From: a virus
IMG/VR virus record: IMGVR_UViG_3300032287_003559
Location: 62,001 to 126,000 of that record
Direction: 5' to 3' (one strand)
DNA: 64,000 nucleotides
Part shown: positions 1 to 64,000 of the stretch, piece after piece
Layout of the letters: the number at the start of each line of letters is the position of its first letter
How positions within the stretch are numbered: the first letter of the stretch is position 1
Notes under the pieces: model-generated
The model's input: the letters and a program-made list of their open reading frames with translations, nothing else
What the model was told of the DNA's origin: nothing
The model's database searches: none
Translations under genes and position numbers: made by a program

Positions 1-378
1 AATGTAATTGTTACTCCTCCGGATAAAAATATTTCTCTTCCATCCGAAGATGTTTGTTTCATTCTTGATACCAAAGAACTTGATAAACTACTCAAGGCTG
101 CTGGTGTATATCAACTTCCAGATCTTTCTGTGGTTGGTGAAGCAGGTGTAGTGAAACTAGTTGTTCGTGATAAGAAAAACGATACATCTAATGATTTTTC
201 TATTGTTGTTGGGGAGACTGATGAAGTCTTTACTTTCAACTTCAAAGTGGAAAATATCAAAATTCTTCCTGGTTCCTATGAAGTTGTGATTTCATCTAAA
301 CTTTTGTCGCGATTTAAGAATACTGGATATGATGTGCAGTATTATATTGCTCTAGAGCCTGATTCAACATTCGGATGA
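1..378 (+). CDS. 45: Sliding clamp gp45, 3' part
   Basis: The frame is open from base 1, so the gene starts before the window and only the C-terminal 125 residues are seen. The family forms a ring clamp that tethers gp43 polymerase to DNA and also activates late transcription. Assignment rests on position (directly upstream of the clamp-loader genes, as in T4) and on beta-strand-rich sequence ending in the acidic/aromatic tail YIALEPDSTFG. The stop overlaps the next ATG by 4 bases (ATGA), which suggests translational coupling. A short in-frame GTG at 130 is internal and not a real start. Confidence 0.85.
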   Translation, partial: NVIVTPPDKNISLPSEDVCFILDTKELDKLLKAAGVYQLPDLSVVGEAGVVKLVVRDKKNDTSNDFSIVVGETDEVFTFNFKVENIKILPGSYEVVISSKLLSRFKNTGYDVQYYIALEPDSTFG

Positions 379-884
379 ATATCTTTGTAACAAGTGAATA
401 TCCTGCAGAGAGTGCTATCTGTCTTCCCGACAAGCACATTGTCAAAATGCCTTTAGAATGTTGCCAAATGCTTTCTATTGTATCATCTAAATGGTATCAC
501 AACTACGGACCTCTTCTTAAGGCAGACAATACTCCCTACAGTACAGAGAAGGGTGCCTTTCGCAACCATCCTTGTACAAAATGGGCAGCAGAGAGTATTC
601 ATAATGCCTACTGGCTGATTAAGCATGGTCTTAATCTTTGTGATGAATATACTCTACGTTATGGTAAGGTTCATTCCTGTTACAAGACACTCGTAGATGC
701 CTTTTATTTGTTTCCCCGTGGTAAAATTAATAAGGTAGAAAACTTTGTTCGTGCTATGCCTGATGAGTATAAACTTGACACAAGCATTGACACTTTTACT
801 GCTTACAAGATGTATATCGCATCCAAACCTTGGGTTGCATCTAATTATCTTCGTATGCCAGAACGAAAACCTGAATGGATTTGA
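375..884 (+). CDS. Conserved phage protein of unknown function between gp45 and gp44
   Basis: 169 residues. I do not recognise a firm function. It has a His/Cys-rich N-terminal half with DKHIVKMPLECCQML near residues 19-33, NHPCTKWAAES near 64-74, and an EYTLRYGKVH stretch near 91-100. Proteins with this DKHxVKM...NHPC layout are common in large phages and are sometimes compared with the pyrimidine-dimer glycosylase family, but I see no proof of that activity. It overlaps gp45 by 4 bases and is tightly linked to gp44, so it is probably expressed with the replication operon. Confidence 0.75.
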   Translation: MNIFVTSEYPAESAICLPDKHIVKMPLECCQMLSIVSSKWYHNYGPLLKADNTPYSTEKGAFRNHPCTKWAAESIHNAYWLIKHGLNLCDEYTLRYGKVHSCYKTLVDAFYLFPRGKINKVENFVRAMPDEYKLDTSIDTFTAYKMYIASKPWVASNYLRMPERKPEWI

Positions 885-886
885 TT

Positions 887-1831
887 ATGACAAGTGAATT
901 TCTTTATGTGGAAAAGTACCGTCCTCAAGTGATTGAGGATTGTATTCTTCCCGATGATACTAAAAAAACTTTTAAGGAGTTTGTGGAGAAGGGTGAGATC
1001 CCAAATCTACTTCTTGCAGGACCTCCTGGTATTGGTAAAACTACAATCGCAAAAGCATTATGTAATGAATTGGGGGCAGACTATTATGTCATCAACGGAT
1101 CCGACGAAGGACGTTTCTTGGATACTGTACGGAACCAAGCGAAGAACTTCGCTTCGACCGTTTCACTTACGGGATCTTCTAAACACAAAGTTATCATCAT
1201 CGACGAAGCTGATAACACAGGCAACGACGTACAACTCTTACTACGGGCAAATATTGAGGCATTTTATAACAACTGCCGATTCATCTTTACCTGCAACTAT
1301 AAGAATAAGATTATTGAACCTCTGCACTCCCGTTGTGCCGTCATTGACTTCACAATCAAAGGCAAACAAAAGCAGCAACTTGCAGGAGCATTCTTCAAAC
1401 GTCTCCAAACAATCTTGGATCAGGAAAGGATTGAATATGACCAAAAAGTTCTTGCGGAATTGGTATCTAAGCACTTCCCAGACTTCCGCAGAGTCCTTAA
1501 TGAATGTCAAAGATATTCAACTGGAGGAAAGATCGACACTGGCATTCTTGCATCTTTCTCAGACATCTCAGTAAATGAACTCATCAAGAATCTCAAAGAG
1601 AAAAACTTCACCGAAGTACGCAAGTGGGTGGTCTCCAACTTGGACAACGATGCTACTAGTTTACTTCGTAGGGTGTATGACTCCTGTTATGATTGCCTTT
1701 CACCCCAATCTATCCCTGCTGCCGTTCTTGTTATTGCTAAGTATCAATACCAATGTGCGTTCGTGGCTGATCAGGAAATTAACCTCCTAGCAGCATTGAC
1801 TGAACTGATGTGTGAGTGTGAATTCAAATGA
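887..1831 (+). CDS. 44: Clamp loader large subunit gp44 (AAA+ ATPase)
   Basis: About 314 residues, near the T4 gp44 size. It loads the gp45 ring onto primer-template DNA using ATP, in a complex with gp62. Visible motifs are VEKYRP near the N-terminus, Walker A GPPGIGKT near residues 45-52, Walker B IIIDEAD near 103-109, and the arginine-finger SRC motif in PLHSRCAVIDF. An upstream in-frame ATG at 875 also exists, but it overlaps the previous gene and 887 puts VEKYRP at the usual distance. The stop overlaps the dam start as ATGA. Confidence 0.95.
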   Translation: MTSEFLYVEKYRPQVIEDCILPDDTKKTFKEFVEKGEIPNLLLAGPPGIGKTTIAKALCNELGADYYVINGSDEGRFLDTVRNQAKNFASTVSLTGSSKHKVIIIDEADNTGNDVQLLLRANIEAFYNNCRFIFTCNYKNKIIEPLHSRCAVIDFTIKGKQKQQLAGAFFKRLQTILDQERIEYDQKVLAELVSKHFPDFRRVLNECQRYSTGGKIDTGILASFSDISVNELIKNLKEKNFTEVRKWVVSNLDNDATSLLRRVYDSCYDCLSPQSIPAAVLVIAKYQYQCAFVADQEINLLAALTELMCECEFK

Positions 1832-2700
1832 AATCTCTTAAGACACCGTTGCGCTATCCTGGAGGCAAGTCCCGTGCTTGCGTCAAAATGGATCCATACT
1901 TCCCAGATCTCCGTAACTATGATGAGTTTCGTGAACCATTCTTGGGTGGTGGTTCTGTTGCTATTCACGTTACAAAGAAATATCCTTTTCTTAAGATTTG
2001 GGTAAATGATCTATATGAACCTCTGGTGAACTTCTGGCAACAACTCCAGATGTTTGGTCCTGAACTTAAGGATCATCTTCTACATTTTAAGAGTGCTTGC
2101 CCTGATCCTTTGTCTGCACGGGGATTGTTTGATATTTCAAAAACTATTCTGGAAGATCCTAATACTGGGGATTTTGAAAGAGCGGTAAGATTTTATATTG
2201 TAAATAAGTGTTCTTTTAGTGGTCTGACTGCAAGTTCTTCTTTCTCACCTCAGGCATCTAATTCTAACTTTAGTGTTCGTGGAATTGAAAAACTCCCCGA
2301 GTATGCTAAGTTAATTGAAAAGTGGCGTATAACTAATTACTCTTACGATTACTTGATGGATGGAGACAAGAGTGCTTTTATGTATCTCGATCCTCCCTAT
2401 GATATTAAGGATAATCTCTATGGGAACAAGGGATCAATGCATAAAGGATTTGATCACGATAAGTTTGCTGCCGATTGTGATTCCAACAATATGGATATGT
2501 TGGTGAGTTATAATTCTGACCAACTGGTAAAGGATAGGTTTAAGAATTGGAACGCTGCTGAGTTTGATCTCACTTATACGATGCGTTCTGTTGGTGAATA
2601 TATGCGAGAGCAAAGACAACGTAAAGAACTGCTGCTGTTTAATTATGGAATTGAAGGACTGGTTAAACTCGATCAATCAGACAAAACAGAATCTAATTGA
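1828..2700 (+). CDS. dam: DNA N6-adenine methyltransferase (Dam, D12 class)
   Basis: 290 residues, full length for the D12 class. It methylates adenine, most often in GATC, using S-adenosylmethionine. Motif X/I appears as LRYPGGKSR near residue 8 with FREPFLGGGSV near 34-44, and the catalytic motif IV as DPPY near 188-191 preceded by MYL. It sits between the two clamp-loader subunit genes, overlapping gp44 by 4 bases, while the gp62 start lies inside its 3' end. In T4 these two subunit genes are adjacent, so this is an insertion into the replication operon. Likely roles are protection from host nucleases or strand marking. Confidence 0.93.
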   Translation: MKSLKTPLRYPGGKSRACVKMDPYFPDLRNYDEFREPFLGGGSVAIHVTKKYPFLKIWVNDLYEPLVNFWQQLQMFGPELKDHLLHFKSACPDPLSARGLFDISKTILEDPNTGDFERAVRFYIVNKCSFSGLTASSSFSPQASNSNFSVRGIEKLPEYAKLIEKWRITNYSYDYLMDGDKSAFMYLDPPYDIKDNLYGNKGSMHKGFDHDKFAADCDSNNMDMLVSYNSDQLVKDRFKNWNAAEFDLTYTMRSVGEYMREQRQRKELLLFNYGIEGLVKLDQSDKTESN

Positions 2701-3025
2701 TGAGAATCCATCAGTAGAGAAGGAATACGCACCATATATTATCAATCGCTGTCTCTCTGGGCATATTGATTGCATTATGTTTGCGAATGAAATGAATATC
2801 AGTCATCATTTAGATAAAGATATGCAATATTCATTTTATCTAAATATTCTTAGGAAACGGAAGAGATTTTCTCCGTGGCTCCGTAAGGATAAAGTTGCAG
2901 ACTTAGAATGTATTAAACGTTATTATGGATATAGTAATGAAAAGGCATCCCAAGCTCTGAAAATCCTAACAAAGGAACAAATAAATTTTATTAAAAAACG
3001 ACTTGAAATTGGAGGAAAAAAATGA
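2645..3025 (+). CDS. 62: Clamp loader small subunit gp62
   Basis: 126 residues from ATG 2645, which lies inside dam; the frame is open further upstream but that part has no support. T4 gp62 is longer (187), while cyanophage versions are short. It forms the gp44/62 clamp loader. Evidence is gene order just before regA, an N-terminal amphipathic start MELKDWLNSIN, a basic helical middle with a W near residue 77, and small size. Sequence similarity is weak, so the call leans on context. The end overlaps regA by 4 bases. Confidence 0.82.
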   Translation: MELKDWLNSINQTKQNLIDENPSVEKEYAPYIINRCLSGHIDCIMFANEMNISHHLDKDMQYSFYLNILRKRKRFSPWLRKDKVADLECIKRYYGYSNEKASQALKILTKEQINFIKKRLEIGGKK

Positions 3026-3468
3026 CTACTGCGCATCAAACAGTAGAACCCGAAGTCCATTGGTCTCAGGACAAAATGGTAGAGGTTATTCTTAATGAAC
3101 CAGATGACTTTCTGAAAGTCCGTGAAACTTTAACCCGTATTGGAGTAGCATCCCGTAAGGAGAAAAAGCTCTATCAATCTTGCCATATTCTTCATAAGCA
3201 AGGTAGATATTATATCGTCCATTTCAAGGAGTTGTTTGCTCTGGATGGTAAACATGCAAATCTTACGATCAATGATGTACAGCGCCGCAATCGTATTGCT
3301 CGCTTACTTGCTGATTGGGGTCTTATTACGGTAGTAAAACCAGACTCTGTTGCTGATATTGCTCCACTGAATCAGATTAAGGTTCTCTCTTATAAGGATA
3401 AGGGAGACTGGGTTCTAGAACAAAAATATAATATTGGTAAGAAAGGTAAGACTCAGGAAGATGTTTAA
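3022..3468 (+). CDS. regA: RegA translational repressor of early genes
   Basis: 148 residues. It binds the ribosome-binding region of early phage mRNAs and blocks initiation. The segment from residue 15 onward follows T4 RegA closely: EPDDFLKVRETLTRIG, YQSCHILHKQGRYYIVHFKEL and LLADWGLITVV can all be seen. It has about 15 extra N-terminal residues compared with T4 (122 aa), so a start nearer residue 19 (MVEVILNEP) is possible. A GGAGG-type site lies just before ATG 3022, inside the gp62 end, which supports the longer form. Confidence 0.96.
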   Translation: MTTAHQTVEPEVHWSQDKMVEVILNEPDDFLKVRETLTRIGVASRKEKKLYQSCHILHKQGRYYIVHFKELFALDGKHANLTINDVQRRNRIARLLADWGLITVVKPDSVADIAPLNQIKVLSYKDKGDWVLEQKYNIGKKGKTQEDV

Positions 3469-3547
3469 TGCAATTTGCTTATTTCTTTTAGTTATTGCTG
3501 CATATTCAAATTTATATTTAAATTTAAAATCAACTCGAAGACGATAA
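3461..3547 (+). CDS. 28-residue hydrophobic peptide after regA
   Basis: Starts at ATG 3461 inside the end of regA. It encodes a short hydrophobic segment (LFLLVIAAYSNLYL) and a basic tail (KSTRRR), so it would be a single-pass membrane peptide. There is no recognisable family. The overlap and the membrane-like composition are the only support. Confidence 0.35.
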   Translation: MFNAICLFLLVIAAYSNLYLNLKSTRRR

Positions 3548-3596
3548 ATAAGTATGAGACCTTTCGTGCGGTCTCTACAAAAGTCGGAACACCCTA

Positions 3597-3631
3597 AAAA
3601 GAGGTTCGGTTTTTACCGTTCCTCTTTTTTT
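3597..3631 (+). terminator. Rho-independent terminator after the clamp-loader/regA operon
   Basis: Stem AAGAGG...CCTCTT with an inner CGGT/ACCG helix, followed by seven or more T. A second hairpin, GAGACC/GGTCTC at 3556-3575, lies just upstream. Confidence 0.85.
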
Positions 3632-3646
3632 CGTTTCTTGTATAAT
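3618..3646 (+). promoter_or_regulatory. Probable sigma70-type promoter for hsp20
   Basis: A consensus TATAAT at 3641-3646 follows the terminator; the -35 (TTCCTC-like) is poor. About 100 bases of leader lie between it and the hsp20 ATG, with a good AAGGAG site at 3736-3741. Confidence 0.5.
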
Positions 3647-3747
3647 TAGTAATGATGAGGTGAGGTTCTTTGAATCCCTCATTCGCTAAAGCGGAGTCTT
3701 CGGATCCGTAATGTTAAACAAACACTCGCTTTTTAAGGAGAACTAAA

Positions 3748-4188
3748 ATGTACTCGACAATTGCAAAGTATAACACTGGAAATATTGAAAAATTTCTAAA
3801 TGACGTAGAAAAGCATTTTATTGGTGGTGATGAATGGTTACACCGTTTTGGAACAACCCACGAATCTTCAGTAAATTATCCCCCATATAATCTAGTTAAA
3901 GAAAGCAGCACAAACTTTAGACTAGAAATCGCACTTGCTGGTTACAAGAGAGAAGATATTGAAGTATCTTCTGAGTGGAATAAACTTTTTGTGGAAGCAA
4001 AGAAAGTAGATGACTCTGTTGATGAATATGTTCATCACGGACTTGCAAAGAGAGCATTTACTCGCACTTGGACACTTTCTGACGACGTAGTTGTTGGTGA
4101 TGTTTCTTTTGAGGATGGATTGCTCACCATCAAACTAAATAGAGTTATTCCAGAACATCAAAAGAGAAAAGTATATGAAATCATTTGA
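3748..4188 (+). CDS. hsp20: Small heat-shock protein (Hsp20/alpha-crystallin)
   Basis: 146 residues. It is a holdase chaperone that keeps unfolding proteins soluble during infection and is one of the near-universal T4-like cyanophage genes. The alpha-crystallin domain covers about residues 40-140: NFRLEIALAGYKREDIEVS, then FTRTWTLSDDV, and the closing LTIKLNR(V)IP motif (the I-x-L core and the I-P tail). It is preceded by AAGGAGAACTAAA, a strong ribosome site. The small ORF at 4175 overlaps its end. Confidence 0.97.
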   Translation: MYSTIAKYNTGNIEKFLNDVEKHFIGGDEWLHRFGTTHESSVNYPPYNLVKESSTNFRLEIALAGYKREDIEVSSEWNKLFVEAKKVDDSVDEYVHHGLAKRAFTRTWTLSDDVVVGDVSFEDGLLTIKLNRVIPEHQKRKVYEII

Positions 4189-4330
4189 TGAATTTAAAAC
4201 AATCGCCTATAAAGGAGCAGTCCCGCATACTGTTTATTCTGGCGAAAAGGAAAAGCGCATTCCAAAAGGAAAAGCAGTTCGCATAAGAAGCCATTCGAGT
4301 GCTGGTGGTGATGGTGACGGTGGAGAATAA
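4175..4330 (+). CDS. 51-residue basic peptide with Ser/Gly/Asp tail
   Basis: Starts inside the hsp20 3' end and stops before a terminator. It has the form MKSFDEFKTIA..., a Lys-rich middle (GEKEKRIPKGKAVRIR) and a glycine-aspartate tail (SSAGGDGDGGE). The N-terminal MKSF.EF and the Ser/Gly/Asp tail recur in cyanophage virion proteins, so a minor structural role is possible. Function unknown. Confidence 0.6.
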   Translation: MKSFDEFKTIAYKGAVPHTVYSGEKEKRIPKGKAVRIRSHSSAGGDGDGGE

Positions 4331-4355
4331 ATAAAGACGACTATCGTCGGCGTAA

Positions 4356-4397
4356 GAGGAGCACCTGGTCAAAACCAGGTTGACTCCTCCTTTTTTT
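4356..4397 (+). terminator. Terminator after hsp20, overlapping the next promoter
   Basis: Long hairpin: AGGAG / CTCCT outer stem with CCTGGT / ACCAGG inner stem and an A-rich loop, followed by seven T. Confidence 0.9.
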
Positions 4398-4408
4398 CTT
4401 GGTATAAT
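4380..4408 (+). promoter_or_regulatory. Sigma70-type promoter embedded in the terminator
   Basis: TTGACT at 4380-4385 lies in the descending arm of the terminator; 17 bases later comes TATAAT at 4403-4408. It would drive 4430 onward (polymerase operon). Confidence 0.8.
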
Positions 4409-4429
4409 ATCAGAAGGTATATAGAAGTT

Positions 4430-4807
4430 ATGACTATTAAATTAATGTTACTTAAATCTGGAGAAGATTTAATTGCGGATGTTTCTGAAATGGTTATTGG
4501 TGAAAACGAAAATACTAGAGTAGTTGGATATTATTTGACTAAACCTTGTTTGATTAGGATGAGAAACCCTAGTTTGGTTGAAAATTCCGAAACAAATAAA
4601 AAAACTGGATTTGAGGTCTCTCTTTGTCCTTGGATACCGCTTTCATCTGATGAAAAAATTCCAGTTCCGGCAGATTGGTTGGTAACTCTAGTAGAACCAA
4701 CAGCTAAGCTAAAAGAAATGTATATTGAGGATGTTTTGAACTATGGAAAAGAAAATGATAAAAATAATAGCACTGATGAACAATCAGATATTAATCAGTC
4801 AGATTGA
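4430..4807 (+). CDS. Small conserved protein, possible Sm-like fold (first of a tandem pair)
   Basis: 125 residues, family not recognised. A short beta-rich opening (IKLMLLKSGEDLIADV) followed by YYLTKPCLI and a WIPLSSDEKIPVPADWLVTLVEP block resembles the layout of Sm-like domains, with an acidic disordered tail. The next gene repeats the same order of motifs in a shorter form, so the two look like paralogues. First gene downstream of the 4380 promoter, in the polymerase operon. Confidence 0.75.
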   Translation: MTIKLMLLKSGEDLIADVSEMVIGENENTRVVGYYLTKPCLIRMRNPSLVENSETNKKTGFEVSLCPWIPLSSDEKIPVPADWLVTLVEPTAKLKEMYIEDVLNYGKENDKNNSTDEQSDINQSD

Positions 4808-5024
4808 AGAAGTTGGTGCTGATATTGGAGAGCCTGATTGTAAATTAATTAATCCTTTCATGGTTAATGATAATCCAATCTCAAGTCAACAAAAAACTTT
4901 AGAACCATTTCTTGTTGGATATACAAAACAGGATACATTTATGATAAGTTCTGACAAGATTCTTACTCTTGCAGATCCAACGCCAACACTTCTTGAAAAA
5001 TACGAGGACCTAATTAAAGAATGA
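4743..5024 (+). CDS. Small conserved protein, paralogue of the preceding gene
   Basis: 93 residues, starting inside the 3' end of its neighbour (65-base overlap); an internal ATG at 4755 (MIKIIALMNNQ) is an alternative start. It has the same pattern as the preceding gene: hydrophobic strand, PDCKLINPFMV, then ISSDKILTLADPTPTLLEKYEDLI, matching the upstream ISSDEK...VEPTAKLKEMYIEDVL block. Overlaps gp43 by 4 bases. Function unknown; a homo- or hetero-oligomeric RNA-binding ring is only a guess from the fold-like layout. Confidence 0.75.
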   Translation: MEKKMIKIIALMNNQILISQIEEVGADIGEPDCKLINPFMVNDNPISSQQKTLEPFLVGYTKQDTFMISSDKILTLADPTPTLLEKYEDLIKE

Positions 5025-7522
5025 GTCTACGCTTCTACACTAATGTTCAGTTGATTGGAAACCAGTTTTTGGTACGTGGGGTTGAAAATGGAAAAAGATT
5101 TGAAACTAGAGACGAGTTCTTCCCAACTCTCTTTGTAAAAACTAAAAAAGAATCAAAATATAAAACATTAAGTGGAGAATCTGTCGAAGCTGTAAAACCA
5201 GGAACAGTCAGAGATTGTCGTGAATTTTATAGTAAGTATGAAAATGTAGATGGATTTGAAATTTACGGAAACGATCGATACATCTATCAATACATTTCTG
5301 AAAAATATCCAGAAGATGAAATTAAGTTTGATATTAATAAGATCAAACTCATAACTCTGGATATCGAAGTTGCCTCGGAAGAAGGATTTCCTGATGTTGA
5401 ATCTTGCTCCGAAGAAATCCTTGCTATCACAATTCAAGACTACACAACTAAAAAAATTATTAGTTGGGGCGTCAAACCATTCAAAAATACGCGCAGTGAT
5501 GTAACATATCACTATTGCCCTTCAGAATACGAACTTTTAAATCATTTTATTAATTATTGGATGTCTGATGTTCCAGATGTAGTTACTGGATGGAATATTC
5601 AGATGTATGATATTCCCTATATTTGCAAACGTCTTAATAGAGTTCTTGGTGAAAAACTAATGAAACGTTTTTCTAACTGGGGACTCGTTACTGAAGGTGA
5701 AGTTTTTATTAATGGACGTAAGCACACTACTTTTGATGTAGGTGGATTAACTCAACTTGATTATTTGGACCTTTATAAGAAATTTACTTACAAAGCTCAG
5801 GAATCATACCGTCTTGATTATATTGCCGAAGTTGAATTAGGGCAGAAAAAACTAGACCACTCTGAGTTTGATACTTTCAAAGATTTCTATAGTAAAGGAT
5901 GGCAGAAGTTTATTGAATACAACATTGTTGACGTAGAACTTGTTGACCGTCTGGAAGACAAGATGAAACTGATCGAACTTGCTTTGACTATGGCTTATGA
6001 CGCTAAAGTCAATTATGCTGATGTATTTTATCAAGTTCGTATGTGGGATAATATTATTTACAATTATCTCAAGAAGCGTGATATTGTTATTCCACCAAGA
6101 AACAGGTCTCAAAAGAATGAAAAGTATGCTGGTGCCTATGTAAAAGAACCAAAACCAGGCAAATATGATTGGGTTGTGAACTTTGACTTGAACTCTCTGT
6201 ATCCACACTTGATTATGCAATATAATATCTCTCCAGAAACTCTTCTGGAAGAGAAGCATCCTACTGTGAATGTAGATAAAATTCTAAATCAATCTATTAG
6301 TTTTGAGATGTATAAGGATTATGCTGTCTGTGCAAATGGTGCAATGTTCCGCAAAGATGTTCGCGGATTTCTTCCTGAACTGATGGAGAAAATGTATCAG
6401 GACCGTGTAATCTTCAAAAAGAAGATGATTGAGGCAAAGAAGCAGTATGAAAAAACTAAATCTAAAGAACTGGAGAAAGAAATCGCTAGGTGTAATAATA
6501 TCCAGATGGCAAAGAAAATTTCACTTAACTCTGCTTATGGGGCCATTGGAAATCAGTACTTTCGTTACTATAAACTTGAGAATGCGGAAGCCATTACTCT
6601 TAGTGGACAGGTTTCAATCCGATGGATTGAAAGTAAGATGAACGCTTATCTAAATAAACTTCTTAAAACTGAGGATGTTGATTATGTTATTGCTTCTGAT
6701 ACTGATTCCATTTATCTCAATATGGGTCCTGTGGTTGAAACTATATTCAAGGGAAGAGAGAAAACTACTCAAAGCATTGTCTCGTTCCTTGATAAGGTCT
6801 CTAGTATGGAACTTGAAAAATATATTGAAAGTTCTTACCAAGAATTGGCGAACTATGTGAATGCATATGATCAAAAGATGCAGATGAAGCGTGAGAATAT
6901 TGCTGATCGCGGAATCTGGACTGCTAAGAAGCGTTATATCCTAAATGTTTGGGATAGTGAAGGTGTTCGTTATGAAGAACCTAAACTGAAGATGATGGGG
7001 ATTGAAGCAGTTAAATCTTCTACTCCAGCTCCTTGTCGTAAGATGATCAAGGATGCCCTAAAATTGATGATGAGTGGAACTGAAGATGAAGTAATTGATT
7101 TTATCGAGAATGCTCGCAAAGAGTTTAAGAAACTTCCGCCCGAACAGATTTCATTCCCTCGTTCAGCATCTGATGTTCAAAAGTATTCTTCTTCATCTAT
7201 GATTTATGAAAAGGGTACTCCAATTCATATTCGTGGGGCACTTCTCTTTAATCATTACATTAAACAAAATAAACTAACTAATAAGTATTCTCTCATACAA
7301 AATGGAGAAAAGATTAAGTTCATTTATCTCAAGAAGCCCAATAGTATTCATGAGAATATTATTTCATTTATTCAAGAGTTTCCTAAAGAACTTAATCTTG
7401 ACAGATACATTGATTATGACTTACAATTTGAAAAAGCGTTTCTAGAACCTCTCAAAATCATTCTTGATTCTATTGGGTGGAATGTAGAAAAAACTGTAAA
7501 CCTTGAATCATTTTTTACTTAA
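5021..7522 (+). CDS. 43: DNA polymerase gp43 (family B)
   Basis: 833 residues (T4 898). It is the replicative polymerase with 3'-5' exonuclease proofreading. ExoI appears as TLDIEVASE near residue 112, the polymerase A motif as [10 protein letters not shown] near 389, the B motif as [13 protein letters not shown] near 499-511, and the C motif as SDTDSIYLN near 559-567. The C-terminal end ([18 protein letters not shown]) is the clamp-binding tail region. It is intact, with no intron or split. Overlaps uvsX by one base. Confidence 0.98.
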
Positions 7523-8526
7523 TGGACTTCCTTAAAGATATTGTAAAAGAAATTGGTGGTGAATATACACAACTTGCCGCAGAGATTGATGAAACTGAAC
7601 GTTATGTTGATACAGGTTCGTACATTTTTAATGCACTGGTTTCAGGTAGCATATTTGGCGGTGTATCTGGCAATAAGATTACTGCTATTGCTGGAGAGTC
7701 TTCTACTGGAAAGACTTTCTTCTCTCTCGCCGTTGTTAAGAATTTTCTTGATACCCATCCCAATGGGTATTGTCTCTATTTTGATACTGAAGCTGCTATT
7801 ACCAAATCACTCTTAGAAAGTCGAGGAGTTGATACTTCTCGTTTGGTTGTTGTAAATGTAGTGACTGTTGAAGAGTTTCGTGGAAAGGCACTTAAGGCAG
7901 TAGATCTCTACATGAAAAAACCTGAAGGAGAGCGCAATCCTTGCATGTTTGTGCTAGACTCTCTGGGTATGCTTTCAACGAGTAAAGAGATTAATGATGC
8001 GCTAAATGATAAAGAAGTGCGTGATATGACCAAATCACAACTGATTAAAGGTGCATTCCGTATGCTTACTTTGAAACTTGGTCAAGCAAATATTCCAATG
8101 ATCGTTACTAATCACACCTATGATGTTATCGGAGCTTACGTACCAACTAAGGAAATGGGTGGAGGTAGCGGACTCAAGTACGCAGCGTCTACGATCATTT
8201 ATCTCAGCAAAAAGAAAGAAAAGGATGGAACAGAAGTGGTCGGAAATATTATCAAGGCTAAGACTGCTAAATCGCGTTTGAGTAAGGAAAATAAAGACGT
8301 TGAGGTTCGTTTGTATTATGATGAGCGTGGTCTTGATCGATACTATGGTCTACTTGAACTTGGAGAACTTGGTGGACTTTGGAAAAATGTAGCAGGTCGT
8401 TATGAAATGGATGGGAAGAAAATCTACGCAAAACAAATTCTTGCAAATCCTGAAGAGTACTTTACTGAAGAAGTAATGAATAAACTTGATGAAATTGCTA
8501 AAGATGAATTTAGTTATGGTACATGA
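7522..8526 (+). CDS. uvsX: UvsX recombinase (RecA-like)
   Basis: 334 residues. It forms filaments on single-stranded DNA for strand exchange and recombination-dependent replication. Walker A is GESSTGKT near residues 58-65, Walker B is [11 protein letters not shown] near 146-156, and an L2-like segment sits in ...[18 protein letters not shown]. Start and previous stop overlap (TAATGG), so coupled to gp43. Confidence 0.97.
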
Positions 8527-9089
8527 AAAACATCAAAATTATTAAAACTAATATTGATGTTTCTAAAATTCAAAAACAACTAGAAAAGCATCCAGAAGAT
8601 TGGGGATCGCAAAAAGGACTTAAAAATGTAGAACTTAAAGATCCACATACTCATATAACATCAGTAGATGTCCTTCAACTTGTTATGGGGGGAATAGAAT
8701 CCCAAGGGCAACAAGTTGGGGACACTCAAATTTGTATTAAAACTCCCGCATATAAAAATCACACTGAGGTAAGAAAATTTCTAAAAAAAAATTTTTACAC
8801 ATTTGATCGTTGTGGATTTTTAGCACTTCCAATAGATGAAATTGTTGGTGCTCATATTGATGAAGGAGTATATTATTTGACCAGAGATAGGTATCATCTT
8901 TCTATTCAAGGTAGATATCAGTACTTTGTTGGAAATGAAACTGCTATAATAGAACCTGGAACACTATTTTGGTTTAATAATAAAATGCCTCACGGCACAG
9001 TAAATATTGGAGATGAAGTTAGAATTACTTTTGTATTCGATGTTCCACATTCTCCAAGTAACCCACAGCATAAGATAAGTGATGGATAA
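8523..9089 (+). CDS. 2-oxoglutarate/Fe(II) oxygenase, aspartyl/asparaginyl hydroxylase-like
   Basis: 188 residues. The C-terminal half carries a cupin-like core: AHIDEG near residue 116 with the first His-x-Asp iron ligands, [30 protein letters not shown] with the distal His, and VRITFVFDV with the Arg expected to hold 2-oxoglutarate. Such genes are very common in T4-like cyanophages and usually sit between uvsX and gp41, as here. The substrate is unknown (protein side chain or nucleic acid). Overlaps both neighbours, so co-translated. Confidence 0.85.
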
Positions 9090-10458
9090 AGTTGAGTTTT
9101 TGATTTTAAGGAATTTGCTTTATAATGAAGATTATATTAGAAAAGTAATACCTTTTCTTAAATCTGAATATTTTGAAGATCAAAATCAAAAGATCGTTTT
9201 TGAAGAAATATTAGATTTTATTTCGGAATATAATCAACCAGCAACCAAAGAAGTTCTTTGTATTGAAGTAGAAAAACGCAAAGATATTAATGATACATCC
9301 TTTAAAGAAATTCTTCAATTAATTTCTTGTTTAGATGATGTTCCAACAGAGTTTAATTGGTTAGTTTCCACTACGGAAAAGTGGTGTCGTGATAGAGCAA
9401 TTTATCTTGCTCTAATGGAATCTATTTACATTGCTGACGGTAAAGATGAAAAGAAAAATAGAGATAGTATTCCTTCTATTCTTTCTGATGCTCTTGCTGT
9501 AAGTTTTGATAATCATGTTGGTCATGATTACTTGCAGGATTACGAACAAAGATACGAATCATATCACAAAAAGGAGGATAAAATTGAATTTGATCTTGAA
9601 TACTTTAACAAAATTACCAAAGGCGGTCTCCCTAACAAAACTCTTAATATCGCTCTTGCTGGTACGGGCGTCGGGAAGTCTCTATTCATGTGCCATGTTG
9701 CTAGCTCCGTCTTGCTCCAAGGACGGAACGTTTTGTACATTACGCTGGAAATGGCAGAAGAGCGCATTGCTGAAAGAATTGATGCGAATCTCTTGAATGT
9801 TCCAATCCAGGACATTGTGGATCTTCCAAAACAAATGTTTGAAAGTAAGATCACAAATCTTGCTAAAAAAACTCAAGGTACTCTTATAATTAAAGAATAT
9901 CCAACGGCATCAGCACATGCAGGTCATTTTAAGTCACTTCTTAATGAACTTGCACTTAAGAAGTCATTTAGACCTGATATTATTTTTATTGATTACCTTA
10001 ATATTTGTTCTTCCAGCAGGTATAAAGGAAACAGCAATATCAATTCTTATACATTTGTCAAAGCAATTGCTGAGGAACTTAGGGGACTCGCCGTTGAGTT
10101 TAATGTCCCGATTGTCTCCGCTACTCAGACCACTCGTTCAGGTTATGGTAGTTCTGATGTTGAACTTACTGATACTTCTGAATCCTTTGGTCTCCCTGCT
10201 ACTGCTGACCTTATGTTTGCCCTTATTAGTACAGAAGAGTTGGAGGGGTTGGGACAGATATTAGTAAAACAACTTAAGAATCGTTATAATGACCCTACCA
10301 TTCATAAGCGTTTTGTGATTGGTATTGACCGTGCTAAAATGCGTCTTTATGATTGCGAACAATCAGCACAGCAAGATATACTTGACTCTGGAAAAGAAGA
10401 GGAGTATGATTATGAAGAAAAGAAACCTAAAAAATCATTTGAGGGATTTAAGTTTTGA
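9082..10458 (+). CDS. 41: Replicative DNA helicase gp41 (DnaB-like)
   Basis: 458 residues from ATG 9082 (an in-frame GTG at 9079 precedes it directly). It forms the hexameric 5'-3' helicase that, with gp61 primase, makes the primosome. RecA-type core: Walker A GTGVGKS near residues 194-200, a DIIFIDYLNIC Walker B near 298-308, and SATQTTRSGYG near 345-355. The N-terminal 150 residues form the usual helical collar domain. The start overlaps the oxygenase end by 8 bases. Confidence 0.97.
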   Translation: MDKVEFLILRNLLYNEDYIRKVIPFLKSEYFEDQNQKIVFEEILDFISEYNQPATKEVLCIEVEKRKDINDTSFKEILQLISCLDDVPTEFNWLVSTTEKWCRDRAIYLALMESIYIADGKDEKKNRDSIPSILSDALAVSFDNHVGHDYLQDYEQRYESYHKKEDKIEFDLEYFNKITKGGLPNKTLNIALAGTGVGKSLFMCHVASSVLLQGRNVLYITLEMAEERIAERIDANLLNVPIQDIVDLPKQMFESKITNLAKKTQGTLIIKEYPTASAHAGHFKSLLNELALKKSFRPDIIFIDYLNICSSSRYKGNSNINSYTFVKAIAEELRGLAVEFNVPIVSATQTTRSGYGSSDVELTDTSESFGLPATADLMFALISTEELEGLGQILVKQLKNRYNDPTIHKRFVIGIDRAKMRLYDCEQSAQQDILDSGKEEEYDYEEKKPKKSFEGFKF

Positions 10459-10925
10459 TTAATATTGAAAAACAAACCCTTTCTAACGGATATACTAAAT
10501 TTACTATGACTGATAATAAAGTAATCGATACAAACAAATATATTGAATTTGTTCGTCAAACTACAAGTCCTGCTAGTAGTGATTTTGCTCAACTTCTTGC
10601 TCGTATGACTGAACTTGAAGCATCTAATGATGCCGATGTTCCTCGTCTTCTTACTGCTGCACTTGGTATGAGTGCCGAGGCGGGTGAGTTTACTGAAGTT
10701 GTTAAAAAGATTTTCCTTCAGGGTAAACCTTATAATGAAGAAAATGTTTTTCACTTGAAGCGTGAACTTGGAGATATCTGTTGGTATCTTTCTCAAGCAT
10801 TTATGGCTCTTGATACTAACTTCGAAGAGATTCTTAAAATGAACTATGAGAAGTTGAGTGCTCGTTATCCTGAGGGAACTTTTGATGTTTATCGTTCTGA
10901 AAACCGTGTGGAGGGAGACCTATGA
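10455..10925 (+). CDS. mazG: MazG-like nucleotide pyrophosphohydrolase
   Basis: 156 residues from TTG 10455, chosen because GAGGGA lies 8-12 bases upstream; the alternative ATG at 10506 has no such site. The family hydrolyses NTPs or alarmones; cyanophage MazG has been proposed to act on ppGpp or dGTP/dCTP pools. The helical metal-binding core is seen as LGMSAEAGEFTEVVKKI near residues 75-91 and LKRELGDICWYLSQAF near 102-117 (the ExxE...ExxD pattern). Overlaps gp41 by 4 bases. Confidence 0.93.
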   Translation: MINIEKQTLSNGYTKFTMTDNKVIDTNKYIEFVRQTTSPASSDFAQLLARMTELEASNDADVPRLLTAALGMSAEAGEFTEVVKKIFLQGKPYNEENVFHLKRELGDICWYLSQAFMALDTNFEEILKMNYEKLSARYPEGTFDVYRSENRVEGDL

Positions 10926-11107
10926 CTAAAGAAAAGCAAGTAACAATCAAAATGGATGCTCGCGCCGCTGCAGCAGTTCGTCAAGTTCTATTTGATTCTC
11001 AAAAAGGATATACTTATAATGAAGTAAGTGTTCCTCCTCGTATTGCTGATATTCGTGGAGTTATTCAACAACTTGATGATAGTATTGGTGCTGTTCTTGG
11101 TATTTGA
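10922..11107 (+). CDS. 61-residue conserved cyanophage protein
   Basis: No recognised family. It has a basic N-terminus, a short amphipathic helix (DARAAAAVRQVLFDSQ) and a second helix (IADIRGVIQQLDDSIGAVL). It overlaps mazG by 4 bases and is the last gene before a strong terminator, so it belongs to the early/middle operon. Confidence 0.75.
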   Translation: MTKEKQVTIKMDARAAAAVRQVLFDSQKGYTYNEVSVPPRIADIRGVIQQLDDSIGAVLGI

Positions 11108-11110
11108 TTG

Positions 11111-11137
11111 TGACCTCCTTCGGGAGGTCTTTTTTTA
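11111..11137 (+). terminator. Terminator closing the replication operon
   Basis: Perfect GACCTCC/GGAGGTC stem with a TTCG tetraloop and seven T. Confidence 0.95.
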
Positions 11138-11143
11138 TAAATA
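11136..11143 (+). promoter_or_regulatory. T4-type late promoter (TATAAATA)
   Basis: Exact octamer starting within the T-tract of the terminator, 22 bases before ATG 11165. Marks the switch to the late structural block. Confidence 0.75.
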
Positions 11144-11164
11144 ACTAAAAAAGTATTTCTAACC

Positions 11165-12085
11165 ATGGAAGGCAAGCACATAAAAGATTTGATGGAAGCA
11201 TATTTGCAAATGTATGCTCCTAAAGAAGAAATTGAAGAAGGCAAATCTTCCAGACCACGCTATCCTGGTGGTAGAGGTGTATTAGACCAGGAAAGAAGAG
11301 ATGAAAAGAGAGAAGCATCTGCCGAAAACATGCGCGGTCATACTGCAGGTGCTGGTACAGTAACAAAAAATCCAAAGAAACTCCGTAAGCAAAAGGCTAT
11401 GGGAGAACTTGGCGAAGCAGTAAAGGGTGCTGACCCAGAAATGAGAAAGGCAGCATCTGCAGAAAGAAGAGCGGGTGATAAACCTCTTTCTAAAAAAGTT
11501 GGTGATGCACACGCTGCTAATATGGCAAGAAAGATTAGATTTTCTGATAAAGTTACCAAAGCAAAGGGTCATATTCCTGGATATGCTTATGCTGAAGAAG
11601 TAGATATCTTTGATGTTGTCCTTGAGTTCCTCCAAGTAGAAGGTATTGCAGATACTCTAGAAGAAGCAGCATGGGTAATGGCAAATCTTATTGATGAAGA
11701 GATTGTTTCTGATATTCTTGATGAAGCATCATACTCTGCAAAAGCAGCAAGAGCAGGTAAGGATATTGGTAAACCTGGTAAAGCATTTGCAAAGATTGCT
11801 GCTTCTGCCGCTAAGCGTTATGGATCTAAAGAGCGTGGTGAAAAGGTAGCAGGTGCAGTTCTTGCAAAACTTCGTAAGGAAGAAATAGAACTACTTGACG
11901 AGGTATTAGATACTCCTGAAAAAGCAAATGAATATGCCAAGAAGAATGTAAAATCTATGCTTGGTGCTTTCGCTAAAGGTGTTGTGAATAAAGATATGAG
12001 TCAAATGAAAACTATTAAGAAAAGAACTGAAGGTGCAAAGATGGCAAAAAGAAAGGCAGAAAGAAAGGCAGCAGAAGAAAACTAA
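11165..12085 (+). CDS. Lys/Ala-rich probable virion protein
   Basis: 306 residues, not matched to a named family. It begins EGKHIKDLMEAYLQMY, an opening that recurs with variation in cyanophage structural genes, followed by long basic low-complexity stretches and an acidic hydrophobic segment (EVDIFDVVLEFLQVEG, residues 142-157) plus IDEEIVSDILDEA. The late promoter just upstream and the position in the structural block support a virion or prohead-core role. Charge and composition suggest an internal head protein. Confidence 0.7.
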   Translation: MEGKHIKDLMEAYLQMYAPKEEIEEGKSSRPRYPGGRGVLDQERRDEKREASAENMRGHTAGAGTVTKNPKKLRKQKAMGELGEAVKGADPEMRKAASAERRAGDKPLSKKVGDAHAANMARKIRFSDKVTKAKGHIPGYAYAEEVDIFDVVLEFLQVEGIADTLEEAAWVMANLIDEEIVSDILDEASYSAKAARAGKDIGKPGKAFAKIAASAAKRYGSKERGEKVAGAVLAKLRKEEIELLDEVLDTPEKANEYAKKNVKSMLGAFAKGVVNKDMSQMKTIKKRTEGAKMAKRKAERKAAEEN

Positions 12086-12107
12086 ATAACCACGGAAGGT
12101 TGCTCCA

Positions 12108-12136
12108 ACCCCTTGACTTTTTAGTTGGGGGGTTTT
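12108..12136 (+). terminator. Terminator before tRNA-Ala
   Basis: CCCCTTGAC / GTTGGGGGG hairpin with G-T pairs, then four T. It shares bases with the following promoter. Confidence 0.65.
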
Positions 12137-12141
12137 ATAAT
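12112..12141 (+). promoter_or_regulatory. Sigma70-type promoter for tRNA-Ala
   Basis: TTGACT at 12112-12117, 18-base spacer, TATAAT at 12136-12141; the tRNA begins 10 bases further on. The -35 lies inside the terminator hairpin. Confidence 0.8.
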
Positions 12142-12151
12142 ATCTGTACTC

Positions 12152-12224
12152 GGGGAATTAGCTCATTTGGTAGAGCACTGCCTTTGCACGGCAGGGGTGA
12201 CCGGTTCGAGTCCGGTATTCTCCA
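12152..12224 (+). tRNA. tRNA-Ala (anticodon TGC)
   Basis: 73-nt cloverleaf: acceptor GGGGAAT/ATTCTCC, anticodon stem CTGCC/GGCAG with loop TTTGCAC, and a TTCGAGT T-loop. No CCA is encoded. It is isolated from the main tRNA array and stands between structural genes. Confidence 0.95.
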
Positions 12225-12254
12225 CTTCTAAATACTTAAAAAAGTATTGTATAA

Positions 12255-13262
12255 ATGGCGGTTTTATCGGGAAAAACTACAGCAGGTGAAAGTGCCTTTG
12301 ATAAGTATATAAAAAATAATCCAAAATGGAAAGATTTGGATTTATTAGTTGAAGAAAAAATGGAGGCAGTTTTTTATAAAGAAAATAAAAAAGATATCCA
12401 TAGTATGCTTTCATCTGGAACAAAACTTGAACTAGTTTCAAATCAACAAATTTCAATAGGAAATTTAAAATTAGCTCATGTAAAAGTTGGTACTAAAAGA
12501 GGTTATGTTCCTATCAATAAAATTAGAAAACCAACAAAAACAAATGTTTTGGCTGCAGAAGAGGCAGCCATGAGAGATTTGAATAATCTTATCCAAAAAC
12601 TTGTTACCCAAATTGGACCTATTAAAATATGCACGCCTGTTGGAACTTATGAAGGTATAACGGGAGTCCGGAATATTACCGAAAAAGTTCTTGGTAGAGA
12701 AGCAAAAGCAGACTTTGCTTTAGTCGCAAATGGTAAAGATAAAATATTCATTTCCCATAAAAAAAGTGGAGGTCCTGCAGCATATCAACAATATGGTGGA
12801 GTTTCTCCAAAGTCTGGATCACAATCTAAACCAACATTAATATATGATAATAAAGAGGTGCAAGATTTTTTGATGAAAGTTACCTCTTATATTGAGAATG
12901 ATAAGTTAGTTCATCCAGTGTATTCTTCTGTACTAAGTGATCAATTGATTAATCAATCTGTTTTTGGTCCTTCGTATGGAGGAAATTTTGGAATAGATAA
13001 TGTTCAATGTATCGGACAAGGGGATCCAATTCTTAAACCAAAAAGAAATGAAGAATCTTGTTTTACTTTAGATTTTTCAGATCATGTTTCTTGGAATGGG
13101 GATACTTCTTATTTTAAAACAGGTCAATATAAAGCTGTTTTTGCTGCTACTTTTAGAGCCGGAAGAGGATTTGATGTTGGTGGGATAAGATATAATGGAG
13201 CTAGAGTCGCTATTTATCCAATAGCCTTGGTTCAGAATAGAAGTGGCGCTAAAGAGATTTAA
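12255..13262 (+). CDS. Conserved cyanophage protein, possible nuclease-like core
   Basis: 335 residues; no firm family. The middle part contains AKADFALVANGKDKIFISHKKSGGPAA split by a turn (an Asp-x-Ala-Leu-Val strand followed by an Ile-Ser-His-Lys strand), an arrangement reminiscent of the PD-(D/E)xK nuclease core, and a later YGGNFGIDNVQCIGQGDP segment. Gene position among structural genes argues for a virion-associated protein. I would not assign nuclease activity from this alone. Confidence 0.7.
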   Translation: MAVLSGKTTAGESAFDKYIKNNPKWKDLDLLVEEKMEAVFYKENKKDIHSMLSSGTKLELVSNQQISIGNLKLAHVKVGTKRGYVPINKIRKPTKTNVLAAEEAAMRDLNNLIQKLVTQIGPIKICTPVGTYEGITGVRNITEKVLGREAKADFALVANGKDKIFISHKKSGGPAAYQQYGGVSPKSGSQSKPTLIYDNKEVQDFLMKVTSYIENDKLVHPVYSSVLSDQLINQSVFGPSYGGNFGIDNVQCIGQGDPILKPKRNEESCFTLDFSDHVSWNGDTSYFKTGQYKAVFAATFRAGRGFDVGGIRYNGARVAIYPIALVQNRSGAKEI

Positions 13263-13288
13263 TAAATATAAGTATATCAACACAAAAT

Positions 13289-14563
13289 ATGAAAAGTTTC
13301 CTTAATTTTCTAACTGAAGCAAAAGAATCGCAGGCAGCAATGCAAGCGAAAAAACTTGGATATACTGGAGACGGTCATGGCGGATGGTTAGATCGTTCCG
13401 GTAAACTTGTTGCAAGAACAGATAAAGGAAAACTTAAGTATATTGATGGACGCCAACCAAAAGGCGCAGAACAACCCGCAGGACAAGCACCTACAGGAGC
13501 AGCAGCATCCTCTCCCCAACCAACTGCAGCAGCACAAGCACCTGCACCACAACCTCAAGCAGCGCCAGGACAAGCACCAGAAGAGCAACCTGCAGAAGAA
13601 CTCCCACCACTTACTGTTGTCTTTGGTCGATTCAATCCACCAACAGTAGGACACGAAAAACTTCTCAAGTCCGCAAAGAGAATTTCTGCTGGTGGAGATA
13701 TTAAGATATATCCTTCAAGAACTCAAGATCCAAAGAAGAATCCTTTAGATCCAAATTCTAAAGTTTCATACATGAAAAAAATGTTCCCTGAGTTTGAGGA
13801 GAACATTATTAATGATGATGATATGAAAACAATTTTCGATGTTCTTGTAAATGCTAATGAAGATGGATATACAAATGTAAATATTGTAGTTGGTTCAGAT
13901 CGTCAAGCAGAATTCGAAAACCTAGCACAAAAGTATAATGGAGATCTTTATACCTTTGACCAGATCCGCGTAATCTCTGCTGGAGTAAGAGATGCTGATG
14001 CTGAAGGTGTTGAAGGAATGTCAGCATCTAAGATGAGACAGGCAGTGATGGATGATGACTTTAAATCATTCCGCAGAGGAACTCCAAAAACACTTGATGA
14101 TGGAGAAACTCAAGCACTTTTCAATGCTGTTCGTCAAGGAATGAATGTTAAGAAATCAAAAGTCAAGAAAGAATCATACTCTTTATGGGAGATTGCTCCA
14201 AAGTATGATATGAGAAATCTTCGTGAGAATTATGTAAGAGGAAAAATATTTAATATTGGTGATAAGGTCGAGAACTTAAATACTGGATTGGTTGGTGAAG
14301 TAATGCGTAGAGGAACTAATCATTTAATTTGTGTAACTGAAGAGGGTTATATGTTTAAGTCTTGGATTAAAGATGTGATGGAAGCATACCAAGAAAAAAA
14401 AGTCGATTCTATTCAAAGAGTTTCTGGAAAACCTAATACTTTGGTTGGAACTGAAGGATTCAGAAAACTTGCGATGAAGATGGCTTCCACAAAAAGGATT
14501 ACTAATTTTAATGTTGAGCAATTCATAAATAAGTATAAGGCAAAGAAAGTAAGTACTTATTAA
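13289..14563 (+). CDS. Structural-type protein with embedded cytidylyltransferase-like (HxGH) domain
   Basis: 424 residues in four parts. An N-terminal MKSFLNFLTEA module is followed by a Pro/Ala/Gln-rich linker (about residues 56-105). A nucleotidyltransferase domain (about 108-285) has the GRFNPPTVGHEKLL signature (T/HxGH motif) and the GMSASKMRQAV signature (the ISxS-type phosphate loop). A C-terminal SH3-like piece (about 310-370) carries FNIGDKVENLNTGLVGEV. The catalytic domain is of the NMN/pantetheine/glycerol-3-phosphate transferase superfamily; its substrate is not deducible. Late-gene context suggests the protein is packaged or acts in head assembly. Confidence 0.82.
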   Translation: MKSFLNFLTEAKESQAAMQAKKLGYTGDGHGGWLDRSGKLVARTDKGKLKYIDGRQPKGAEQPAGQAPTGAAASSPQPTAAAQAPAPQPQAAPGQAPEEQPAEELPPLTVVFGRFNPPTVGHEKLLKSAKRISAGGDIKIYPSRTQDPKKNPLDPNSKVSYMKKMFPEFEENIINDDDMKTIFDVLVNANEDGYTNVNIVVGSDRQAEFENLAQKYNGDLYTFDQIRVISAGVRDADAEGVEGMSASKMRQAVMDDDFKSFRRGTPKTLDDGETQALFNAVRQGMNVKKSKVKKESYSLWEIAPKYDMRNLRENYVRGKIFNIGDKVENLNTGLVGEVMRRGTNHLICVTEEGYMFKSWIKDVMEAYQEKKVDSIQRVSGKPNTLVGTEGFRKLAMKMASTKRITNFNVEQFINKYKAKKVSTY

Positions 14564-14564
14564 G

Positions 14565-16070
14565 ATGTCAATCAATCCACTGAACGATATATCAAAAATT
14601 TATTTGGAAAGTGTTTCTAAGTCTTCTTATCTTGAAACTGATATGAAGAAGAGACAATCTGAAAACGAGAAAGCTATTGCTGATATGAAAAAAACAGCCG
14701 CATACAAAAGTATGGCGGCTGCTGCGGCAAAGAAATTTGATGAAGGATTGGATCCTGTAGGAAAGGAAGATTCTGATGTTGATAATGATGGTAAGAAAAA
14801 TACAAAATCAGACAAATATCTTTTAAATCGCAGAAAGCAAATCAATAAAGCAATTGAAACGCAAGAAGAAGCAAAAAGATGGTGGGATGATGATGGTGAT
14901 GGAAAGGGGTGGGAAAAGGGAGAAGTTTCTGGTAAGTTTAAGAAAAATAAAAAAGTGACTAAAGAAGGATTTTCAAATTGGAGACAAGATCTTTCTGAAG
15001 TAATGACTGATACTGAATTTGGTAAAAAAATAAAAGAGAAAAAAATTAAAAATAAAATTAAAATTAACCCTTCAATATCAGAAACAGTTGAAAATCTTGG
15101 TGGTACTCTGATAGAAATGGTTGAAATTGATGAAGTAGAATTTGTTGTTGAAAGTGTTTATGATGAACTTTTGGAGGAGGGATATGATGAGGATGATATT
15201 GAAGAAGCAATTGAGTATGCTTTAACCGAAGCGACAGTTACTTATGGACATGATACTGATAAACCTCATCAAAAGAAAAGTGGTGCAGGTCATCTAGTTA
15301 AAGCAGTCGGTAGACTTGCAAGACAAAAACTTGCAAGTAAAGTTAGTGGTGCTAAAAAAGCAGCTGCTGGTGCAGTTGCAAAAGGAGCAAGAAAGGTTGC
15401 TAAAGGTGCATTAGGTGTTGCTCGCAAAATGGAAGGTGGCGATAAAAAACCAAGCACAGCACATACTAAGACAAGAACTGCATCAACCTATCGTGGTGCT
15501 GGTGTGGGGCAAAAAGAAAAAGTAAGTAGTGGTTCTTATACTGGACCTGCTAAAAAGAAAGCAGAACCAGTTGCTGATCCTTGGGAAGGAAGTGCAGTAA
15601 CTCCAACAAAGGCAAAGGCAAAAACTAAAAAAGCAGCAGCACCAAAAGCAAAGGCACCTGCAGCAGCTGCTCCAAAGAGAAAGAGAAAGTCTAAGTTAGA
15701 TTCTCTGCTTGCTGATATTAGAAGTGAGCAAGTTCATATTGATGAAAAAACTTTGACTGCCGCAGAAACAAAGGAAAAGGAAAGAATTGTAAAGTCAATG
15801 AAGGATAAAGCGGCAGATTTTGAAAAAAGATATCCTGGTCGCGGAAAAGAAGTTATGTATGCTACTGCCACTAAAATGGCAAAGAAAATGGCAGAACAGG
15901 CAATGGAACTGCAACCAAAAACGCAACAAACCGGCAGTCCACAGCAGGATGCAAAAACAAGATCTGCTGCACAAAAAGCCAAGCAAACTGCAATAAGTAT
16001 TAAACAAAAAGAACTTCAAGCACTTAGATCAACCCCAGCAGGAACTCCTGTTTCTGGATTTGGTGGTTGA
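14565..16070 (+). CDS. Lys/Ala-rich protein with an EF-hand-like loop
   Basis: 501 residues. The opening SINPLNDISKIYLESV is typical of cyanophage late genes. Near residue 66 DSDVDNDGKKNTKSD has the DxDxDG calcium-loop pattern, with a second WDDDGDGKGWEKGE near 106. A folded acidic region (residues 170-220) is followed by a long Lys/Ala/Pro tract with histone-like composition. It starts one base after the previous stop. DNA binding inside the head is plausible from the charge; function unknown. Confidence 0.72.
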   Translation: MSINPLNDISKIYLESVSKSSYLETDMKKRQSENEKAIADMKKTAAYKSMAAAAAKKFDEGLDPVGKEDSDVDNDGKKNTKSDKYLLNRRKQINKAIETQEEAKRWWDDDGDGKGWEKGEVSGKFKKNKKVTKEGFSNWRQDLSEVMTDTEFGKKIKEKKIKNKIKINPSISETVENLGGTLIEMVEIDEVEFVVESVYDELLEEGYDEDDIEEAIEYALTEATVTYGHDTDKPHQKKSGAGHLVKAVGRLARQKLASKVSGAKKAAAGAVAKGARKVAKGALGVARKMEGGDKKPSTAHTKTRTASTYRGAGVGQKEKVSSGSYTGPAKKKAEPVADPWEGSAVTPTKAKAKTKKAAAPKAKAPAAAAPKRKRKSKLDSLLADIRSEQVHIDEKTLTAAETKEKERIVKSMKDKAADFEKRYPGRGKEVMYATATKMAKKMAEQAMELQPKTQQTGSPQQDAKTRSAAQKAKQTAISIKQKELQALRSTPAGTPVSGFGG

Positions 16071-16112
16071 ATTAATAAATAGGTTAGGATAAATCTTAAC
16101 AAGGAGGTTATT

Positions 16113-16301
16113 ATGTTAACTAGCACGCTATTATTAACGATCGTTAAAGGAATTAGTGTAGCAAACGTTCAACTTATTCTTGGTATTCTTCTTGCTATTT
16201 CGGAAGTTCTTGGTGCTGATCCAAGAGTAAAATCAAATGGAATCGTTTCATTTATTCTACTTCAAGCACAAAATTTCTTAAAGGCAAAAAAAGGAGAGTG
16301 A
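16113..16301 (+). CDS. 62-residue membrane peptide
   Basis: Strong AAGGAGG site 6 bases before the ATG. Mostly hydrophobic (LLLTIVKGISVANVQLILGI) with a basic C-terminus (LKAKKGE). Could be a small membrane or virion-associated protein; no family recognised. Confidence 0.72.
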   Translation: MLTSTLLLTIVKGISVANVQLILGILLAISEVLGADPRVKSNGIVSFILLQAQNFLKAKKGE

Positions 16302-16328
16302 ATTAAGACAAAATAAAATAATTATAAA

Positions 16329-16356
16329 CAGAGGCTGGTATCAGTCTCTGTTTTTT
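16329..16356 (+). terminator. Terminator
   Basis: CAGAG-CTG / CAG-CTCTG hairpin (one internal mismatch) and six T, running directly into a late promoter octamer. Confidence 0.88.
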
Positions 16357-16363
16357 ATAAATA
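16356..16363 (+). promoter_or_regulatory. T4-type late promoter (TATAAATA)
   Basis: Exact octamer abutting the T-tract, 34 bases upstream of ATG 16398. Confidence 0.75.
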
Positions 16364-16397
16364 TTTCTACGAATTAAAATTAGTAAAGGTAAAAAGA

Positions 16398-17174
16398 ATG
16401 GCACTCTGGGGCATCTCAACAACCACTGAAACAGCAGCAAATAATTATGCGCTTCCAAAGCACATGTCTGAAAATGATAGAAATAATACTCCTTGGAATT
16501 GCTTTGCAGACGTTCGTGGGTGGATTTATAGAAGATATCATTCTAGCGAACAATCTGGTCTTTCAACCGATTACTATGATGAAGTAATTGTTCCAGTTGT
16601 TGGACTGAACACTGGAAATGATTCTCCAGGAAATGGTGCAAATAATACTGGTATTGGAAGTGCAACTCCTGTCGCAGTATTCTTCGAAGATCCAAATAGA
16701 TCTTCAAGAATTTCCGTAGGTGGAGGAGCAACTTCTGGATTCTCTACAACTGGAACTGCATATGTTCATGTTGTATGGAATGAAAATGTTTATTGTAGTG
16801 CTGGAGCAACTGTTTTACTTGGACAGTTTAACGCTGCTGGTGTTTCAATAGGTACAACTGTTGCGACTGCTGCTTCAGTAGCACCAAACTGTGCAGTTTC
16901 TGCATATGCTAATGATGCTGGTTATCTTCTTTATAATAATTTTAATGGACAAATTTCAAACCGAGTAGCATTTGCATTTACTGCATCTGGTGCTGGAATT
17001 GGTACAGTGTTTAGAATTGTTCTTACTCCTGGAGTTGTAGGTACAATTACAGATTTCTCTGGTGGTGGAACGGCAAATAAATCCTTCCCCGCTGATATTT
17101 TGAGAAATGTTGGTGGCGCAGGGACAACTGGATCTGTAGGCATTGGAACAACTACTCTAACAATTACTGCTTGA
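16398..17174 (+). CDS. Virion structural protein (unassigned)
   Basis: 258 residues, Gly/Ala/Thr/Asn-rich, beta-type sequence with a FADVRGWIYRRY segment near residue 36 and repeated GIGT(A/T) turns, ending VGIGTTTLTITA. The VGIGTTT turn also occurs in the tail fibre at 55604. The late promoter in front and the composition fit a tail or neck component. The T4 counterpart cannot be named from sequence alone. Confidence 0.72.
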   Translation: MALWGISTTTETAANNYALPKHMSENDRNNTPWNCFADVRGWIYRRYHSSEQSGLSTDYYDEVIVPVVGLNTGNDSPGNGANNTGIGSATPVAVFFEDPNRSSRISVGGGATSGFSTTGTAYVHVVWNENVYCSAGATVLLGQFNAAGVSIGTTVATAASVAPNCAVSAYANDAGYLLYNNFNGQISNRVAFAFTASGAGIGTVFRIVLTPGVVGTITDFSGGGTANKSFPADILRNVGGAGTTGSVGIGTTTLTITA

Positions 17175-17180
17175 TATTAA

Positions 17181-17573
17181 ATGATTTTTAATGAATTGAA
17201 TGAAGATAATTTTTTATTATTTGCTATTAAAAATTATGAAAATCCTCAGGCTGTAACCAGAGAAGATTTTGAAAAAGATCTTAATCATTTTAAATATATC
17301 AAAAGACTCTTAAAAAGATATAAGAATACTGGTGAGCTAAAAACTCACCTTCTTCTTAATCATTTTATTGTTCTTTATAATATCTTTGGTGAAGCAACAA
17401 CACCAATGCTATTTTTTAAAATTGAAAAAGATCTTTGGTCTTCAATGAAAAGTTTTATTATTTTTCTAGGTAGACTACCAGAATATCCAAAATCTACAAT
17501 TCATGATATTAAAGTTGATTTTAATTGTTTAGAAGAACTTTACAAAATCTACAATGGATCGCAAGAAAATTGA
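17181..17573 (+). CDS. Conserved helical phage protein (130 aa)
   Basis: Almost entirely helical. DLNHFKYIKRLLKRYKNTGELKTHLLLNHFIVLYNIFG (residues about 35-72, given here only in outline) is the conserved core of a small late-gene family found in T4-like cyanophages that has no assigned function. Six bases after the previous stop; overlaps the next ORF by 20. Confidence 0.72.
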   Translation: MIFNELNEDNFLLFAIKNYENPQAVTREDFEKDLNHFKYIKRLLKRYKNTGELKTHLLLNHFIVLYNIFGEATTPMLFFKIEKDLWSSMKSFIIFLGRLPEYPKSTIHDIKVDFNCLEELYKIYNGSQEN

Positions 17574-17757
17574 CTGGATTATTTCACTAATAAGAGAAGA
17601 AATGGTAACTTCTTCGCCAACAAATAATGTTGGTTCTGGAAAAATTGCAGGAACTCCTCAAGCAGATCCTGGAAATCCTCCAGTGTTTGGAAAGAGGAAG
17701 AAAAATATATATCTCGGAATTGGTTCTCGTAAAAAGTGGATGAAACCAAAAAACTAA
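17554..17757 (+). CDS. 67-residue basic protein
   Basis: Begins inside the previous gene (DRKKIDWIISLIREEM helix), then a Gly/Pro-rich linker and a basic C-terminus (RKKNIYLGIGSRKKWMKPKN). No family recognised; the helix-linker-basic layout suggests a small virion or assembly factor. Confidence 0.7.
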   Translation: MDRKKIDWIISLIREEMVTSSPTNNVGSGKIAGTPQADPGNPPVFGKRKKNIYLGIGSRKKWMKPKN

Positions 17758-17820
17758 ATAATTTTAATACTACTTGGGGTATTTGTTTCGTAGTAAAGAA
17801 ATAATATCTTTAATTAGAAA

Positions 17821-18252
17821 ATGTTCAATCAGAATACTACGGCAGATACCAAAATAGCTGTTTTAGAAGAAAGGCTTTCGTCATACGAACTTATGATGAA
17901 AAAAATAGACGAGGCCATTCAAATAATGGGTAAGACGAGTCAAAATATTAGCAAAATGCTTGCTGTTCATGAAGAAAGAATAGAACAGTGTGGTAAAGCT
18001 GATGATTTACTTACTAAAATGATCTATGAGATGAAAGAAGAAGGTGAAGAGCATTGTAGTAAAGTTTCTAATAGAATTGATAAGATAGAAGCTGATATAA
18101 AAGAAATTGTTAAATTTAGATGGATGGTTGCTGGTAGTGGAATTGTAGTCGCCATTATTATTACAACAGTTACAACCCTTGCTTCTGGATGGTGGGACCC
18201 AATGCAAAATGAAATGCATCACCAACCTAGTCAGCAACAAGTAACCAAATAA
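17821..18252 (+). CDS. Coiled-coil protein with C-terminal membrane anchor
   Basis: 143 residues: a predicted coiled coil (about 10-95) followed by one transmembrane segment (MVAGSGIVVAIIITTVTTLA, about 102-121) and a short polar tail. Single-span coiled-coil proteins of this size are found before the primase in related phages. A holin-like or membrane-tether role is possible but not shown. Confidence 0.7.
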   Translation: MFNQNTTADTKIAVLEERLSSYELMMKKIDEAIQIMGKTSQNISKMLAVHEERIEQCGKADDLLTKMIYEMKEEGEEHCSKVSNRIDKIEADIKEIVKFRWMVAGSGIVVAIIITTVTTLASGWWDPMQNEMHHQPSQQQVTK

Positions 18253-18273
18253 ATAATAGAGTGTTGGCATAAG

Positions 18274-18387
18274 ATGCCAATGAAAACTAAAAACAAAACG
18301 ACTCTCTATTCGCTTCAAAAGATTACAAATTCGGTTGTGAAATGGACTGGATTCATGACTGCTTTGTATCTTGACAAGACGCGATAA
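18274..18387 (+). CDS. Possible 37-residue peptide
   Basis: ATG at 18274 (second ATG at 18280), basic N-terminus and a mildly hydrophobic C-terminal helix. It overlaps the following promoter, and I see no clear ribosome site, so this may not be real. Confidence 0.25.
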   Translation: MPMKTKNKTTLYSLQKITNSVVKWTGFMTALYLDKTR

Positions 18388-18398
18388 TCTGGTATAGT
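18371..18398 (+). promoter_or_regulatory. Sigma70-type promoter for the primase/nrd operon
   Basis: TTGACA 18371-18376, 16-base spacer, TATAGT 18393-18398; ATG of gp61 follows at 18423. Confidence 0.82.
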
Positions 18399-18422
18399 AG
18401 ATGAACCTGGTATAACTTCATT

Positions 18423-19391
18423 ATGGATTTCGTTGATGTAAAGTACATCAATTTGCTTTCTTCGCGTTTTCAGAAATTTAAGAAAGTAAAACATAATCTC
18501 TACAATTTTCGCTGTCCAATTTGCGGAGACTCGCAGAAGAATAAAAATAAAGCAAGGGGATATCTTTATCAAGTAAAAAACAATACTAACTTTAAATGCC
18601 ATAATTGTGGACTTAATATATCTTTCAATAATTTTTTAAAGCAACTTGATCCAACAATCTATAAACAATATTCTTTTGAAAAATTTAAGGAAGGTAATAC
18701 TGGTAAAAACTTTACAGTACAGGAACCAGTATTTAAATTCGAAGCACCAAAGTTTAAACCTAAGTTAGAATTGCCTAAAGCATCATCAAATCCTAACGCA
18801 AAATTATATCTTGAAAATAGAAAATTAAATCCGGATAAATTCTATTACGCAGATAAATTTAAATCTTGGACCAATTCTATAAAAGAGGTCTTCGATGATA
18901 TTTCTAAAGATGAACCTAGGATTATTATTCCTTTGTTCTATCAAAATATTCTTATTGGATTTCAGGGCAGAGCACTAGGACCCAGTAAGATTAAATACAT
19001 TACTGTAATGCTTAACGATGACGCACCAAAAATCTACGGTCTTGATGAAATACAAAAAAGTGAAACTGTATACATCACAGAAGGTCCATTTGATTCAACC
19101 TTCATTCCAAACTCAATTGCTCTTTGCGGAGCTGATGGTGATGTTAGTAGGTGGGGTATTAACAATCCTGTGTGGATATATGATAACGAACCACGTAATA
19201 CAGAAATCCTATCAAGAATTTCCCGTATTATCGAAACTGGACAAAAAGTTGTTATCTGGCCTTCAACAATAAAGGAAAAGGACATTAATGAAATGGTATT
19301 GTCTGGACTGGATGTTCAGTCTGTGATAGAATTAAATACTTATTCTGGATTAGAAGCAAAACTTAAATTTACTACCTGGAAGAAAATATGA
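18423..19391 (+). CDS. 61: DNA primase gp61
   Basis: 322 residues (T4 342). It makes the RNA primers for lagging-strand synthesis and partners with gp41. Zinc-binding CPICGD...CHNCG at residues about 34-64, basic segment after it, TOPRIM signature VYITEGPFDSTFIP near 217-230 and the second acidic motif WIYDNEPRN near 252. Overlaps nrdA by 4 bases, so translation is coupled. Confidence 0.96.
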   Translation: MDFVDVKYINLLSSRFQKFKKVKHNLYNFRCPICGDSQKNKNKARGYLYQVKNNTNFKCHNCGLNISFNNFLKQLDPTIYKQYSFEKFKEGNTGKNFTVQEPVFKFEAPKFKPKLELPKASSNPNAKLYLENRKLNPDKFYYADKFKSWTNSIKEVFDDISKDEPRIIIPLFYQNILIGFQGRALGPSKIKYITVMLNDDAPKIYGLDEIQKSETVYITEGPFDSTFIPNSIALCGADGDVSRWGINNPVWIYDNEPRNTEILSRISRIIETGQKVVIWPSTIKEKDINEMVLSGLDVQSVIELNTYSGLEAKLKFTTWKKI

Positions 19392-21685
19392 GCAACGGTA
19401 CAAAGGTTAAAAAGCGTGATGGTCGAATTGAATCTCTTGACCTAGACAAAATGCACTTGATGGTTGAAGAGGCGTGCAAGGGTCTTGCAGGAGTCTCTGC
19501 TAGTCAAGTTGAGATGACTTCTGGTATTCAATTCTATAACGGGATTACGACAGCAGAAATTCAAGAAATTTTGATTCGTTCTGCTAGTGATTTGATTGAT
19601 CTAGATCATCCAAATTATCAGTATGTTGCTGCTCGTCTACTTCTTTTTGCTGTTCGTAAGCAACTTTATGGAAAAATGAAAGAACTTCCTACGCTTGAAC
19701 AGCACATTTATGTGTGTGTTAATAAAGAAGTTTATGATAATGATATCTTCAGCAAATACTCAAAAGAGGAAATTGATAAAGCTGATTCTTATATCGATCA
19801 TGACCGTGACTATCTGTTTACTTATGCAGGTCTACGTCAAGTAGTTGATAAGTATCTTGTGCAAGACAGAAGTGGCGGCGGCGTATATGAAACTCCCCAA
19901 TTCATGTATATGATGATTGCTCTGACTATTTTTGCAGAGTATCCAAAAGAAACTAGAATGTCATATGTAAAGAGGTATTATGACGCAATCTCAAAGCACA
20001 AAATCAACATTCCCACACCTATCATGGCGGGAGTGCGAACTCCACTTCGACAATTCGCTAGCTGTGTTCTTGTTGATGTTGATGACACCCTCGATTCTAT
20101 CTTTAGTAGCGATATGGCTATTGGCAGATATGTTGCACAAAGAGCGGGAATCGGTATCAACGCAGGTAGAATCCGTGGTATCAACAGTAAAATTAGAGGT
20201 GGAGAAGTTCAGCACACAGGTGTTGTCCCATTCCTCAAAAAGTTTGAAGCAACTGTCCGATGCTGCACTCAAAATGGCATACGTGGTGGATCAGCAACTG
20301 TCCACTTCCCAATCTGGCACCAAGAAATAGAAGACATTCTAGTTCTTAAGAATAACAAGGGAACCGAAGATAATCGTGTCCGTAAACTTGATTATTCCAT
20401 TCAAATTAGTAAGTTGTTTTATGAAAGGTTTATTAAAGATGAAGAGATTACTCTCTTCAGTCCCCACGACGTACCTGGACTTTATGATTCTTTCGGAACA
20501 GATCGTTTTGACAGTCTCTATGTTTCGTATGAAGAAGATTCGTCCATTCCGAAAAAAACTATCAAGGCACAGGAACTTATTCTTAACCTCCTTAAAGAGC
20601 GTGCGGAAACAGGTCGTATCTATATTATGAATATTGACCACTGCAATTCTCATTCATCTTTTAAGGACAAAGTTAATATGAGTAATCTCTGCCAAGAAAT
20701 TACTCTTCCGACTGATCCCATTCACCATATTGATGATGATATGGGTGAAATTGCTCTCTGCATTTTATCTGCAATTAATGTTGGTAAAGTAAAGTCTGAT
20801 GAAGAACTTGAAGAACTTTGCGACCTTTCTGTTCGTGGTCTGGATGAGTTGATCGATTATCAGAAATACCCCGTAAAAGCAGCTGAGATCGCCACTAAAG
20901 CACGTCGTTCTCTTGGTGTAGGGTTTATTGGGTTGGCTCACTATTTGGCGAAACTTGGTTTTAAATACGAATCTCAGGAAGCATGGGATGCAGTTCATGG
21001 ACTTTCAGAGTCTTTCCAGTATTACCTTCTGAAAGCATCTAATCAACTTGCTAAAGAAAAGGGATACTGCGAATATTTTGGACGTACTAAGTATGCTGAT
21101 GGTATTCTTCCTATCGATACTTATAAGCAAGATGTAGACGAAATTTCTTCTATTGAATACCAACATGACTGGGAATCTCTTAGAGCATCTATTCTCGAAT
21201 ATGGACTTCGACATTCAACGTTGTCCGCACAGATGCCATCGGAGAGCAGTTCCGTTGTGTCAAATGCAACAAATGGGATCGAACCACCACGCGGTTTCCT
21301 GTCCATTAAAAAATCCAAGAAAGGACCACTTAAGCAAATTGTTCCACAGTACCACACACTTAAGAACAATTATACGCTTCTTTGGGATATGTCTGGGAAC
21401 ACTGGGTATATTAATATTGTTGCAGTTATGCAAAAGTTCTTTGATCAAGCAATTTCTGGAAACTGGTCATATAACCCAGAGCATTATGAAAATAATGAAG
21501 TTCCTGTTTCAGTAATGGCAAATGATTTTCTGACTACATACAAGTACGGGTGGAAGACTTCCTATTATCAAAATACCTATGATATTAAAACCGATGAGGT
21601 GGTGGAAGAAAAACCCAATCTTCAAGATTTAATTAATGAGTTAAGTACAGTAGAGGAGGGAGAGTGTGAATCCTGTGCAGTTTAA
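19388..21685 (+). CDS. nrdA: Ribonucleotide reductase class Ia, alpha subunit
   Basis: 765 residues, full length. It reduces NDPs to dNDPs with NrdB and thioredoxin or glutaredoxin. An ATP-cone-like N-terminus (KVKKRDGRIESLDLDKMH) is followed by the active-site region FASCVLVDVDD near residue 223, HCNSHSSF and NLCQEI near 418-437, radical-path tyrosines near the C-terminus, and a terminal CESC pair used for re-reduction (GECESCAV). No intron or split, unlike some T4-like phages. Confidence 0.97.
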   Translation: MSNGTKVKKRDGRIESLDLDKMHLMVEEACKGLAGVSASQVEMTSGIQFYNGITTAEIQEILIRSASDLIDLDHPNYQYVAARLLLFAVRKQLYGKMKELPTLEQHIYVCVNKEVYDNDIFSKYSKEEIDKADSYIDHDRDYLFTYAGLRQVVDKYLVQDRSGGGVYETPQFMYMMIALTIFAEYPKETRMSYVKRYYDAISKHKINIPTPIMAGVRTPLRQFASCVLVDVDDTLDSIFSSDMAIGRYVAQRAGIGINAGRIRGINSKIRGGEVQHTGVVPFLKKFEATVRCCTQNGIRGGSATVHFPIWHQEIEDILVLKNNKGTEDNRVRKLDYSIQISKLFYERFIKDEEITLFSPHDVPGLYDSFGTDRFDSLYVSYEEDSSIPKKTIKAQELILNLLKERAETGRIYIMNIDHCNSHSSFKDKVNMSNLCQEITLPTDPIHHIDDDMGEIALCILSAINVGKVKSDEELEELCDLSVRGLDELIDYQKYPVKAAEIATKARRSLGVGFIGLAHYLAKLGFKYESQEAWDAVHGLSESFQYYLLKASNQLAKEKGYCEYFGRTKYADGILPIDTYKQDVDEISSIEYQHDWESLRASILEYGLRHSTLSAQMPSESSSVVSNATNGIEPPRGFLSIKKSKKGPLKQIVPQYHTLKNNYTLLWDMSGNTGYINIVAVMQKFFDQAISGNWSYNPEHYENNEVPVSVMANDFLTTYKYGWKTSYYQNTYDIKTDEVVEEKPNLQDLINELSTVEEGECESCAV

Positions 21686-22853
21686 AATTTCTTCAACAGA
21701 AGAATCTAGAAATATTAAAGGAATGACCGTTTTTAATACTGAAAAAGTTGATACCAAAAAGCAACCAATGTTTTTTGGTAAACCTCTTGGAGTTCAGAGA
21801 TATGATTCATACAAATATCCAATCTTTGACAAACTGACTACTCAACAACTTGGATACTTCTGGAGACCCGAAGAGGTTTCTCTCCAGAAGGATCGTGGTG
21901 ATTATCAAACACTGCGTCCTGAGCAGAAGCACATTTATACTTCAAATCTGAAGTATCAGATCATGCTTGATTCTGTTCAGGGTCGTGGTCCTGGTATGGC
22001 TTTTATTCCATACTGCTCACTTCCCGAACTTGAGGCATGTATGGAGGTATGGGGATTTATGGAGATGATCCATAGTCGTTCATATACCTACATCATTAAG
22101 AATATCTATTCAGACCCTTCTGAGGTGTTTGATACTATTATTGGCGATGAACGTATTCTGGAACGTGCTAAGAGCGTTACAGAGTCTTATGATGACTTCA
22201 TTCAATCGGCACAATTTTATGGAACTTCCGATCAATGGAAGCATCAACTTGAAGGAGTCACATACGCAAAGGAATCACTCAATGACGTTAAAAGAAAACT
22301 CTATAGAGCAGTCGCAAACGTTAATATTCTTGAAGGTATTCGCTTCTACGTTAGTTTTGCTTGCAGTTTCGCCTTTGGTGAACTTAAGCTTATGGAAGGA
22401 TCAGCTAAGATCATCTCTCTTATCGCAAGAGACGAAAACCAACACCTAGCACTTACTCAGAACATTCTGAATAAGTGGAGGGAAGGTGATGATCCTGAAA
22501 TGAAACAGATTGCTAAGGAAGAAGAAGAGTGGGTTTATAAGATGTTCGATCGTGCTGTAAACGAAGAAAAGAAATGGGCAGATTATCTGTTCAAAGATGG
22601 AAGCATGATTGGATTGAATGATAAACTCCTTCAGCAATATGTTGAGTGGATTGCAAATCGTAGACTGAAAGCAATCGGTCTCAAACCACAATATGACATT
22701 TCAGCAAACAATAATCCACTTCCTTGGACACAGCACTGGATTTCTTCCAAAGGTCTTCAGGTTGCTCCCCAGGAAACAGAGGTAGAATCTTATGTTGTAG
22801 GGGGAATTAAGCAAGATGTTACCAAAAATACTTTCGCAGGATTCCAATTATGA
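21666..22853 (+). CDS. nrdB: Ribonucleotide reductase class Ia, beta subunit
   Basis: 395 residues from GTG 21666, which has GAGGAGGGAG just upstream and overlaps nrdA by 20 bases; ATG 21723 (MTVFNTEKVD) is a weaker alternative. It carries the diiron-tyrosyl radical site: QIMLDSVQGRGP, EACMEVWGFMEMIHSRSYTYI (residues about 120-140) with Glu, His and the radical Tyr, and LIARDENQHLALTQ (about 252-265) with Glu and His ligands. The C-terminal Thr/Phe-rich tail should dock into NrdA. Confidence 0.96.
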   Translation: MNPVQFKISSTEESRNIKGMTVFNTEKVDTKKQPMFFGKPLGVQRYDSYKYPIFDKLTTQQLGYFWRPEEVSLQKDRGDYQTLRPEQKHIYTSNLKYQIMLDSVQGRGPGMAFIPYCSLPELEACMEVWGFMEMIHSRSYTYIIKNIYSDPSEVFDTIIGDERILERAKSVTESYDDFIQSAQFYGTSDQWKHQLEGVTYAKESLNDVKRKLYRAVANVNILEGIRFYVSFACSFAFGELKLMEGSAKIISLIARDENQHLALTQNILNKWREGDDPEMKQIAKEEEEWVYKMFDRAVNEEKKWADYLFKDGSMIGLNDKLLQQYVEWIANRRLKAIGLKPQYDISANNNPLPWTQHWISSKGLQVAPQETEVESYVVGGIKQDVTKNTFAGFQL

Positions 22854-22977
22854 TGAATGGTGCGAACAGGAAATCCTGAATGCATACAAAGAAGCAGCAG
22901 AATGTGATGAGTTTATGTTTGGAGATTATAACTATTGTGAAGAATGGTTAGGTAAAACTAGTAATGATGTTGCATAG
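22816..22977 (+). CDS. 53-residue acidic peptide after nrdB
   Basis: Starts inside nrdB and ends in front of a terminator. Acidic and aromatic (NYDEWCEQEILNAYKEAAE, EFMFGDYNYCEEWLG). Two Cys-Glu pairs are notable. It has no recognised family, but the complete frame and operon position support it. Confidence 0.55.
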   Translation: MLPKILSQDSNYDEWCEQEILNAYKEAAECDEFMFGDYNYCEEWLGKTSNDVA

Positions 22978-22979
22978 AT

Positions 22980-23004
22980 AGGGGAGGTTATCTCCTCTTT
23001 TTTT
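22980..23004 (+). terminator. Terminator after nrdB
   Basis: GGAGG/CTCC hairpin with a short loop and seven T; the ATG of the next small gene starts directly at its end (23005). Confidence 0.85.
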
Positions 23005-23160
23005 ATGGTACACATTACAGACATTTACGAACTAAAAGCAAGACTTGATGGTCTTAAGCACCAACTTGAGAATGAAAATTTGCCTTGGCATGAGAAACAA
23101 CTAGCTCATAAATATCTGAACAAGGCAATGGATTATGTGAATGAGTTGCAGTTATATTAA
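23005..23160 (+). CDS. 51-residue helical peptide
   Basis: Amphipathic helix with coiled-coil character (YELKARLDGLKHQLENENLP). Starts at the end of the terminator T-tract, so its mRNA must read through or start elsewhere. Overlaps the GIY-YIG gene by 20 bases. Function unknown. Confidence 0.55.
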   Translation: MVHITDIYELKARLDGLKHQLENENLPWHEKQLAHKYLNKAMDYVNELQLY

Positions 23161-23578
23161 TCCCTGGTATTATGGTAACAAGTCTTTTGAATCTGAAGAT
23201 ATAGAAGATTATTATGGGTTTGTTTATTTGATCGAGAATAAACTAAATGGTAGAAAATATATCGGAAGAAAATATTTTTGGCAGTTTAGAACTCCAAAAG
23301 GTAAAAAAAGAAAAGTAAAATCTGAATCTAATTGGAAGGATTACTATGGGTCTTGTCCGGAACTTAAAGAAGACATTGACAAATTTGGCAGAGAAAATTT
23401 TAGTAGAACTATCTTATCATTACATAAAACAAAGGGCAAAACAAACTTTGAGGAGACCAGACGACTCTTCAACCACAATGTTCTCACAGAATCCCTTGAC
23501 GGTGGAGTCCCAGCGTTCTACAATAGCAACATCCTCAACAGGTACTTCCGAAAAGATTATTATGGAAACAACGACTGA
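23141..23578 (+). CDS. GIY-YIG-type nuclease
   Basis: 145 residues. Motifs: YYGFVYLIENK near residue 26 (the GIY strand), KYIGRKYFW near 42 (the YIG strand with catalytic Arg), SNWKDYYGSCPELKEDI and GRENFSRTIL, and a C-terminal FYNSNILNRY Asn/Tyr motif. This family is a small endonuclease type carried by many marine phages; roles include homing or DNA repair. It sits between nrdB and a hypothetical gene with no intron near it, so a free-standing homing role cannot be excluded. Confidence 0.85.
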   Translation: MSCSYINPWYYGNKSFESEDIEDYYGFVYLIENKLNGRKYIGRKYFWQFRTPKGKKRKVKSESNWKDYYGSCPELKEDIDKFGRENFSRTILSLHKTKGKTNFEETRRLFNHNVLTESLDGGVPAFYNSNILNRYFRKDYYGNND

Positions 23579-23735
23579 AGATATTGTTGCGCATGTGAGG
23601 AACTGGTCTCTTGACCGTGCTGCAGATATGACTATTCATAAAGAGGATGCTCGTGCAATTCTTGCAGAATTTTATGAATGGATTGAGCCTGAAGGTGATG
23701 AACTTGAAATTGTTTCTCTAGAACCGGAAGATTGA
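23562..23735 (+). CDS. 57-residue acidic protein
   Basis: ATG 23562 lies inside the GIY-YIG 3' end; the open frame continues further upstream without support. Helical start (TTEDIVAHVRNWSLDRAADM) and an acidic tail (EPEGDELEIVSLEPED). Small acidic proteins like this may be DNA mimics or adaptors; no family is recognised. Ends just before a terminator. Confidence 0.6.
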   Translation: METTTEDIVAHVRNWSLDRAADMTIHKEDARAILAEFYEWIEPEGDELEIVSLEPED

Positions 23736-23767
23736 CAAATTCTAAATAAAAACTTATTATGTAAAAA

Positions 23768-23791
23768 TCCCTGTTATGAGCAGGGTTTTTT
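23768..23791 (+). terminator. Terminator
   Basis: CCCTG/CAGGG hairpin with a TTATGAG loop and six T. Confidence 0.9.
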
Positions 23792-23890
23792 ATTATGAGA
23801 CTTTGATAGTGATTTAGAGCCGTGGGGATTGCCCTCTGAGAGGGGGGAAGTGCGCTTTCCTTATACGGATGTAGAGTTCAATTAAACTTA
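23792..23890 (+). promoter_or_regulatory. Leader of the lysozyme-like gene
   Basis: Just over 100 bases without a gene. It holds a GCCCTCTGAGAGGGGGG hairpin (about 23831-23847) that could act as a leader structure. A CTAAATA late-promoter-like heptamer lies upstream at about 23742, before the terminator. Confidence 0.4.
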
Positions 23891-24517
23891 ATGCAAAACT
23901 TCTTTACTGTAGCCCTCTTGCCTCTTCTGGCAACGGTTACAACCACAACGGCAACACTGCCATCATCTGCTATTTCTCCTTCATATTCTATTATTAAGGA
24001 GTTTGAGTCAGAGAAGACAGCAATCCGCGAGGTTGCTCCCGAAAAGCCAAAAGAGAAAAGGCTAATTTGTAAAGGGTGTAATGAACATGAAAATGTTACC
24101 CTGGCTTATTTTCAGGACATTGGAATTAAAGACAGAAACGCCCTTGCTACCATCATGGGTAATATTCGTCAGGAATCAACTTTTGTTCCTAACATTTGTG
24201 AAGGTGGTAGTAGAACCAGTTACTATAGCTGCGGTCGCGGTTATGGTCTGATTCAATGGACATCTGCCGATAGGTATTATGGATTGGGTGATTTTGCTAG
24301 AAAAGTTGGTGGAAATCCATCATCTATTCGAACGCAACTTGGTTATCTAACAACTGAGGTTCAATGGCAACGAATTGTAGATAGAATGAAAGTTCCTGGT
24401 AAATCTATCAATCGTTACATGGACTATGCGTATAGTTGGATTGGTTGGGGGCATCATGGTGCCCGTACATCTTATGCCTATGATTATGCTTCCCGACTGA
24501 TTCCGGTAGAAGTTTGA
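23891..24517 (+). CDS. Secreted/tail lysozyme-like protein (phage tail lysozyme domain)
   Basis: 208 residues. A hydrophobic N-terminus (FFTVALLPLLATVTTTTATL) looks like a signal or membrane anchor, followed by a charged linker and a lysozyme domain from about residue 60: NALATIMGNIRQESTFVPN with the likely catalytic Glu, then GRGYGLIQWTSADR and later WIGWGHHGARTSYA. The GLIQWT signature is typical of tail-lysozyme type muramidases. It has its own leader and is not in the same operon as the other lysin at 53628. Confidence 0.82.
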   Translation: MQNFFTVALLPLLATVTTTTATLPSSAISPSYSIIKEFESEKTAIREVAPEKPKEKRLICKGCNEHENVTLAYFQDIGIKDRNALATIMGNIRQESTFVPNICEGGSRTSYYSCGRGYGLIQWTSADRYYGLGDFARKVGGNPSSIRTQLGYLTTEVQWQRIVDRMKVPGKSINRYMDYAYSWIGWGHHGARTSYAYDYASRLIPVEV

Positions 24518-24538
24518 TACAATAGAATAATAAATAGA

Positions 24539-24562
24539 GGGAGTCGTATGACTCCTTTTTTT
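24539..24562 (+). terminator. Terminator overlapping the next gene start
   Basis: GGAGTC/GACTCC hairpin with a seven-T tail running into ATG 24563. An in-frame ATG at 24548 lies inside this hairpin and is therefore unlikely to be the start. Confidence 0.85.
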
Positions 24563-24982
24563 ATGCTTAATTTCAACTTCGGAAACAAGAGACCTGATAA
24601 GAAGCAAATCGTCCTTGTAAGCGTCGTATTAAGCACGATAGTAGCAACTCTCTCCCAATGCACTGGAGCGCCCTCAGAGCGCCTCTGGGACCTCTTAGAC
24701 GAGGTTCAGAGGAGGTTCTTCCCCCAGACCATAATTAACGATGTTCTCCTTAAAGATCCTGGAGTTGTTAAAAGAAGAGCGAAAAGAGATGTTGATCAAG
24801 CTATATGGGATTATGAACGCTTGACTGGATATTCAAATGAGCCTAGAATACCTTTGCCGAGGTTGATAGAGAAATCTCCAGAAGCTTCTAAGTGTTATAC
24901 TGAAGAGTGTAAAAAACTTGGAGGAGAAATGAGACTTTGCTCTCCATGGCTTGACGATTGCGTTAAAGAACCTGTACAATAG
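24563..24982 (+). CDS. Lipoprotein-like or membrane-anchored protein, possible spanin-type
   Basis: 139 residues. N-terminal basic residues, a hydrophobic segment (IVLVSVVLSTIVATLSQC) and a cysteine directly after it, followed by GAPSE, which resembles a lipobox even though the hydrophobic run is close to the limit. The rest is helical and charged with two cysteine pairs near the C-terminus (CYTEECKK, CSPWLDDC). Position after a lysozyme suggests a role in envelope disruption (spanin-like), which is an inference from context only. Confidence 0.6.
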   Translation: MLNFNFGNKRPDKKQIVLVSVVLSTIVATLSQCTGAPSERLWDLLDEVQRRFFPQTIINDVLLKDPGVVKRRAKRDVDQAIWDYERLTGYSNEPRIPLPRLIEKSPEASKCYTEECKKLGGEMRLCSPWLDDCVKEPVQ

Positions 24983-24989
24983 AAACATC

Positions 24990-25071
24990 GGGTAGGTGTC
25001 CGAGTGGTTAATGGAGGCGGACTGTAAATCCGCTGGCTCTGCCTACGGGGGTTCAAATCCCTCCCTGCCCA
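24990..25071 (+). tRNA. tRNA-Tyr (anticodon GTA)
   Basis: 82 nt with a long variable arm, as expected for bacterial tRNA-Tyr. Acceptor GGGTAGG/CCTGCCC, anticodon stem GCGGA/TCCGC with loop CTGTAAA. First member of the main tRNA array. Confidence 0.93.
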
Positions 25072-25073
25072 CC

Positions 25074-25102
25074 TTGACGATCTGATTCTTAAGTGGTATG
25101 AT
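25074..25102 (+). promoter_or_regulatory. Sigma70-type promoter in the tRNA array
   Basis: TTGACG 25074-25079, 17-base spacer, TATGAT 25097-25102, followed by TGTCTTAT. A near copy occurs at 25531. Confidence 0.75.
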
Positions 25103-25187
25103 TGTCTTATGAGCGGTGAGGGTCCAAACCTCACATAAGTCTCACCCCTCCTATGCCTCTCAACGATGCACAAACCAGGAGGGCTCT
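25103..25187 (+). other. Structured spacer between promoter and tRNA-Arg
   Basis: 85 bases with two potential hairpins (GGTGAG/CTCACC and CCTCCT/AGGAGG). No credible gene. It probably forms the 5' leader removed by RNase P. Confidence 0.45.
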
Positions 25188-25261
25188 GTTTCGGTAGCTC
25201 AGTTGGATAGAGCATCTGCCTTCTAAGCAGTTGGTCACAGGTTCAAGTCCTGTCCGAAACG
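25188..25261 (+). tRNA. tRNA-Arg (anticodon TCT)
   Basis: 74-nt cloverleaf: acceptor GTTTCGG/CCGAAAC, anticodon stem CTGC/GCAG with loop CTTCTAA, TTCAAGT T-loop. Decodes AGA, a codon common in AT-rich phages. Confidence 0.95.
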
Positions 25262-25288
25262 CTTGGAGTCTTTGATTCCATATATAAA

Positions 25289-25375
25289 AGCGATAGAGGG
25301 TAAGTCCCTGTTATATCCTTATGAGGTATATCACACTTACTCCATCAAATCGTAGGAAGTGCAAACCCTCTCGCT
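25289..25375 (+). ncRNA. Candidate structured RNA between tRNA-Arg and tRNA-Leu
   Basis: 87 bases that do not form a tRNA but fold on paper: outer stem AGCG-AGAGGGT (25289-25301, 2-nt bulge) with ACCCTCT-CGCT (25365-25375), inner stem GTAAGT/ACTTAC (25300-25305 with 25335-25340), which shares two bases with the outer stem, and an apical hairpin TATA.CCT/AGG.TATA (25312-25330). The downstream 70 bases to tRNA-Leu show nothing clear. No match to a named RNA family that I recognise. Confidence 0.45.
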
Positions 25376-25446
25376 GGTCATAGTATTCTGTGTCTAGATG
25401 AAGGGAAAGGTGATTCTGTCCGCACATAGAAATCCCTCCTACCATA

Positions 25447-25529
25447 GCTCTAGTGGTGGAACGGTAGACACAGCGGACTTAGAATCCGCCGCCTTAAAAA
25501 GCGTGGAAGTTCAAATCTTCTCTGGAGCA
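25447..25529 (+). tRNA. tRNA-Leu (anticodon TAG)
   Basis: 83-nt class II tRNA. Acceptor GCTCTAG/CTGGAGC, anticodon stem GCGGA/TCCGC with loop CTTAGAA and a long variable arm. Confidence 0.93.
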
Positions 25530-25530
25530 C

Positions 25531-25559
25531 TTGACAATCAAACTTAAATAGTTTATGAT
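25531..25559 (+). promoter_or_regulatory. Sigma70-type promoter in the tRNA array
   Basis: TTGACA 25531-25536, 17-base spacer, TATGAT 25554-25559 and TGTCTTAT; matches the promoter module at 25074. It would drive tRNA-Gly, whose 5' end is 10 bases downstream. Confidence 0.8.
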
Positions 25560-25568
25560 TGTCTTATT

Positions 25569-25640
25569 GCGAAAGTAACTCAACGGTAGAGTCCCTGCCT
25601 TCCAAGCAGGTTGTTGCGAGTTCGAATCTCGTCTTTCGCT
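25569..25640 (+). tRNA. tRNA-Gly (anticodon TCC)
   Basis: 72-nt cloverleaf: acceptor GCGAAAG/CTTTCGC, anticodon stem CCTGC/GCAGG with loop CTTCCAA, TTCGAAT T-loop. Confidence 0.95.
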
Positions 25641-25663
25641 CTTGGAGTTTATCTCCACAAATT

Positions 25664-25735
25664 CCGTTGGTAGTCTAGTGGTCAGGACAGGCAGACAATG
25701 CACTTGGAGTTCGGGTTCGATTCCCGACCAGCGGC
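25664..25735 (+). pseudogene. tRNA-like element with a broken anticodon arm
   Basis: 72 nt with a good acceptor (CCGTTGG/CCAGCGG), D-arm (GTCT/GGAC) and T-arm (TCGGG-TTCGATT-CCCGA). The region that should be the anticodon arm (25689-25706) cannot form a five-pair stem with a U33 loop; at best three pairs form. It is either a decayed tRNA or an RNA using only the acceptor-T half. A tRNA scan would probably call it undetermined. Confidence 0.5.
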
Positions 25736-25753
25736 CAGCAAATTTCTTTTCTT

Positions 25754-25933
25754 ATGGAAGTTGAAGTTAATTCTATTAATATCGCAAGACTTCTAAGTGA
25801 ATTAGAAGGTTGCTACATCTTCACCAAATATATGGGGTTTGAAGATGATATGAACACTCTTGATGAAATGAAGAAAAGATATTATAAACTTTACTTCAAA
25901 CTCTATAAGGAAGAAAAAAGTAATCCCCTGTAG
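25754..25933 (+). CDS. 59-residue protein between tRNAs
   Basis: Complete frame (MEVEVNSINIARLLSELEG...), helical and basic toward the end (KKRYYKLYFKLYKEEKS). Its 3' end overlaps the first 10 bases of tRNA-Asn, so tRNA processing and translation compete on the same transcript. Function unknown. Confidence 0.55.
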   Translation: MEVEVNSINIARLLSELEGCYIFTKYMGFEDDMNTLDEMKKRYYKLYFKLYKEEKSNPL

Positions 25934-25996
25934 TTCAGTCGGTAGAACGGAGGACTGTTAATCCTTATGTCCCTGGTTCGAGTCCAGGCGGGGGAG
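25924..25996 (+). tRNA. tRNA-Asn (anticodon GTT)
   Basis: 73-nt cloverleaf: acceptor TCCCCTG/CGGGGGA, anticodon loop ACTGTTAAT, TTCGAGT T-loop. Overlaps the end of the small ORF at 25754. Confidence 0.94.
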
Positions 25997-26079
25997 TTGG
26001 AAGGACTGGAAATGTCTGGGTCTTCCATTACTAAAACCTAGAGTTTTTCTAGGTCAGGGGGATGGCCATCCCCTGTTTC
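25997..26079 (+). other. Spacer with three consecutive hairpins
   Basis: TGGAAG/CTTCCA, CCTAGA/TCTAGG and AGGGGATGGCCATCCCCT hairpins follow each other between tRNA-Asn and tRNA-Val. None has a terminator T-tract; they may be processing signals. Confidence 0.4.
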
Positions 26080-26152
26080 GGGCGATTAGCTCAGCGGTAG
26101 CAGCGTCTGCTTTACACGCAGAATGTCGGGGGTTCGAATCCCTCATCGCCCA
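26080..26152 (+). tRNA. tRNA-Val (anticodon TAC)
   Basis: 73-nt cloverleaf: acceptor GGGCGAT/ATCGCCC, anticodon stem CTGC/GCAG with loop TTTACAC, TTCGAAT T-loop. Confidence 0.95.
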
Positions 26153-26180
26153 CTTGCATAAATACTTGAAAAAAAGTATA

Positions 26181-26615
26181 ATGGAAAAACTGTATAAATT
26201 ACTCAGTGATGCACAGTCATCACTTTTTGTTTTATTCCATAAAACTTGGGCATTTCATTGGAATGTTGTAGGTTCAGATTTCACACAACTTCACCAACTC
26301 TTTGGTGGTCAGTATGAAACTATGTTTGAAGAGATTGACCGTCTCTCAGAGCATATGAGATATTTGAATGTAAAACCATTGAGTTCTCTCTCAAGAATGC
26401 TTGAGGTAACTCAAATTAAAGAGGCTGCAAGTTCTACAACAGCAAATAATATGCTTTCAGAACTTCTTGAGAATAATGAAAAGTTTTGTGAAATAATGAC
26501 CGAAATTTCTGAAGAAGCAGAAGCGCAAAAGCAATATGCAACTGCCAATCTATCTCAAGATTTAATGGAATCTCACGGCAAATTTATCTGGCAATTAAGA
26601 GCACATTTACAATGA
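26181..26615 (+). CDS. dps: Dps-like ferritin (DNA protection in starvation)
   Basis: 144 residues from ATG 26181. Dps dodecamers oxidise and store iron and can coat DNA. The ferroxidase signature is clear: FHKTWAFHWNV near residue 19, LHQLFGGQYETMFEEIDRL near 36-54 with the paired His and Asp/Glu ligands, then SEHMR. No Lys-rich DNA-binding tail is seen, so iron detoxification is more likely than DNA compaction. It stands between tRNAs, and an upstream TTG in the same frame (26154) lies too close to tRNA-Val to be used. Confidence 0.9.
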   Translation: MEKLYKLLSDAQSSLFVLFHKTWAFHWNVVGSDFTQLHQLFGGQYETMFEEIDRLSEHMRYLNVKPLSSLSRMLEVTQIKEAASSTTANNMLSELLENNEKFCEIMTEISEEAEAQKQYATANLSQDLMESHGKFIWQLRAHLQ

Positions 26616-26630
26616 ATAGGATGAAAAGCA

Positions 26631-26882
26631 ATGTTATCAATAAGATGCAAAGATTGTAATAGAGAATTAACAGGACATCATTCAAAAACAGTAAGTTGTG
26701 GTTGTCCTAATATGGCAACAATTCGTGGAGATAAGATTTCAGCACTTGACTTATCTCGCATTGTTATGCTAAACTCCTTAAAAGAAAATCAAAAAACAAA
26801 TGTGTTAACCTCTCAAGATATTGCTTGGCAGGAAGCACGTCGTCAGCGTAAAGTTAGACGACTTGATTTTGAAGTCCGCTGA
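26631..26882 (+). CDS. 83-residue zinc-binding protein
   Basis: A small zinc finger is visible at the N-terminus: RCKDCNREL near residue 5 and VSCGCPNM near 21, giving a Cys4 set. The basic C-terminus (WQEARRQRKVRRLDFEVR) could bind nucleic acid. It follows dps by 15 bases and is probably co-transcribed. Seen in many T4-like cyanophages; no function known to me. Confidence 0.72.
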   Translation: MLSIRCKDCNRELTGHHSKTVSCGCPNMATIRGDKISALDLSRIVMLNSLKENQKTNVLTSQDIAWQEARRQRKVRRLDFEVR

Positions 26883-26893
26883 GGACTTATATT

Positions 26894-26978
26894 GGAAAGG
26901 TGGTCGAGTGGTTGAAGGCTCCAGTCTTGAAAACTGGCGATGTGAAAGCATCCGTGGGTTCGAATCCCACCCTTTCCG
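26894..26978 (+). tRNA. tRNA-Ser (anticodon TGA)
   Basis: 85-nt class II tRNA with long variable arm. Acceptor GGAAAGG/CCTTTCC, anticodon stem CCAGT/ACTGG with loop CTTGAAA. Confidence 0.95.
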
Positions 26979-27082
26979 TTACAGATTTAACAATTTCTTC
27001 AGTAGTGTTACAGAACGAACACAAATTGTTGACGATGAAAATTTTGTGAATAGTATATAGTAGTACTATCACTTAAAAACTT

Positions 27083-27238
27083 ATGGACCAACACACCTAT
27101 AATAACTGGGTCCGTATTAAAGAGACTTTTGAGAAGTCTGGTAATACAGATAACATGTTTTATAAAAGGGCGTGTGAAATCATAAGAACAAAAAGAGATC
27201 CTCTGGCAAGTTTTTTGGAGATGAAAAATGACACCTGA
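27083..27238 (+). CDS. 51-residue helical protein
   Basis: Charged helices (NNWVRIKETFEKSGN and FYKRACEIIRTKRD). It overlaps the next ORF by 11 bases, giving a tight three-gene run to 27505. No recognised function. Confidence 0.55.
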   Translation: MDQHTYNNWVRIKETFEKSGNTDNMFYKRACEIIRTKRDPLASFLEMKNDT

Positions 27239-27386
27239 AGAAGTTCAATCTATGATTGATGAGTCTGTTGCGAAGGCAATTGACAAACACAATAAAACTG
27301 CTACAATAATCTCAGCAACAATCGGATCGATTTTGCTTTTCTTCTATGCTCATGGTGTTATTGCTATTATAGATAGAGTACGATGA
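27228..27386 (+). CDS. 52-residue single-pass membrane protein
   Basis: Polar N-terminal helix (TPEEVQSMIDESVAKAIDK), then a transmembrane segment (IISATIGSILLFFYAHGVIA) and a short basic end (IDRVR). Overlaps both neighbours. Function unknown. Confidence 0.6.
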   Translation: MTPEEVQSMIDESVAKAIDKHNKTATIISATIGSILLFFYAHGVIAIIDRVR

Positions 27387-27505
27387 GACATTTTGTGTAT
27401 GTTATCCTGAATAATCAACTAGCATTGTTTATTATTGGATGCCTCTTGACAATCGCACCTGCTATCGGTATAATGGTAGTACATTCATCAAAGGATGAAG
27501 ATTAA
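27383..27505 (+). CDS. 40-residue membrane peptide
   Basis: Starts with ATGA overlap. It has a central hydrophobic stretch (LALFIIGCLLTIAPAIGIMV) and an acidic tail (SSKDED). Likely a partner of the membrane protein just upstream. Function unknown. Confidence 0.5.
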   Translation: MRHFVYVILNNQLALFIIGCLLTIAPAIGIMVVHSSKDED

Positions 27506-27509
27506 ATCT

Positions 27510-27517
27510 TATAAATA
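27510..27517 (+). promoter_or_regulatory. Late promoter octamer (TATAAATA)
   Basis: Exact match 25 bases before the HNH gene start. Confidence 0.6.
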
Positions 27518-27541
27518 GATTTGAACTTTATTTGAAGAATA

Positions 27542-27868
27542 ATGCCAGCAAAAAACCCAAAAGAATACGCTTCGAAGCACTATCAGCAAAATAAATCTTT
27601 ATATGCTGAAAGAAGTAAAGTTGCTAGACTTAGGGTTAAAGAATGGTATAATGAACTTATGAATGATAAGTTCTGTGAAAAATGTGGTGAATCTGATACT
27701 ATTGTATTAGAATGGCATCACATAGATCCATCTAAAAAGGATATGAGCATTGCTGATATGCTTTCGAGAAGAGGAAAACAAACTATCTTAGAAGAGATAG
27801 ATAAGTGTATGTGTCTTTGTGCTAATTGTCACAGAAGATTGCATCATCAAATACGCAACGGGGTGTAG
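27542..27868 (+). CDS. HNH endonuclease
   Basis: 108 residues. A basic N-terminal region (KHYQQNKSLYAERSKVARL) leads into a zinc-stabilised HNH core: FCEKCGES with the first Cys pair near residue 44, LEWHHIDPSKK with the catalytic His pair near 59, and LCANCHRRLHHQI with the second Cys pair. It resembles free-standing homing endonucleases. Its last 10 bases overlap the 5' end of tRNA-Pro, a common landing site of mobile genes. No intron is visible nearby. Confidence 0.88.
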   Translation: MPAKNPKEYASKHYQQNKSLYAERSKVARLRVKEWYNELMNDKFCEKCGESDTIVLEWHHIDPSKKDMSIADMLSRRGKQTILEEIDKCMCLCANCHRRLHHQIRNGV

Positions 27869-27933
27869 CTCAGCTTGGATAGAGCGCCGCTTTTGGGAAG
27901 CGGAAGTCGCAGATTCGAATTCTGTCACCCCGA
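27859..27933 (+). tRNA. tRNA-Pro (anticodon TGG)
   Basis: 75-nt cloverleaf: acceptor CGGGGTG/CACCCCG, anticodon stem CCGCT/AGCGG with loop TTTGGGA, TTCGAAT T-loop. The 5' end lies inside the HNH gene. Confidence 0.94.
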
Positions 27934-27950
27934 CTCATAAAACTCACTTT

Positions 27951-28181
27951 ATGAAAATGAATCAAGAAATTAACGAACTTACGACATTTACAATTGAAGA
28001 GTTTCAGAATGATTTCGATAACCTTATGAATAGAGTAGAAGGTGGAGAATCGTTCATCATATCAAGTGAGCACGGAAATGCAGTGATTGTACCATACAAC
28101 GAAGTGGTGCAGGTATTTCAAGAATCTGGTGTGAGTGATGAGATCATACGAATACACACCGATCACGAAGAAGGTTCTTGA
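27951..28181 (+). CDS. Phd/YefM-type antitoxin-like protein
   Basis: 76 residues. The fold signature is seen in FTIEEFQNDFDNLMNRVEGGESFIIS and the strand NAVIVPYNEV, which match the N-terminal DNA-binding half of Phd/YefM antitoxins. No toxin ORF follows; the next genes are tRNAs. Phages carry orphan antitoxins to neutralise host toxins or as transcription regulators. Confidence 0.82.
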   Translation: MKMNQEINELTTFTIEEFQNDFDNLMNRVEGGESFIISSEHGNAVIVPYNEVVQVFQESGVSDEIIRIHTDHEEGS

Positions 28182-28206
28182 CAAAGAGTTCCAGGTCCTC
28201 TACACT
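28178..28206 (+). promoter_or_regulatory. Sigma70-type promoter for tRNA-Ile and tRNA-Met
   Basis: TTGACA 28178-28183, 17-base spacer, TACACT 28201-28206. It overlaps the antitoxin stop codon. Confidence 0.7.
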
Positions 28207-28220
28207 AGATCTGGTCTTAT

Positions 28221-28292
28221 GGGACTGTCGCCTATGGGTTAAGGCCCACTGCTTATAACGGTGTGAACTGAGTTCAAGTCTCAGCAGTCCTA
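28221..28292 (+). tRNA. tRNA-Ile (anticodon TAT)
   Basis: 72-nt cloverleaf: acceptor GGGACTG/CAGTCCT with a G-U first pair, anticodon stem CACTG/CGGTG with loop CTTATAA. The TAT anticodon is rare in bacterial hosts, which decode AUA with a modified CAT tRNA, so this may extend the decoding range. Confidence 0.88.
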
Positions 28293-28296
28293 CTTT

Positions 28297-28369
28297 GCAG
28301 GTTTAGCTCTCTGGCGAAAGCACCGAACTCATAATTCGGCTAAGGTGGGTTCGATCCCCACAACCTGCA
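28297..28369 (+). tRNA. tRNA-Met (anticodon CAT)
   Basis: 73-nt cloverleaf: acceptor GCAGGTT/AACCTGC, anticodon stem CCGAA/TTCGG with loop CTCATAA. Could be an elongator Met or an Ile-2 tRNA whose C34 is modified; sequence alone does not decide. Confidence 0.93.
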
Positions 28370-28394
28370 CTGGACACTTACCAAAGCGTCCTAC

Positions 28395-28423
28395 TTGACT
28401 TTCAAACATCACTTCTCTATAAT
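28395..28423 (+). promoter_or_regulatory. Sigma70-type promoter
   Basis: TTGACT 28395-28400, 17-base spacer, TATAAT 28418-28423, upstream of the 28446 gene. Confidence 0.82.
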
Positions 28424-28445
28424 ACAAAGGTCAACAATCAAAACA

Positions 28446-28661
28446 ATGACTCTCACTGCTAAATTCAAGAAAGACGTTCAAACCCTTCGTGGTGCTGCTA
28501 ACGGCGATTTCTACCTTGATGTAAAGAATCCGAAACTCTACAAAAAGGTTCGTCGTTACTATGAGCAAGAAGGTGTAGTGTTTTCTGGTGATCCTTTGGA
28601 TGATTATGAAATGCTTATGGAATATGTCGCTGCTGATCTTGAGTCTGTTGAGGTTGCATGA
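28446..28661 (+). CDS. 71-residue conserved small protein
   Basis: Short basic start (TAKFKKDVQTLRGAANGDFYLD) followed by an acidic helical end. It belongs to a group of small genes shared by T4-like cyanophages. The strong promoter upstream suggests early expression. Its final bases overlap the next ATG. Confidence 0.7.
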   Translation: MTLTAKFKKDVQTLRGAANGDFYLDVKNPKLYKKVRRYYEQEGVVFSGDPLDDYEMLMEYVAADLESVEVA

Positions 28662-28927
28662 ACGATCTAGATCTGAATTCGGTAAAGTCAACCAAGACTA
28701 TTATCATTCATGAACGATTTCCTTATCGCTTTGTGCAAAAAGGACATATTGAACTAAACGGCAATCCTGATTTTCGCTTACAAAAAGTGAATGAGTATAC
28801 TAAAAAATACTCTGATATTTATTTGTTTGATAATGGAGATCAAATGCTTCTTGCGATTGAAGATCCCGAATATTCTAAATGGTTAGATCCAGATCGTGTT
28901 CCTTGTTATGTAAAAGATGATGATTAA
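28658..28927 (+). CDS. 89-residue acidic protein
   Basis: A conserved-looking core FPYRFVQKGHIELNGNPDFRLQKVNEYTKK (residues about 21-50, shown in outline), then LFDNGDQMLLAIEDPEYSKWLD. Overlaps the previous gene by 4 bases. Function unknown. Confidence 0.68.
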   Translation: MNDLDLNSVKSTKTIIIHERFPYRFVQKGHIELNGNPDFRLQKVNEYTKKYSDIYLFDNGDQMLLAIEDPEYSKWLDPDRVPCYVKDDD

Positions 28928-28976
28928 ATAGTCTCGGTATGACTTAAAACTAGCCCTGGTCGGGAGCAAACCCCTT

Positions 28977-29204
28977 ATGTCTAAAACAAGTATCTTACGA
29001 TATCTTGGAAACTTTCTCCTTATGATTGGATATCAAACCATGTTATGGGGAGATTTTAAATATGGTTTATTGATAAAAGTTATTGGGGGATTACTCACAG
29101 TACCTTTTGCAATCAAACTTAAACTCTGGGATGTATTATTTTTATGTGCATTCTTTGGGTTTAGTGAGTTTTCAAAACTCATTCAACTTTTCTCAGTTAG
29201 TTAA
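28977..29204 (+). CDS. 75-residue membrane protein
   Basis: Two or three hydrophobic segments (LGNFLLMIGYQTML, LLIKVIGGLLTVPFA, DVLFLCAFFGFSEF). Short proteins of this kind appear near tRNA arrays of related phages. Function unknown. Confidence 0.7.
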   Translation: MSKTSILRYLGNFLLMIGYQTMLWGDFKYGLLIKVIGGLLTVPFAIKLKLWDVLFLCAFFGFSEFSKLIQLFSVS

Positions 29205-29337
29205 AACTGAGTGGTGGAGTCAATATGACCCTAGCTAGGTTTCTTGCTTCCTTAAAGAGCAAGTGGTGCGGATGGGACTCTCTCCCGCCTGGTTTCCAAT
29301 TTCCAGTTAAAGAATTGGTGGCGAGCCTGAGTTACAA

Positions 29338-29366
29338 AGAGAGGTTGCATAAACCTCTCTTTTTTA
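29338..29366 (+). terminator. Terminator before the glycan island
   Basis: AGAGAGGTT/AACCTCTCT hairpin of 9 pairs with a 5-base loop, then six T. Confidence 0.93.
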
Positions 29367-29373
29367 GTATAAT
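29345..29373 (+). promoter_or_regulatory. Sigma70-type promoter embedded in the terminator
   Basis: TTGCAT in the loop and ascending arm at 29345-29350, 17-base spacer over the T-tract, TATAAT 29368-29373. It would start the first glycan operon. Confidence 0.75.
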
Positions 29374-29403
29374 GAAAAAATATATTAATAGTAAAAATAA
29401 AAA

Positions 29404-30222
29404 ATGACTTTATCTCTTTATGGTGGAAGTGGATTTGTTGGAGGTAACTTCAAAAAACTATATTCTGATTATGTGGAGATGCAGAGGGATGAAAGAAAGC
29501 CAAAAACAAAAGATATTTTGTATTTCATTTCAACAGTAGATAACTATAATGTTCACGACAAAATTACACTTGACGTAGACACTAATCTAAAAATTCTCTG
29601 TGAAGTTCTGGATTATTGTAGATCAGAAGATATAACTTTTAATTTTATTAGTTCTTGGTTTGTATATGGCAAAACTCCATACATGCCTGCTAGTGAAGAG
29701 AGTCCATGCTTTCCCACAGGATTTTATTCTATTACAAAAAAATGTGCAGAAGATCTTTTAATTTCTTTTTGCAATACCTATAATGTAAAATATCGTATAA
29801 TGAGATTATGTAATGTTTTGGGTTCTGGTGATCAAAAAGCATCTAGAAAAAAGAATGCAATTACTTGGATGATCGATCAACTTAAGATAGATCATGACAT
29901 TTCTCTATACGACGGAGGATCAAATTGTAGAGATGTGATGCATGTTCAAGATGTTTGTAGGGCAATTAAACTCATTTGCGATAAAGGAAAAACAAACGAA
30001 ATTTATAATGTAGGGTCTGGAAAACCAACTACAATAGGAGAGATTATTTCTTTATCTAAGCATTATCTCAATTCTAAATCTAAAATCAATTATATTGATC
30101 CTCCAGAATTTCATAATAATGTTCAAACAAAAAATTTCTGGATGGACACCAAAAAACTAAAATCCCTTGGATTTGAACCAAAACTTTCTTTAGAATTTAT
30201 CATCAAAGATCTATGTCTGTAA
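29404..30222 (+). CDS. NAD-dependent sugar epimerase/reductase (SDR, abequose/paratose synthase-like)
   Basis: 272 residues of the extended SDR family. Rossmann motif GGSGFVGG near residue 7, catalytic YSITKK (Tyr-x-x-x-Lys) near 116, and the downstream VMHVQDVCRAI sugar-binding segment. It stands directly before an RfbH-type dehydrase, so it may reduce the 4-keto-3-deoxy sugar that RfbH helps form (the role of abequose or paratose synthase). The exact sugar cannot be read from sequence. Confidence 0.85.
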   Translation: MTLSLYGGSGFVGGNFKKLYSDYVEMQRDERKPKTKDILYFISTVDNYNVHDKITLDVDTNLKILCEVLDYCRSEDITFNFISSWFVYGKTPYMPASEESPCFPTGFYSITKKCAEDLLISFCNTYNVKYRIMRLCNVLGSGDQKASRKKNAITWMIDQLKIDHDISLYDGGSNCRDVMHVQDVCRAIKLICDKGKTNEIYNVGSGKPTTIGEIISLSKHYLNSKSKINYIDPPEFHNNVQTKNFWMDTKKLKSLGFEPKLSLEFIIKDLCL

Positions 30223-31529
30223 CTGAAAAAGTATCTAATTTCATTACTTCATTGCAGGAAGATGGAGAAAAATTATTTCCATATCTAGCAAATGAGAGAT
30301 GGAAACGTGGAAATAATGTTTACTATTCTGGTCCATATTGGGACCAAAAAGAAGTGTCTGCTGCAATTACGACGCTTCTAGAAGGTAAATGGCTTCCTGC
30401 AGGAGAAGAAGTAAATAAATTTGAACGACAGTTTTCTAAGAAGTTTGGATTTGATTATTCTGTAATGGTGAACTCTGGTAGTTCAGCCAATCTTGTAATG
30501 ATTTCTGCACTCAAAAAATATTTTGAGTGGAAGGATGGAGATGAAATTATTGTTTGTGTCTGTGGATTTCCAACTACAATTAATCCAATTATTCAGAATA
30601 ACTTAAAACCAGTTTTTGTTGATATAAGTTATGATGATTTAAACTGGAATCTTTCACAAATTAAAGAAAAGATTACAACTAGAACTCGCGCAGTATTCTC
30701 CTCACCAGTTCTTGGAAATCCTTATGATTATGATGCACTTCTTGATATCTGCAATCGTTATAACATTAAGTTGATTGCTGATAATTGCGATAGTCTTGGA
30801 AGTAAGTGGAAAGGTGAATATCTTACAGAACATGCTGTAGCTGCATCTTGTTCTTTTTATCCCGCACATCATATCTCTACAATTGAAGGTGGTATGGTAT
30901 CGTCTAATATTAAAGAAATTGTAGATATTGCCCGTAGTTTTGCCTGGTGGGGTAGGGATTGTTATTGCGTTGGACCACAAAATCTTCTTGAGTGTGGAGT
31001 TTGTGGTAAAAGATTTGACCACTGGCTAGATGGATATGATAAAGTTGTTGATCATAAGTATGTCTTTGGTAATATTGGATATAACTTGAAACCAGCAGAT
31101 CTTCAGGGGTCAATTGGACTTGTACAACTTGAAAAGTTTGATGAGGTCCATCAAAAACGTCGTCATAATAAAGAACGAATTCATAAAATTTTTGAGAATA
31201 TTCCTTTTTGTAGGGTCATTTCTGAAAGATCCGATGCAGAAACTAGTTGGTTTGGTGTTCCTATTGTTTTTGAGTATGATAAACCTGGATTAGTCAAATG
31301 GTTAGAAAATCATAAAATTCAAACACGTAATTATTTTGCTGGAAATATTTTAATGCATCCTGCATATAAACATATTGAACCAGCAAGTAATTATCCAAAT
31401 GCTTCTAAAGTTCTAGATAATGTATTCTTTGTCGGATGTTCTCCAACTATTACAGATGAAATGATTGATTATATCGAAGAAGTTGTAGAAGAATATAAGA
31501 AATCAAATATCCTACATCATCCAGTATAA
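30213..31529 (+). CDS. rfbH: CDP-4-keto-6-deoxy-D-glucose 3-dehydrase (RfbH-like, E1)
   Basis: 438 residues of the DegT/DnrJ/EryC1 fold. The lysine that normally holds PLP is replaced by His (SFYPAHHISTIEGG, His at 219-220), a hallmark of the E1 3-dehydrase, which uses PMP. Cys192, Cys250, Cys252 and Cys264 fit the iron-sulphur pattern of that enzyme (CYC...CGKRF), with a 4-residue insertion before the last Cys. It removes the 3-hydroxyl to make 3,6-dideoxy sugars. The CDP-glucose synthesis genes (rfbF, rfbG) are absent from the window. Confidence 0.93.
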   Translation: MSVTEKVSNFITSLQEDGEKLFPYLANERWKRGNNVYYSGPYWDQKEVSAAITTLLEGKWLPAGEEVNKFERQFSKKFGFDYSVMVNSGSSANLVMISALKKYFEWKDGDEIIVCVCGFPTTINPIIQNNLKPVFVDISYDDLNWNLSQIKEKITTRTRAVFSSPVLGNPYDYDALLDICNRYNIKLIADNCDSLGSKWKGEYLTEHAVAASCSFYPAHHISTIEGGMVSSNIKEIVDIARSFAWWGRDCYCVGPQNLLECGVCGKRFDHWLDGYDKVVDHKYVFGNIGYNLKPADLQGSIGLVQLEKFDEVHQKRRHNKERIHKIFENIPFCRVISERSDAETSWFGVPIVFEYDKPGLVKWLENHKIQTRNYFAGNILMHPAYKHIEPASNYPNASKVLDNVFFVGCSPTITDEMIDYIEEVVEEYKKSNILHHPV

Positions 31530-31535
31530 GAATAC

Positions 31536-31564
31536 TTGCAAAAAAATATTTCCTTTAGTATAAT
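31536..31564 (+). promoter_or_regulatory. Sigma70-type promoter for gmd
   Basis: TTGCAA 31536-31541, 17-base spacer, TATAAT 31559-31564; ATG 31585 follows. Confidence 0.8.
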
Positions 31565-31584
31565 AAAATAAACGATATTGCCAT

Positions 31585-32586
31585 ATGAAGGTTGCTTTAA
31601 TTACTGGAATAACAGGGCAAGATGGATCTTATCTTGCCGAACTCCTTTTGGAAAAAGGATATGAAGTTCATGGTATCATTCGCCGTGCATCTCAGATCAA
31701 TACTCAAAGAATTGATCATTTGTATCAAAATATTAAATTACATTACGGAGATTTAACAGATTCGACTAATATAGTTCGAGTTATTCAAAAAGTTCAACCA
31801 GATGAAATTTATAACCTTGGTGCTCAGAGTCATGTCAAAGTATCCTTTGAGATGCCTGAATACACTGCTGATGTGGATGCTTTGGGAACTCTTCGTATTC
31901 TTGAAGCAGTTCGTCTTTTGGGCATGGAAAAGAATGTTCGTATTTATCAAGCTTCTACAAGCGAACTTTACGGTCTTGTTCAAGAAATTCCTCAAAGGGA
32001 AACTACTCCTTTTTATCCTCGCTCTCCCTATGGTGTAGCAAAGATTTATGGTTATTGGATTACAAAAAATTATCGCGAATCCTATGGAATGTTTGCTTGT
32101 ACGGGCATTCTCTTTAATCACGAGTCTCCTCGTCGTGGTGAGACCTTTGTTACACGTAAAATTGTTAAAGGATTGAAAGCAATATCCGAAGGAAAACAAG
32201 ATATATTATGTCTTGGTAACTTGAATGCAAAACGTGATTGGGGACATGCTAGAGATTTTGTTGAAGCAATGTGGATGATGCTCCAACAAGATGAACCGGA
32301 TGATTATGTGGTTGCTACAGGTAAGCAATACTCGGTGCGTGAGTTTGTTGAAACAGCAGCACCATATTTTGGAATGGAAATTGTATGGGAAGGTAAGGGA
32401 CTTAATGAAGTTGGAATTGACAAACTTACTGGAAAACCCGTTATCAAAGTTGATCCTAAATATTTTCGACCTGCTGAAGTAGAGACCTTATTAGGTGATG
32501 CCACAAAGGCAAAACAAAAATTAGGGTGGGAACCTAAAATTTCATTTGAACAATTAGTTGAGGATATGTGCATCAATGACAATTGA
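31585..32586 (+). CDS. gmd: GDP-mannose 4,6-dehydratase
   Basis: 333 residues, full length. Converts GDP-D-mannose to GDP-4-keto-6-deoxymannose, the first step to GDP-fucose. Rossmann motif [14 protein letters not shown] near residue 7, the NADP-specific RRAS segment near 33, catalytic YGVAK (Tyr-x-x-x-Lys) near 148, and the Gmd signature [16 protein letters not shown] near 173. Partner reductase (fcl) is two genes downstream. Confidence 0.97.
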
Positions 32587-33826
32587 TATGTTTCATAAAA
32601 TAGAAAAATGTAGAGTTTGTGGAAATACTCATCTAGAATTAGTCTTAGATTTAGGAAATCAATACGTCTCTGGAATTTTTCCCAAGAAAGTGGACTATGA
32701 GTTGTACAACGGACCACTAAAACTTGTTAAATGTAACGAAATGAATGGTGGATGTGGTCATGTTCAATTAGAACATACCTTCGATCTTCCGACCATGTAC
32801 GGTGAGGAATATGGGTATCGTTCTGGTTTGAATTCAAGTATGGTGAAGCATCTTCAAGAAAAGCATCAAAAGATTGTAAATTTTTATGATTTGAAAGAAA
32901 ACGATATTGTAATTGATATTGCTGGAAACGATGGAACATTTCTTGGATTCTTTTCAGAAAAACTGAGACTTGTTAGCATTGATCCGACTTCTAAAAAGTT
33001 CTCAAAGTATTTCAAAGAACACGTAGATTATATTGCTGATTTCTTTACTGAAGAAACTTTTAGAAAACATTTTGGTAATCAAAAAGCAAAATTAGTAACA
33101 TCTTTTTCGATGTTCTATGATTTGGAAGATCCGTGCCAGTTTGCTAAAGAAGTAAATTCCGTTCTAGATCCTGAAGAAGGTATTTGGGTTTTGGAACAAA
33201 GTTATATGCCTGAAATGCTTCGCGTCAATTCTTTTGATACTGTATGCCATGAGCATCTTTCTTATTATGGAATGAGGCAGATCAAATATATTATGGATAA
33301 AGCAAATCTTAAAATTATTTCTTATGAATTTAATGATGTAAATGGCGGTAGCATTTCTTTGGTGGTTTCTAATAAAGATAGTAAGTATGAAGAATGTACT
33401 GAAATGTTGAGTGAAATTATTAAAGAAGAACTTGATCTTAAATTAGATACTATTGAACCATGGCAAAAATTCCAACTAAGAATTGAAGAATGTAAAAAAA
33501 GTTTCTGGAAAATTATTGAAGAGTGTAAAAAAGAAGGATTAAAAATCTGTGCTCTTGGAGCTAGTACCAAAGGAAATATAACACTTCAAACTTGGAAAAT
33601 TACTTCAGATGATATTGAAGTAATTGGTGATGTAAACCCAGATAAAGACGGATCATTTACTCCTGGAACTTGGATTCCAATTAAAAGCGAGGATGCTGTT
33701 ATAGACACTTATGATGTGTTTGTTATTCTCCCCTGGCACTTTAGAGAATTTTTTATGACTAGTGAAAAATTTAAAGGTAAGAAATTACTCTTCCCACTTC
33801 CAACTGCTGAAATTGTAACTGTTTAA
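32576..33826 (+). CDS. Sugar C-methyltransferase (zinc-binding N-domain, SAM domain, C-terminal sugar domain)
   Basis: About 416 residues from ATG 32576, which overlaps the gmd stop; ATG 32588 is an alternative, while upstream TTG 32558 is unlikely. An N-terminal zinc-type [16 protein letters not shown] domain near residue 11 is followed by a Rossmann SAM fold ([15 protein letters not shown] near residue 109) and a C-terminal domain with [14 protein letters not shown] near 326. This three-part layout is that of nucleotide-sugar C-methyltransferases. Acts in the same pathway as gmd or rfbH products; the target carbon is not deducible. Confidence 0.9.
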
Positions 33827-33828
33827 TT

Positions 33829-34764
33829 ATGGAAAAAACTTCTAAAATTTTTGTCGCAGGACATAGAGGACTTGTTGGTTCTGCTATTTTAAGAACTCTC
33901 ATTGAAAGGGGTTATAGTAATATAATAACTGCAACCAGACAAGAAGTTGATTTACTTAATCAATCTCAAGTTGAGAAATTCTTTGAAAGAGAAAGACCAG
34001 AATATGTATTTGATGCAGCTGCCCGTGTCGGTGGTATTCATGCTAACAATCAATATTCTGCAGAATTTGTTTATGAGAATATCCAAATCCAAACCAATCT
34101 AATTCATTATGCTTGGAAATACGGAGTTAAAAAGTTTCTCTTTATTGGATCAGTTTGCATCTATCCTAAGTATGCTGAAGTTCCAGTAAAAGAAGAATCT
34201 CTTATGACTGGTTATCTGGAACCAACAAATGATGCATATGCTGTTGCTAAAATTTCTGGTATCAAAATGCTTCAAGCATACCATAAACAATATGGATTTA
34301 AAAGCGTATCTTTGATGCCTTCTAACATTTATGGTCCTGGTGATAATTTTCATCCAGAAAATGGACATGTTATTCCTTCAATGATTACCAAATTTAACAA
34401 CTCCGATGGAAAGAAAGTTGTTTTTTGGGGAGATGGAACTCCTATGAGAGAATTTCTTTATTCTGATGACCTCGCAGATGCTTGCCTATTCGCGATGGAT
34501 CACTTTGAAAACTCCGAATTGGTGAATGTTGGATCTGGATATAATGTCAGTATTAAAGAACTTGCACAAACAGTTGCTGGAGTTGTTGGATATAATGGAG
34601 AAATTGGTTGGGACACTTCACGTCCAAATGGAACTCCAAATCGTCCATTAGATTATTCTAAGATGACTGAACTTGGTTGGAATCCAAAACATAGTTTGCG
34701 TTCTGGTCTTGTAAAAACTTATAAATGGTTTAGTGAAGTAACCAATTATGATTCTTGCAAATAA
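33829..34764 (+). CDS. fcl: GDP-L-fucose synthase
   Basis: 311 residues. Epimerises and reduces the Gmd product to GDP-L-fucose with NADPH. AGHRGLVGSAILR near residue 11, the SVCIYPKYAEVPVKEESL segment near 107, catalytic AYAVAKISG (Tyr-x-x-x-Lys) near 136, and LMPSNIYGPGDNFHPENGHV near 163 are all as expected. With gmd this completes GDP-fucose synthesis inside the phage. Confidence 0.96.
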   Translation: MEKTSKIFVAGHRGLVGSAILRTLIERGYSNIITATRQEVDLLNQSQVEKFFERERPEYVFDAAARVGGIHANNQYSAEFVYENIQIQTNLIHYAWKYGVKKFLFIGSVCIYPKYAEVPVKEESLMTGYLEPTNDAYAVAKISGIKMLQAYHKQYGFKSVSLMPSNIYGPGDNFHPENGHVIPSMITKFNNSDGKKVVFWGDGTPMREFLYSDDLADACLFAMDHFENSELVNVGSGYNVSIKELAQTVAGVVGYNGEIGWDTSRPNGTPNRPLDYSKMTELGWNPKHSLRSGLVKTYKWFSEVTNYDSCK

Positions 34765-34787
34765 ATAACCCAAATAATTTTCATAAC

Positions 34788-35468
34788 ATGTATAATAGAC
34801 TTTTAACCGAAGATGATGTTTCGGAATTTTTTGAAATAATAAAGAAGGAAAAGTATCCAGAAAAAGGATTTCAACATAAAGATTTGTGGAACATTCCTGG
34901 TGGATTTGTTAAATGGATTTCAGTTTTAGAAGAGTTTAAGACTATTGGTAAAAATAATTTAAAAGTTATCGACCTAGGATCTTCTACAGGAGTTGTACCT
35001 CATATCATTGCAAGCTGGGGAAATGATGTAACTGGAATTGATATTGAATTGTCCGATCATTGGTGCCCTAAAAATTTAATTAGAATGGTTATCGGGGATG
35101 CTTTACTTGAAATGAAAGAAATTGAAGATGAAAGCATTGATGTGGTTACTGATCTATGTGCAGTTCATGAGTTTAATACAAGTGATAATGGTAAAGTTAA
35201 GAATGTTGGACTAAAAGAAGTCTCAGAACAAATTTACCGAATATTAAAACCAGGTGGAAAATTTCTTAGTTCAACTGATGTTTCTCTTGTTTATCCTGCA
35301 GCACAGCCTGGGGGATTTATTCCTCCAGAAGATATAATTAAAATCGTAGAATCTTCTGGGTTAAAACTAACTAGTCCATACAAAAAAGAATACGAGCAAT
35401 CTGAATATAATCCAATCTATCAACCCGCAGTTGGATTGCATATTGCTACTTTTTCTTTTGAAAAATAA
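34788..35468 (+). CDS. SAM-dependent methyltransferase
   Basis: 226 residues from ATG 34788; a TTG at 34755 in the same frame overlaps fcl and lacks support. Motif I is KVIDLGSSTGVVPHI near residue 63 with acidic motif II VTGIDIELSD, and a late IYRILKPGGKFLSS strand. A class I methyltransferase in the glycan operon; substrate could be a sugar hydroxyl or amine. An AAATAAATA late-promoter-like element lies in the short gap before it. Confidence 0.85.
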   Translation: MYNRLLTEDDVSEFFEIIKKEKYPEKGFQHKDLWNIPGGFVKWISVLEEFKTIGKNNLKVIDLGSSTGVVPHIIASWGNDVTGIDIELSDHWCPKNLIRMVIGDALLEMKEIEDESIDVVTDLCAVHEFNTSDNGKVKNVGLKEVSEQIYRILKPGGKFLSSTDVSLVYPAAQPGGFIPPEDIIKIVESSGLKLTSPYKKEYEQSEYNPIYQPAVGLHIATFSFEK

Positions 35469-35492
35469 GTTAAATTTAAAAATTATTAAAAC

Positions 35493-36428
35493 ATGTACAA
35501 AGGAAAAAAACTAATTGCTTGCTCTCCTGTAGGAAGAAAATCTTCCATGAAGTGCCTATTCAAGCATATTTTGAATAATCGACATATTCTAGATGAATTT
35601 CATTTATGGGTTAACACTGTAAATGAAGAAGATTTGGAATATATTAATAATTTTTCAAAACAATATCCAGACTTTGTTCATTTGAAATATGGATGTGATG
35701 AATTGGACCCAGAACAAATGGGCAAATCTCATAATGTAAAAAGATTTTATAATTACTGCGTAGAACCAGATACGTTTTATTTTAAAATAGATGACGATGT
35801 TATTTTTATTGAGGATGGAACTTTTGAAAAACTATCTCAATATAAATTAGATAATCCAAGCACTTTCCTTACATTTCCTACCATAATCAATAATCCATGG
35901 TGTACTCATTTTCTTAGAGTATCTGGAATCATTGATATTCAAGAATGTCCAGTATGCACTTATACATGGAACTCTGATTTTGAAAAATGCAAAGAATTGA
36001 TTAAATCATCTCCATCTGTAATGAGTGATAATCTATATGAACCTAAACTAGAAGATTTTATTCCTGAAGATAGAGTTATAAGTAGGTTATATTGTTTTGA
36101 TCCGCATATTGCATACAATCTTCTAAATGAGTTTCACAAAAAAATCGTAGAAAATAATCTGTCTGATTTAGATTTTGAAAATATTGTTTTGGAAAATTAC
36201 GAAACTGTATGCATAAATTTTGTAATGTGGGCTGGAGAAGATTTTGCAAAGTTTGATGGTGATGTTAAATCTGTTGGAGATGAACCTTGGTTAGCAACTT
36301 TCTATCCATGCAAATTTGATTTAAAAAATGCAATAGTTGGAAATACTAGAGTCGCTCACTATGCGTTTTGGCCACAAAGACCTCACTTAAATACTACTGA
36401 TATTTTAGAAAAGTATGAAACATTATGA
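35493..36428 (+). CDS. Putative glycosyltransferase (GT-A type)
   Basis: 311 residues, not matched to a numbered GT family. The opening KLIACSPVGRKSSMK and the metal-binding FKIDDDVIFIEDG near residue 95 (the DxD of GT-A enzymes) are visible. The C-terminal half is aromatic and acidic (VMWAGEDFAKFDGD). It overlaps glf by 14 bases. Donor and acceptor unknown. Confidence 0.72.
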   Translation: MYKGKKLIACSPVGRKSSMKCLFKHILNNRHILDEFHLWVNTVNEEDLEYINNFSKQYPDFVHLKYGCDELDPEQMGKSHNVKRFYNYCVEPDTFYFKIDDDVIFIEDGTFEKLSQYKLDNPSTFLTFPTIINNPWCTHFLRVSGIIDIQECPVCTYTWNSDFEKCKELIKSSPSVMSDNLYEPKLEDFIPEDRVISRLYCFDPHIAYNLLNEFHKKIVENNLSDLDFENIVLENYETVCINFVMWAGEDFAKFDGDVKSVGDEPWLATFYPCKFDLKNAIVGNTRVAHYAFWPQRPHLNTTDILEKYETL

Positions 36429-37518
36429 TTATCTAATCATTGGATGTGGATTATTTGGAGCAACATTTGCAAGACTTGCTACTGATAATGGTAAGTCTTG
36501 CTTAATAATTGATAAAAGAAAACATATTGGTGGAAATTGTTATACTGAAAATGTAGAAGGTATTAATGTTCATACGTATGGAGCGCATATTTTTCATACA
36601 AGTAATAAAACTGTTTGGCAATTTGTGAATAGATTTTCTGAATTTAATAATTATATCAATTCACCAAAAGCTGTATCTAATAATGGGAAGTTATATTCTC
36701 TTCCCTTTAATATGAATACTTTTTATGAATTATGGGGAACTAGATCGCCTGATCATGCTAAATCGATTATCGAAAGTCAAAAATTTAAAGGTACTCCAAC
36801 TAATCTGGAAGAGCAGGCATTATCTTTAGTTGGAAAGGATGTTTATGAAACTTTAATTAAAGACTACACTGAGAAGCAATGGGGAAGACCTGCTAAGGAA
36901 CTTCCCACCTTTATTATTAAAAGACTTCCATTAAGATTTACTTTCGATAATAATTATTTCAATGATAAGTATCAAGGTATACCGATTGGCGGTTATACTA
37001 AGATGTTTGAAAAAATGATTGATGGTATTGAAGTTAAGTTGGAATCTGATTATTTTTCTGATAAAGATTATTTTGATTCATTAGCAAGCACTGTAGTTTA
37101 TACTGGTTGTATTGATGAATTCTTTGATTATGAGTATGGAGAACTTGAATATAGATCTTTAAAATTCGTTCAGGAAATCATGGATACTGACAATTATCAG
37201 GGAAATGCAGTTATTAATTACTGTGAAAAATATCCTAAACAAACTAGAACAATAGAACATAAACATTTTGAAAGATCTAACACCAATAAGACAGTAGTTA
37301 CCTTTGAGTATCCTGAAACATATTCAAAAGAAATGATTCCATATTATCCAGTCAACGATGAAACAAATCAAAAAGTTTACAAAAAATATCAAGAAAAATC
37401 AAAAATGTTGACTAATGTTATATTTGGCGGTAGACTAACCGAATATAAGTACATGGATATGCATGTTGTAATTGAATCTGCAATGAACAAATTTAAAACA
37501 CATAACGGAGTAGTATGA
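36415..37518 (+). CDS. glf: UDP-galactopyranose mutase
   Basis: 367 residues, full length. A flavoenzyme that converts UDP-galactopyranose to UDP-galactofuranose. The FAD-binding DYLIIGCGLFGATFAR near residue 4, DKRKHIGGN near 38, and the conserved active-site region around RLPLRFTFDNNYFNDKYQGIPIGGYTKMFEKM (residues about 170-200, outlined) with the Arg/Tyr substrate contacts are present. Galactofuranose is common in bacterial surface glycans. Confidence 0.95.
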   Translation: MKHYDYLIIGCGLFGATFARLATDNGKSCLIIDKRKHIGGNCYTENVEGINVHTYGAHIFHTSNKTVWQFVNRFSEFNNYINSPKAVSNNGKLYSLPFNMNTFYELWGTRSPDHAKSIIESQKFKGTPTNLEEQALSLVGKDVYETLIKDYTEKQWGRPAKELPTFIIKRLPLRFTFDNNYFNDKYQGIPIGGYTKMFEKMIDGIEVKLESDYFSDKDYFDSLASTVVYTGCIDEFFDYEYGELEYRSLKFVQEIMDTDNYQGNAVINYCEKYPKQTRTIEHKHFERSNTNKTVVTFEYPETYSKEMIPYYPVNDETNQKVYKKYQEKSKMLTNVIFGGRLTEYKYMDMHVVIESAMNKFKTHNGVV

Positions 37519-38255
37519 GAATAGCTTTATGTTTATCTGGGCAACCAAGATTTGTCACTGAGTGTGCCCCATACATTTTACAAAATGTTTGTGATGGATA
37601 TGATGTTGATGTTTTTGCACATACTTGGTTTGATGAAGATCTTTTGAATAGACCATATAAAGTTGAAAATAATTGGCCATCGCAAAGAATATCTCCGGAC
37701 GCAGTTAAACAGATAGAGGAGATATATAAACCGATTTCACATAAAGTGGAATCTAGTATGAACTTTAAAGATCCAAATATTGATTATTCTATCTCTTGGC
37801 CAAGATATTGTGGATGGGGAGAACAAACTGAAGAATTTTATAGATTTGTGATTAGTAATCAAATTTCATATTTTTACAGTTTGAATCAGGTTAATATGCT
37901 AAAAAAACACTATGAGTATAAAAATGGATTTAAATATGATTGGGTAGTTAAGTGTAGAACGGATTCTATTGTACAAACCAAAATCGAATTTGAAAAATAT
38001 GATCCAAATGTAATTAACTATACTGGAATTAATAATCAACCAGATGGAATGATTTGTGATTGGTTTGATTTTGGTGGATCAAAAGTTATGGATGTATTCA
38101 TGAGTGCTTTTTCTGTATATGATTTTCCACTCAAAAAATGTATTGATGAGAACAATGGTGCATTTTGTCCAGAATTAATTCATCGAAAAATGATTGATTT
38201 TTTTGGTATAGATAAACAGGCACATCCAATCTACATTTCTTTACCTAGATTCTAA
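37515..38255 (+). CDS. Putative glycosyltransferase-like protein (LCLSGQPR family)
   Basis: 246 residues. Starts RIALCLSGQPR and later has FKYDWVVKCRTDSIVQTKIEFEKYD (outlined), an Arg-Thr-Asp acidic motif in place of a DxD. A paralogue at 43385 shares the opening (FCFAGQPR) and the KYDCVIRCRFDYL block. Both probably act in glycan assembly. Exact activity is not known to me. Confidence 0.7.
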   Translation: MRIALCLSGQPRFVTECAPYILQNVCDGYDVDVFAHTWFDEDLLNRPYKVENNWPSQRISPDAVKQIEEIYKPISHKVESSMNFKDPNIDYSISWPRYCGWGEQTEEFYRFVISNQISYFYSLNQVNMLKKHYEYKNGFKYDWVVKCRTDSIVQTKIEFEKYDPNVINYTGINNQPDGMICDWFDFGGSKVMDVFMSAFSVYDFPLKKCIDENNGAFCPELIHRKMIDFFGIDKQAHPIYISLPRF

Positions 38256-38263
38256 TATTAAAT

Positions 38264-38977
38264 ATGAATATTCTTATACCAATGGCTGGTGAGGGAACAA
38301 GATTTCCTAGAGACACCTATAAAATCCCAAAGCCATTAATTGAAATAAATGGAGTTCCAATGATTCAAAGAGCAATAGAATCTTTGGGATTAACTGGAAC
38401 ATACCATTTTGTGATTAGAAAGGATAGTTATTATGATCAGGTATGTACGCTTTTACATTCAATCTTTCCGAATGTAAAAATTATCAGCGTAGAACAAACA
38501 ACAGAAGGTCCAGCATCAAGTTGTCTTTTGTTTAAAGATTTTATCAATAATGAAGAAGAGTTGGTCATTGCTAACTGTGATCAGATTATGTGGTGGGATG
38601 CAGATTTATTTCTTACCACTGCTAGGTATTATAAGTATGATGGTTTAGTAGTAACCTATAGTACAAATACCACAAAAAACAGTTACGCAAGAATTGATAA
38701 AAGTGGATTTGTGCAAGAAATTAAAGAAAAAGAAGTTATAAGTGATATTTCACTGAATGGAATTCATTATTGGAGAAAGGGTAAATACTTTGTGCAAAGC
38801 ACCGAAGATATGATACAATTTAATGATAGAGCACCTAATGGCGAATTTTATGTTGGACCTTCATATAATCATATGATTAAAAGAGGATTAAAAGTTGGAA
38901 TTCATCATATTCCTAACTGGCAGCATAATCCAGTAGGAGTTCCTGAAGATTTGGATTCATTTATGAAAAAACTATGA
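38264..38977 (+). CDS. Sugar-phosphate nucleotidyltransferase
   Basis: 237 residues. Begins with the classic NTP-transferase motif ILIPMAGEGTRFP near residue 3, followed by KIPKPLIEINGVPMIQR near 19-35; VIANCDQIM near 105 carries the metal-binding Asp. It activates a sugar-phosphate with NTP. First of a run of four genes (to 41016) that overlap or sit within 2 bases of each other. Confidence 0.9.
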   Translation: MNILIPMAGEGTRFPRDTYKIPKPLIEINGVPMIQRAIESLGLTGTYHFVIRKDSYYDQVCTLLHSIFPNVKIISVEQTTEGPASSCLLFKDFINNEEELVIANCDQIMWWDADLFLTTARYYKYDGLVVTYSTNTTKNSYARIDKSGFVQEIKEKEVISDISLNGIHYWRKGKYFVQSTEDMIQFNDRAPNGEFYVGPSYNHMIKRGLKVGIHHIPNWQHNPVGVPEDLDSFMKKL

Positions 38978-39300
38978 ATATAACTAAAATTACAGATTAT
39001 GTGCGTGGATGGTTCATTGGTAACTTTGAACCATCAGTATTGAAAACTCCAGACTTTGAAGTGGGAGTATTGACTCACAAAAAAGATGAGTATTGGGCAC
39101 CCCATTATCATAAAGAAAGTGTAGAATATAATGTTCTTATTTCTGGAAAAATGATAGTTCAGGGAAAGGAGTTAAATAGTGGAGATGTATTTGTATTTGA
39201 GAAAGGGGAAATTGCTGACCCAGTTTTCCTTGAAGATTGTACATTAGTTGTAGTTAAATCCCCATCAATTCCTTCTGATAAATTTGAGGTTGAAAAATGA
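38974..39300 (+). CDS. Cupin-fold protein
   Basis: 108 residues of double-stranded beta-helix type. The metal-binding signature WAPHYHKESVEYNVLISGKM (near residue 42) shows two His, a Glu and spacing typical of a cupin; the partner strand is LNSGDVFVFEKGEIADPVF. It overlaps both neighbours by 4 bases. Cupins next to nucleotidyltransferases are often sugar epimerases or isomerases, but no function is proven here. Confidence 0.83.
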   Translation: MNITKITDYVRGWFIGNFEPSVLKTPDFEVGVLTHKKDEYWAPHYHKESVEYNVLISGKMIVQGKELNSGDVFVFEKGEIADPVFLEDCTLVVVKSPSIPSDKFEVEK

Positions 39301-40535
39301 AATTTTTTAGAGAACTAACTGAATACGAAAAGGATCGTTGTGTTGTTGCAACGTATTACATTGAAACATATGAGGATCTTGGAACCCTAAGAGATGCTGC
39401 CTGGAACCTTGCAATCGGGCAGAGTGTGGGTAATCCAAAGGTTCGTAATCGCTGGGAAAGCGATGAGTTGTTTGAACTTGCATCTTGCGTCATTTATGCC
39501 GATGAAGACGAACTCTCCAAAGTTAATTCTGGAGTCGTTAAAATCGGTTTCCCTAAGGTCAATACTGATTGGGAAGGTGATGGTATCTCCCATCTTCTCT
39601 GCCAACTTATGGGTGGACAATTAGATATTGATGTCTTCAAAGTCTGCCGTCTTCAGAAACTGGAGTTTCCTGCCGATGTGGAAGCACAGTTCCTTGGACC
39701 CAAGAATGGTATTGACGGTATTCGTAAGTTTGTTAATCGTTACGACAAACCACTCTCTGGTGCTATTGTGAAGCCCAAGACTGGTATTTCACCACAGACT
39801 CTTGCAGAGATGGTGAAAGAACTTCTTGATGGTGGTGTAGATTTTATCAAAGAAGATGAGATTCTTTCTAATCCTTCATTCTGCCGTCTTGAAGATCGTG
39901 TAGAACTGATTTCTAATATCGTTAATAATTGTGGAAGGAATGTAATTTATACCTTCTGCATTAACGGTGATCATCATACCATTCTTGATCGTGCTAAATT
40001 TGTTGCTGATAACGGTGGAAACGGTATTCATATTAATTTTTGGAGTGGTCTTGGCGTCTATAATTCAGTTAGAAAGATGGATCTCCCACTCTTTATTCAT
40101 TACCAGAAGAGTGGTGACAAGATTCTTACGGATAAGAGACACGCATTCGGTATAGATTGGGATGTTCTTTGTGACCTTGCTGGTCTCTGTGGTGTAGATA
40201 CTATTCACGCAGGAATGTGGGGTGGTTATCTCAGCGATGATGAGAATGAACTTCGCAAAACTATGGAGACTCTTCACAAGCGTAATGTTCTCCCAGCATT
40301 AAGCTGTGGAATGCATCCAGGGATCGTTAACACCACTGCAGAGAAGTTTGGTACAGATTTCCTTGCTAACTGTGGCGGCGCCATTCACGGGCATCCTGGG
40401 GGCACTCTAGCGGGTGCTCTGGCGATGCGTCAGGCAATTGATAAGAATCCTGGTGCAGAGTTCCGTGCCGCAATTGATAAGTGGGGTTATGAAACTGGTG
40501 GCGGTTCTTTACCTGAGTGGGTATTAGATTTTTGA
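39297..40535 (+). CDS. RuBisCO-like protein (RLP), large-subunit fold
   Basis: 412 residues spanning the whole large-subunit fold. By my alignment with RuBisCO: Lys159 and Lys161 (VKPKTGIS, equal to K175/K177), the metal set Lys185, Asp187 and Glu188 (DFIKEDEI, equal to K201/D203/E204), His268 (equal to H294), His304 in DTIHAG (H327), Ser336 (S379) and Gly360-Gly361 (phosphate site) are kept. Residues equal to E60, N123 (Gln108), R295 (Tyr269) and K334 (Tyr311) are changed, so carboxylation is not expected. It lies within a sugar-activation run (nucleotidyltransferase, cupin, this gene, GDPD-like). Its codon usage is less AT-rich than its neighbours. Confidence 0.93.
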   Translation: MKFFRELTEYEKDRCVVATYYIETYEDLGTLRDAAWNLAIGQSVGNPKVRNRWESDELFELASCVIYADEDELSKVNSGVVKIGFPKVNTDWEGDGISHLLCQLMGGQLDIDVFKVCRLQKLEFPADVEAQFLGPKNGIDGIRKFVNRYDKPLSGAIVKPKTGISPQTLAEMVKELLDGGVDFIKEDEILSNPSFCRLEDRVELISNIVNNCGRNVIYTFCINGDHHTILDRAKFVADNGGNGIHINFWSGLGVYNSVRKMDLPLFIHYQKSGDKILTDKRHAFGIDWDVLCDLAGLCGVDTIHAGMWGGYLSDDENELRKTMETLHKRNVLPALSCGMHPGIVNTTAEKFGTDFLANCGGAIHGHPGGTLAGALAMRQAIDKNPGAEFRAAIDKWGYETGGGSLPEWVLDF

Positions 40536-40536
40536 T

Positions 40537-41016
40537 ATGAAAATTATATCTCATCGTGGGAACCTAACTGGACCAAATCCCCTTAAAGAAAATAGTCCTG
40601 ATTATATCGAAGAAGCGATTGCCGAAGGTTTTGATGTTGAGGTTGATCTAAGAGTCCAAGATGGTCAATGCTATCTTGGACATGATGATCCTCAATACTT
40701 TGTAACTATGGAATGGTTGAGAAAGTATAAAGATATTCTCTGGATTCATTGTAAAAATCTAGAAGCACTTGAAAAAATATCAAGTTCTGTGGTAGAATTT
40801 AACTACTTTTGGCATGATACAGATAGATATACTTTAACGAGTAAGGGGATTGGGTGGGTATTAGTAGGACAATATCCATATTCAAAATCCGTAGTTGTTC
40901 TGCCAGAAAAGATAGATTTATATACCTTTCCTCACGGGATTGAATATATAAAAAGCAGTTATGGAATCTGTACTGATATTCCATTTAAATATAAACAAAA
41001 AATAACGGAGAATTGA
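40537..41016 (+). CDS. Short glycerophosphodiester phosphodiesterase-like protein
   Basis: 159 residues. The N-terminal signature IISHRGN near residue 3 with ENSPDYIEEAI, VEVDLRVQDG near 38 and LGHDDP near 50 match the catalytic His/Glu/Asp set of GDPD enzymes. The usual domain is about 240 residues, so this one lacks the C-terminal barrel half; it may use a shortened barrel or have a different substrate such as a sugar phosphodiester. Directly follows the RLP. Confidence 0.78.
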   Translation: MKIISHRGNLTGPNPLKENSPDYIEEAIAEGFDVEVDLRVQDGQCYLGHDDPQYFVTMEWLRKYKDILWIHCKNLEALEKISSSVVEFNYFWHDTDRYTLTSKGIGWVLVGQYPYSKSVVVLPEKIDLYTFPHGIEYIKSSYGICTDIPFKYKQKITEN

Positions 41017-41019
41017 CTA

Positions 41020-41661
41020 ATGAAATGGGAAACTGATCTGATTAAAGACATTAGAAGTAATACGCCATATGATGATACTGAGGCTGGTATAAATCATTTT
41101 CTTCATATTTGGCCTGGAATTGAGAATGATCCTGGTGTACTGAATCCATATGATGGAACTGAATGTAGTGAGTGTAATAAAGAAGCACTTCTTCAACAAT
41201 TCCTAAAAGTTCGTGATAACTGTAATGCGATTCTTGAAATTGGAATTGGTAGAAATGGAGAGAACTCCTTTGCTCACGTATTCTTTAAGAATAAAAAAGA
41301 AGAAACCAAATATATTGGTATTGATATAGAAGATCGTAGTTGGTTGGTAGATTATGGTGACAATATCTACACTATCCAAGGAAGTAGTTCCAATTATGAT
41401 GAGAATGTTGAGATTTTCAAAACCATGGGAGTAGAAAAATTTGACTTTATTTTCATTGATGGAGATCATAGCGTAAATCAAGTACTACGTGATTGGGAAT
41501 ACTCACGCCTCTTGAATGATGGTGGTATTGTTGGATTCCACGATACAAGTCATCACACTGGACCATATCTATTTGTAAGAAATCTGAACAGAGATATTTG
41601 GGATGTTATTGATAATTCTTGCCCACAAGATTACGGAATTGGATTTGCTACTAAAAAATAA
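41020..41661 (+). CDS. Class I methyltransferase-like protein
   Basis: 213 residues. ILEIGIGRNGENSFA near residue 69 is motif I, YIGIDIEDRSW near 101 motif II, and FDFIFIDGDHSVNQV near 139 with GGIVGFHDTSHH near 164 match the methyltransferase-24/cephalosporin-hydroxylase-like group. The GDH and HDTS motifs suggest metal-dependent O-methylation. Acceptor is probably a sugar in this cluster. Confidence 0.82.
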   Translation: MKWETDLIKDIRSNTPYDDTEAGINHFLHIWPGIENDPGVLNPYDGTECSECNKEALLQQFLKVRDNCNAILEIGIGRNGENSFAHVFFKNKKEETKYIGIDIEDRSWLVDYGDNIYTIQGSSSNYDENVEIFKTMGVEKFDFIFIDGDHSVNQVLRDWEYSRLLNDGGIVGFHDTSHHTGPYLFVRNLNRDIWDVIDNSCPQDYGIGFATKK

Positions 41662-41664
41662 ATT

Positions 41665-42666
41665 ATGAATGACCTTGAAGCACTAAAATCAAAATATAAG
41701 GTTGTTGTTTGGGGATTCAAACCAGTAAACGGAGTATTTCAAAATACTATCGGTTATGTCTGGAATAGTTTTTATAGAGCTTTTCAGACATTGGGGTTCG
41801 AAACCTACTGGTTCCCTAACCAAAAGGTAGAAGGATTTGACTTCTCTAATTGTATTTTCTTAGCAGAGGGATATGATGATTCAGAAATACCTCTAAACAA
41901 AACTTCAATTTATTATGTGCATTGTGCATACAATCCACAAAAGTATGTTAACAATGTTGGTAAATTTGTTGACTTGAGGTATAACCAACTAAAGATGAAT
42001 CATCCAAATTACATGTTTGAGTTGGATAAAAAAAATACCGAAAAATTGGGGAAAAGTTGTTATTATGAACCATCTACTAATCAAGTAGTTCATTTCAAAA
42101 ATGGTAAAGTAGATTATAATATCGATGATTTTGATAAAGTTTATGTTGCTTGGGCAACTAATTTGATGCCTGATGAAATGGATGAAAATGACATCTATTT
42201 GGAAAGAGAAGATAATGTTTACTTTCTTGGAACAGTTTATTATGATGCTCCATATTCAAACGTAAGTGAAATTAGTGAGTTTGCTCAAGAATGTCAAAAA
42301 AATAACATCGGATTCATTGTGAATGAATTTGAAAGAAATCAACTTTCCGAAGAGGATTATATCCAAATTTCAAAAAAATCTCTTTTTGGATTTGATATTA
42401 GAGGTAAATCTAATGTGGAAACTGGATATCTTCCTTGTCGGGTATTTAAAAATATAAGTTATGGTCTTCTAGGTACAACAAATTCTCCTGAAATTTATAA
42501 TGAGCTTGATGGTCACTGTGTCTATAACAGTTCCCCATCTAAACTTTTTTATAGTGCAATGAAAAGAAAAGACGATATTGAATTTATTAAAGAGTGTTTT
42601 AATTATGTAAAACATAATCACACATATATCAATCGAGTTAAGAGTATTTTAAGTATTTTAAAATGA
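41665..42666 (+). CDS. Glycan-cluster protein, possible GT-B glycosyltransferase
   Basis: 333 residues; no signature I can name. The opening KVVVWGFKPVNGVFQNTIGYVW looks like the start of a GT-B N-domain, and the C-terminal NISYGLLGTTNSPEIYNEL (near residue 264) is like a nucleotide-sugar contact loop. Overlaps its right neighbour by 4 bases and lies 3 bases after the left one. Function unknown. Confidence 0.65.
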   Translation: MNDLEALKSKYKVVVWGFKPVNGVFQNTIGYVWNSFYRAFQTLGFETYWFPNQKVEGFDFSNCIFLAEGYDDSEIPLNKTSIYYVHCAYNPQKYVNNVGKFVDLRYNQLKMNHPNYMFELDKKNTEKLGKSCYYEPSTNQVVHFKNGKVDYNIDDFDKVYVAWATNLMPDEMDENDIYLEREDNVYFLGTVYYDAPYSNVSEISEFAQECQKNNIGFIVNEFERNQLSEEDYIQISKKSLFGFDIRGKSNVETGYLPCRVFKNISYGLLGTTNSPEIYNELDGHCVYNSSPSKLFYSAMKRKDDIEFIKECFNYVKHNHTYINRVKSILSILK

Positions 42667-43382
42667 AGTCATCAAATTTTTTAGTTCATCATCAAGCTCA
42701 TAAAAATAAAGTTGCAACAGAGCATGTTATTAGATCATTTAGAGAATATCACCCAGATGATCCATATGTAATTTGGTCTGATTGTGGTGAAGATTATATT
42801 GATATAGCAGAAAAATATAATACAGATTATTATTATTCCGACTTTAATGTAGGATATATCTATTATGATAAAGAATCTGCATATGAATTATATAATAGAA
42901 TAAGAAAATCATGCGAATTATATAAAGATAAAACGCATGTTCTTTGGATGGAAGACGATGTAATAATCAAAGGTGAAATTTATATTCCAGATGAAGTTGA
43001 GTATTATGGAATGCCAAATATTGGAAACACTTGGCCAGAACTTCATGAATATCTTTGTGAGAAATATAAAGTAAATCCCAACTTTAACTTTTGGTCAACT
43101 GCAGGTGGCGTGATCATGCCTACAGATACTTTTGTAAATAAATTTGATATTTTAGAAAAATTTATTGACGAAGATTATGATCATGTTTACAACAATATGT
43201 GCAAAAAAATTGGTGCTGGAGATATACTAAAAATGGTATCCCAAATAATCACTGGAAAAAATTATACCGTTAATCCGCAAATAACTGATGTTAATCATCC
43301 TACAGGTGTTAGCGATGATATAATTTCAATTGTTCATGGATTCAAGGGGCATTATGTAGAACTTCCTCCTAGAGATAATTGA
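42663..43382 (+). CDS. Putative glycosyltransferase (GT-A-like)
   Basis: 239 residues. Contains HVLWMEDDVIIKGEIYIP near residue 95, a DxD-type metal site, and a Tyr/Asp-rich N-domain (EDYIDIAEKYNTDYYYSD). Codon usage is very AT-rich like the adjacent transferases. Donor and acceptor unknown. Confidence 0.7.
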   Translation: MKSSNFLVHHQAHKNKVATEHVIRSFREYHPDDPYVIWSDCGEDYIDIAEKYNTDYYYSDFNVGYIYYDKESAYELYNRIRKSCELYKDKTHVLWMEDDVIIKGEIYIPDEVEYYGMPNIGNTWPELHEYLCEKYKVNPNFNFWSTAGGVIMPTDTFVNKFDILEKFIDEDYDHVYNNMCKKIGAGDILKMVSQIITGKNYTVNPQITDVNHPTGVSDDIISIVHGFKGHYVELPPRDN

Positions 43383-43384
43383 TC

Positions 43385-44107
43385 ATGAAAGTAGCATTTT
43401 GTTTTGCTGGACAACCGAGAGATGTAAAAAATACTCTTAATAATATTAAAAAATCTTGGGGAACTCATCAGGAACTAGATTTCTTCTTTCATTCTTGGAT
43501 TCCTGATAGGGAAGGTCCATATAGAATAGACACTCCTTCTGATGTATATACGAAAGATATTAATGATTATATTTTATCTGAACTATCTCCAGTAAAATAT
43601 GAATTTGAAAATCAAATAATTTTTAAAAATTATTATAGAGACTCTATTCATTGGCCAATTCGTAGTTCTAATATTCCAAATCCTTCTCAAAATATCCAAT
43701 CATTTTTTTATTCAATTAAGAGAAGTAATGAACTAAAAAAACAGTATGAGGAAGAAAATAATTTTAAGTATGACTGCGTAATTCGTTGTAGATTTGACTA
43801 TTTGTTTACGAAGATCTATAATATTAGAGATTTTGATTTAAATTATTTGAATGTAAAAAATGATTGCAAGCATACTCCGTATGCAATCAACGATCACATT
43901 GCATTATCAAATAGTGAGAATATGGATTTGTATTCAACAGTATTTGATAATATTCAAGAACACTATAAAAACGGTATTGAATTTAATACAGAAGTTATTC
44001 TTGGATATAATGCTTTTATTAATGGATTAAAATATCACAAAACTTTAGGTGATAATAATGAATCCTATGTTTCAACACAAAAGGAAAGATCTGGAATTTA
44101 TATATGA
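43385..44107 (+). CDS. Putative glycosyltransferase-like protein, paralogue of 37515
   Basis: 240 residues from ATG 43385 (TTG 43379 is upstream in frame). Opening KVAFCFAGQPRDVKN and FKYDCVIRCRFDYL near residue 132 match the gene at 37515, pointing to a duplication within the cluster. The end overlaps the next ATG by 4 bases. Confidence 0.7.
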   Translation: MKVAFCFAGQPRDVKNTLNNIKKSWGTHQELDFFFHSWIPDREGPYRIDTPSDVYTKDINDYILSELSPVKYEFENQIIFKNYYRDSIHWPIRSSNIPNPSQNIQSFFYSIKRSNELKKQYEEENNFKYDCVIRCRFDYLFTKIYNIRDFDLNYLNVKNDCKHTPYAINDHIALSNSENMDLYSTVFDNIQEHYKNGIEFNTEVILGYNAFINGLKYHKTLGDNNESYVSTQKERSGIYI

Positions 44108-45063
44108 ATATTGCATTTATAGGACCTGGTATTATGCCCATTCCCCCGAATGGATGGGGGGCAGTGGAAATGTTGATATGGGATTATGCAACAGTTCTAG
44201 GGAATTTGGGGCATACTGGTGTAATTATCAATACTCCAAATAGGTCTGAAATTATTCAAGAACTTAAAGAAGATGAATTTGATATTGTTCATCTTCATTA
44301 CGATGTTTTTCATGATATTATTCCTGAAATATTGGATACTATTAAAGGTAAATTGATTGTATCTAGTCATTATCCATATATCAATTATCCTGAGATGTGG
44401 GCGAATGATAATTATAGCCCTATAGTAAAAAGTTTTAGTAATAATAAAAATTTTAATATCTTTTCTTCTAGTCAAAAAGATATTAATACCTTTGTTAGTT
44501 ATGGTGCGGATCCTAATAACTGTTGGTTGAGTAGATTGGGTGTTCTTCCAGATTCGTATGCATTTGATGAAAATGCTACTTATGATAGAACACTTTCTTT
44601 TTCACAGATTTGTGATAGAAAGCGCCAATATCTTATCCAAGATTTTGATAATGTTGATTTTATTGGAAGACTGGAATATGGGAAGTTTAACAATAAGGCA
44701 AACTATAAGGGAGAAATGCCCAGAGTAAAATTAAATACGGAAATAACCAAGTATTCTAATTTTACTCTTTTAAGTTCCGTTGAAAATACAACTCCTTTGG
44801 TAGTTAAAGAAGCACTTATTTGTGGATTGGGTGTTGTAGTTTCTGAAGAAGTGTCTGTTGAACTAGACACAAGTTTAGATTTTATTGATGTTATTACAGA
44901 AGATAAGATCGAAGATCTTTCCTATGTTCAAAGTGTTCTGCAAAAAAATAAAGAATACTCTGTAAAAAACAGAAATAAAATTAGAGAGTATGGAATTCAA
45001 ACATTTGGTCTCTCAAATATTTTAGAATTTGAGTATGTTCCCAAAATGCAGTCATTGTTATGA
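44104..45063 (+). CDS. GT4-like glycosyltransferase
   Basis: 319 residues. The opening NIAFIGPGIMPIPPNGWGAVE and ATVLGNLGHTGVIIN resemble GT-B/GT4 N-domains, and SRLGVLPDSYAFDENATYDR with VENTTPLVVKEALICGLGVVVSE (residues about 228-250, outlined) is the GT4 C-domain E-x7-E-like helix. The next gene is a tandem paralogue. Confidence 0.85.
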   Translation: MNIAFIGPGIMPIPPNGWGAVEMLIWDYATVLGNLGHTGVIINTPNRSEIIQELKEDEFDIVHLHYDVFHDIIPEILDTIKGKLIVSSHYPYINYPEMWANDNYSPIVKSFSNNKNFNIFSSSQKDINTFVSYGADPNNCWLSRLGVLPDSYAFDENATYDRTLSFSQICDRKRQYLIQDFDNVDFIGRLEYGKFNNKANYKGEMPRVKLNTEITKYSNFTLLSSVENTTPLVVKEALICGLGVVVSEEVSVELDTSLDFIDVITEDKIEDLSYVQSVLQKNKEYSVKNRNKIREYGIQTFGLSNILEFEYVPKMQSLL

Positions 45064-46013
45064 AAATAAGTATCATCGGTCCAGCTACACAAATTCCCCC
45101 TGTAGGATGGGGAGCAGTTGAAAGTTTAATTTGGGATTATAAGATATCTCTAGAAGAGATGGACCATAAAGTTCAAATTATAAACATTGAAAATCCTAAC
45201 GAAATTATTCAGCGGATTAATCAATTTAGACCAGATTTTGTTCATATCAATTATGATGATTGGATTGTTCTCTATCCATATATTCAATATCCTTGTGCAA
45301 TAACTTCTCACTTCGGATATATTGAAAGACCTGATATGATGGGAGGATACATAAACATTTTCAACTTATTCCAAAATTATAAACCAAATATTTTTTGCTT
45401 GTCCGAAAGCATTAAAAAAGTTTATAAAGTTTTTTCTGGTATCTCTGAAGATAAATTATTTGTTACTCCTAATGGCGTAAATCTTTCTATCTTTAAAAAA
45501 GAAAGAGAACCAAAGTATCCAGATAGAAGCATTTATCTTGCAAAAATAGATTATCGCAAACGCCAACACTTATTTCAATCTATTGAAAGTCTTTGGTATG
45601 CTGGTAATATTGCTGATAGTAGATTTGATATATCCAAAAATTATCTTGGAGAATGGAATAAAACACAACTCCATAATCAGTTGACCGATTATGGTAATCT
45701 GGTATTATTGAGTGATGGTGAAGCGCATTCATTAGTATTGATGGAAGCACTTGCATCTGGTCTTGGAATTGTAATTAGCGAATTTGCAACAGCAAATCTT
45801 GATCTTGATAAAAATTTTATCGATGTTATTCCAGAAAAAAGAATAAATGATCTTGAATATGTTGAAAGTATCATTGTAAAAAACAGGGAATATTCTATTA
45901 CTCATCGTGAAGAAATTATTGAATATTCTCAAAATTTTGGATGGTCAAATATAATAAAAAATTATTATCTACCTAGTGTTCAAAAATTAATTGCAAATTA
46001 TGATAGGATTTAA
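45060..46013 (+). CDS. GT4-like glycosyltransferase, tandem paralogue
   Basis: 317 residues. Same order of motifs as the previous gene: KISIIGPATQIPPVGWGAVE, VTPNGVNLSIFKKERE, and GEAHSLVLMEALASGLGIVISE near residue 220. Overlaps it by 4 bases. The pair probably arose by duplication and then diverged in acceptor specificity. Confidence 0.87.
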   Translation: MKISIIGPATQIPPVGWGAVESLIWDYKISLEEMDHKVQIINIENPNEIIQRINQFRPDFVHINYDDWIVLYPYIQYPCAITSHFGYIERPDMMGGYINIFNLFQNYKPNIFCLSESIKKVYKVFSGISEDKLFVTPNGVNLSIFKKEREPKYPDRSIYLAKIDYRKRQHLFQSIESLWYAGNIADSRFDISKNYLGEWNKTQLHNQLTDYGNLVLLSDGEAHSLVLMEALASGLGIVISEFATANLDLDKNFIDVIPEKRINDLEYVESIIVKNREYSITHREEIIEYSQNFGWSNIIKNYYLPSVQKLIANYDRI

Positions 46014-46794
46014 TGCTTTGGGGCAACTTGGTAGACTTGGAAATCAAATGTTCCAGTTTGCTTCGCTTAAGGGAATCGCAAGAAACCGTGGATATGAATA
46101 TTGCTTTCCTCCCACACAAAATAAAAATGAATGGACAGACCATCAATTGTTCAATCCTTTTAAACTTAGTAGAACTAGTCAACTAAATGTTCAGTTTATT
46201 GACGCAAATAGACCTACTATTGCGGAAAGTGGATTTTCATTTGATGAAAAGTTATTTAATGAATGTCCAGATTGGGTTTGTATTCAAGGATTTTTTCAGT
46301 CTGAAAAATATTTTAAACATATTGAAAATGAAATTAGATCTGATTTTGAATTCAAAGATGAAATTCTTAATCCTTGTAAAGAGATGATTTCTCAACTGGA
46401 TTCCTCCCCAATTGCACTTCACATCCGCAGAACAGATTATATTACCAATTCTAATCATACTGTATTGGATTTGGAATATTATCAAAAAGCATTAGATGAG
46501 TTCGATAAAGAAGTTACAGTTCTTGTGTTTTCTGATGATCCTGGTTGGTGTAATCAGCAAGATATTTTCTCATCAGATAGATTTCTTATTGCCGAAGGAA
46601 ATTCTAATTATGTTGATTTGTGTTTGATGTCTCTGTGTTCTGGTCACATTATTGCCAACTCTTCATTTTCTTGGTGGGGTGCTTGGCTAGCAAACAATAA
46701 TAAAGTTGTAGCACCTTCTGGATGGTTTTCTGGGTCTAATAATGAGCACCTAGATATTAAAGATTTGATTCCCGAAACTTGGATGGTGATTTAA
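46000..46794 (+). CDS. Alpha-1,2-fucosyltransferase (GT11)
   Basis: 264 residues from ATG 46000. GT11 signatures: GRLGNQMFQFASLKGIA near residue 10, the HIRRTDY GDP-fucose motif (residues about 144-150), and GHIIANSSFSWWGAWLA near 215, as in FUT1/FUT2-type and bacterial FutC enzymes. It would transfer fucose from GDP-fucose, which gmd and fcl supply, onto a terminal galactose, giving an H-type structure. The stop shares a base with the next start (TAATG). Confidence 0.93.
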   Translation: MIGFNALGQLGRLGNQMFQFASLKGIARNRGYEYCFPPTQNKNEWTDHQLFNPFKLSRTSQLNVQFIDANRPTIAESGFSFDEKLFNECPDWVCIQGFFQSEKYFKHIENEIRSDFEFKDEILNPCKEMISQLDSSPIALHIRRTDYITNSNHTVLDLEYYQKALDEFDKEVTVLVFSDDPGWCNQQDIFSSDRFLIAEGNSNYVDLCLMSLCSGHIIANSSFSWWGAWLANNNKVVAPSGWFSGSNNEHLDIKDLIPETWMVI

Positions 46795-47510
46795 TGAAAA
46801 TTGCGATTTGTTTTATTGGTACTGGAAAGTATTTAAACTTTCTTCCAAAATATTATGAAAATATTCATGAATATTTTCTTCCCAATAGCGAAAAAACTTT
46901 TTTAGTTTTTACGGATGGTGAAGGAGATTTTCCTGAAGATGTTAAAGTATATAAACAAAAACATCTTGAATGGCCTTATATTACCTTAACAAGATTTGGA
47001 ATTATTCAAAAAGCAAAAGAAGAAATTGAAAAGAATGATTGGTTTGTTTTTATTGATGCAGACGCTTTGGTAGTCAATTCAATTACTGAAGAAGAGTTTT
47101 TTGATGATACTAAATCATTTTTTGGAGTCCATCATCCATGTCATTTTCTTCAGATGTCTCCGCATAATGAATATCCTGGAGCATTTGAAACAAATCCACA
47201 GTCTCTTTCTCATATCACTCAAACAGATGATTTGTCTACTTATTATCAAGGATGTTTATGGGGAGGAAAAGTTCCAGATGTTCTTAAGATGATTGAAGAA
47301 CTTGATTGTAGAGTAAACAAAGATCTTGAAAATGATGTGATTGCCGTATGGCATGATGAAAGTCATATCAATAAATTTTTTATTGAACAAAAGGAGTATG
47401 TGAATACTTTAGGTCCAGAGTATGCATACCCAGAAGTATTTTCTAGTTATTGCAAATTCGACCCAAAGATAGTACACTTAGCAAAAAATAACTCAAAATA
47501 TCATGTTTGA
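46794..47510 (+). CDS. GT6-family glycosyltransferase (ABO/alpha-gal type)
   Basis: 238 residues from ATG 46794; a frame extension upstream lies inside the previous gene. GT6 features: KIAICFIGTGKYLNFLPKYY near residue 2, FVFIDADALVV with the DxD-like Asp88-Ala-Asp90, TYYQGCLWGGKVPDV near 157, and VIAVWHDESHINKFF near 184 (the acceptor-binding W/H/E set). Vertebrate members add alpha-1,3 GalNAc or Gal to fucosylated galactose. Placed directly after GT11, which would make such an acceptor. Confidence 0.92.
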   Translation: MKIAICFIGTGKYLNFLPKYYENIHEYFLPNSEKTFLVFTDGEGDFPEDVKVYKQKHLEWPYITLTRFGIIQKAKEEIEKNDWFVFIDADALVVNSITEEEFFDDTKSFFGVHHPCHFLQMSPHNEYPGAFETNPQSLSHITQTDDLSTYYQGCLWGGKVPDVLKMIEELDCRVNKDLENDVIAVWHDESHINKFFIEQKEYVNTLGPEYAYPEVFSSYCKFDPKIVHLAKNNSKYHV

Positions 47511-48312
47511 ATTAAACGATAAAAATAAATCTACCTATAAACTCAAAGGTATTGGTCCGATCTATTATTTAAATCTTGATGGGCAACCAGAAAGAAGGAA
47601 ATATATGGAGGATCAATTTAAATATTGGGAGGTTGAAAATTATACTCGTATTTCTGCATATGATGGACGAGAAGATGATCTAAGTGATATCTTAGTTGGG
47701 CGGTATCCTGAAATGATGACCTCTGGAGAAATTGGATGTATTACTTCTCATCTAAAAGCAATTAAACATTGGTATGAAACATCCGATAGTCCATATGCAG
47801 TCATTATGGAAGATGATTGTAATTTGGATTTAGTCCGATATTGGAATTTTACCTGGGATGATTTTTATGCACATATCCCATATGATTGGGATATTGTACA
47901 AATTGCTATTATCTGTACTGGAGATCTTCATGTTAAACTTCATAAAAGATTTGTAAATGATTTCTCTACAGCTTGTTATCTGATTACTAGACATCATGCA
48001 GAAAAACTTATTAAGTTCCATACTAGAGGAGATAAGTATAAACTTGATAATGGAGTTAAACCACGTCCAGTTGCTGATGACTTGATTTATAATTCCGGAA
48101 ATACTTATTCAATTCCTCTTCTCCTCTATAGAACTGAACTTGGGTCTTCTATCCATCCAGAACACGTTGATGCATTTCATAAAGCTAATTTCAATGCACT
48201 ATCTCAATTCTGGGAACAAAACAGTTCTCAAATCGATATTAAAGATTATATGAACTATGATCCATATCTTGGTCGTATAGTTGAAAATTCTTCTGCCCAA
48301 CAAAATCCTTGA
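47503..48312 (+). CDS. GT25-family glycosyltransferase
   Basis: 269 residues. Signatures: IYYLNLDGQPERRKYME near residue 17, SAYDGRE near 46, SGEIGCITSHLKAI near 67 and the acidic VIMEDDCNL near 98, typical of LPS-type GT25 galactosyltransferases. The last gene of the glycan island, ending just before a promoter. Overlaps GT6 by 8 bases. Confidence 0.9.
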   Translation: MFELNDKNKSTYKLKGIGPIYYLNLDGQPERRKYMEDQFKYWEVENYTRISAYDGREDDLSDILVGRYPEMMTSGEIGCITSHLKAIKHWYETSDSPYAVIMEDDCNLDLVRYWNFTWDDFYAHIPYDWDIVQIAIICTGDLHVKLHKRFVNDFSTACYLITRHHAEKLIKFHTRGDKYKLDNGVKPRPVADDLIYNSGNTYSIPLLLYRTELGSSIHPEHVDAFHKANFNALSQFWEQNSSQIDIKDYMNYDPYLGRIVENSSAQQNP

Positions 48313-48337
48313 CGGATTTGAAAAATCATATTAGAAT
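48309..48337 (+). promoter_or_regulatory. Sigma70-type promoter at the end of the glycan island
   Basis: TTGACG 48309-48314, 17-base spacer, TAGAAT 48332-48337. Reads toward the porin. Confidence 0.65.
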
Positions 48338-48345
48338 ACTTGCAT

Positions 48346-48375
48346 CTTAAGGGTTGCTTAAGACATTCTAAATAA
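48346..48375 (+). promoter_or_regulatory. 8-bp repeats at 11-bp spacing before the porin (Pho-box-like)
   Basis: CTTAAGGG at 48346-48353 and CTTAAGAC at 48357-48364, then CTAAATAA at 48368-48375, each separated by 3 bases. This resembles the cyanobacterial PhoB site (YTTAACCT repeats) but the last bases deviate. CTAAATA is also a late-promoter-like sequence, so both readings must be kept open. Confidence 0.45.
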
Positions 48376-48436
48376 CGAGGGTTTCTTTTTAGTTAGAAAT
48401 CTTCATATTGTCGTTTAGTACAAAATACAAATTTTT

Positions 48437-49909
48437 ATGAAACTCAAACAACTGATGCTTGCACCTGTTGCTCTTGGAATGATTGCTCCTGCTGCTGCGA
48501 ATGCGGCAGATCTGAATATGGCAGCAGTCAATCAATATTCTACGGAACAGGTCACAAGCGTCTCACAATTCTCTGATGTAAAGCCTACCGATTGGGCATA
48601 TCAGGCACTCAGCAACCTCGTAGAGCGTTATGGTTGCGTTGCTGGATATCCTAACGGCACCTTTGGTGGTGGTAAGGCAATGACCCGCTATGAGGCAGCA
48701 GCACTTCTGAATGCTTGCCTCGATCGTGTGACTGAAGTTACCGATGAACTCAAGCGTCTTCAGAATGAATTCTCACAAGAACTCGCTGTTCTTCGTGGTC
48801 GTGTTGATGCTGCTGAGGCACGTATCGGTCAACTGGAAGCAACTCAGTTCTCCACCACTACTAAACTGCGTGGTGAAGCAACCTTCGTTCTGGGTGGCGT
48901 TCCTGGTTATGATACCAAGACTGATGTAAGCACTCGTACTGCTTTCAACTATGATGTTCGTCTGAACTTTGATACTTCGTTTACTGGTAAGGATCTGCTC
49001 CGTACCCGTCTGCGTTCTTCTAACTTCAGTGCTGATCCTTTTGGTTCGTCTTCCTCCCTGTTCAAACTGGACAAGGCTGATAACACCCAATCGGAAACTG
49101 GCGATAACGTAGTGATTGATCGTCTCTACTATTCGTTCCCTGCTCTGAACAACCGTGCAACTCTGACCCTTGGTGCTAAGGTCCGTAACACCGAAATGGC
49201 TTGGTTGCCTACTGCATACAAGTCGGAAGTTCTTGACTTCTTTGCTGTTGCTGGTGCTCCTGGCGTTTATAACAAGGCAACTGGTGCTGGTTTCGGTGCT
49301 CTGTGGAGTCAAGGTAAGACTGGTTTCGTTGCTGGTGTAAACTATGTTGCTCAAAAGGGTGACGACAGCGAAACTGGTGTCTTTGATGAAACCAGCGGTC
49401 TGAACACTCTGGCACAAATCGGTTACCGTGGTAAGAACTGGGGTATCGGTGCTGGTTACCGTTATGGTACTGAAGGTACTCGTGTTCGCACCTACAACGG
49501 TCTGAATGGAGCTGGTGGTACTCTGGTTCCTGGTCAAACCTCTAATGGTTATGCCGTGAACGCATACTGGCAACCTACTAAGTCTGGTATCGTTCCTTCC
49601 ATCTCTGCTGGTTATGGTTGGAACACCGTGAGTGGTACTGCAAGTGCTGCTACCGATAGTCAGTCGTGGTTTGCTGGTCTCCAGTGGGCAGATGTACTTG
49701 CTAAGGGCAACTCTGCTGGTATTGCTATCGGTCAAGCACCTACGGGCGAAGACCTTGAGGCAGCAACGATGCTTGAAATCTTCTACAAGTATCAAGTTTC
49801 GGATAACATTAGTATCACTCCTGCGATCTTTTACGCAAGTGATAATCAACGCCTGATTGGTGATGCCTCTAAGTGGGGTGGCGTGATCCAGACCAAGTTT
49901 ACGTTCTGA
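48437..49909 (+). CDS. Cyanobacterial outer-membrane porin (SLH + OprB-type)
   Basis: 490 residues. Signal peptide (KLKQLMLAPVALGMIAPAAANA), one S-layer-homology domain (about 45-105: FSDVKPTDWAYQALSNLVERYG, RYEAAALLNACLD), a short coiled coil (110-135), then a beta-barrel ending in a terminal Phe. This matches the SomA/SomB-type porins of Synechococcus and Prochlorococcus. Codons are much more C/G-ending than those of the glycan genes, as expected for a host-derived or highly expressed gene. A long minus-strand ORF opposite it is a shadow. Confidence 0.93.
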   Translation: MKLKQLMLAPVALGMIAPAAANAADLNMAAVNQYSTEQVTSVSQFSDVKPTDWAYQALSNLVERYGCVAGYPNGTFGGGKAMTRYEAAALLNACLDRVTEVTDELKRLQNEFSQELAVLRGRVDAAEARIGQLEATQFSTTTKLRGEATFVLGGVPGYDTKTDVSTRTAFNYDVRLNFDTSFTGKDLLRTRLRSSNFSADPFGSSSSLFKLDKADNTQSETGDNVVIDRLYYSFPALNNRATLTLGAKVRNTEMAWLPTAYKSEVLDFFAVAGAPGVYNKATGAGFGALWSQGKTGFVAGVNYVAQKGDDSETGVFDETSGLNTLAQIGYRGKNWGIGAGYRYGTEGTRVRTYNGLNGAGGTLVPGQTSNGYAVNAYWQPTKSGIVPSISAGYGWNTVSGTASAATDSQSWFAGLQWADVLAKGNSAGIAIGQAPTGEDLEAATMLEIFYKYQVSDNISITPAIFYASDNQRLIGDASKWGGVIQTKFTF

Positions 49910-49912
49910 TAA

Positions 49913-51220
<1,308 letters not shown>

Positions 51221-51222
51221 AC

Positions 51223-51267
51223 CTTAACCAATTCTTAGTGGACTTTAATTTTTTTCTCTAGTAGAAT
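51223..51267 (+). promoter_or_regulatory. Pho-box-like promoter of pstS
   Basis: CTTAACCA (51223-51230), CTTAGTGG (51234-51241) and TTAATTTT (51245-51252) follow at exact 11-bp steps, and a TAGAAT -10 follows at 51262-51267. The repeats match the cyanobacterial Pho box and sit in place of a -35, as in PhoB-activated promoters. Suggests that host phosphate signalling controls this phage gene. Confidence 0.72.
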
Positions 51268-51303
51268 TACTTACGAAGTCGTTACTTTTACTTCAAACTT
51301 TTT

Positions 51304-52269
51304 ATGAAACTCAAAAACTTTATTGCTATTGGTCTGGTTGCTGCTCCTGTTGGTGCTATTGCTGGACCTGCTTTGAATGGTGCAGGTGCCACCTTCCCTG
51401 CACCTCTTTATCAACGTTGGTTCCAAGATTATGCACGAACTTCTGGGAGTAGGGTTAATTATCAGTCCGTTGGTTCTGGCGCTGGTATTCGTCAATTTGT
51501 TGCAGGCACAGTTGACTTCGCAGCAAGCGACGAACCAATCAAACCCGCAGAAGCAGCAAAAGTGAAGCGTGGTGTCGTTCAGTTCCCTGCTGTGGGTGGA
51601 ACGATCGCTGTTGCTTATAATAAACCCGGTTGCACTCTGAAACTCACTCAGAAGCAGACTGTAGATATCTTTGCTGGACGCATTAAGGATTGGAACAAAC
51701 TACCTAACTGTGGTAATGGTCCCATTCGCGTTGTTCATCGTTCTGATGGTTCTGGAACCACCTTTGCTTTCACTAACTCTCTGGAAGCATTTGGTGGTTG
51801 GACTTATGGCGTTGCAAAGGCAGTCAACTGGCCTACTGGTGTTGGTGCAAAAGGTAATGAAGGTGTTTCTGGAACTATTCGTAACACTCCTGGTGCGATT
51901 GGTTATGTGAATACTGGATTTATAAAAGCAAACAAACTTCAAGCAGCAGCAATTCAAAATAAGGCAGGGCAGTTTGTTCTTCCTTCTGCTAAGTCTGGTG
52001 CTGCTGCTCTGAATAGTATTTCTCTGGATAGCAATCTTGCAGGAGAAAATCCTAATCCTGCAGGTGCTGGTGCATATCCTATCTCCACACTTACTTGGAT
52101 TCTTGCTTATAAGACTGGTAATGGTGCTGAGACAGATGACCTCCAGAAAACCTTTAACTATATTCTGAGCGGTAAGGCACAGATGATTGCTGATGATCTG
52201 GGTTATGTTCCTCTTGCAGGAAGCGTTCTAAACAAGTCTCGTATTGCTGTGAAGCGTATTGGTCAGTAA
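51304..52269 (+). CDS. pstS: Periplasmic phosphate-binding protein PstS
   Basis: 321 residues with a signal peptide (KLKNFIAIGLVAAPVGAIAG). It captures phosphate for the host PstABC transporter. Phosphate-binding motifs: GAGATFPAPLYQRWF near residue 27, SVGSGAGIRQF near 57, SDEPIKP near 77 and RSDGSGTTFAFT near 146-157. Common auxiliary metabolic gene in cyanophages, here behind a Pho-box-like promoter. Confidence 0.97.
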   Translation: MKLKNFIAIGLVAAPVGAIAGPALNGAGATFPAPLYQRWFQDYARTSGSRVNYQSVGSGAGIRQFVAGTVDFAASDEPIKPAEAAKVKRGVVQFPAVGGTIAVAYNKPGCTLKLTQKQTVDIFAGRIKDWNKLPNCGNGPIRVVHRSDGSGTTFAFTNSLEAFGGWTYGVAKAVNWPTGVGAKGNEGVSGTIRNTPGAIGYVNTGFIKANKLQAAAIQNKAGQFVLPSAKSGAAALNSISLDSNLAGENPNPAGAGAYPISTLTWILAYKTGNGAETDDLQKTFNYILSGKAQMIADDLGYVPLAGSVLNKSRIAVKRIGQ

Positions 52270-52277
52270 ATGTTAAC

Positions 52278-52306
52278 AGGAGGGGCTTGACGGTCCCTCT
52301 TTTTTT
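52278..52306 (+). terminator. Terminator after pstS, overlapping the next promoter
   Basis: GAGGG/CCCTC hairpin whose loop holds TTGACG, followed by seven T. Confidence 0.88.
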
Positions 52307-52315
52307 CTATATAAT
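52287..52315 (+). promoter_or_regulatory. Sigma70-type promoter for hli, embedded in the terminator
   Basis: TTGACG 52287-52292 in the hairpin loop, 17-base spacer over the T-tract, TATAAT 52310-52315. Confidence 0.8.
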
Positions 52316-52342
52316 ACTGTAACAATTCGTAATAAAACGAAA

Positions 52343-52552
52343 ATGACTGTAACAAAAAATGAATTTGGTCAAATGAATATGTGGGCAAAAGAACCCTCTA
52401 TGTATATGACAAAAGAAGATCTTGAGCGTTATGGAATTGAACCATATGCTGAAAAGGCAGAAAAAATGAATGGTCGTTGGGCAATGATGGGATTTGTTGC
52501 TGGTGTTATTTCTTATGCTATCACTGGTAACTTCTTCTTTGGTGTATTCTGA
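52343..52552 (+). CDS. hli: High-light-inducible protein (Hli/HLIP)
   Basis: 69 residues. The chlorophyll-binding helix signature EKMNGRWAMMGFVAGVISY near residue 39 with the Glu/Asn/Arg ligands is clear, followed by the TGNFFFG end. Protects photosystem II or binds free chlorophyll during infection. The longer N-terminus (MWAKEPSMYMTKEDLERYG) is of the cyanophage type. Confidence 0.96.
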   Translation: MTVTKNEFGQMNMWAKEPSMYMTKEDLERYGIEPYAEKAEKMNGRWAMMGFVAGVISYAITGNFFFGVF

Positions 52553-52638
52553 TGACTGAGTTTATTTTCACTTTCACTGGTATTGCATTTTTGGTTCTTC
52601 TGAGTTATTCTGTAGAGAAAGTTTGCGAAACATACTAA
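52552..52638 (+). CDS. 28-residue membrane peptide between hli genes
   Basis: Starts within the hli stop (TGATG). One hydrophobic helix (FIFTFTGIAFLVLLSYSV) and a short polar end. Its stop overlaps the next ATG (TAATG). Small thylakoid-type subunits look like this, but I do not recognise it. Confidence 0.5.
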   Translation: MTEFIFTFTGIAFLVLLSYSVEKVCETY

Positions 52639-52913
52639 TGAGTGCTGATATGCTCGGGCAATTTTCAATTGCTCTTGAAAAACTTGGATGGTCTAATGAT
52701 GATGTAATCTCAGTTGAAATTGGTGGTGTAGCAGTCACAGGAACTGCAACTCACTCAGATGCAAATCCAAAGTGGGCAAAGCCATACGGAACTGTAACTT
52801 ATCAGAATGATGCATTTATTGTCATCAAAAATAAAACCAGAAATCCTGTGGTTTCGTCCCAACCAAATCCTGAACTTAAACAACAACACCCTTATAAAGG
52901 AGAAAACAAATGA
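52638..52913 (+). CDS. 91-residue conserved protein of the hli cluster
   Basis: ATG 52638 follows directly on the previous stop (TAATG). Beta-type protein (DVISVEIGGVAVTGTATHSD...). Found in cyanophages next to hli genes; function unknown. The frame extends upstream but no usable start lies there. Confidence 0.7.
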   Translation: MSADMLGQFSIALEKLGWSNDDVISVEIGGVAVTGTATHSDANPKWAKPYGTVTYQNDAFIVIKNKTRNPVVSSQPNPELKQQHPYKGENK

Positions 52914-53029
52914 ACAAAATTTTTACTGAGCGCGCAGAGCGTATTAATGGATGGGCTGCAATGATCGGATTTGTTGCTGCTGCTGGTTCTTATCTGGTTA
53001 CTGGGCAAATTATTCCCGGTGTATTTTGA
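52910..53029 (+). CDS. hli: Second high-light-inducible protein (short)
   Basis: 39 residues with the single chlorophyll-binding helix AERINGWAAMIGFVAAAGSY and TGQIIPGVF end. One ligand position differs from the first Hli (Gly-Trp for Gly-Arg), so pigment binding may differ. It overlaps its upstream neighbour by 4 bases. AAAGGAGAAAAC gives a good ribosome site. Confidence 0.93.
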   Translation: MNKIFTERAERINGWAAMIGFVAAAGSYLVTGQIIPGVF

Positions 53030-53040
53030 TGGAGGTTCCT

Positions 53041-53568
53041 ATGCGTAAAGAAGGTTATCAAATTCCTCAAGTTGAGTTTGTGTTCCGTGAAGCAGGTGAG
53101 TTTGTAACACGTACTTCTACCGAACTTTTCAATAGCAAGCGTGTTGTAATCTTCTCTCTTCCTGGTGCGTTTACTCCTACATGTAGTGCCTATCAACTTC
53201 CTGGTTTTGAGGAAAAGTTTGAAGACTTTAAAGCACTTGGTATTGATGAGATTTATTGCATCTCTGTGAATGATGGTTTTGTAATGAATGCTTGGGCACA
53301 AGATCAAAATATTCAAAACGTAAAACTAATTCCCGATGGAAATGCATATTTCACCCGTTCGATGGGTATGCTCGTCAATAAGTCGAACCTTGGGTTCGGT
53401 GAGCGTAGTTGGCGTTACGCTGCTGTGGTAAAAGACGGTATTATTGAAAAACTGTTTGTTGAACCTGGAAAGCGTGATAATTCCCCAGAAGATCCTTATG
53501 GTGAAACAACTCCAGAAAATGTTTTGAATTATATTAGATCATCTGTATTAGAGATGGAACTTGTTTGA
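53041..53568 (+). CDS. Peroxiredoxin (Prx5-like)
   Basis: 175 residues. The peroxidatic Cys lies in PGAFTPTCSAYQ (residues about 42-53), with downstream WAQDQNIQNVKLIPDGNAYFTRSMGM and a RSWRYAAVV strand bearing the conserved Arg. Reduces peroxides; in an infected phototroph this would remove oxidants from ongoing photosynthesis. Encoded 11 bases after an hli gene, so probably the same operon. Confidence 0.93.
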   Translation: MRKEGYQIPQVEFVFREAGEFVTRTSTELFNSKRVVIFSLPGAFTPTCSAYQLPGFEEKFEDFKALGIDEIYCISVNDGFVMNAWAQDQNIQNVKLIPDGNAYFTRSMGMLVNKSNLGFGERSWRYAAVVKDGIIEKLFVEPGKRDNSPEDPYGETTPENVLNYIRSSVLEMELV

Positions 53569-53572
53569 TTTT

Positions 53573-53597
53573 AAGGAGGGTTTAACCCTCCTTTTTA
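53573..53597 (+). terminator. Terminator
   Basis: AAGGAGGGT/ACCCTCCTT hairpin with a TTA loop and a T-tract. Confidence 0.93.
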
Positions 53598-53604
53598 CTA
53601 AATA
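53598..53604 (+). promoter_or_regulatory. Late-promoter-like heptamer (CTAAATA)
   Basis: Immediately follows the terminator T-tract, 24 bases before the lysin start ATG 53628. Confidence 0.55.
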
Positions 53605-53627
53605 CATTTACTCTATGTTTGGGAAAG

Positions 53628-54323
53628 ATGAGAGTAGATCTTCATAACTTCTTTAAGCATTATGATGAAAATAATCCAAAACATGTTGCAGCAGTAGAGC
53701 AACTTGAAGTGGATCTTGCAAGTAAGAATCCAGATTTGATCGATGATGCCTCAAACTGGGTTCGCATCTATAGAACAGTTCCTGCAGTTCCGGGAATTCT
53801 TCCAGTTCCTTATTATCCACAGACAGATAACTACAGAGACGCACAAAGAACCTGTAACTCATCTTCTTGTGCGATGTGTCTAGAATACTTTAAACCAGGC
53901 ACGTTACAAGGGGCAAAGGGCGATGATGCCTATATTCAAAAGGTATTTGCTATTGGTGATACAACTGATCACTCCGTCCAGACGAAAGTTCTGGAAGGTT
54001 ATGGAGTTAAGTCACACTTCAGTTACAATCTTTCTTTCTCTGATCTTGATCGTGAGCTTGCCGCTGGGAGACCTGTCGTTATCGGGATTCTTCATAGGGG
54101 CACTTTATCTGCACCTACTGGTGGGCACATGGTTGTAGTCATCGGTAAAAAGGGTGAAGACTACGTAGTAAATGATCCGTATGGATCTTTGAATGATGGT
54201 TATACGGGAGCAGTAACCAACGGTAAAGGTGCTGTATATAAGAAATCAGATCTGATGTATCGTTGGTTAGATCATGGTAAGGATAGAACTGGTTGGGGTC
54301 GTATTTTTGATATAAAAAAGTAG
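53628..54323 (+). CDS. Peptidase C39-like domain protein (zero-frame product of a frameshifted lysin)
   Basis: 231 residues from ATG 53628 (TTG 53619 is upstream in frame). A C39-like papain fold: CNSSSCAM near residue 76 with the nucleophile Cys76, GGHMVVVIGKKGED near 166 with the His, and VVNDPYGS with the Asn/Asp. It probably cuts peptide cross-links in the cell wall or processes a virion protein. The stop TAG is directly after the slippery heptamer A AAA AAG, and a lysozyme domain continues in the -1 frame, so part of the translation probably produces a fused lysin. Confidence 0.85.
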   Translation: MRVDLHNFFKHYDENNPKHVAAVEQLEVDLASKNPDLIDDASNWVRIYRTVPAVPGILPVPYYPQTDNYRDAQRTCNSSSCAMCLEYFKPGTLQGAKGDDAYIQKVFAIGDTTDHSVQTKVLEGYGVKSHFSYNLSFSDLDRELAAGRPVVIGILHRGTLSAPTGGHMVVVIGKKGEDYVVNDPYGSLNDGYTGAVTNGKGAVYKKSDLMYRWLDHGKDRTGWGRIFDIKK

Positions 54324-54368
54324 AACCAACACCACCACCAAAAAATGACATCCCTTTGTGTGGTGTTG
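54314..54368 (+). promoter_or_regulatory. Programmed -1 frameshift site (slippery heptamer and stem)
   Basis: Slippery A AAA AAG at 54314-54320 in the correct zero-frame phase, TAG stop at 54321-54323, a 6-base spacer, then a 9-pair stem CAACACCAC (54327-54335) with GTGGTGTTG (54360-54368). The -1 frame continues as VEPTPPPKNDIP and runs into the lysozyme domain without a stop. All four elements match the standard bacterial frameshift design. Confidence 0.85.
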
Positions 54369-54811
54369 AATTAATTAAATCTTTTGAGGGATGTCGTTTA
54401 AATGCATATCCTGATCCATTAACCGGAGGTCTTCCAATCACAATCGGTTGGGGGAGTACAAAAGATTTTGATCGAACTCCTTTTAAGATGGGTAAAGTGA
54501 TTACTCAAAAGTATGCAGACACTCTACTTGAGTTTGAGTTAAGAAATAGATACCTTCCTTCCCTACAAAAAATACCATATTGGGACGAAATGAATGAAAA
54601 TCAAAGAGGGGCTTTGCTTTGCTTTGCTTACAATCTTGGTGCAGATTTTTATGGTAATTCTAACTTCAGTACTATTACAAGGATCTTAAAGAATAGGGAA
54701 TGGAATAAAGTTCCTGATGCACTATACCTTTACCGTAATCCAGGAACTAAAGTTGAAGCAGGATTAGTAAGAAGAAGAGTTGCTGAAGGAAATCTTTGGT
54801 CTAGACCATAA
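54320..54811 (+). CDS. GH24 lysozyme domain, -1 frame continuation of the C39 gene
   Basis: 163 residues in the -1 frame after the slippery site. The Pro-rich VEPTPPPKNDIP linker leads into the lysozyme: VELIKSFEGCRLNAYPD with the catalytic Glu, then TIGWG, and NENQRGALLCFAYNLG, all in T4-lysozyme/GH24 order. No usable ATG exists in this frame before the domain, and the nearest TTG at 54356 lacks a ribosome site, so it is made mainly by frameshifting. The predicted fusion is about 394 residues. Confidence 0.85.
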   Translation, partial: VEPTPPPKNDIPLCGVELIKSFEGCRLNAYPDPLTGGLPITIGWGSTKDFDRTPFKMGKVITQKYADTLLEFELRNRYLPSLQKIPYWDEMNENQRGALLCFAYNLGADFYGNSNFSTITRILKNREWNKVPDALYLYRNPGTKVEAGLVRRRVAEGNLWSRP

Positions 54812-55142
54812 AAGGAACTGCTACACCTTCATTAATCATTCTTTCATTTACCGTGACTGGATCTCCTACAAAATAAAGAGTTCCAAGTATTCTTCCGTAC
54901 TTATCTTCTTTTGTAGTCTCAATAATCCATTCACCTTCTTTTGCGAGTTCTTTTTTTAACCATTCTTTTGCTGCAAGACCTCTTTCTTTTTCTTCTATGT
55001 CCAAAGTTCTTGTTTCTGCGGCATTAATACCTTTAAGGCGAACTCTTTGAGATAAGGTAATTCCAAATCCCAAATCAATATCAACGTCAACTGTATCACC
55101 ATCAATGATTCTTTTGATTTTCTTTATTTTGTATTGATACAT
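54801..55142 (-). CDS. Staphylococcal-nuclease-like (SNase) thermonuclease
   Basis: 113 residues from ATG 55142 (upstream TTG 55157 in frame). Core motifs: RIIDGDTVDVDIDLG near residue 10, RLKGINAAETRT near 34 with the catalytic Arg and Glu, and KEDKYGRILGTLYF near 77 with the second Arg. It is a calcium-dependent DNA/RNA nuclease. It lies on the minus strand and its 3' end overlaps the lysozyme 3' end by 11 bases. No signal peptide is seen, so it acts in the cytoplasm or is packaged. Confidence 0.93.
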   Translation of the reverse strand: MYQYKIKKIKRIIDGDTVDVDIDLGFGITLSQRVRLKGINAAETRTLDIEEKERGLAAKEWLKKELAKEGEWIIETTKEDKYGRILGTLYFVGDPVTVNERMINEGVAVPFMV

Positions 55143-55242
55143 TTTCTTGATTTGCAATGAGTAATATTTTATAAATGACCCAAGCGACTCCTATGAGTCC
55201 AATACCCAATAGTATATTTACACTCCAGACTACCTCTTTCAT
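55102..55242 (-). CDS. 46-residue membrane peptide
   Basis: One hydrophobic helix (VNILLGIGLIGVAWVIYKIL) and a polar Asn/Lys-rich tail. It overlaps the start of the nuclease gene by about 40 bases and the next upstream gene by 4. Possibly a partner of the nuclease; function unknown. Confidence 0.55.
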   Translation of the reverse strand: MKEVVWSVNILLGIGLIGVAWVIYKILLIANQENVSIQNKENQKNH

Positions 55243-55430
55243 TTTCCCTCTTGGCGATGTATCCAAGTTTTAAGTTCATGTAAATATTGTCTAAGCATGT
55301 CTGCTTTTTGCAGATGCCAAGTATCGCCACTCTTAAAGTACTCTTGAGTGTGATTGTCTATTGCTTTAAGGATATTGTGGATGGGAGCATTCCAAGGAGC
55401 TCTTTCATCCGTGTTCCATTCTCTGGGCAT
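55239..55430 (-). CDS. 63-residue conserved protein
   Basis: Trp/His-rich small protein (WNTDERAPWNAPIHNILKAI, HLQKADMLRQYLHELK). Reads on the minus strand as part of the four-gene island. Function unknown. Confidence 0.65.
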   Translation of the reverse strand: MPREWNTDERAPWNAPIHNILKAIDNHTQEYFKSGDTWHLQKADMLRQYLHELKTWIHRQEGK

Positions 55431-55433
55431 ATA

Positions 55434-55535
55434 TCACTTTTTCTTACCTCCATTCTTTGCCTTTTTCGCAGTCGCATTACCTTGATTCTGCTTTGAAGGT
55501 CCTTTCTTGGACTTCTTGTTGGGCGACTTAGACAT
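55434..55535 (-). CDS. 33-residue highly basic peptide
   Basis: Lys-rich (SKSPNKKSKKGPSKQNQGN, AKKAKNGGKKK), no hydrophobic part. It could bind DNA or RNA. First gene of the minus-strand island; an ATAAATA element lies upstream on that strand. Confidence 0.5.
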   Translation of the reverse strand: MSKSPNKKSKKGPSKQNQGNATAKKAKNGGKKK

Positions 55536-55603
55536 TTTAGTTTTTATATTTAAATATTTATGTTAGAATAAATATAGTAAAAGATAAGCAGATAGTATTA
55601 TAA
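55536..55603. promoter_or_regulatory. Divergent intergenic region
   Basis: 68 AT-rich bases between the minus-strand island and the tail fibre, holding ATAAATA-type late-promoter elements on both strands (the plus-strand one near 55568). Confidence 0.5.
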
Positions 55604-57964
55604 GTGGCACTCAAAAAACCGTCAGACCTATTTAATAAAAAAGAATCTTCTGGAGTTTTCGATCGTTTAGAAGTATCTATGGATATTTCAGAAACTTATG
55701 ATCGTTTTCGTGATAACTTAGATAGAGTTAATGTTTTATCTGAAAAAGTAGAAGAACTATCCAACCAACTATCTCAAAAATTGGATAGAGATGATCTTGA
55801 GAATGCAATGCTATCTCAGTTGATGATTCTTGATGAAAATTTTAAATCTTTTCAGAATCAAATTAAGGGATTAAACAAAGAAGATTTAAAAGAGTTTAAA
55901 TCAACAGTTTTAAGTCTTACTGAAATTGTTGAAGAACTTTTTGAAAAAGAACTTCCAAGATACAAAAAACAAGTTACCAATACAGATATTCGTATTGGCG
56001 AAAAGTTTGATGATCTAAAAAAAGAAGTAAAAGAAAATATTATTAGCATTAAAGAAGATGTAGATTCTAAGGTAGAAAATATCGCTGAAGTAATTGATAA
56101 TAATTTAGAATATTTTAACCGACAACTTGAAGAAACATCTTTAGAAGTTAAGGAGAATATTAAAGAAACCAAGGATAGTTATCATAAACTCTATGATCTT
56201 CAGAATAAATTAGAAACATCTGTTGATTTATCTTTAGATGATTATCGTAAAGAACTTTCTGTTGCGAAGGCAGATATTCTAATTAATGATCAGCACATCA
56301 AAAATGTAGATCGATATATTCAAGAATATCATCAAGAACTTATTGAACTTAAAGAAGAAGTTTTTGATGAACTTGAAAAACTTCCAGTTGGAAATATTCA
56401 AGAAAATATTAAAAGACTTGAAAAGAAGATTGACTATATTAAAGAGACATATTCTAGAATTGAACCGGAAGTTATTGTAAAGGAAGTCATTAAGGAAGGA
56501 CTTCTTAATGAACCGCCAGAAACACAAAATACTGATTCATTAACGCCATTAAATAAAAACTTTGTTACCCTAGATCAGCTTCAGGAACACTATAGATTAT
56601 TCATTAATCGTATTCAACAGCAACTCTCTACATTAGGTGGAGGTGGTGAGACTCGTCTTGAATTTTTAGATGATGTTGATAGAAACTCTGTAAATCAAAA
56701 TGGTTATGTTCTTCAATATAATTCTGCTCAAGGAAAGTTCATTGGGACAAGTTATATTTCTGGAAGTGGAATAGGATCCTTTACTCAACTTCAAGTTGCT
56801 GGCGTATCTACCTTTACTGCTGGTCCAGTTTTAATTGGATCTGGTACTTCTACAGGAACGGCAACACAGAGACTTCAAGTTACTGGTGGTGGTTATGTTT
56901 CTGGTAATCTTGGTATTGGGACCACAAATCCAATACAAAAAGTCGAAGTTATTAGTACAGATACTGATATTGTTAGGATTAGAGGAGCAAGTTCTGGAGT
57001 TCGTTTTCAGTCCAATCCTAGTTCAATGGACATTATTTCTCATAATGGAAGTGATACTGGTACTAGGAATTTATTTATTAGACAATACTCTCAATCGGTT
57101 GGAATATTATTAGATACAAATAATAATGTTGGTATTGGGACTACAAATCCATTAGCACTTTTGCAAGTTGGTGCTGGAACATCTGCAGTTGTTGTAACTG
57201 GTATTGGATCTGTTGGTATTGGGACTACAACTCCCGGTGCAATGTTAAATGTGAATGCACCGAGTGCGTTTGTGGGGAACCTGCTGGATTTGCAGGTTAA
57301 TGGGACGAGACAGGTAAGTGCGAATAGCTCAGGCGTGATACGGTTAAAGCAATTACAGGCATCAAGTGCAGTAAGCAATGCTTGCAGCGCCGTAAACCTT
57401 GATTATTTTGGGACCGGAAACGCTGTTGGCGTTGCATTTGGCAGGGAAGACGGAACATACTACGCAGCCCTGGGCCAGTTTAGCTTTGGCGCGCCTACTT
57501 GGGCCTTTTCCAGCACCCTTCTGCTTTCGTGGACGAACGGCACGGCAACTGGGGGCACGGCCGATCTCACCATTACTCGCGACGCCGCCAACACCCTCGC
57601 CCAGCGCAACGGCACTAACGCACAAGTCTTCCGGGTCTATAACACATACACTTCAGCATCACAATACGAAAGAGCATATCTGGGTTGGAACAATAATATA
57701 TTCCAAATAGGTGTTGATACTGCTGGTATTTCTACAGCAAGACAAATGGAATTCCAGACTGATGGAATCACTAGAGTTGCTATTAGTACTATCGGTTCTG
57801 TTGGTATTGGGACTACAACACCAACATCAACACTTCAGGTAATCGGTGACGCTCGCATTGGAATCAATACCTCTCAAGGAATTATTTTAACTTCTCCAAA
57901 TGGAACAAGATATCGTTTAATAGTTGATAATAGTGGAGTTATAAGTACAGTTCTTGCGCCCTAA
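55604..57964 (+). CDS. Tail fibre protein
   Basis: 786 residues from GTG 55604 (ALKKPSDLFNKKESSG). A long coiled-coil stalk (about 30-290) is followed by LDDVDRNSVNQNGYVLQYN (a tail-collar-like adapter near 350), then beta-type repeats of the form VGIGTTNP/VGIGTTTP and a C-terminal receptor-binding part. Residues about 545-680 are encoded by a GC-rich segment unlike the rest (see that feature). Probably contacts the host surface; the glycan island of the same phage suggests a sugar receptor. Confidence 0.85.
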   Translation: MALKKPSDLFNKKESSGVFDRLEVSMDISETYDRFRDNLDRVNVLSEKVEELSNQLSQKLDRDDLENAMLSQLMILDENFKSFQNQIKGLNKEDLKEFKSTVLSLTEIVEELFEKELPRYKKQVTNTDIRIGEKFDDLKKEVKENIISIKEDVDSKVENIAEVIDNNLEYFNRQLEETSLEVKENIKETKDSYHKLYDLQNKLETSVDLSLDDYRKELSVAKADILINDQHIKNVDRYIQEYHQELIELKEEVFDELEKLPVGNIQENIKRLEKKIDYIKETYSRIEPEVIVKEVIKEGLLNEPPETQNTDSLTPLNKNFVTLDQLQEHYRLFINRIQQQLSTLGGGGETRLEFLDDVDRNSVNQNGYVLQYNSAQGKFIGTSYISGSGIGSFTQLQVAGVSTFTAGPVLIGSGTSTGTATQRLQVTGGGYVSGNLGIGTTNPIQKVEVISTDTDIVRIRGASSGVRFQSNPSSMDIISHNGSDTGTRNLFIRQYSQSVGILLDTNNNVGIGTTNPLALLQVGAGTSAVVVTGIGSVGIGTTTPGAMLNVNAPSAFVGNLLDLQVNGTRQVSANSSGVIRLKQLQASSAVSNACSAVNLDYFGTGNAVGVAFGREDGTYYAALGQFSFGAPTWAFSSTLLLSWTNGTATGGTADLTITRDAANTLAQRNGTNAQVFRVYNTYTSASQYERAYLGWNNNIFQIGVDTAGISTARQMEFQTDGITRVAISTIGSVGIGTTTPTSTLQVIGDARIGINTSQGIILTSPNGTRYRLIVDNSGVISTVLAP
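57212..57230 (+). repeat. 19-base repeat encoding VGIGTT (three identical copies)
   Basis: GTTGGTATTGGGACTACAA occurs at 57128-57146, 57212-57230 and 57800-57818, with a near copy at 56909-56927. The copies at 57212 and 57800 bracket the GC-rich cassette, so they may be recombination points. Confidence 0.8.
57233..57650 (+). other. GC-rich foreign cassette inside the tail fibre gene
   Basis: Base composition changes sharply: bases 57541-57600 hold 41 G/C of 60, against 24 of 60 in 57781-57840. Codons here end in C or G far more often than elsewhere in the gene, and the encoded NGTRQVSANSSGVIRL...RNGTNAQVFRVYNTYTS pattern resembles tail-fibre domains of other marine phages. Suggests recent domain acquisition. 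Confidence 0.75.
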
Positions 57965-57969
57965 GGGGG

Positions 57970-57998
57970 TTGACAGATTCGTAAAGGACTGTTACAAT
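57970..57998 (+). promoter_or_regulatory. Sigma70-type promoter for psbA
   Basis: TTGACA 57970-57975, 17-base spacer, TACAAT 57993-57998. A 160-base leader follows, with a perfect CCACAC/GTGTGG hairpin at 58090-58112. Confidence 0.85.
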
Positions 57999-58164
57999 AA
58001 ATACATCAACAAGTTAAGAAATGTAACTGTTCTTAATGTTGTCCTCTTCCTAACCGAGACCTATGGGGAGGTTAAACACAGTCTCTCATATCCACACTGG
58101 AGGGTGGTGTGGAGCATACTGATACCTGTTCGTCCCCCCGAACTTCTATCTAACACTCTTACAA

Positions 58165-59455
58165 ATGACTGCTTCAATTGCTCAACAACGACAACTTAAT
58201 ACTTGGGACCAGTTCTGTGACTGGGTTACTTCAACGAACAACCGACTTTATGTTGGTTGGTCGGGAACTATTATGATTCCGTGTCTTCTTGCTGCTACTG
58301 CATGTTTTATTCTTGCATTTATCGCAGCACCGCCGACAGACATTGATGGAATTAGGGAACCAGTTGCTGGTTCTCTTATGTGGGGAAACAATATTATCTC
58401 TGGTGCTGTTGTTCCTTCGTCCAATGCGATTGGACTACACTTTTATCCAATCTGGGAAGCACAATCTCTAGATGAATGGGCATATAATGGAGGTGAATAC
58501 CAACTCATTGTTTTCCACTTCCTTATTGGTATTTGGATGTATGCTATGCGAGAGTGGGAACTCTCTTATCGTCTTGGTATGCGTCCATGGATTTTTGTTG
58601 CCTATTCTGCTCCTGCTATTGCTGCAACTGCCGTATTTCTCCTTTATCCAATTGGACAAGGAAGTTTTAGTGATGGTATGCCTCTTGGTATTTCTGGAAC
58701 CTTTAACTTTATGCTTGTATTCCAAGCAGAGCACAACATCTTGATGCACCCATTTCATATGATGGGAGTTGCGGGTGTATTTGGTGGTGCCTTTGCTGGA
58801 GCAATGCACGGTTCTTTGGTTACTTCTTCACTTGTTCGTGAGACGACTGAAACTGAATCTCAAAACTATGGATATAAGTTTGGTCAGGAAGAGGAAACAT
58901 ATAATATTGTTGCTGCACACGGATATTTCGGTCGTTTGATTTTTCAATACGCATCATTTAATAACTCCCGTTCTCTGCACTTCTTTCTTGCTGCACTTCC
59001 AGTAATTGGTATTTGGTTTACTTCTCTTGGTATTGCTACTATGAGTTATAATCTTAACGGATTTAATTTTGTTCAAAGTATTACTGATCACCAGGGACGA
59101 GTAATTAAAACCTGGGCAGATGTGCTAAATGGGGCAAATCTTGGAATAGAAGTAATGCATGAGCGTAGATTTGGGTATTGCGTTCTTTAAATCGGATGAA
59201 TTGCTGGAAACCCCAAGTGGGCAATCAGCAGCCAAGTCCAAAGTACACTTTGGAAAGGTTCAGAGACTACCTGAGGAATAAAGTTTCCTTAATAACAGGC
59301 ACGAGCGTCCGACACCAGAAATGGTGATGATATAGTCCAATCCTGGTAGTAATACCAGAAAACCAAAGGAATAAAAGAATGCCCATAATTTTCCTTTGGA
59401 CCTTGCATCAGTTGAAGCAACTCCTGTTGCCTTGACTGCTCCAACCATCGGGTGA
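58165..59455 (+). CDS. psbA: Photosystem II D1 protein (PsbA), split by a group I intron
   Basis: Exon 1 is 58165-59166 (residues 1-334) and exon 2 is 59378-59455 (residues 335-359); the joined protein is 359 residues, the normal D1 length. D1 carries P680 and the manganese cluster ligands. Tyr161, Asp170, His190, His332 and Glu333 are in exon 1; His337, Asp342 and Ala344 are in exon 2, so splicing is needed to complete the metal site. Glu at position 130 marks the high-light form. Without splicing, reading stops 7 codons into the intron. Confidence 0.97.
59167..59377 (+). other. Group I intron in psbA (211 nt)
   Basis: The 5' exon ends in U and the intron ends in G, as group I introns require. 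P1 can form: GAGCGU of the exon pairs with the internal guide GCGUUC (59180-59185), giving the conserved U-G pair at the splice site. The classic P7 elements GTTCAGAGACTAC and GATATAGTCC are present. Size and site match the known cyanophage psbA intron. Confidence 0.93.
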
Positions 59456-59464
59456 TATAATAAA

Positions 59465-59490
59465 GGGGAACTCTTCGGAGTTCCTTTTTT
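59465..59490 (+). terminator. Terminator after psbA
   Basis: GGAACTC/GAGTTCC stem with a TTCG loop and seven T. Confidence 0.95.
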
Positions 59491-59498
59491 TATAAATA
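59491..59498 (+). promoter_or_regulatory. Late promoter octamer (TATAAATA)
   Basis: Exact match abutting the psbA terminator, 23 bases before the HNH gene. Confidence 0.75.
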
Positions 59499-59521
59499 AT
59501 TATGCACGAAAGAAAACACGA

Positions 59522-59950
59522 ATGACTAAACTATACTCTGAACTTTATAGAACTTGTATGACCTGCGGTAAAGAAAAACTTGCTACGGATTTTTATGTGA
59601 GAAATAAAGTTTCTATGGTTCGCCATTCATCTTGTAAAGAGTGTGATAAAATAAGAGTTAAAAAAAGACATCAAGATAATCCTGAACGCACAAGAAATAA
59701 TGACCTAAAAAGGAATTATGGCATAACTCTCCAAGAACATCAGCAAATGTTTGAGGAACAAAAAGGAGTTTGTGCTATTTGTAAAGGTGAAGGTGATGGT
59801 AAGTGGAAAAAACTTTGTGTAGACCACGACCATAAAACTGGAAAGGTTCGTCAATTACTTTGTAGAAATTGTAATATGGTATTGGGTCAGGTTGGAGATA
59901 ATATAAATCTCTTAGAAGAAATGATTAAATACCTACAGAAACATCAATAA
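59522..59950 (+). CDS. HNH homing endonuclease next to the psbA intron (F-CphI-like)
   Basis: 142 residues of the recombination endonuclease VII/HNH type. An N-terminal zinc pair (CMTCGKE...CKEC) is followed by the core EQKGVCAICKGEG near residue 76, LCVDHDHKTGKVRQLLC near 97 and RNCNMVLGQVGDN, which is the signature of this family. It stands free, downstream of the intron, as the F-CphI gene does in phage S-PM2, and would cut intron-less psbA. It has its own late promoter. Confidence 0.92.
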   Translation: MTKLYSELYRTCMTCGKEKLATDFYVRNKVSMVRHSSCKECDKIRVKKRHQDNPERTRNNDLKRNYGITLQEHQQMFEEQKGVCAICKGEGDGKWKKLCVDHDHKTGKVRQLLCRNCNMVLGQVGDNINLLEEMIKYLQKHQ

Positions 59951-59951
59951 A

Positions 59952-60026
59952 ATGTTCTTCATCTTAACAGTTTTCATACTTTTCGGTGTCTTTATGTTTA
60001 TAATGTCTCTTACTCAAGATTTATAA
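59952..60026 (+). CDS. 24-residue membrane peptide
   Basis: Mostly hydrophobic (MFFILTVFILFGVFMFIMSL). The previous gene ends 2 bases earlier. A candidate micropeptide; no function known. Confidence 0.45.
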   Translation: MFFILTVFILFGVFMFIMSLTQDL

Positions 60027-60027
60027 T

Positions 60028-60147
60028 ATGTCTCATAATAATCAACACGAACCTATGGAACCCTGGGTCTTTTGGGCTGGTATGGGTATTATGATGTTTA
60101 CAGTTATTATTTTTGTTGTATTCACCCTTTCCATGATGTATTGGTGA
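60028..60147 (+). CDS. 39-residue membrane protein
   Basis: A polar start rich in His/Asn/Glu/Pro (SHNNQHEPMEPW) then a Met-rich transmembrane segment (GIMMFTVIIFVVFTLSMMYW). Its position in the psbA/talC cluster suggests a thylakoid or membrane role, but this is inference. Confidence 0.55.
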   Translation: MSHNNQHEPMEPWVFWAGMGIMMFTVIIFVVFTLSMMYW

Positions 60148-60183
60148 TAATATGTTCGATTCATAACAAAATCTCACACTTAA

Positions 60184-60220
60184 CCAAGAACTCATTATAA
60201 TTAGCAATGAGTTCTTTCTT
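60184..60220 (+). terminator. Terminator before talC
   Basis: AAGAACTCATT/AATGAGTTCTT stem of 11 pairs, then TCTTTTT. The talC ATG follows 6 bases later, so talC transcription must start within or read through it. A CTTAACCA and a TATAAT occur in the hairpin region. Confidence 0.88.
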
Positions 60221-60225
60221 TTTGT

Positions 60226-60891
60226 ATGAAGATCTTTCTAGATACAGCAGACGTTTCACTTATCAGTTCAGCATACGACACGGGATTACTTGATGGAGTC
60301 ACTACAAATCCCACTCTAATCCTCAAAAGTGGCAGACAACTTCAAGAAGTTATTAATGAGATTGCAAATATATTCCCAGAGTTAGAAAGCATTTCGGCAG
60401 AAGTCGTTGCAGATACTGCAGAGGAAATGCTTACAGAAGCAAAGTATTATTACACAATTTCTCCAAGCGTTACTATCAAAGTTCCTTGTACTGTAGAAGG
60501 ACTGAAGGCATGTAAGTTCCTATCAAAGCAAGGTATTAAAACAAACGTAACCTTGGTGTTCTCAGTCGCACAGGCAATTCTTGCATCAAAAGCAGGAGCA
60601 ACATTCATCTCACCATTCGTAGGTCGTTGGATGGATAACTCAATTGATGGTATTGAGTTGATTAAAAATATTCGTAAGGTATTTGACCGTTCAGGTACAA
60701 CCACACAGATTCTTGCAGCATCTCTTCGTGATGTAAGGCAGGTAGAACAATCTGCTCTTAATGGCGCAGATGTGGTTACAATTCCTCCAGTAGTATTCTG
60801 GGCAATGTATAAGAACATTATGACTGAAAAGGGACTGGAGTTATTCCAAAGGGATTGGGAGGAAGTTCTTAAGTCTAAAGGGGAAAAATGA
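60226..60891 (+). CDS. talC: Transaldolase (TalC-type)
   Basis: 221 residues, the short TalC/FSA-like form. Transfers a dihydroxyacetone unit in the non-oxidative pentose phosphate pathway. KIFLDTADVSLISS near residue 2, GVTTNPTLI near 26, the Schiff-base Lys in SVTIKVPCT near 84, and VTLVFSVAQAILASKAGATFISPFVGR (residues about 107-133, outlined) are all typical. Cyanophages use it to redirect carbon away from the Calvin cycle. Confidence 0.97.
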   Translation: MKIFLDTADVSLISSAYDTGLLDGVTTNPTLILKSGRQLQEVINEIANIFPELESISAEVVADTAEEMLTEAKYYYTISPSVTIKVPCTVEGLKACKFLSKQGIKTNVTLVFSVAQAILASKAGATFISPFVGRWMDNSIDGIELIKNIRKVFDRSGTTTQILAASLRDVRQVEQSALNGADVVTIPPVVFWAMYKNIMTEKGLELFQRDWEEVLKSKGEK

Positions 60892-61388
60892 AAAAGTTTA
60901 ACGATATAGTTTTATCGGTTACGATTGGAATCATAGATTTCCTGTATCGTAATCATCCAATACAAAGATTCTGGGTGCTTGAGACTATTGCACGAGCACC
61001 ATACTTTGCATTTTTAAGTGTTCTTCATTTGAAAGAATCATTAGGATTAAGGGGAGAAGACCACTTATACCTTATGAAAGAACACTTTGCTCAGACAGTA
61101 AATGAAACTGAACATCTGGAGTATATGGAAAGCATCGGTGGTGCTGATCGTTGGGTGGATCGTTTATTCGCTTGGCACTTGGTTCTGGTCTATTACTGGA
61201 TTATGGTTGGTTACTATTTTGTTGATGCTGTGGATGCTTACCATATAAATGCAGGTATTGAACTGCACGCAACTAAAACTTATCTAAATTACCTCTGGGA
61301 ACATCCAGACGATAAAAAGATTGCTAGTATTGCCGCTGATGAAATGAATCACTATATTGAACTCACACGGGCTATGGAATTAGTTTGA
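60888..61388 (+). CDS. ptox: Plastoquinol terminal oxidase (PTOX/alternative oxidase)
   Basis: 166 residues of the diiron alternative-oxidase family. The metal motifs are seen in order: FWVLETIARAPYFAFLSVLHLKESLG (residues about 25-50, LET motif), NETEHLEYM near 69 (NEMEHL), the WHLV helix, and IAADEMNHYIEL near 145 (the ExxDExxH motif). It passes electrons from plastoquinol to oxygen, relieving over-reduction when carbon fixation is blocked. Overlaps talC by 4 bases. Confidence 0.94.
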   Translation: MKKFNDIVLSVTIGIIDFLYRNHPIQRFWVLETIARAPYFAFLSVLHLKESLGLRGEDHLYLMKEHFAQTVNETEHLEYMESIGGADRWVDRLFAWHLVLVYYWIMVGYYFVDAVDAYHINAGIELHATKTYLNYLWEHPDDKKIASIAADEMNHYIELTRAMELV

Positions 61389-62713
61389 TGAAAAATATAA
61401 TAATCTTTGGTGCAACAGGAGACCTATGCCGTAGGAAACTAATTCCTGCTCTTTATGAGCTGCATAAGAAGAATCTACTTTCAGAAGATTTTGTGATTAC
61501 TGGAGCATCCAGAACACAACACAGTAAGCAGAGTTGGTTACACACGCTTGGTTCTTATCCAGAAGATTTCATTAATCGCTTGGATTATGTTGTTTGTGAT
61601 TTGTCTGATGCAGAAAGTCTAAAGAAACTGAATATGGGAGAAGATGCAACATTCTTTCTCTCAGTTCCTCCAGAACGATATGGTGATGCAGTTCTCAGTT
61701 TGAAATCAACAGGTTTCATTGATGATCCGAAAACTAGTAGGATCATTATTGAAAAGCCTTTTGGATATAATCTACAATCTGCAGAAGAACTGCAAGTAAT
61801 TGTAGAAGAAAATCTTCGTGAAAATCAGGTTTATCGTATTGACCATTATCTTGGAAAGGATACAGTCAATAACATTCTTGCTACAAGGTTCAGTAATATT
61901 CTTCTTGAACCTCTGTGGAATCGTGATTATGTTGAGGAGGTTCAAATCTTTGCAACTGAAACGATTGGTTGTGAAGGACGAGCACAGTATTATGAAACTG
62001 CTGGTGCTGTAAGAGATATGTTACAGAACCATATGCTTCAATTGCTTGCCCTGATTGCGATGGAAGCACCTTGTAAGAATAATGCAAAGGAGATTCGTAG
62101 AGAGAAGGTCAAAGTTCTTTCTGCAGCACGTCTTGGAACTAAACTGGTCTGCGGTCAGTATTCTGGATATAAGAATGAAAGTGGTGTAGACTACAACTCC
62201 CAGACTCCTACATTCGTTGCTGGTGATATTTACATTGATAATTGGAGATGGCAGGGAGTTCCTTTCTACTTTATGACTGGTAAGAAACTACCAGTATCTT
62301 GCGTTGAGGTTGTAATCAAACTTAAAGCACCACCAGTTCGTTTATTTGGCGAACATCAATATAATGATCGTATTGTGATGAGGTTCCAACCAGATCCTCA
62401 TTTTGATATTCAGATCGATATTAAATCTCCTGGACTTGATGATAAGATTGAAACTGCTATCTTGAAACATAATTATCCTGAAGGTGCTATTGATGGATAT
62501 GTAAAACTTTTTTATGATGCGGTCAATCAAGACCAATCACATTTTGTTCATTCAGAAGAAGTGCTAGAATCCTGGAGAATTGTTGATGAACTTCTTTGTG
62601 TTGGGGATTCTTGTCCTATCAACACAAGACCTTATTCTTATTCTGGAACTTGGGGTCCAGAGAAACAAATACAAAAAATTACTAAGTGGGATTATCCACT
62701 AAAACTTGTTTAG
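61388..62713 (+). CDS. zwf: Glucose-6-phosphate 1-dehydrogenase
   Basis: 441 residues from ATG 61388 (TTG 61385 is in frame). First enzyme of the oxidative pentose phosphate pathway, making NADPH. The coenzyme motif FGATGDLCRRKLIPAL near residue 7, the substrate motif RIDHYLGKDTVNN near 146-158 with the catalytic His/Lys, and IIEKPFGYNLQSA near 121 are clear. Slightly shorter than bacterial forms (about 480). Confidence 0.96.
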   Translation: MKNIIIFGATGDLCRRKLIPALYELHKKNLLSEDFVITGASRTQHSKQSWLHTLGSYPEDFINRLDYVVCDLSDAESLKKLNMGEDATFFLSVPPERYGDAVLSLKSTGFIDDPKTSRIIIEKPFGYNLQSAEELQVIVEENLRENQVYRIDHYLGKDTVNNILATRFSNILLEPLWNRDYVEEVQIFATETIGCEGRAQYYETAGAVRDMLQNHMLQLLALIAMEAPCKNNAKEIRREKVKVLSAARLGTKLVCGQYSGYKNESGVDYNSQTPTFVAGDIYIDNWRWQGVPFYFMTGKKLPVSCVEVVIKLKAPPVRLFGEHQYNDRIVMRFQPDPHFDIQIDIKSPGLDDKIETAILKHNYPEGAIDGYVKLFYDAVNQDQSHFVHSEEVLESWRIVDELLCVGDSCPINTRPYSYSGTWGPEKQIQKITKWDYPLKLV

Positions 62714-62722
62714 GAGAAAGTT

Positions 62723-63766
62723 ATGAGAGTAGGATTAATTGGTTTAGGGCGGATGGGAGAAGGAATGTCCCGTCGTATGATGAAAGCAGGTATCGAAGTT
62801 TGGGGATATCGAAGGAATTATGAAAAAGCAAAAGAAGCATTTGAAAACGGATATGTTAACGGTGTTGCAGATTCTATTCAAAGCCTTGTTCAAATAGTTA
62901 AACATAAACAAAGTGGCGTGTCTGATGTATATGGGTCAGGTATCTTTATGATGGTTGTACCAGCAGAAACAGTAGAGGAAACAATCGATGAGTTACTACG
63001 ATTTTGTGGTGAAGGAGATATTATTATTGATCATGGCAATAGCAATTTTAAAGACAGTCGGAAGAGAGCAGAACGTTTGGCAAAGATGGGTATCCAATAT
63101 ATTGATTGCGGTACTAGCGGTGGTGTTTATGGTCTGGATCGTGGATACTGTCTTATGGTTGGCGGTGGAAATACTGCAGTCGCCACTTGTAAAAGCATTT
63201 TTGATGCCCTCTCCCCAGATATTCACTCTGCCCCAAGGACTAACCCCTGCGACAACGTAACCTCTGCAGAGCACGGTTGGTTGCATTGTGGTGGTCCAGG
63301 AGCAGGACATTTTGTGAAGATGGTGCATAATGGTATTGAGTATGGTATTATGCAGGCATATGCTGAAGGGTTCAACATTCTAAAGAGTGCAAACAATGGA
63401 GCACAATACGTCAAAGAAGGAGATGCAGAGGTCGCACCTATGGCAGATCCAGAAAGTTACTGCTATGATATTGATGTTGCTGAAGTGGCTGAGTTATGGC
63501 GTCGCGGTAGCGTTGTTAGTAGCTGGTTACTTGACCTTACTGCTGATGTGTTGCGCAGCAGCCCAGAGCTTAAACAATTCTCTGGTGGAGTATCCGACAG
63601 TGGTGAGGGTCGCTGGACTGTTACTGCCGCTGTGGATCTGGGGGTTCCCGCTCCTGTCATCACCACTGCTCTTTATGAAAGATTTAATTCACGCAATCTG
63701 GGCACTTTCGCTGCCAAGATTCTAAATGGTATGAGATATATGTTTGGGGGACACCACGTTAGATGA
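62723..63766 (+). CDS. gnd: 6-phosphogluconate dehydrogenase (short Gnd type)
   Basis: 347 residues, the short form without the long C-terminal tail. Oxidises 6-phosphogluconate to ribulose-5-phosphate with NADPH. NADP motif GLIGLGRMGEGMSRRM near residue 4, DHGNSNFKDS near 99, DCGTSGGVYGLDRGYCLMVGG (residues about 129-150, outlined) and HNGIEYGIMQAYAEGF near 200 show the substrate sites. Completes the oxidative branch with zwf; talC connects to the non-oxidative branch. Confidence 0.96.
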   Translation: MRVGLIGLGRMGEGMSRRMMKAGIEVWGYRRNYEKAKEAFENGYVNGVADSIQSLVQIVKHKQSGVSDVYGSGIFMMVVPAETVEETIDELLRFCGEGDIIIDHGNSNFKDSRKRAERLAKMGIQYIDCGTSGGVYGLDRGYCLMVGGGNTAVATCKSIFDALSPDIHSAPRTNPCDNVTSAEHGWLHCGGPGAGHFVKMVHNGIEYGIMQAYAEGFNILKSANNGAQYVKEGDAEVAPMADPESYCYDIDVAEVAELWRRGSVVSSWLLDLTADVLRSSPELKQFSGGVSDSGEGRWTVTAAVDLGVPAPVITTALYERFNSRNLGTFAAKILNGMRYMFGGHHVR

Positions 63767-63891
63767 TTAGTTCGGAGACATCTTATAAACTGGCTGAGAT
63801 CATTCGTGATACTTGGCCAGGTCTTTACAGGAACTCAAAAGTATCGTATAATAAAACACCTTCCATAAATAATTTTCAAAACTTAAATCAT
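63767..63891 (+). promoter_or_regulatory. Region between gnd and the glutaredoxin gene
   Basis: 125 bases. It contains a TATAATAAAAC -10-like stretch near 63848 and an ATAAATA late-like element near 63865. It is also open in the glutaredoxin frame from ATG 63763 (43 extra codons), but the codons do not look conserved. Confidence 0.5.
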
Positions 63892-64000
63892 ATGAAATTC
63901 ACAGTATATTCGAAAGATGGTTGCCCCTATTGCAGTAAAATCGAACAGGTGCTACAGTTATCCAATCTTGAGCATGTAGTGTATAAGCTTGGAACTGATT
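63892..64000 (+). CDS. grx: Glutaredoxin, 5' part
   Basis: 36 residues seen before the window ends (KFTVYSKDGCPYCSKIEQVL...). CPYC is the active-site motif. It would reduce NrdA or other thiol enzymes. The ATG at 63892 puts the motif near residue 11, as normal. Runs off the right edge. Confidence 0.92.
   Translation, partial: MKFTVYSKDGCPYCSKIEQVLQLSNLEHVVYKLGTD

Follow-up and report, generated by a model that had tools for sequence, protein, structure and literature searches.

Why a cyanophage should carry a Rubisco homologue among its surface-glycan genes is the question raised by the four-gene locus described here. The window analysed, 64,000 nucleotides (positions 62,001 to 126,000) of the 175 kb virus record IMGVR_UViG_3300032287_003559, is a portion of a T4-like cyanophage; its replication block is nearest those of Synechococcus myoviruses, e.g. 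Bellamy and S-SRM01, and its host is likely cyanobacterial. A first-pass annotation made from the letters alone had joined genes for a nucleotidyltransferase (NTase), a cupin, a form IV Rubisco homologue (RLP) and a GDPD-like phosphodiesterase into one module, and had proposed that a phosphorylated precursor is remodelled, activated with a nucleotide and trimmed or attached through a phosphodiester. The ORF calls confirm the position, strand and tight packing of the four genes (Table 1). Taken as a whole, that interpretation held for the conserved module, the activating NTase, the non-carboxylating type of RLP and the glycan context, and failed for the half barrel ascribed to the GDPD-like protein. 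Computed directly were the conservation of the module, the swapping of the RLP with RpiB, RibB and HAD enzymes, the clade to which the RLP belongs and the pattern of its active site, and the recurrent RLP module points to an undescribed role for the Rubisco fold.

Table 1 Features of the RLP module and its surroundings in the window.
Feature	Position	Strand	Remarks
Glycan cluster around the module	29404-48312	+	Directly 3' of tRNA cluster
GT-A-fold glycosyltransferase-like protein (DUF7796-like, SGQPR motif)	37515-38255	+	Recurrent neighbour and candidate transferase; PF25072 32 bits, model
NTase (RmlA/MobA-type; phrog_3980)	38264-38977	+	237 aa; PF00483, PF12804
Cupin, small, single-domain (phrog_24762)	38974-39300	+	108 aa; 4-base overlap with NTase
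RLP (form IV, distinct clade)	39297-40535	+	412 aa; 4-base overlap with cupin; PF00016
GDPD-like phosphodiesterase, compact (phrog_34507)	40537-41016	+	159 aa; 1-base gap after RLP

The proposed glycan setting was borne out by the surrounding genes, which include gmd, fcl, a PLP aminotransferase, UDP-galactopyranose mutase, a C-methyltransferase, a fucosyltransferase-type (GT11-like) gene, GT25 and other glycosyltransferase genes. An activating enzyme is likewise present, as the NTase matches the Pfam families NTP_transferase (PF00483, 37 bits) and NTP_transf_3 (PF12804, 33 bits) as well as phrog_3980 (195 bits). It scores about 44 bits against RmlA and AglF sugar-1-phosphate models, far below every NCBIfam cut-off, and similarity to IspD is weak and confined to relatives of the window NTase.

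A tblastn search of 50,697 phage records returned no relative of the RLP; among IMG/VR contigs, RLP relatives are encoded in 224 stretches, of which the best 80 formed our viral locus set. These RLP-bearing loci are glycan clusters of widely variable content, in which the NTase family occurs in 79 of 81 loci, the cupin in 66 of 81 and the non-module families mostly in far fewer, the counts being of loci rather than independent events and the samples being anchored on RLP or NTase searches. In a non-redundant set of 31 viral loci (RLPs less than 90% identical, at least 2.5 kb of flank on each side), genes within 5 kb of the RLP encode the NTase in 31/31, the cupin in 27/31 and the GDPD-like protein in 24/31, and the DUF7796-like protein lies within the same distance in 17/31. 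Among the 64 well-flanked viral loci the corresponding figures are 64/64 for the NTase and 37/64 for the DUF7796-like protein. A cupin-less RLP lineage, which includes SAR11, has the order GDPD-NTase-RLP or NTase-RLP. The first-pass annotation had proposed a neighbourhood search and had stated that its module would fall if the four genes never occurred together elsewhere; this condition clearly failed, as the genes recur together in viral loci and the RLP-NTase linkage extends to cellular genomes such as SAR11. A chance neighbourhood is ruled out by conservation of the module across the non-redundant viral loci. The RLP itself is under strong purifying selection, with dN/dS of 0.03-0.06 against five related phages where dS is unsaturated.

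By sequence, the RLP belongs to form IV: it is homologous to the Rubisco large subunit (RuBisCO_large, PF00016, 150 bits) and carries substitutions that should exclude carboxylation. PHROGs holds families for the NTase, the cupin and the GDPD-like protein and none for the RLP. In a maximum-likelihood tree of 72 sequences, the phage and cellular RLPs form a single clade (support 100/100), separate from forms I, II and III, OiaX, the four-carbon-acid-kinase-linked RLPs, MtnW/YkrW and other proteobacterial RLPs; the reference set was without R. rubrum, Chlorobium and published IV-GOS sequences. The clade stands apart from every Rubisco form and RLP group in this sample; we do not claim that it is new, and it may have been seen before. 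A true Rubisco (I, II or III) is excluded, as E60, N123, H294, K334 and the P1 site are unconserved and the protein falls outside those forms in the tree. Assignment to MtnW/YkrW fails on TIGR03332 (128 bits against a cut-off of 513.6), on PRK09549 (168 against 409) and on the separate clade, and assignment to OiaX, the 3-oxo-isoapionate-4-phosphate decarboxylase, fails on NF042437 (155 bits against 700) and again on the tree.

The active site shows a consistent pattern of loss and retention. Residues K175, K177, K201, D203 and E204 are kept in 37/37 aligned sequences of the RLP clade and correspond to K159, K161, K185, D187 and E188 of the window RLP, with K201, D203 and E204 forming the metal/carbamate triad. 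The window RLP carries the substitutions E60G, T65N, W66P, N123G, H294Q, R295K, H298D and K334Y. In all 37 members position 60 is Gly, 65 Asn, 66 Pro, 123 Gly, 294 Gln and 334 Tyr, while R295 is mostly Lys and H298 mostly Asp. Because K334, E60 and N123 are required for carboxylation and are lost, the RLP should be no carboxylase, in line with the earlier view that it lacks the carboxylation residues, which together with others are replaced throughout the clade. With residues assigned to the P1 and P2 phosphate sites as we take them to be in Rubisco, the 1-phosphate site (T65, W66 and K334) is lost in the RLP clade while the 5-phosphate site is alike in kind, with mostly Lys at 295, His or Gln at 327 and Ser at 379. 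Loss of the first and retention of the second therefore suggest a mono-phosphorylated, 5-phospho substrate. MtnW presents the opposite arrangement, without K177 and with the 1-phosphate site kept.

The GDPD-like protein had been thought to lack the C-terminal half of its barrel, and this does not hold. It has no Pfam match (phrog_34507, 121 bits), and its AlphaFold model (mean pLDDT 94.7) aligns with the GDPD 7e0v (VIA; Z 11.5, rmsd 3.2, 151 residues) such that model residues 1-159 correspond to residues 12-250 of the chain; Foldseek matches were also to GDPDs. This end-to-end alignment with whole GDPDs indicates that helices and loops have been trimmed and that the C-terminal half has not been lost. 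His6, Arg7, Glu35, Asp37 and His49 are invariant in an alignment of 40 family members, and the modelled TIM barrel together with this HR...ExD...H catalytic set places the protein within the GDPD fold. It is thus modelled as a compact complete barrel and is a putative phosphodiesterase. The cupin matches phrog_24762 (119 bits) and, below threshold and weakly, Cupin_7 (Pfam, 20 bits against a cut-off of 27). An alignment of 26 cupin sequences displays the HxH...E metal motif (His44, His46 and Glu51) in motif 1 and no conserved motif-2 histidine, and a comparison with solved structures, undertaken with R. rubrum CupA in view, gave no match beyond E 0.14. For the 246-residue neighbour at 37515, the model (pLDDT 91.8) matches Mnn9 (Z 12.8, rmsd 2.9, 183 residues) and other GT-A enzymes; a new-fold phosphotransferase was rejected on the basis of this GT-A-like model.

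The NTase is the constant gene of four parallel modules, in which its partner is the RLP, RpiB, RibB or a HAD phosphatase. Cultured cyanophages without an RLP carry the same NTase family. In Bellamy and SynMITS9220M01 it is fused to an intact ribose-5-phosphate isomerase (NTase-RpiB) that is followed by the same cupin, in S-SKS1 it is fused to RibB, an intact ribulose-5-phosphate enzyme, and in S-CAM9, B23 and relatives it is fused to a β-PGM-like HAD phosphatase. Our survey of viral contigs contained approximately 49 copies of NTase-RpiB, 8 of NTase-RibB and 82 of HAD-NTase. The cupin thus also lies 3' of the NTase-RpiB fusion in phages that have no RLP, and GDPD-like genes mostly stand close behind the fusion in the RpiB and HAD cases. 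The replication block and tRNA genes that precede the RLP module in the window also precede the RpiB module in Bellamy. Motifs are kept in both the RpiB domain (GFCRTGQG, RHN and GGRH) and the RibB domain (FEGD, RHARG, TTGMS..DR and GHTE). RpiB interconverts ribose-5-phosphate and ribulose-5-phosphate, and RibB acts on ribulose-5-phosphate. A HAD phosphatase in the RLP's slot gives on its own no pointer to pentulose phosphates. In the NTase tree, the RpiB-fused members form one clade, the RibB-fused members probably form another, and the HAD-fused NTases join the cupin-less RLP-linked NTases with support of 100/97; this last grouping means that partners have been exchanged on one NTase line. 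Thus, pentulose-phosphate enzymes and the HAD enzyme have been swapped around a single line of NTases, and the RLP is one of the exchanged partners. The literature searched contained no characterisation of the HAD-NTase, NTase-RpiB or NTase-RibB modules.

When bacterial and archaeal genomes were scanned with a phage-RLP profile, 22 loci were found, in which the RLP and NTase are linked in shuffled gene order in SAR11, Legionella, DPANN, Elusimicrobia and Patescibacteria. Some of these loci lie on small contigs and may be viral in origin; one of them (L084) is nearly identical to a viral locus (L047). Cellular-looking contigs were found for SAR11, with hflK/hflC/degQ-like neighbours, and for Legionella, with purine-synthesis-like genes, the neighbours in both cases being named by eye. 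One SAR11 group has the RLP flanked by two NTases with a GDPD-like gene upstream. A search of 22 Legionella genomes showed four species in which LicD and the RLP are encoded divergently, with the NTase behind the RLP; with this Legionella protein as query, LicD was found in Legionella only and in none of the viral loci. Proteins of the LicD type draw on CDP conjugates, from which the phosphate too is transferred (PMC4873967).

We propose that the module produces a single small sugar phosphate, activated with a nucleotide, and uses it to decorate surface glycans, an explanation that we consider to have, as a whole, an even chance of being right, and we infer every substrate and product in it. 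That the genes form a conserved glycan-decoration module is highly probable, and it is likely that the RLP acts on a sugar phosphate without carboxylating it and so feeds the NTase. The RLP would be an isomerase, epimerase or rearranging enzyme acting on a pentulose 5-phosphate, e.g. ribulose-5-phosphate, a choice of substrate that falls slightly short of an even chance. Its carbamylated lysine/Mg site and K175 would enolise the 2,3-carbons, and the enediol would be reprotonated or rearranged with no uptake of CO2, the carboxylation residues being absent. In most lineages the cupin would then finish or stabilise the RLP product, and the NTase would place a nucleotide onto the phosphate, as ISPD/Acs1 do with ribitol-5-phosphate. 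The phosphorylated unit would pass to the glycan by way of a transferase, a LicD-family protein in Legionella and the GT-A-like candidate in phages, and the GDPD-like enzyme may trim or recycle phosphodiesters. A phosphodiester link in the product is a tentative proposal, almost as likely to be right as wrong. The precursor chemistry of the first-pass annotation, phosphorylated, nucleotide-activated and attached through a phosphodiester, fits the RpiB/RibB/HAD swap beside the NTase and the LicD of Legionella. A more specific proposal, which is more tentative again, is a new reaction of the Rubisco fold in which the RLP would turn ribulose-5-phosphate into an unusual keto-sugar phosphate that is activated by the NTase and attached by a phosphodiester to virus or host-surface glycans. 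On this proposal phages would have carried the enzyme into SAR11, cyanobacteria and other hosts, and in evolution it would be exchangeable with RpiB and RibB.

The chief alternative is a conventional NDP-sugar route. Here the RLP would be an isomerase or epimerase of a hexose or heptose phosphate, which would be turned first into a sugar-1-phosphate and then into an NDP-sugar used by GT-A transferases, leaving a phosphodiester-free glycan. The NTase is nearest to RmlA/AglF-type models and has GT-A glycosyltransferase-like neighbours, the S-SM2 cluster holds a phosphoheptose isomerase and a class II aldolase and that of Bellamy an aldolase, and enzymes of the RpiB/LacAB family can use other sugar phosphates; however, the RibB found in the same slot is specific for ribulose-5-phosphate, LicD stands beside the Legionella RLP-NTase pair, no sugar-phosphate mutase is constant near the RLP, and the presence of a GDPD-like gene at most loci is suggestive of phosphodiesters. 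We regard this route as unlikely. A methylthio-pentulose route is improbable. The RLP would be a 5-methylthioribulose-1-phosphate isomerase and the cupin a methylsulfurylase forming DXP that is diverted to glycan or isoprenoid supply, as suggested by the adjacency of the two genes and by Rhodospirillum rubrum, where an RLP and then a cupin act in sequence (PMC6302742). Against this route, the genes around the module included none recognised as belonging to methylthioadenosine salvage, the cupin follows NTase-RpiB where there is no RLP and is missing from a whole RLP lineage, and the loci are glycan clusters.

Two further readings concern the RLP alone. Homology to both families (TIGR03326, 203 bits; PRK09549, as above) and the likely cyanobacterial host would be compatible with an MtnW-type DK-MTP-1-P enolase or with a carboxylase providing extra CO2 fixation during infection, yet the scores lie far below curated cut-offs, the clade is separate, the RLP has E60G, N123G, H294Q and K334Y, and the MtnW pattern of a missing K177 and a kept 1-phosphate site is the reverse of that in the RLP clade. 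On these residues and the tree, a role in carbon fixation or as MtnW was rejected, leaving this reading scarcely credible. The replacement of many Rubisco active-site residues might instead mean that the RLP is a non-catalytic binding or scaffold protein for assembly of an NTase complex. This is very improbable given that the metal triad, K175 and K177 are invariant across phages, bacteria and archaea, that dN/dS is so low, and that the RLP's slot is otherwise occupied by enzymes.

RLPs are the comparison enzymes for Rubisco evolution and few of their reactions are known. Members of the present clade occur in phages, in SAR11 and Legionella, in several further bacterial phyla and in DPANN archaea, all with one invariant active-site pattern, and the clade's genomic setting predicts pentulose-5-phosphate as input and a nucleotide-activated product as output. 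If correct, our preferred explanation of a nucleotide-activated sugar phosphate for glycan decoration would bring glycan biosynthesis into the repertoire of the Rubisco fold, would account for Rubisco homologues in viromes and SAR11 that annotation pipelines may score as carbon fixation, and would mark out the phage enzymes that replace one another beside one NTase as a swap-in family. In the open-access literature searched, nothing matched the four-component pathway, as the first-pass annotation had anticipated, and neither a phage RLP nor the four-gene module was described, an absence that does not prove novelty.

The RLP resembles the known form IV proteins (MtnW/YkrW, the R. rubrum MTRu-1-P isomerase and OiaX) in its Rubisco fold by sequence, in keeping the triad and K175 and in having lost the carboxylation residues. 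It differs from them in its KPK motif, which is as in true Rubisco, in the signatures GQSxGNP, HxQKSGD and GMxGGY, in the apparent retention of the 5-phosphate rather than the 1-phosphate site, and in its linkage to NTase and glycan genes rather than to sulfur salvage or apiose catabolism. The GOS survey of 2007 described 65 marine Rubisco homologues outside every known form (PMC1821046); the present clade is likewise partly marine. Precedents for pairing a pentulose-phosphate enzyme with such an NTase are the ribose-5-phosphate isomerase RpiA with the Ru5P reductase/NTase Bcs1 in the CDP-ribitol donor route (PMC10299916) and the fusions of Ru5P reductase with ISPD (PMC4873967). The module is like the CDP-ribitol synthases (Bcs1/Acs1, TarI/ISPD with LicD/FKTN/FKRP) in joining an NTase with a ribulose-5-phosphate enzyme in a glycan context and, in Legionella, with LicD. 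Unlike those systems, it has an RLP, RpiB or RibB where they have Ru5P reductase, an NTase of RmlA/MobA type rather than IspD type, and cupin and GDPD-like partners. The CDP-ribitol pathway proper was rejected: the window NTase has no IspD match that would place it with the IspD/TarI-type synthases, and a CDP-ribitol route is not implied because no dedicated reductase is constant beside the module. In Pnt phosphonate activation, too, the enzyme that supplies the substrate of an NTase is a fusion or pairing partner of that NTase, and LicD-like transferases take part (PMC6697681), a likeness that ends with PEP mutase, which was not recognised in the loci examined; a phosphonate route by analogy with PntC was set aside accordingly. 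Further counterparts are the cyanophage HAD-NTase, NTase-RpiB and NTase-RibB modules of S-CAM9, Bellamy and S-SKS1, which have the NTase family in common with the present module, share with it the GDPD-like gene (HAD and RpiB modules) and the cupin (RpiB module), and differ in the committed enzyme that stands in place of the RLP.

The nucleotidyltransferase (NTase) family that adjoins the Rubisco-like protein (RLP) gene also occurs fused to other enzymes. The NTase-RibB fusion of S-SKS1 sits within a glycan cluster, and this fusion and its setting predict an activated dihydroxybutanone phosphate. Repeatedly found alongside the NTase in phage glycan clusters is a DUF7796-type GT-A-like protein.

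Features of the window and of compared loci
Feature	Position	Remark
NTase + RpiB fusion	L106 (Bellamy) 6838-7995	cultured cyanophage
NTase + RibB (DHBP synthase) fusion	L110 (S-SKS1) 6001-7428	cultured cyanophage
NTase + beta-PGM-like HAD fusion	L109 (S-CAM9) 5341-6726	cultured cyanophage
RLP, then APH/fructosamine-kinase-like, 3-dehydroquinate-synthase-like, SDR	L035 9241-11935	example
tRNA genes (n = 11)	window 24990-28370	immediately 5' of glycan cluster
GT-A-like DUF7796-type protein, copy 1	window 37515-38255	SGQPR-type motif
GT-A-like DUF7796-type protein, copy 2	window 43379-44107	SGQPR-type motif

The RLP gene of the window (39297-40535) has a GC content of 0.43, above the approximately 0.29-0.37 of its neighbours, and a GC3 of 0.34 versus about 0.2; expression, origin or constraint may be the cause. 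The predicted tRNA-His of the window carries the anticodon atg, not gtg, perhaps an ARAGORN miscall.

One RLP lineage (L032-L039, L074), in which the kinase-like, dehydroquinate-synthase-like and SDR proteins are encoded downstream, possibly represents a cyclitol-type branch. SAR11 loci L092-L098 harbor a GDPD-like gene and two different NTases, one on each side of the RLP; the upstream NTase is far more distant and had no match in a Pfam search. A cellular version of the system is the chromosomal LicD/RLP/NTase locus of Legionella (L101, L102, L104, L299), present in 4 of 22 Legionella genomes.

Follow-up and report, generated by a model that had tools for sequence, protein, structure and literature searches.

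RuBisCO-like proteins (RLPs) are a major source of insight into the origin of RuBisCO, and we know of only a few RLP reactions, all of them in salvage or catabolism. RLPs of the MtnW/YkrW, OiaX/NonPhoto and Photo groups combine the RuBisCO fold with a non-carboxylating residue pattern and with K201-D203-E204. The phage-encoded RLP described here shares these features but is linked to nucleotide-sugar genes rather than to salvage or catabolism. With the form III RuBisCOs of Thermococcus and Pyrococcus (8dht, 3a12, 2cwx) it has K175, K177, K201, D203 and E204 in common, whereas it replaces E60, T65, W66, N123, H294, R295 and K334, belongs to a separate clade and lies in another gene context. The GOS study, in its section on RuBisCO, described new groups, with 65 RuBisCO homologues beyond the known clades (PMC1821046), and IV-GOS is named in the corresponding part of a later review (PMC10173188). 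As portrayed in those sections, these homologues resemble the phage RLP in being marine, in falling outside the four forms and in not conserving active-site residues including N123 and H327; unlike the case of the phage RLP, the same sections speak neither of an origin in phages nor of a gene module or a role (PMC1821046, PMC10173188). The phage clade may include or overlap the ocean IV-GOS RLPs. RLPs were removed from two large RuBisCO surveys (PMC12663927, PMC7507306), and this filtering may explain why the phage clade was not followed up. A report of a phage RLP was not found in the literature searched, most subscription journals lying outside its reach. To our knowledge, no RLP family has been described in viruses before, so that this would be the first; if our reading is true, it would give RLPs a biosynthetic role, in surface sugars.

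The window, that is, the whole 64-kb stretch of DNA analyzed, is part of a 175-kb record, which is that of a T4-like cyanophage. The DNA polymerase of this phage is 82-84% identical to those of the Synechococcus phages S-SM2, SynMITS9220M01 and Bellamy (82% for Bellamy), and the record also encodes psbA. Transaldolase, G6PDH and 6PGDH, enzymes that produce or process ribulose 5-phosphate, are encoded by this phage as well, and a gene for an alternative-oxidase-like protein (60888-61388; Pfam AOX 1.9e-12) adjoins them. A first-pass annotation of the sequence had placed the RLP gene within a phage surface-glycan island, and the genes around it, for GDP-mannose dehydratase, DegT aminotransferase and glycosyltransferases, bear this out (Table 1).

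Table 1. Coordinates of the RLP gene, its neighbors and the enclosing island in the 64-kb window.
Feature	Coordinates	Strand	Remarks
Surface-glycan island enclosing the RLP module	29404..48312	+	GDP-mannose dehydratase, DegT aminotransferase, C-methyltransferase, UDP-galactopyranose mutase, glycosyltransferases GT6, GT11, GT25
DUF7796-matching protein, probably a glycosyltransferase	37515..38255	+	Family near RLP in 30/70 loci
Sugar nucleotidyltransferase, 237 aa	38264..38977	+	Pfam NTP_transferase 3.1e-9; overlaps cupin start
Small cupin, 108 aa	38974..39300	+	Conserved H44, H46, E51; 4-nt overlap with RLP start
RuBisCO-like protein (RLP), 412 aa	39297..40535	+	ATG start; K185, D187, E188, K159, K161 kept; Q270, K271, Y311 replace H294, R295, K334
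Glycerophosphodiester-phosphodiesterase (GDPD)-like protein, 159 aa	40537..41016	+	HRG, EN, E-x-D, GH motifs kept
Methyltransferase	41020..41661	+	Frequent, less constant RLP neighbor, 25/70 loci

The RLP open reading frame is intact, with zero internal stops. Compared pairwise with nine phage relatives, it shows a dN/dS of 0.024-0.076; strong purifying selection thus acts on the gene, which is not decayed, and this answers the concern that it might be broken. The full-length large-subunit fold recognized at first pass also holds up. Pfam RuBisCO_large matched the protein over its cut-off (E 8.4e-44), the N-terminal RuBisCO domain gave a weak match below its cut-off (0.0043), and an AlphaFold model built with 18 relatives reached a pLDDT of 90.7 and a pTM of 0.89. 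The solved structures closest to this model by Foldseek were form III RuBisCOs (TM 0.82-0.85, ~27% identity). Catalytic-domain homology and fold thus place the RLP in the RuBisCO large-subunit superfamily.

Active-site residues were compared in an alignment of 31 members of the RLP clade and 28 references. The window protein keeps K175 (K159 in its own numbering), K177 (K161), K201 (K185), D203 (D187), E204 (E188), H327 (H304), S379 (S336), G381 (G338) and G403/G404 (G360/G361); apart from G381, these are the residues that the first-pass annotation had listed as retained. Six of these, namely K175, K177, K201, D203, E204 and S379, are kept in 31/31 clade members, and H327 in 25/31. The four changes that it had named are likewise present, as E60 to G41, N123 to G107, R295 to K271 and K334 to Y311, although that list had overlooked the replacement of H294 by Q270, T65 by N46, W66 by P47 and G380 by C337. 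All 31 members carry G for E60, N for T65, P for W66, G for N123, Q for H294, Y for K334 and C for G380; R295 is replaced by K in 29/31 and retained in 1/31. N123 and K334 serve carboxylation, and H294 aids the enolisation site in the RuBisCOs and RLPs compared. At the latter position, His occurs in all RuBisCO and RLP rows compared outside the phage clade, including MtnW, OiaX and Photo, while K177 is absent from the MtnW, OiaX and Photo groups and retained in the phage clade. Because K177 is kept and H294 is lost, the clade pattern matches neither RuBisCO nor any RLP group compared. The earlier assignment of an RLP-type pattern was therefore right as to the loss of carboxylase residues and the position outside the carboxylating forms, and too simple in that the protein fits no RLP group compared. 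The phosphate-binding glycines and serine are kept as had been stated, but phosphate site 1 has lost T65 and W66.

Phylogenetic placement was obtained from a maximum-likelihood tree of 59 rows, with a midpoint root for drawing only. Its references were PDB chains, plasmid genes and genome matches, some typed with NCBIfam, and labeled sequences of IV-GOS, IV-AMC, IV-DeepYkr, IV-Aful and the R. rubrum methylthioribulose-phosphate isomerase are not among them. PDB chains were taken as the MtnW references because a search of Gammaproteobacteria with the equivalog model yielded zero above cut-off. One gammaproteobacterial locus (L218:1468-3234) encodes an MtnW-like RLP fused to an MtnB-type dehydratase. 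A branch supported at 100/99 sets the RLP family apart from forms I, II, II/III and III as well as from the Photo, MtnW/YkrW (100/99) and OiaX/NonPhoto (100/99) groups. The phylogeny that the first-pass annotation had called for thus gives no placement among carboxylating forms. In the midpoint-rooted tree, the earliest branches are those of members from Legionella, Azospirillum and Elusimicrobia, followed by those from Verrucomicrobia, DPANN archaea and SAR11 and then by a Patescibacteria member; phage sequences, mixed with a few cellular ones, make up the rest of the cluster.

Curated models gave a consistent picture. The best-fitting one, for form III, scored 203.5 against a cut-off of 497.45, followed by PRK09549 (MtnW; 168, cut-off 409), OiaX (155, cut-off 700), TIGR03332 (MtnW; 128, cut-off 513.6) and PRK13475 (107, cut-off 489). 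The RLP is separated from carboxylating RuBisCOs by residues E60, N123, H294, R295 and K334, by the model cut-off and by clade; from MtnW (DK-MTP-1P enolase) and from OiaX/NonPhoto by equivalog cut-offs and clade; and from Photo RLPs (C. tepidum, R. palustris RLP2) by clade and by differences at K177, H294, S379 and G404. Judged from sequence, it is a member of a distinct RuBisCO-like clade outside every RLP group compared, and it counts as form IV in the broad sense of a RuBisCO homologue with substituted carboxylation residues.

This clade is common in aquatic T4-like phages and is not unique to the window phage. One IMG/VR scan returned 224 stretches encoding RLP relatives, 80 of which were kept (57-100% identity), and a scan with a divergent RLP query returned 53 loci. 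When 30 RLP records were tested, most of them probably fragments, 10 also carried the T4-type capsid gene gp23 on the RLP contig, among them contigs of 326 and 518 kb, and 5 carried psbA. No RLP relative was detected by tblastn among 50,697 records of isolate phages, a collection that may omit near relatives of the window phage, and the viral structure library BFVD contained no RuBisCO-fold protein (top TM 0.38). Cellular members are rare in the genomes sampled: 4/22 in Legionella, 2/279 in the archaeal phylum, 1/333 in the Patescibacteria phylum and 3/297 in the SAR11 order, each sample being centered on a known carrier that is included in the count.

Gene neighborhoods were compared in 70 loci that remained after dereplication at 90% RLP identity, and genes within six of the RLP were scored as near. 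The nucleotidyltransferase was near in 64 of the 70, the cupin in 46 and the GDPD-like gene in 43. Nucleotidyltransferase, cupin and RLP recur in this order, frequently with the GDPD-like gene next, while other island genes are reshuffled between phages, and the RLP typically overlaps its upstream gene by a short stretch, mostly 4-17 nt. The closest solved structure to the nucleotidyltransferase is 4evw, a nucleoside-diphosphate-sugar pyrophosphorylase (Foldseek TM 0.86; profile against PDB, 9e-35); the cupin had weak domain matches only (Cupin_2/Cupin_7), and the GDPD-like protein matched solved GDPDs weakly. Seven loci lacked an open reading frame assigned to the window's nucleotidyltransferase; among them, tblastn found a match adjoining the RLP in L144, L148 and L150 and a more distant nucleotidyltransferase in L092, and L139 is a short contig. 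Some marine loci (L050-L057) have no cupin and the order GDPD-like, nucleotidyltransferase, RLP. Module linkage is seen too in deeply branching cellular members. In loci L031-L038, the RLP is 85-86% identical to that of the window, and the adjacent nucleotidyltransferase and cupin are ~37% and ~43% identical; this mismatch suggests that the RLP may move between modules by recombination. The short GDPD-like family (~150 aa) goes together with this nucleotidyltransferase family whether or not the RLP is present.

Isolate cyanophages without the RLP offer a natural swap experiment, in which the RLP, RpiB, DHBP synthase and HAD enzymes are each paired with one nucleotidyltransferase family. The nucleotidyltransferase is unfused in RLP loci (longest 292 aa). 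In S-SKS1, the fusion partner of the same family is DHBP synthase, a riboflavin-pathway enzyme that one would not expect beside a sugar nucleotidyltransferase; in Bellamy, the family is fused to RpiB and followed by the same cupin family; and in S-CAM9 and B23, it is fused to a HAD enzyme. Contig scans found 30 loci with relatives of the RpiB fusion and 11 with relatives of the DHBP synthase fusion, L202 among the latter matching the nucleotidyltransferase part only. In two additional scans, HAD fusions outnumbered the other types, the query of one scan having favored them, and in L353 a gene recognized by eye as HAD, from its motif, occupies the RLP position between the cupin and GDPD-like genes. 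The Bellamy cassette (HAD, PfkB-like kinase, nucleotidyltransferase-RpiB, cupin) resembles the window module, with 35% identity for the nucleotidyltransferase and 45% for the cupin, and the glycan islands of the two phages share their left flank; the cassette has an RpiB domain and separate kinase and HAD genes where the window has the RLP. Such a cassette recalls heptose activation, with its isomerase, kinase, phosphatase and nucleotidyltransferase, by analogy. In cyanophage loci (L157:5838-6992, L162-L191), the RpiB fusion has HAD and PfkB-like kinase genes upstream and the cupin downstream, and in S-SKS1 and its relatives (L156:6001-7425, L192-L201) genes for a kinase-like protein and a small HAD protein lie downstream of the DHBP synthase fusion. 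Because RpiB, DHBP synthase or HAD is fused to the nucleotidyltransferase where the RLP is absent, the RLP would, by comparison, fill the slot of an enzyme that supplies a sugar phosphate.

The RLP is best read as a metal-dependent ketose-phosphate enolase/isomerase feeding NDP-sugar synthesis, a substrate and reaction that we infer. The loss of CO2-fixation residues, together with partners that are a sugar-nucleotide enzyme, a cupin and a phosphodiesterase-like protein, makes it most likely that the RLP prepares an unusual sugar phosphate, destined for surface glycans, rather than capturing carbon. We give an even chance to the proposal that the clade supplies a sugar phosphate to the nucleotide-sugar module, probably by ketose-phosphate enolisation or isomerisation. 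In the putative reaction, K185, carbamylated as in RuBisCO, would hold Mg together with D187 and E188; a proton beside the carbonyl of a ketose phosphate would be removed; and the enediolate, with K159 and K161 nearby, would be reprotonated at a different carbon to yield an isomeric or epimeric sugar phosphate. Enolisation with reprotonation is the most conservative reading because these five residues are kept. The likeliest substrate would be a pentulose phosphate, for example ribulose 5-phosphate, since RpiB and DHBP synthase both act on that compound. The nucleotidyltransferase would then activate the product, and transferases of the island would put the activated sugar onto the surface glycan during infection; the cupin perhaps fixes the isomer, and the GDPD-like protein perhaps acts on a phosphodiester. 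The resemblance of the nucleotidyltransferase to sugar-1-phosphate enzymes means that a 5-phosphate made by the RLP would have to pass through a mutase, or else that the phosphate would have to sit at a different position.

Several observations argue for this role: the linkage of the module across the 70 loci despite shuffled flanks, the fusions in RLP-less phages, the residue pattern, the Bellamy RpiB cassette at the same left flank, and the G6PDH, 6PGDH and transaldolase of the phage itself. The sugar-modifying role proposed at first pass thereby gains comparative support from the module and from the fusions elsewhere, and the genetic partners of the RLP narrow the choice of substrate. Against an enolase/isomerase stands the residue that aids enolisation in the RuBisCOs and RLPs compared, H294, which is Gln in the clade, and some loci have no cupin or no GDPD-like gene; against a pentulose substrate stands the commonest replacement, HAD, which is not pentose-specific. 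That a clade with Gln at H294, Tyr at K334 and an intact K177 carries out a novel sugar-phosphate reaction leading to nucleotide sugars, and that aquatic phages widely carry it in order to remodel host surface glycans, seems to us a matter of balanced probability.

The main rival is skeletal or decarboxylating chemistry, in which the RLP would perform a decarboxylation, a retro-aldol cleavage or a DHBP synthase-type skeletal shift and thereby deliver a short or branched sugar phosphate to the same nucleotidyltransferase. DHBP synthase, the fusion partner in S-SKS1 and related contigs, performs such chemistry, K177 is kept as in true RuBisCOs and unlike in the RLP groups compared, and OiaX RLPs carry a decarboxylase annotation; however, the family lies outside the OiaX clade and has lost the carboxylation residues N123 and K334, and we regard carbon-carbon chemistry as rather unlikely. 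Alternatively, the substrate might be an already activated NDP-sugar or a glycan-linked sugar instead of a free sugar phosphate, in keeping with the module linkage, with the gene order nucleotidyltransferase, cupin, RLP and with the changes at T65 and W66 of phosphate site 1. The glycines and Ser at the phosphate-binding end are kept, however, and the enzymes that replace the RLP, RpiB and DHBP synthase, use free sugar phosphates, which makes an activated substrate distinctly improbable.

Carboxylation and methionine salvage are both unlikely for the phage RLP. Known RLP functions are methionine salvage and sugar-acid catabolism, and the RLP step of R. rubrum is likewise followed by a cupin, so that an enzyme of this kind might sit in the island by chance. 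Yet the family lies outside the MtnW and OiaX clades and far below their cut-offs, and recurrent mtn or four-carbon-acid-kinase neighbors are absent among the clustered neighbor families, whereas OiaX-type plasmid genes do neighbor a four-carbon-acid kinase; we consider such a function very improbable. Genuine CO2 fixation in aid of the infected cyanobacterium's carbon metabolism is hardly credible: the RuBisCO fold and the carbamylation-site lysine are retained, but the family has replaced E60, N123, H294, R295 (save in the one member that retains it) and K334, the clade is separate, and some members come from organisms that are not autotrophs, Legionella and SAR11 for instance.

In Legionella, the RLP and nucleotidyltransferase pair adjoins a divergent LicD-family gene in 4/4 carriers (L203-L206, L151, L152, L154). 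LicD proteins use CDP donors to transfer groups of the phosphocholine type, and by analogy this neighbor hints at a CDP-linked product in Legionella. A search for LicD in the window and in the collected RLP and related loci gave matches in the Legionella loci only, which offers no basis for proposing a LicD transfer step in the phage. The Legionella carriers are cultured species and may provide a laboratory model.

Follow-up and report, generated by a model that had tools for sequence, protein, structure and literature searches.

We identified, in a virus genome, a junction between a C39-like peptidase gene and a GH24 lysozyme frame that is very probably (about 93%) a site of programmed -1 ribosomal frameshifting, at which one gene would yield a peptidase and a peptidase-lysozyme fusion. 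The junction lies in a window of 64,000 nucleotides, taken from a virus record of 175 kb (bases 62001-126000). Comparison with relatives demonstrates the anatomy of the junction, its conservation, the covariation of a downstream stem and a codon constraint on the slip site. An initial annotation, made from this DNA only, had proposed -1 frameshifting here, and this reading is now supported by a signal that is conserved in viruses of picocyanobacteria, by covarying stem arms, by three different heptamers and by the cultured phage S-PM2. Frameshifting of the -1 type is well known, and the tail chaperones are its usual phage case. In phages, its programmed form is known above all from tail assembly; here it would govern the cell-wall enzymes of widespread cyanophages.

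Anatomy of the junction

The window also encodes a psbA-like Photo_RC protein, a PstS-like protein and a cluster of tRNAs, a content that fits a T4-like cyanophage. At 48437-49909, this phage record encodes a porin of the OprB type that has an SLH domain (PF04966, PF00395), and ARAGORN reports at 25664-25736 a tRNA-His with the anticodon ATG, which is unusual for His. All features of the junction are on the plus strand. The zero frame (53628-54323) starts with an ATG at 53628, ends with a TAG at 54321-54323 and encodes 231 amino acids. Its product, a C39-like peptidase of the papain fold, matches PF13529 (Peptidase_C39_2) with an E-value of 4e-14. The last codons are GAT ATA AAA AAG TAG, in which the slippery heptamer A_AAA_AAG (54314-54320) stands in zero-frame phase and abuts the stop, and the coordinates and phase given for it in the initial annotation are right. 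The -1 frame is shut just 5' of the slip site by a TGA at 54308-54310 and is open from there to a stop at 54809-54811; that it continues past the heptamer into GH24 had also been claimed. Its segment 54320-54811 encodes a proline-rich linker, which begins with VEPTPPPK, and a GH24 lysozyme domain that matches PF00959 (Phage_lysozyme) with an E-value of 9e-23 and has its E..D..T motif intact. The TGA at 54308-54310 keeps ribosomes that start further upstream in the GH24 frame from reaching this domain; within this frame, a TTG at 54356, which has no Shine-Dalgarno sequence, is a weak start candidate. The GH24 frame shares the 11 bases at its 3' end with an SNase-family ORF (PF00565) located on the minus strand at 54801-55157.

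After a spacer of 6 nucleotides, the heptamer is followed by a stem composed of a 5' arm, CAACACCAC (54327-54335), and a 3' arm, GTGGTGTTG (54360-54368). The stem has 9 perfect base pairs and a loop of 24 nucleotides, forms a hairpin when folded alone and has a p-value of about 0.005 by shuffling. In -1 frameshift signals, the RNA structure begins about 5-8 nucleotides downstream (PMC4066793). The loop contains the 5' arm (54343-54356) of a possible second stem, which would pair with 54386-54399 to make an H-type pseudoknot. This pairing has p < 0.003 in the window, where it is favoured in a pseudoknot-free fold, and it reaches significance in no more than 11 of 57 sequences, most of which belong to the subgroup of the window. 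The pseudoknot was dropped as a general feature and is kept as a possibility.

Both enzymes carry the motifs of their families. The GH24 motif E..D..T is present in all 90 homologues with a heptamer junction, and the C39 motifs with Cys, His and Asp are found as RTCNSS in 89, GGHM in 83 and DPYG in 89 of them. An AlphaFold2 model of L278, a relative in which the two domains are naturally in frame, has a mean pLDDT of 82.7 and a pTM of 0.51; its GH24 domain is confident, and the matches to the papain-like fold are weaker. Since the profile of this family finds PF00959 once in the whole record, this virus appears to obtain its one GH24 lysozyme by slipping, and no route to it other than the fusion was found.

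The peptidase has an N-terminal module of about 48 amino acids, and 79 fetched loci have more than one copy of it. Separately encoded GH24 genes of relatives carry their own copy (L005, 2531-3202; L006, 2274-2942; and others), which suggests that the fusion would also provide the GH24 domain with the module of the peptidase. In some relatives (L181, L162 and L110), the module (DLHNFFKFYDE...) is also part of a small protein of 70-72 amino acids, and this protein ends with the zinc-ribbon-like segment CPHCGK(P/S)LGK.

Conservation of the slip site and of the stem

Homologous junctions were collected by similarity searches of phage records and of IMG/VR, and by one pattern scan in which the conserved GWGRIFD end of the peptidase was the sole fixed element and the junction was left free. 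The survey yielded 230 distinct peptidase junctions. At 90 of these, a slippery heptamer stands in phase and GH24 lies in frame -1; related contigs among them are non-independent observations, and L010, which has the same sequence as the window over 6.7 kb, was left out as independent confirmation. Apart from in-frame fusions, none of the 230 junctions combines such a heptamer with GH24 in another frame. The heptamer is A_AAA_AAG at 83 junctions, U_UUU_UUU at 4 (the S-CAM7 group) and C_CCA_AAG at 3 (L103, L156 and L203). In the peptidase tree, the three C_CCA_AAG loci make one clade, and the S-CAM7 U_UUU_UUU pair is nested within a clade of fusions. The zero-frame stop follows within 0-2 codons of the heptamer in 90 of 90 cases. 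In the isolate S-PM2, the junction reads GCA AAA AAG TAA, with a stem and with GH24 in frame -1.

Peptidases that terminate in Lys-Lys use the codons A|AAA|AAG at 83 of 84 junctions, while Lys-Lys pairs in the interior of these proteins use them in 0 of 85 cases and are mostly AAG AAG or AAG AAA. This contrast indicates that the slip site, and not the protein, is under a synonymous constraint.

In the stem test, the best helix with a 5' arm 4-8 nucleotides past the heptamer was compared with dinucleotide shuffles. A stem was detected at p<=0.05 in 86 of the 90 heptamer junctions, and at p<=0.01 in 75, against 2 of 90 control junctions of the same family that have no heptamer. The mean scores were 24.1 and 10.5, respectively. 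The stems comprise 64 distinct arm pairs that covary, with several Watson-Crick pair types at most core positions, although their pairing is partly by construction, as the arms were picked as the best helix. Chimeras, made of the 5' half of one sequence and the 3' half of another, unpair, and their mean score falls from 23.9 to 12.7. The 3' arm overlies conserved GH24 codons and the 5' arm lies within the variable linker; the linker thus appears to follow the codons of the lysozyme. The 9-pair stem of the initial annotation is exact in the window, and a stem at this place is widespread in its family. The alignment of cyanophage homologues proposed there as a check finds heptamer, stop, frame relation and stem kept across many divergent contigs.

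Proposed mechanism

The junction has the X_XXY_YYZ phase, a downstream structure, a -1 frame that is under purifying selection and has no start of its own except for the weak TTG in the window, and a signal that is conserved and covaries. From these features we infer that ribosomes slip here, with an efficiency that would leave the peptidase as the commoner product. Most ribosomes would stop right after A AAA AAG and release the 231-residue C39-like enzyme. A fraction would be stalled by the RNA stem 6 nucleotides downstream, perhaps by a pseudoknot in the subgroup of the window, and would go back one base, the tandem tRNA-Lys re-pairing from AAA AAG to AAA AAA. These ribosomes would then read through the short linker into GH24 and make a 394-residue peptidase-lysozyme fusion, in which the lysozyme would be linked to the peptidase's N-terminal module. 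The two products may act in the breakdown of the cell wall at lysis or at entry. The fusion is a workable protein, as relatives encode it in frame.

In E. coli, the sole tRNA-Lys has been tied to the shift-prone site (PMC5009743). Cyanobium sp. FGCU52, which has a relative of the phage PstS, was taken as host-like; among the 40 tRNAs found in its draft genome with RF00005 and ARAGORN, there is a tRNA-Lys(UUU) and no tRNA-Lys(CUU). ARAGORN found no tRNA-Lys in the phage record.

Alternative readings of the junction

The run of six A at the slip site is a homopolymer, on which RNA polymerase could gain or lose a base, so that some mRNAs would have both domains in one frame. Such transcriptional slippage operates in Thermus dnaX (PMC5009743), two relatives (L262 and L278) have seven A and are in frame, and in the S-CAM7 group, which has eight T, slippage stays compatible with the sequence. 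In place of the long, phase-independent homopolymer expected of polymerase slippage, the run is only A6 and is always in the X_XXY_YYZ phase. Furthermore, runs in the C_CCA_AAG group do not exceed 3, and slippage by the polymerase would have no use for a covarying stem placed at the distance typical of a ribosomal stimulator. Slippage by the polymerase is thus very improbable.

Separate translation of GH24, by ribosomes that end at the C39 stop and re-initiate nearby, for example at the TTG at 54356, would leave the GH24 domain whole, and some relatives truly use ATGA overlaps. However, in 40 of 60 homologues none of the codons ATG, GTG and TTG appears upstream of the catalytic Glu, and the TTG or GTG candidates of the others come without a Shine-Dalgarno sequence in all but one case. 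Re-initiation would also leave the heptamer, the codon constraint and the stem unexplained, and it is hardly credible as the source of the lysozyme. The claim in the initial annotation that GH24 lacks any usable start holds for these 40 homologues and has to be softened slightly for the window, in view of its TTG.

A sequencing or assembly error, by which an A was lost from a true A7 and the real gene would be a plain in-frame fusion, as L262 and L278 read, has next to no probability left: it is refuted by 83 distinct A6 junctions, by the stems and the codon constraint, by two further heptamers of other letters, and by S-PM2, in which two deposits (AJ630128 and LN828717) are identical at the junction, which excludes a homopolymer artefact.

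Relatives with other layouts

Against programmed frameshifting by the ribosome stand the weak TTG of the window, the non-independence of related contigs and the fact that natural relatives manage without it, by in-frame fusions, ATGA overlaps or separate genes. The initial annotation held that homologues with both domains in one frame, or with a separately started GH24, would refute frameshifting. In-frame fusions, separate genes and own ATGs do occur in some relatives, where they make up other layouts. Four of the 90 heptamer junctions fail the stem test. In three of these, S-SRM01 (L002), L163 and L183, an ATG for GH24 overlaps the stop; L032, the remaining one, is a borderline case, with 8 base pairs and p = 0.057. 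Another relative, L288, has A7 with an ATGA overlap, and its stem is absent. Loci that gained an ATG overlap thus have no stem, and the other layouts show what replaces frameshifting once it is lost. Further relatives that have no heptamer have ATGA overlaps, or have GH24 as a separate gene.

In-frame C39-GH24 fusions are found in ACG-2014f and in several contigs. The heptamer is absent from the fused relatives L212-L220 and L243-L248, which were excluded from the recoding counts. L262 and L278 are in-frame fusions with A7 (A_AAA_AAA) and a full stem; their A7 may be real or may reflect homopolymer errors. ACG-2014f (L007, L319-L323) and L174 have kept the in-phase A_AAA_AAG, and here it is the zero frame that enters GH24, while the -1 frame hits a TGA two codons past the slip site. 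L174 retains a 12-bp stem with p = 0.003. The ACG-2014f variants have a GC-rich hairpin of 7-8 base pairs with a spacer of 5-6 nucleotides, for which support is weak, since its p-values of 0.017 to 0.053 come from near-identical sequences. If functional, slipping in ACG-2014f and L174 would truncate the protein, as in dnaX. In S-CREM1 (L004, 1480-2661), the fusion has the opposite domain order, with GH24 ahead of C39.

It is about an even bet that the ratio of peptidase to peptidase-lysozyme in cyanophages is under recoding control in either wiring, with a slip that appends the lysozyme in loci of the window, S-PM2 and S-CAM7 type and takes it away in ACG-2014f and L174, the layouts interconverting by small indels as heptamer and stem persist. 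If this is true, it would be a recoding-controlled pair of lytic enzymes whose logic was inverted in evolution. With three heptamers, about 60 stems, and lost, fused and inverted versions, these junctions make a natural evolutionary series for how frameshift signals arise and decay, and the series includes a culturable phage-host pair, S-PM2 and Synechococcus WH7803. The 'putative lysin' of S-PM2 (CAF34219) and the lysins of S-CAM7 are annotated with a start inside the GH24 region. For S-PM2, the frameshift is thus not reflected in the annotation, and the lysozyme is overlooked or shortened in public annotation.

Comparison with known systems

The use of ribosome slipping for phage lysis genes has not been clearly described before. 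The initial annotation knew of no such lysin, and in the open-access literature we found no account of this enzyme pair or of frameshifting in cyanophage lysins. That statement is qualified by a partial precedent: the PRFect paper counts lysins among known frameshifting genes, with reference to a lactococcal lysin described in 1994 (PMC10885494). This lysin reportedly depends on two reading frames that overlap; its host and gene differ from ours. The endolysins CTP1L, LysIME-EF1 and Ms6 LysA are also described as giving a long and a short product from one gene, and do so by internal starts or embedded in-frame genes. In the window, by contrast, the short product would be the N-terminal enzyme, and the second enzyme would be added by a frameshift. 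The tail chaperones of the lambda G/GT type likewise use a phage -1 frameshift to make a short and a C-terminally extended product, from other genes and for another function. A tail assembly chaperone was considered for the window and rejected, as the genes encode two hydrolases, both cell-wall enzymes. The closest likeness in signal is to E. coli dnaX, which shares with the window the heptamer A_AAA_AAG, a downstream stem and the re-pairing of tRNA-Lys (PMC5009743). The slip in dnaX truncates the protein, an orientation shared by ACG-2014f and L174, whereas the slip in the window would add a second enzyme.
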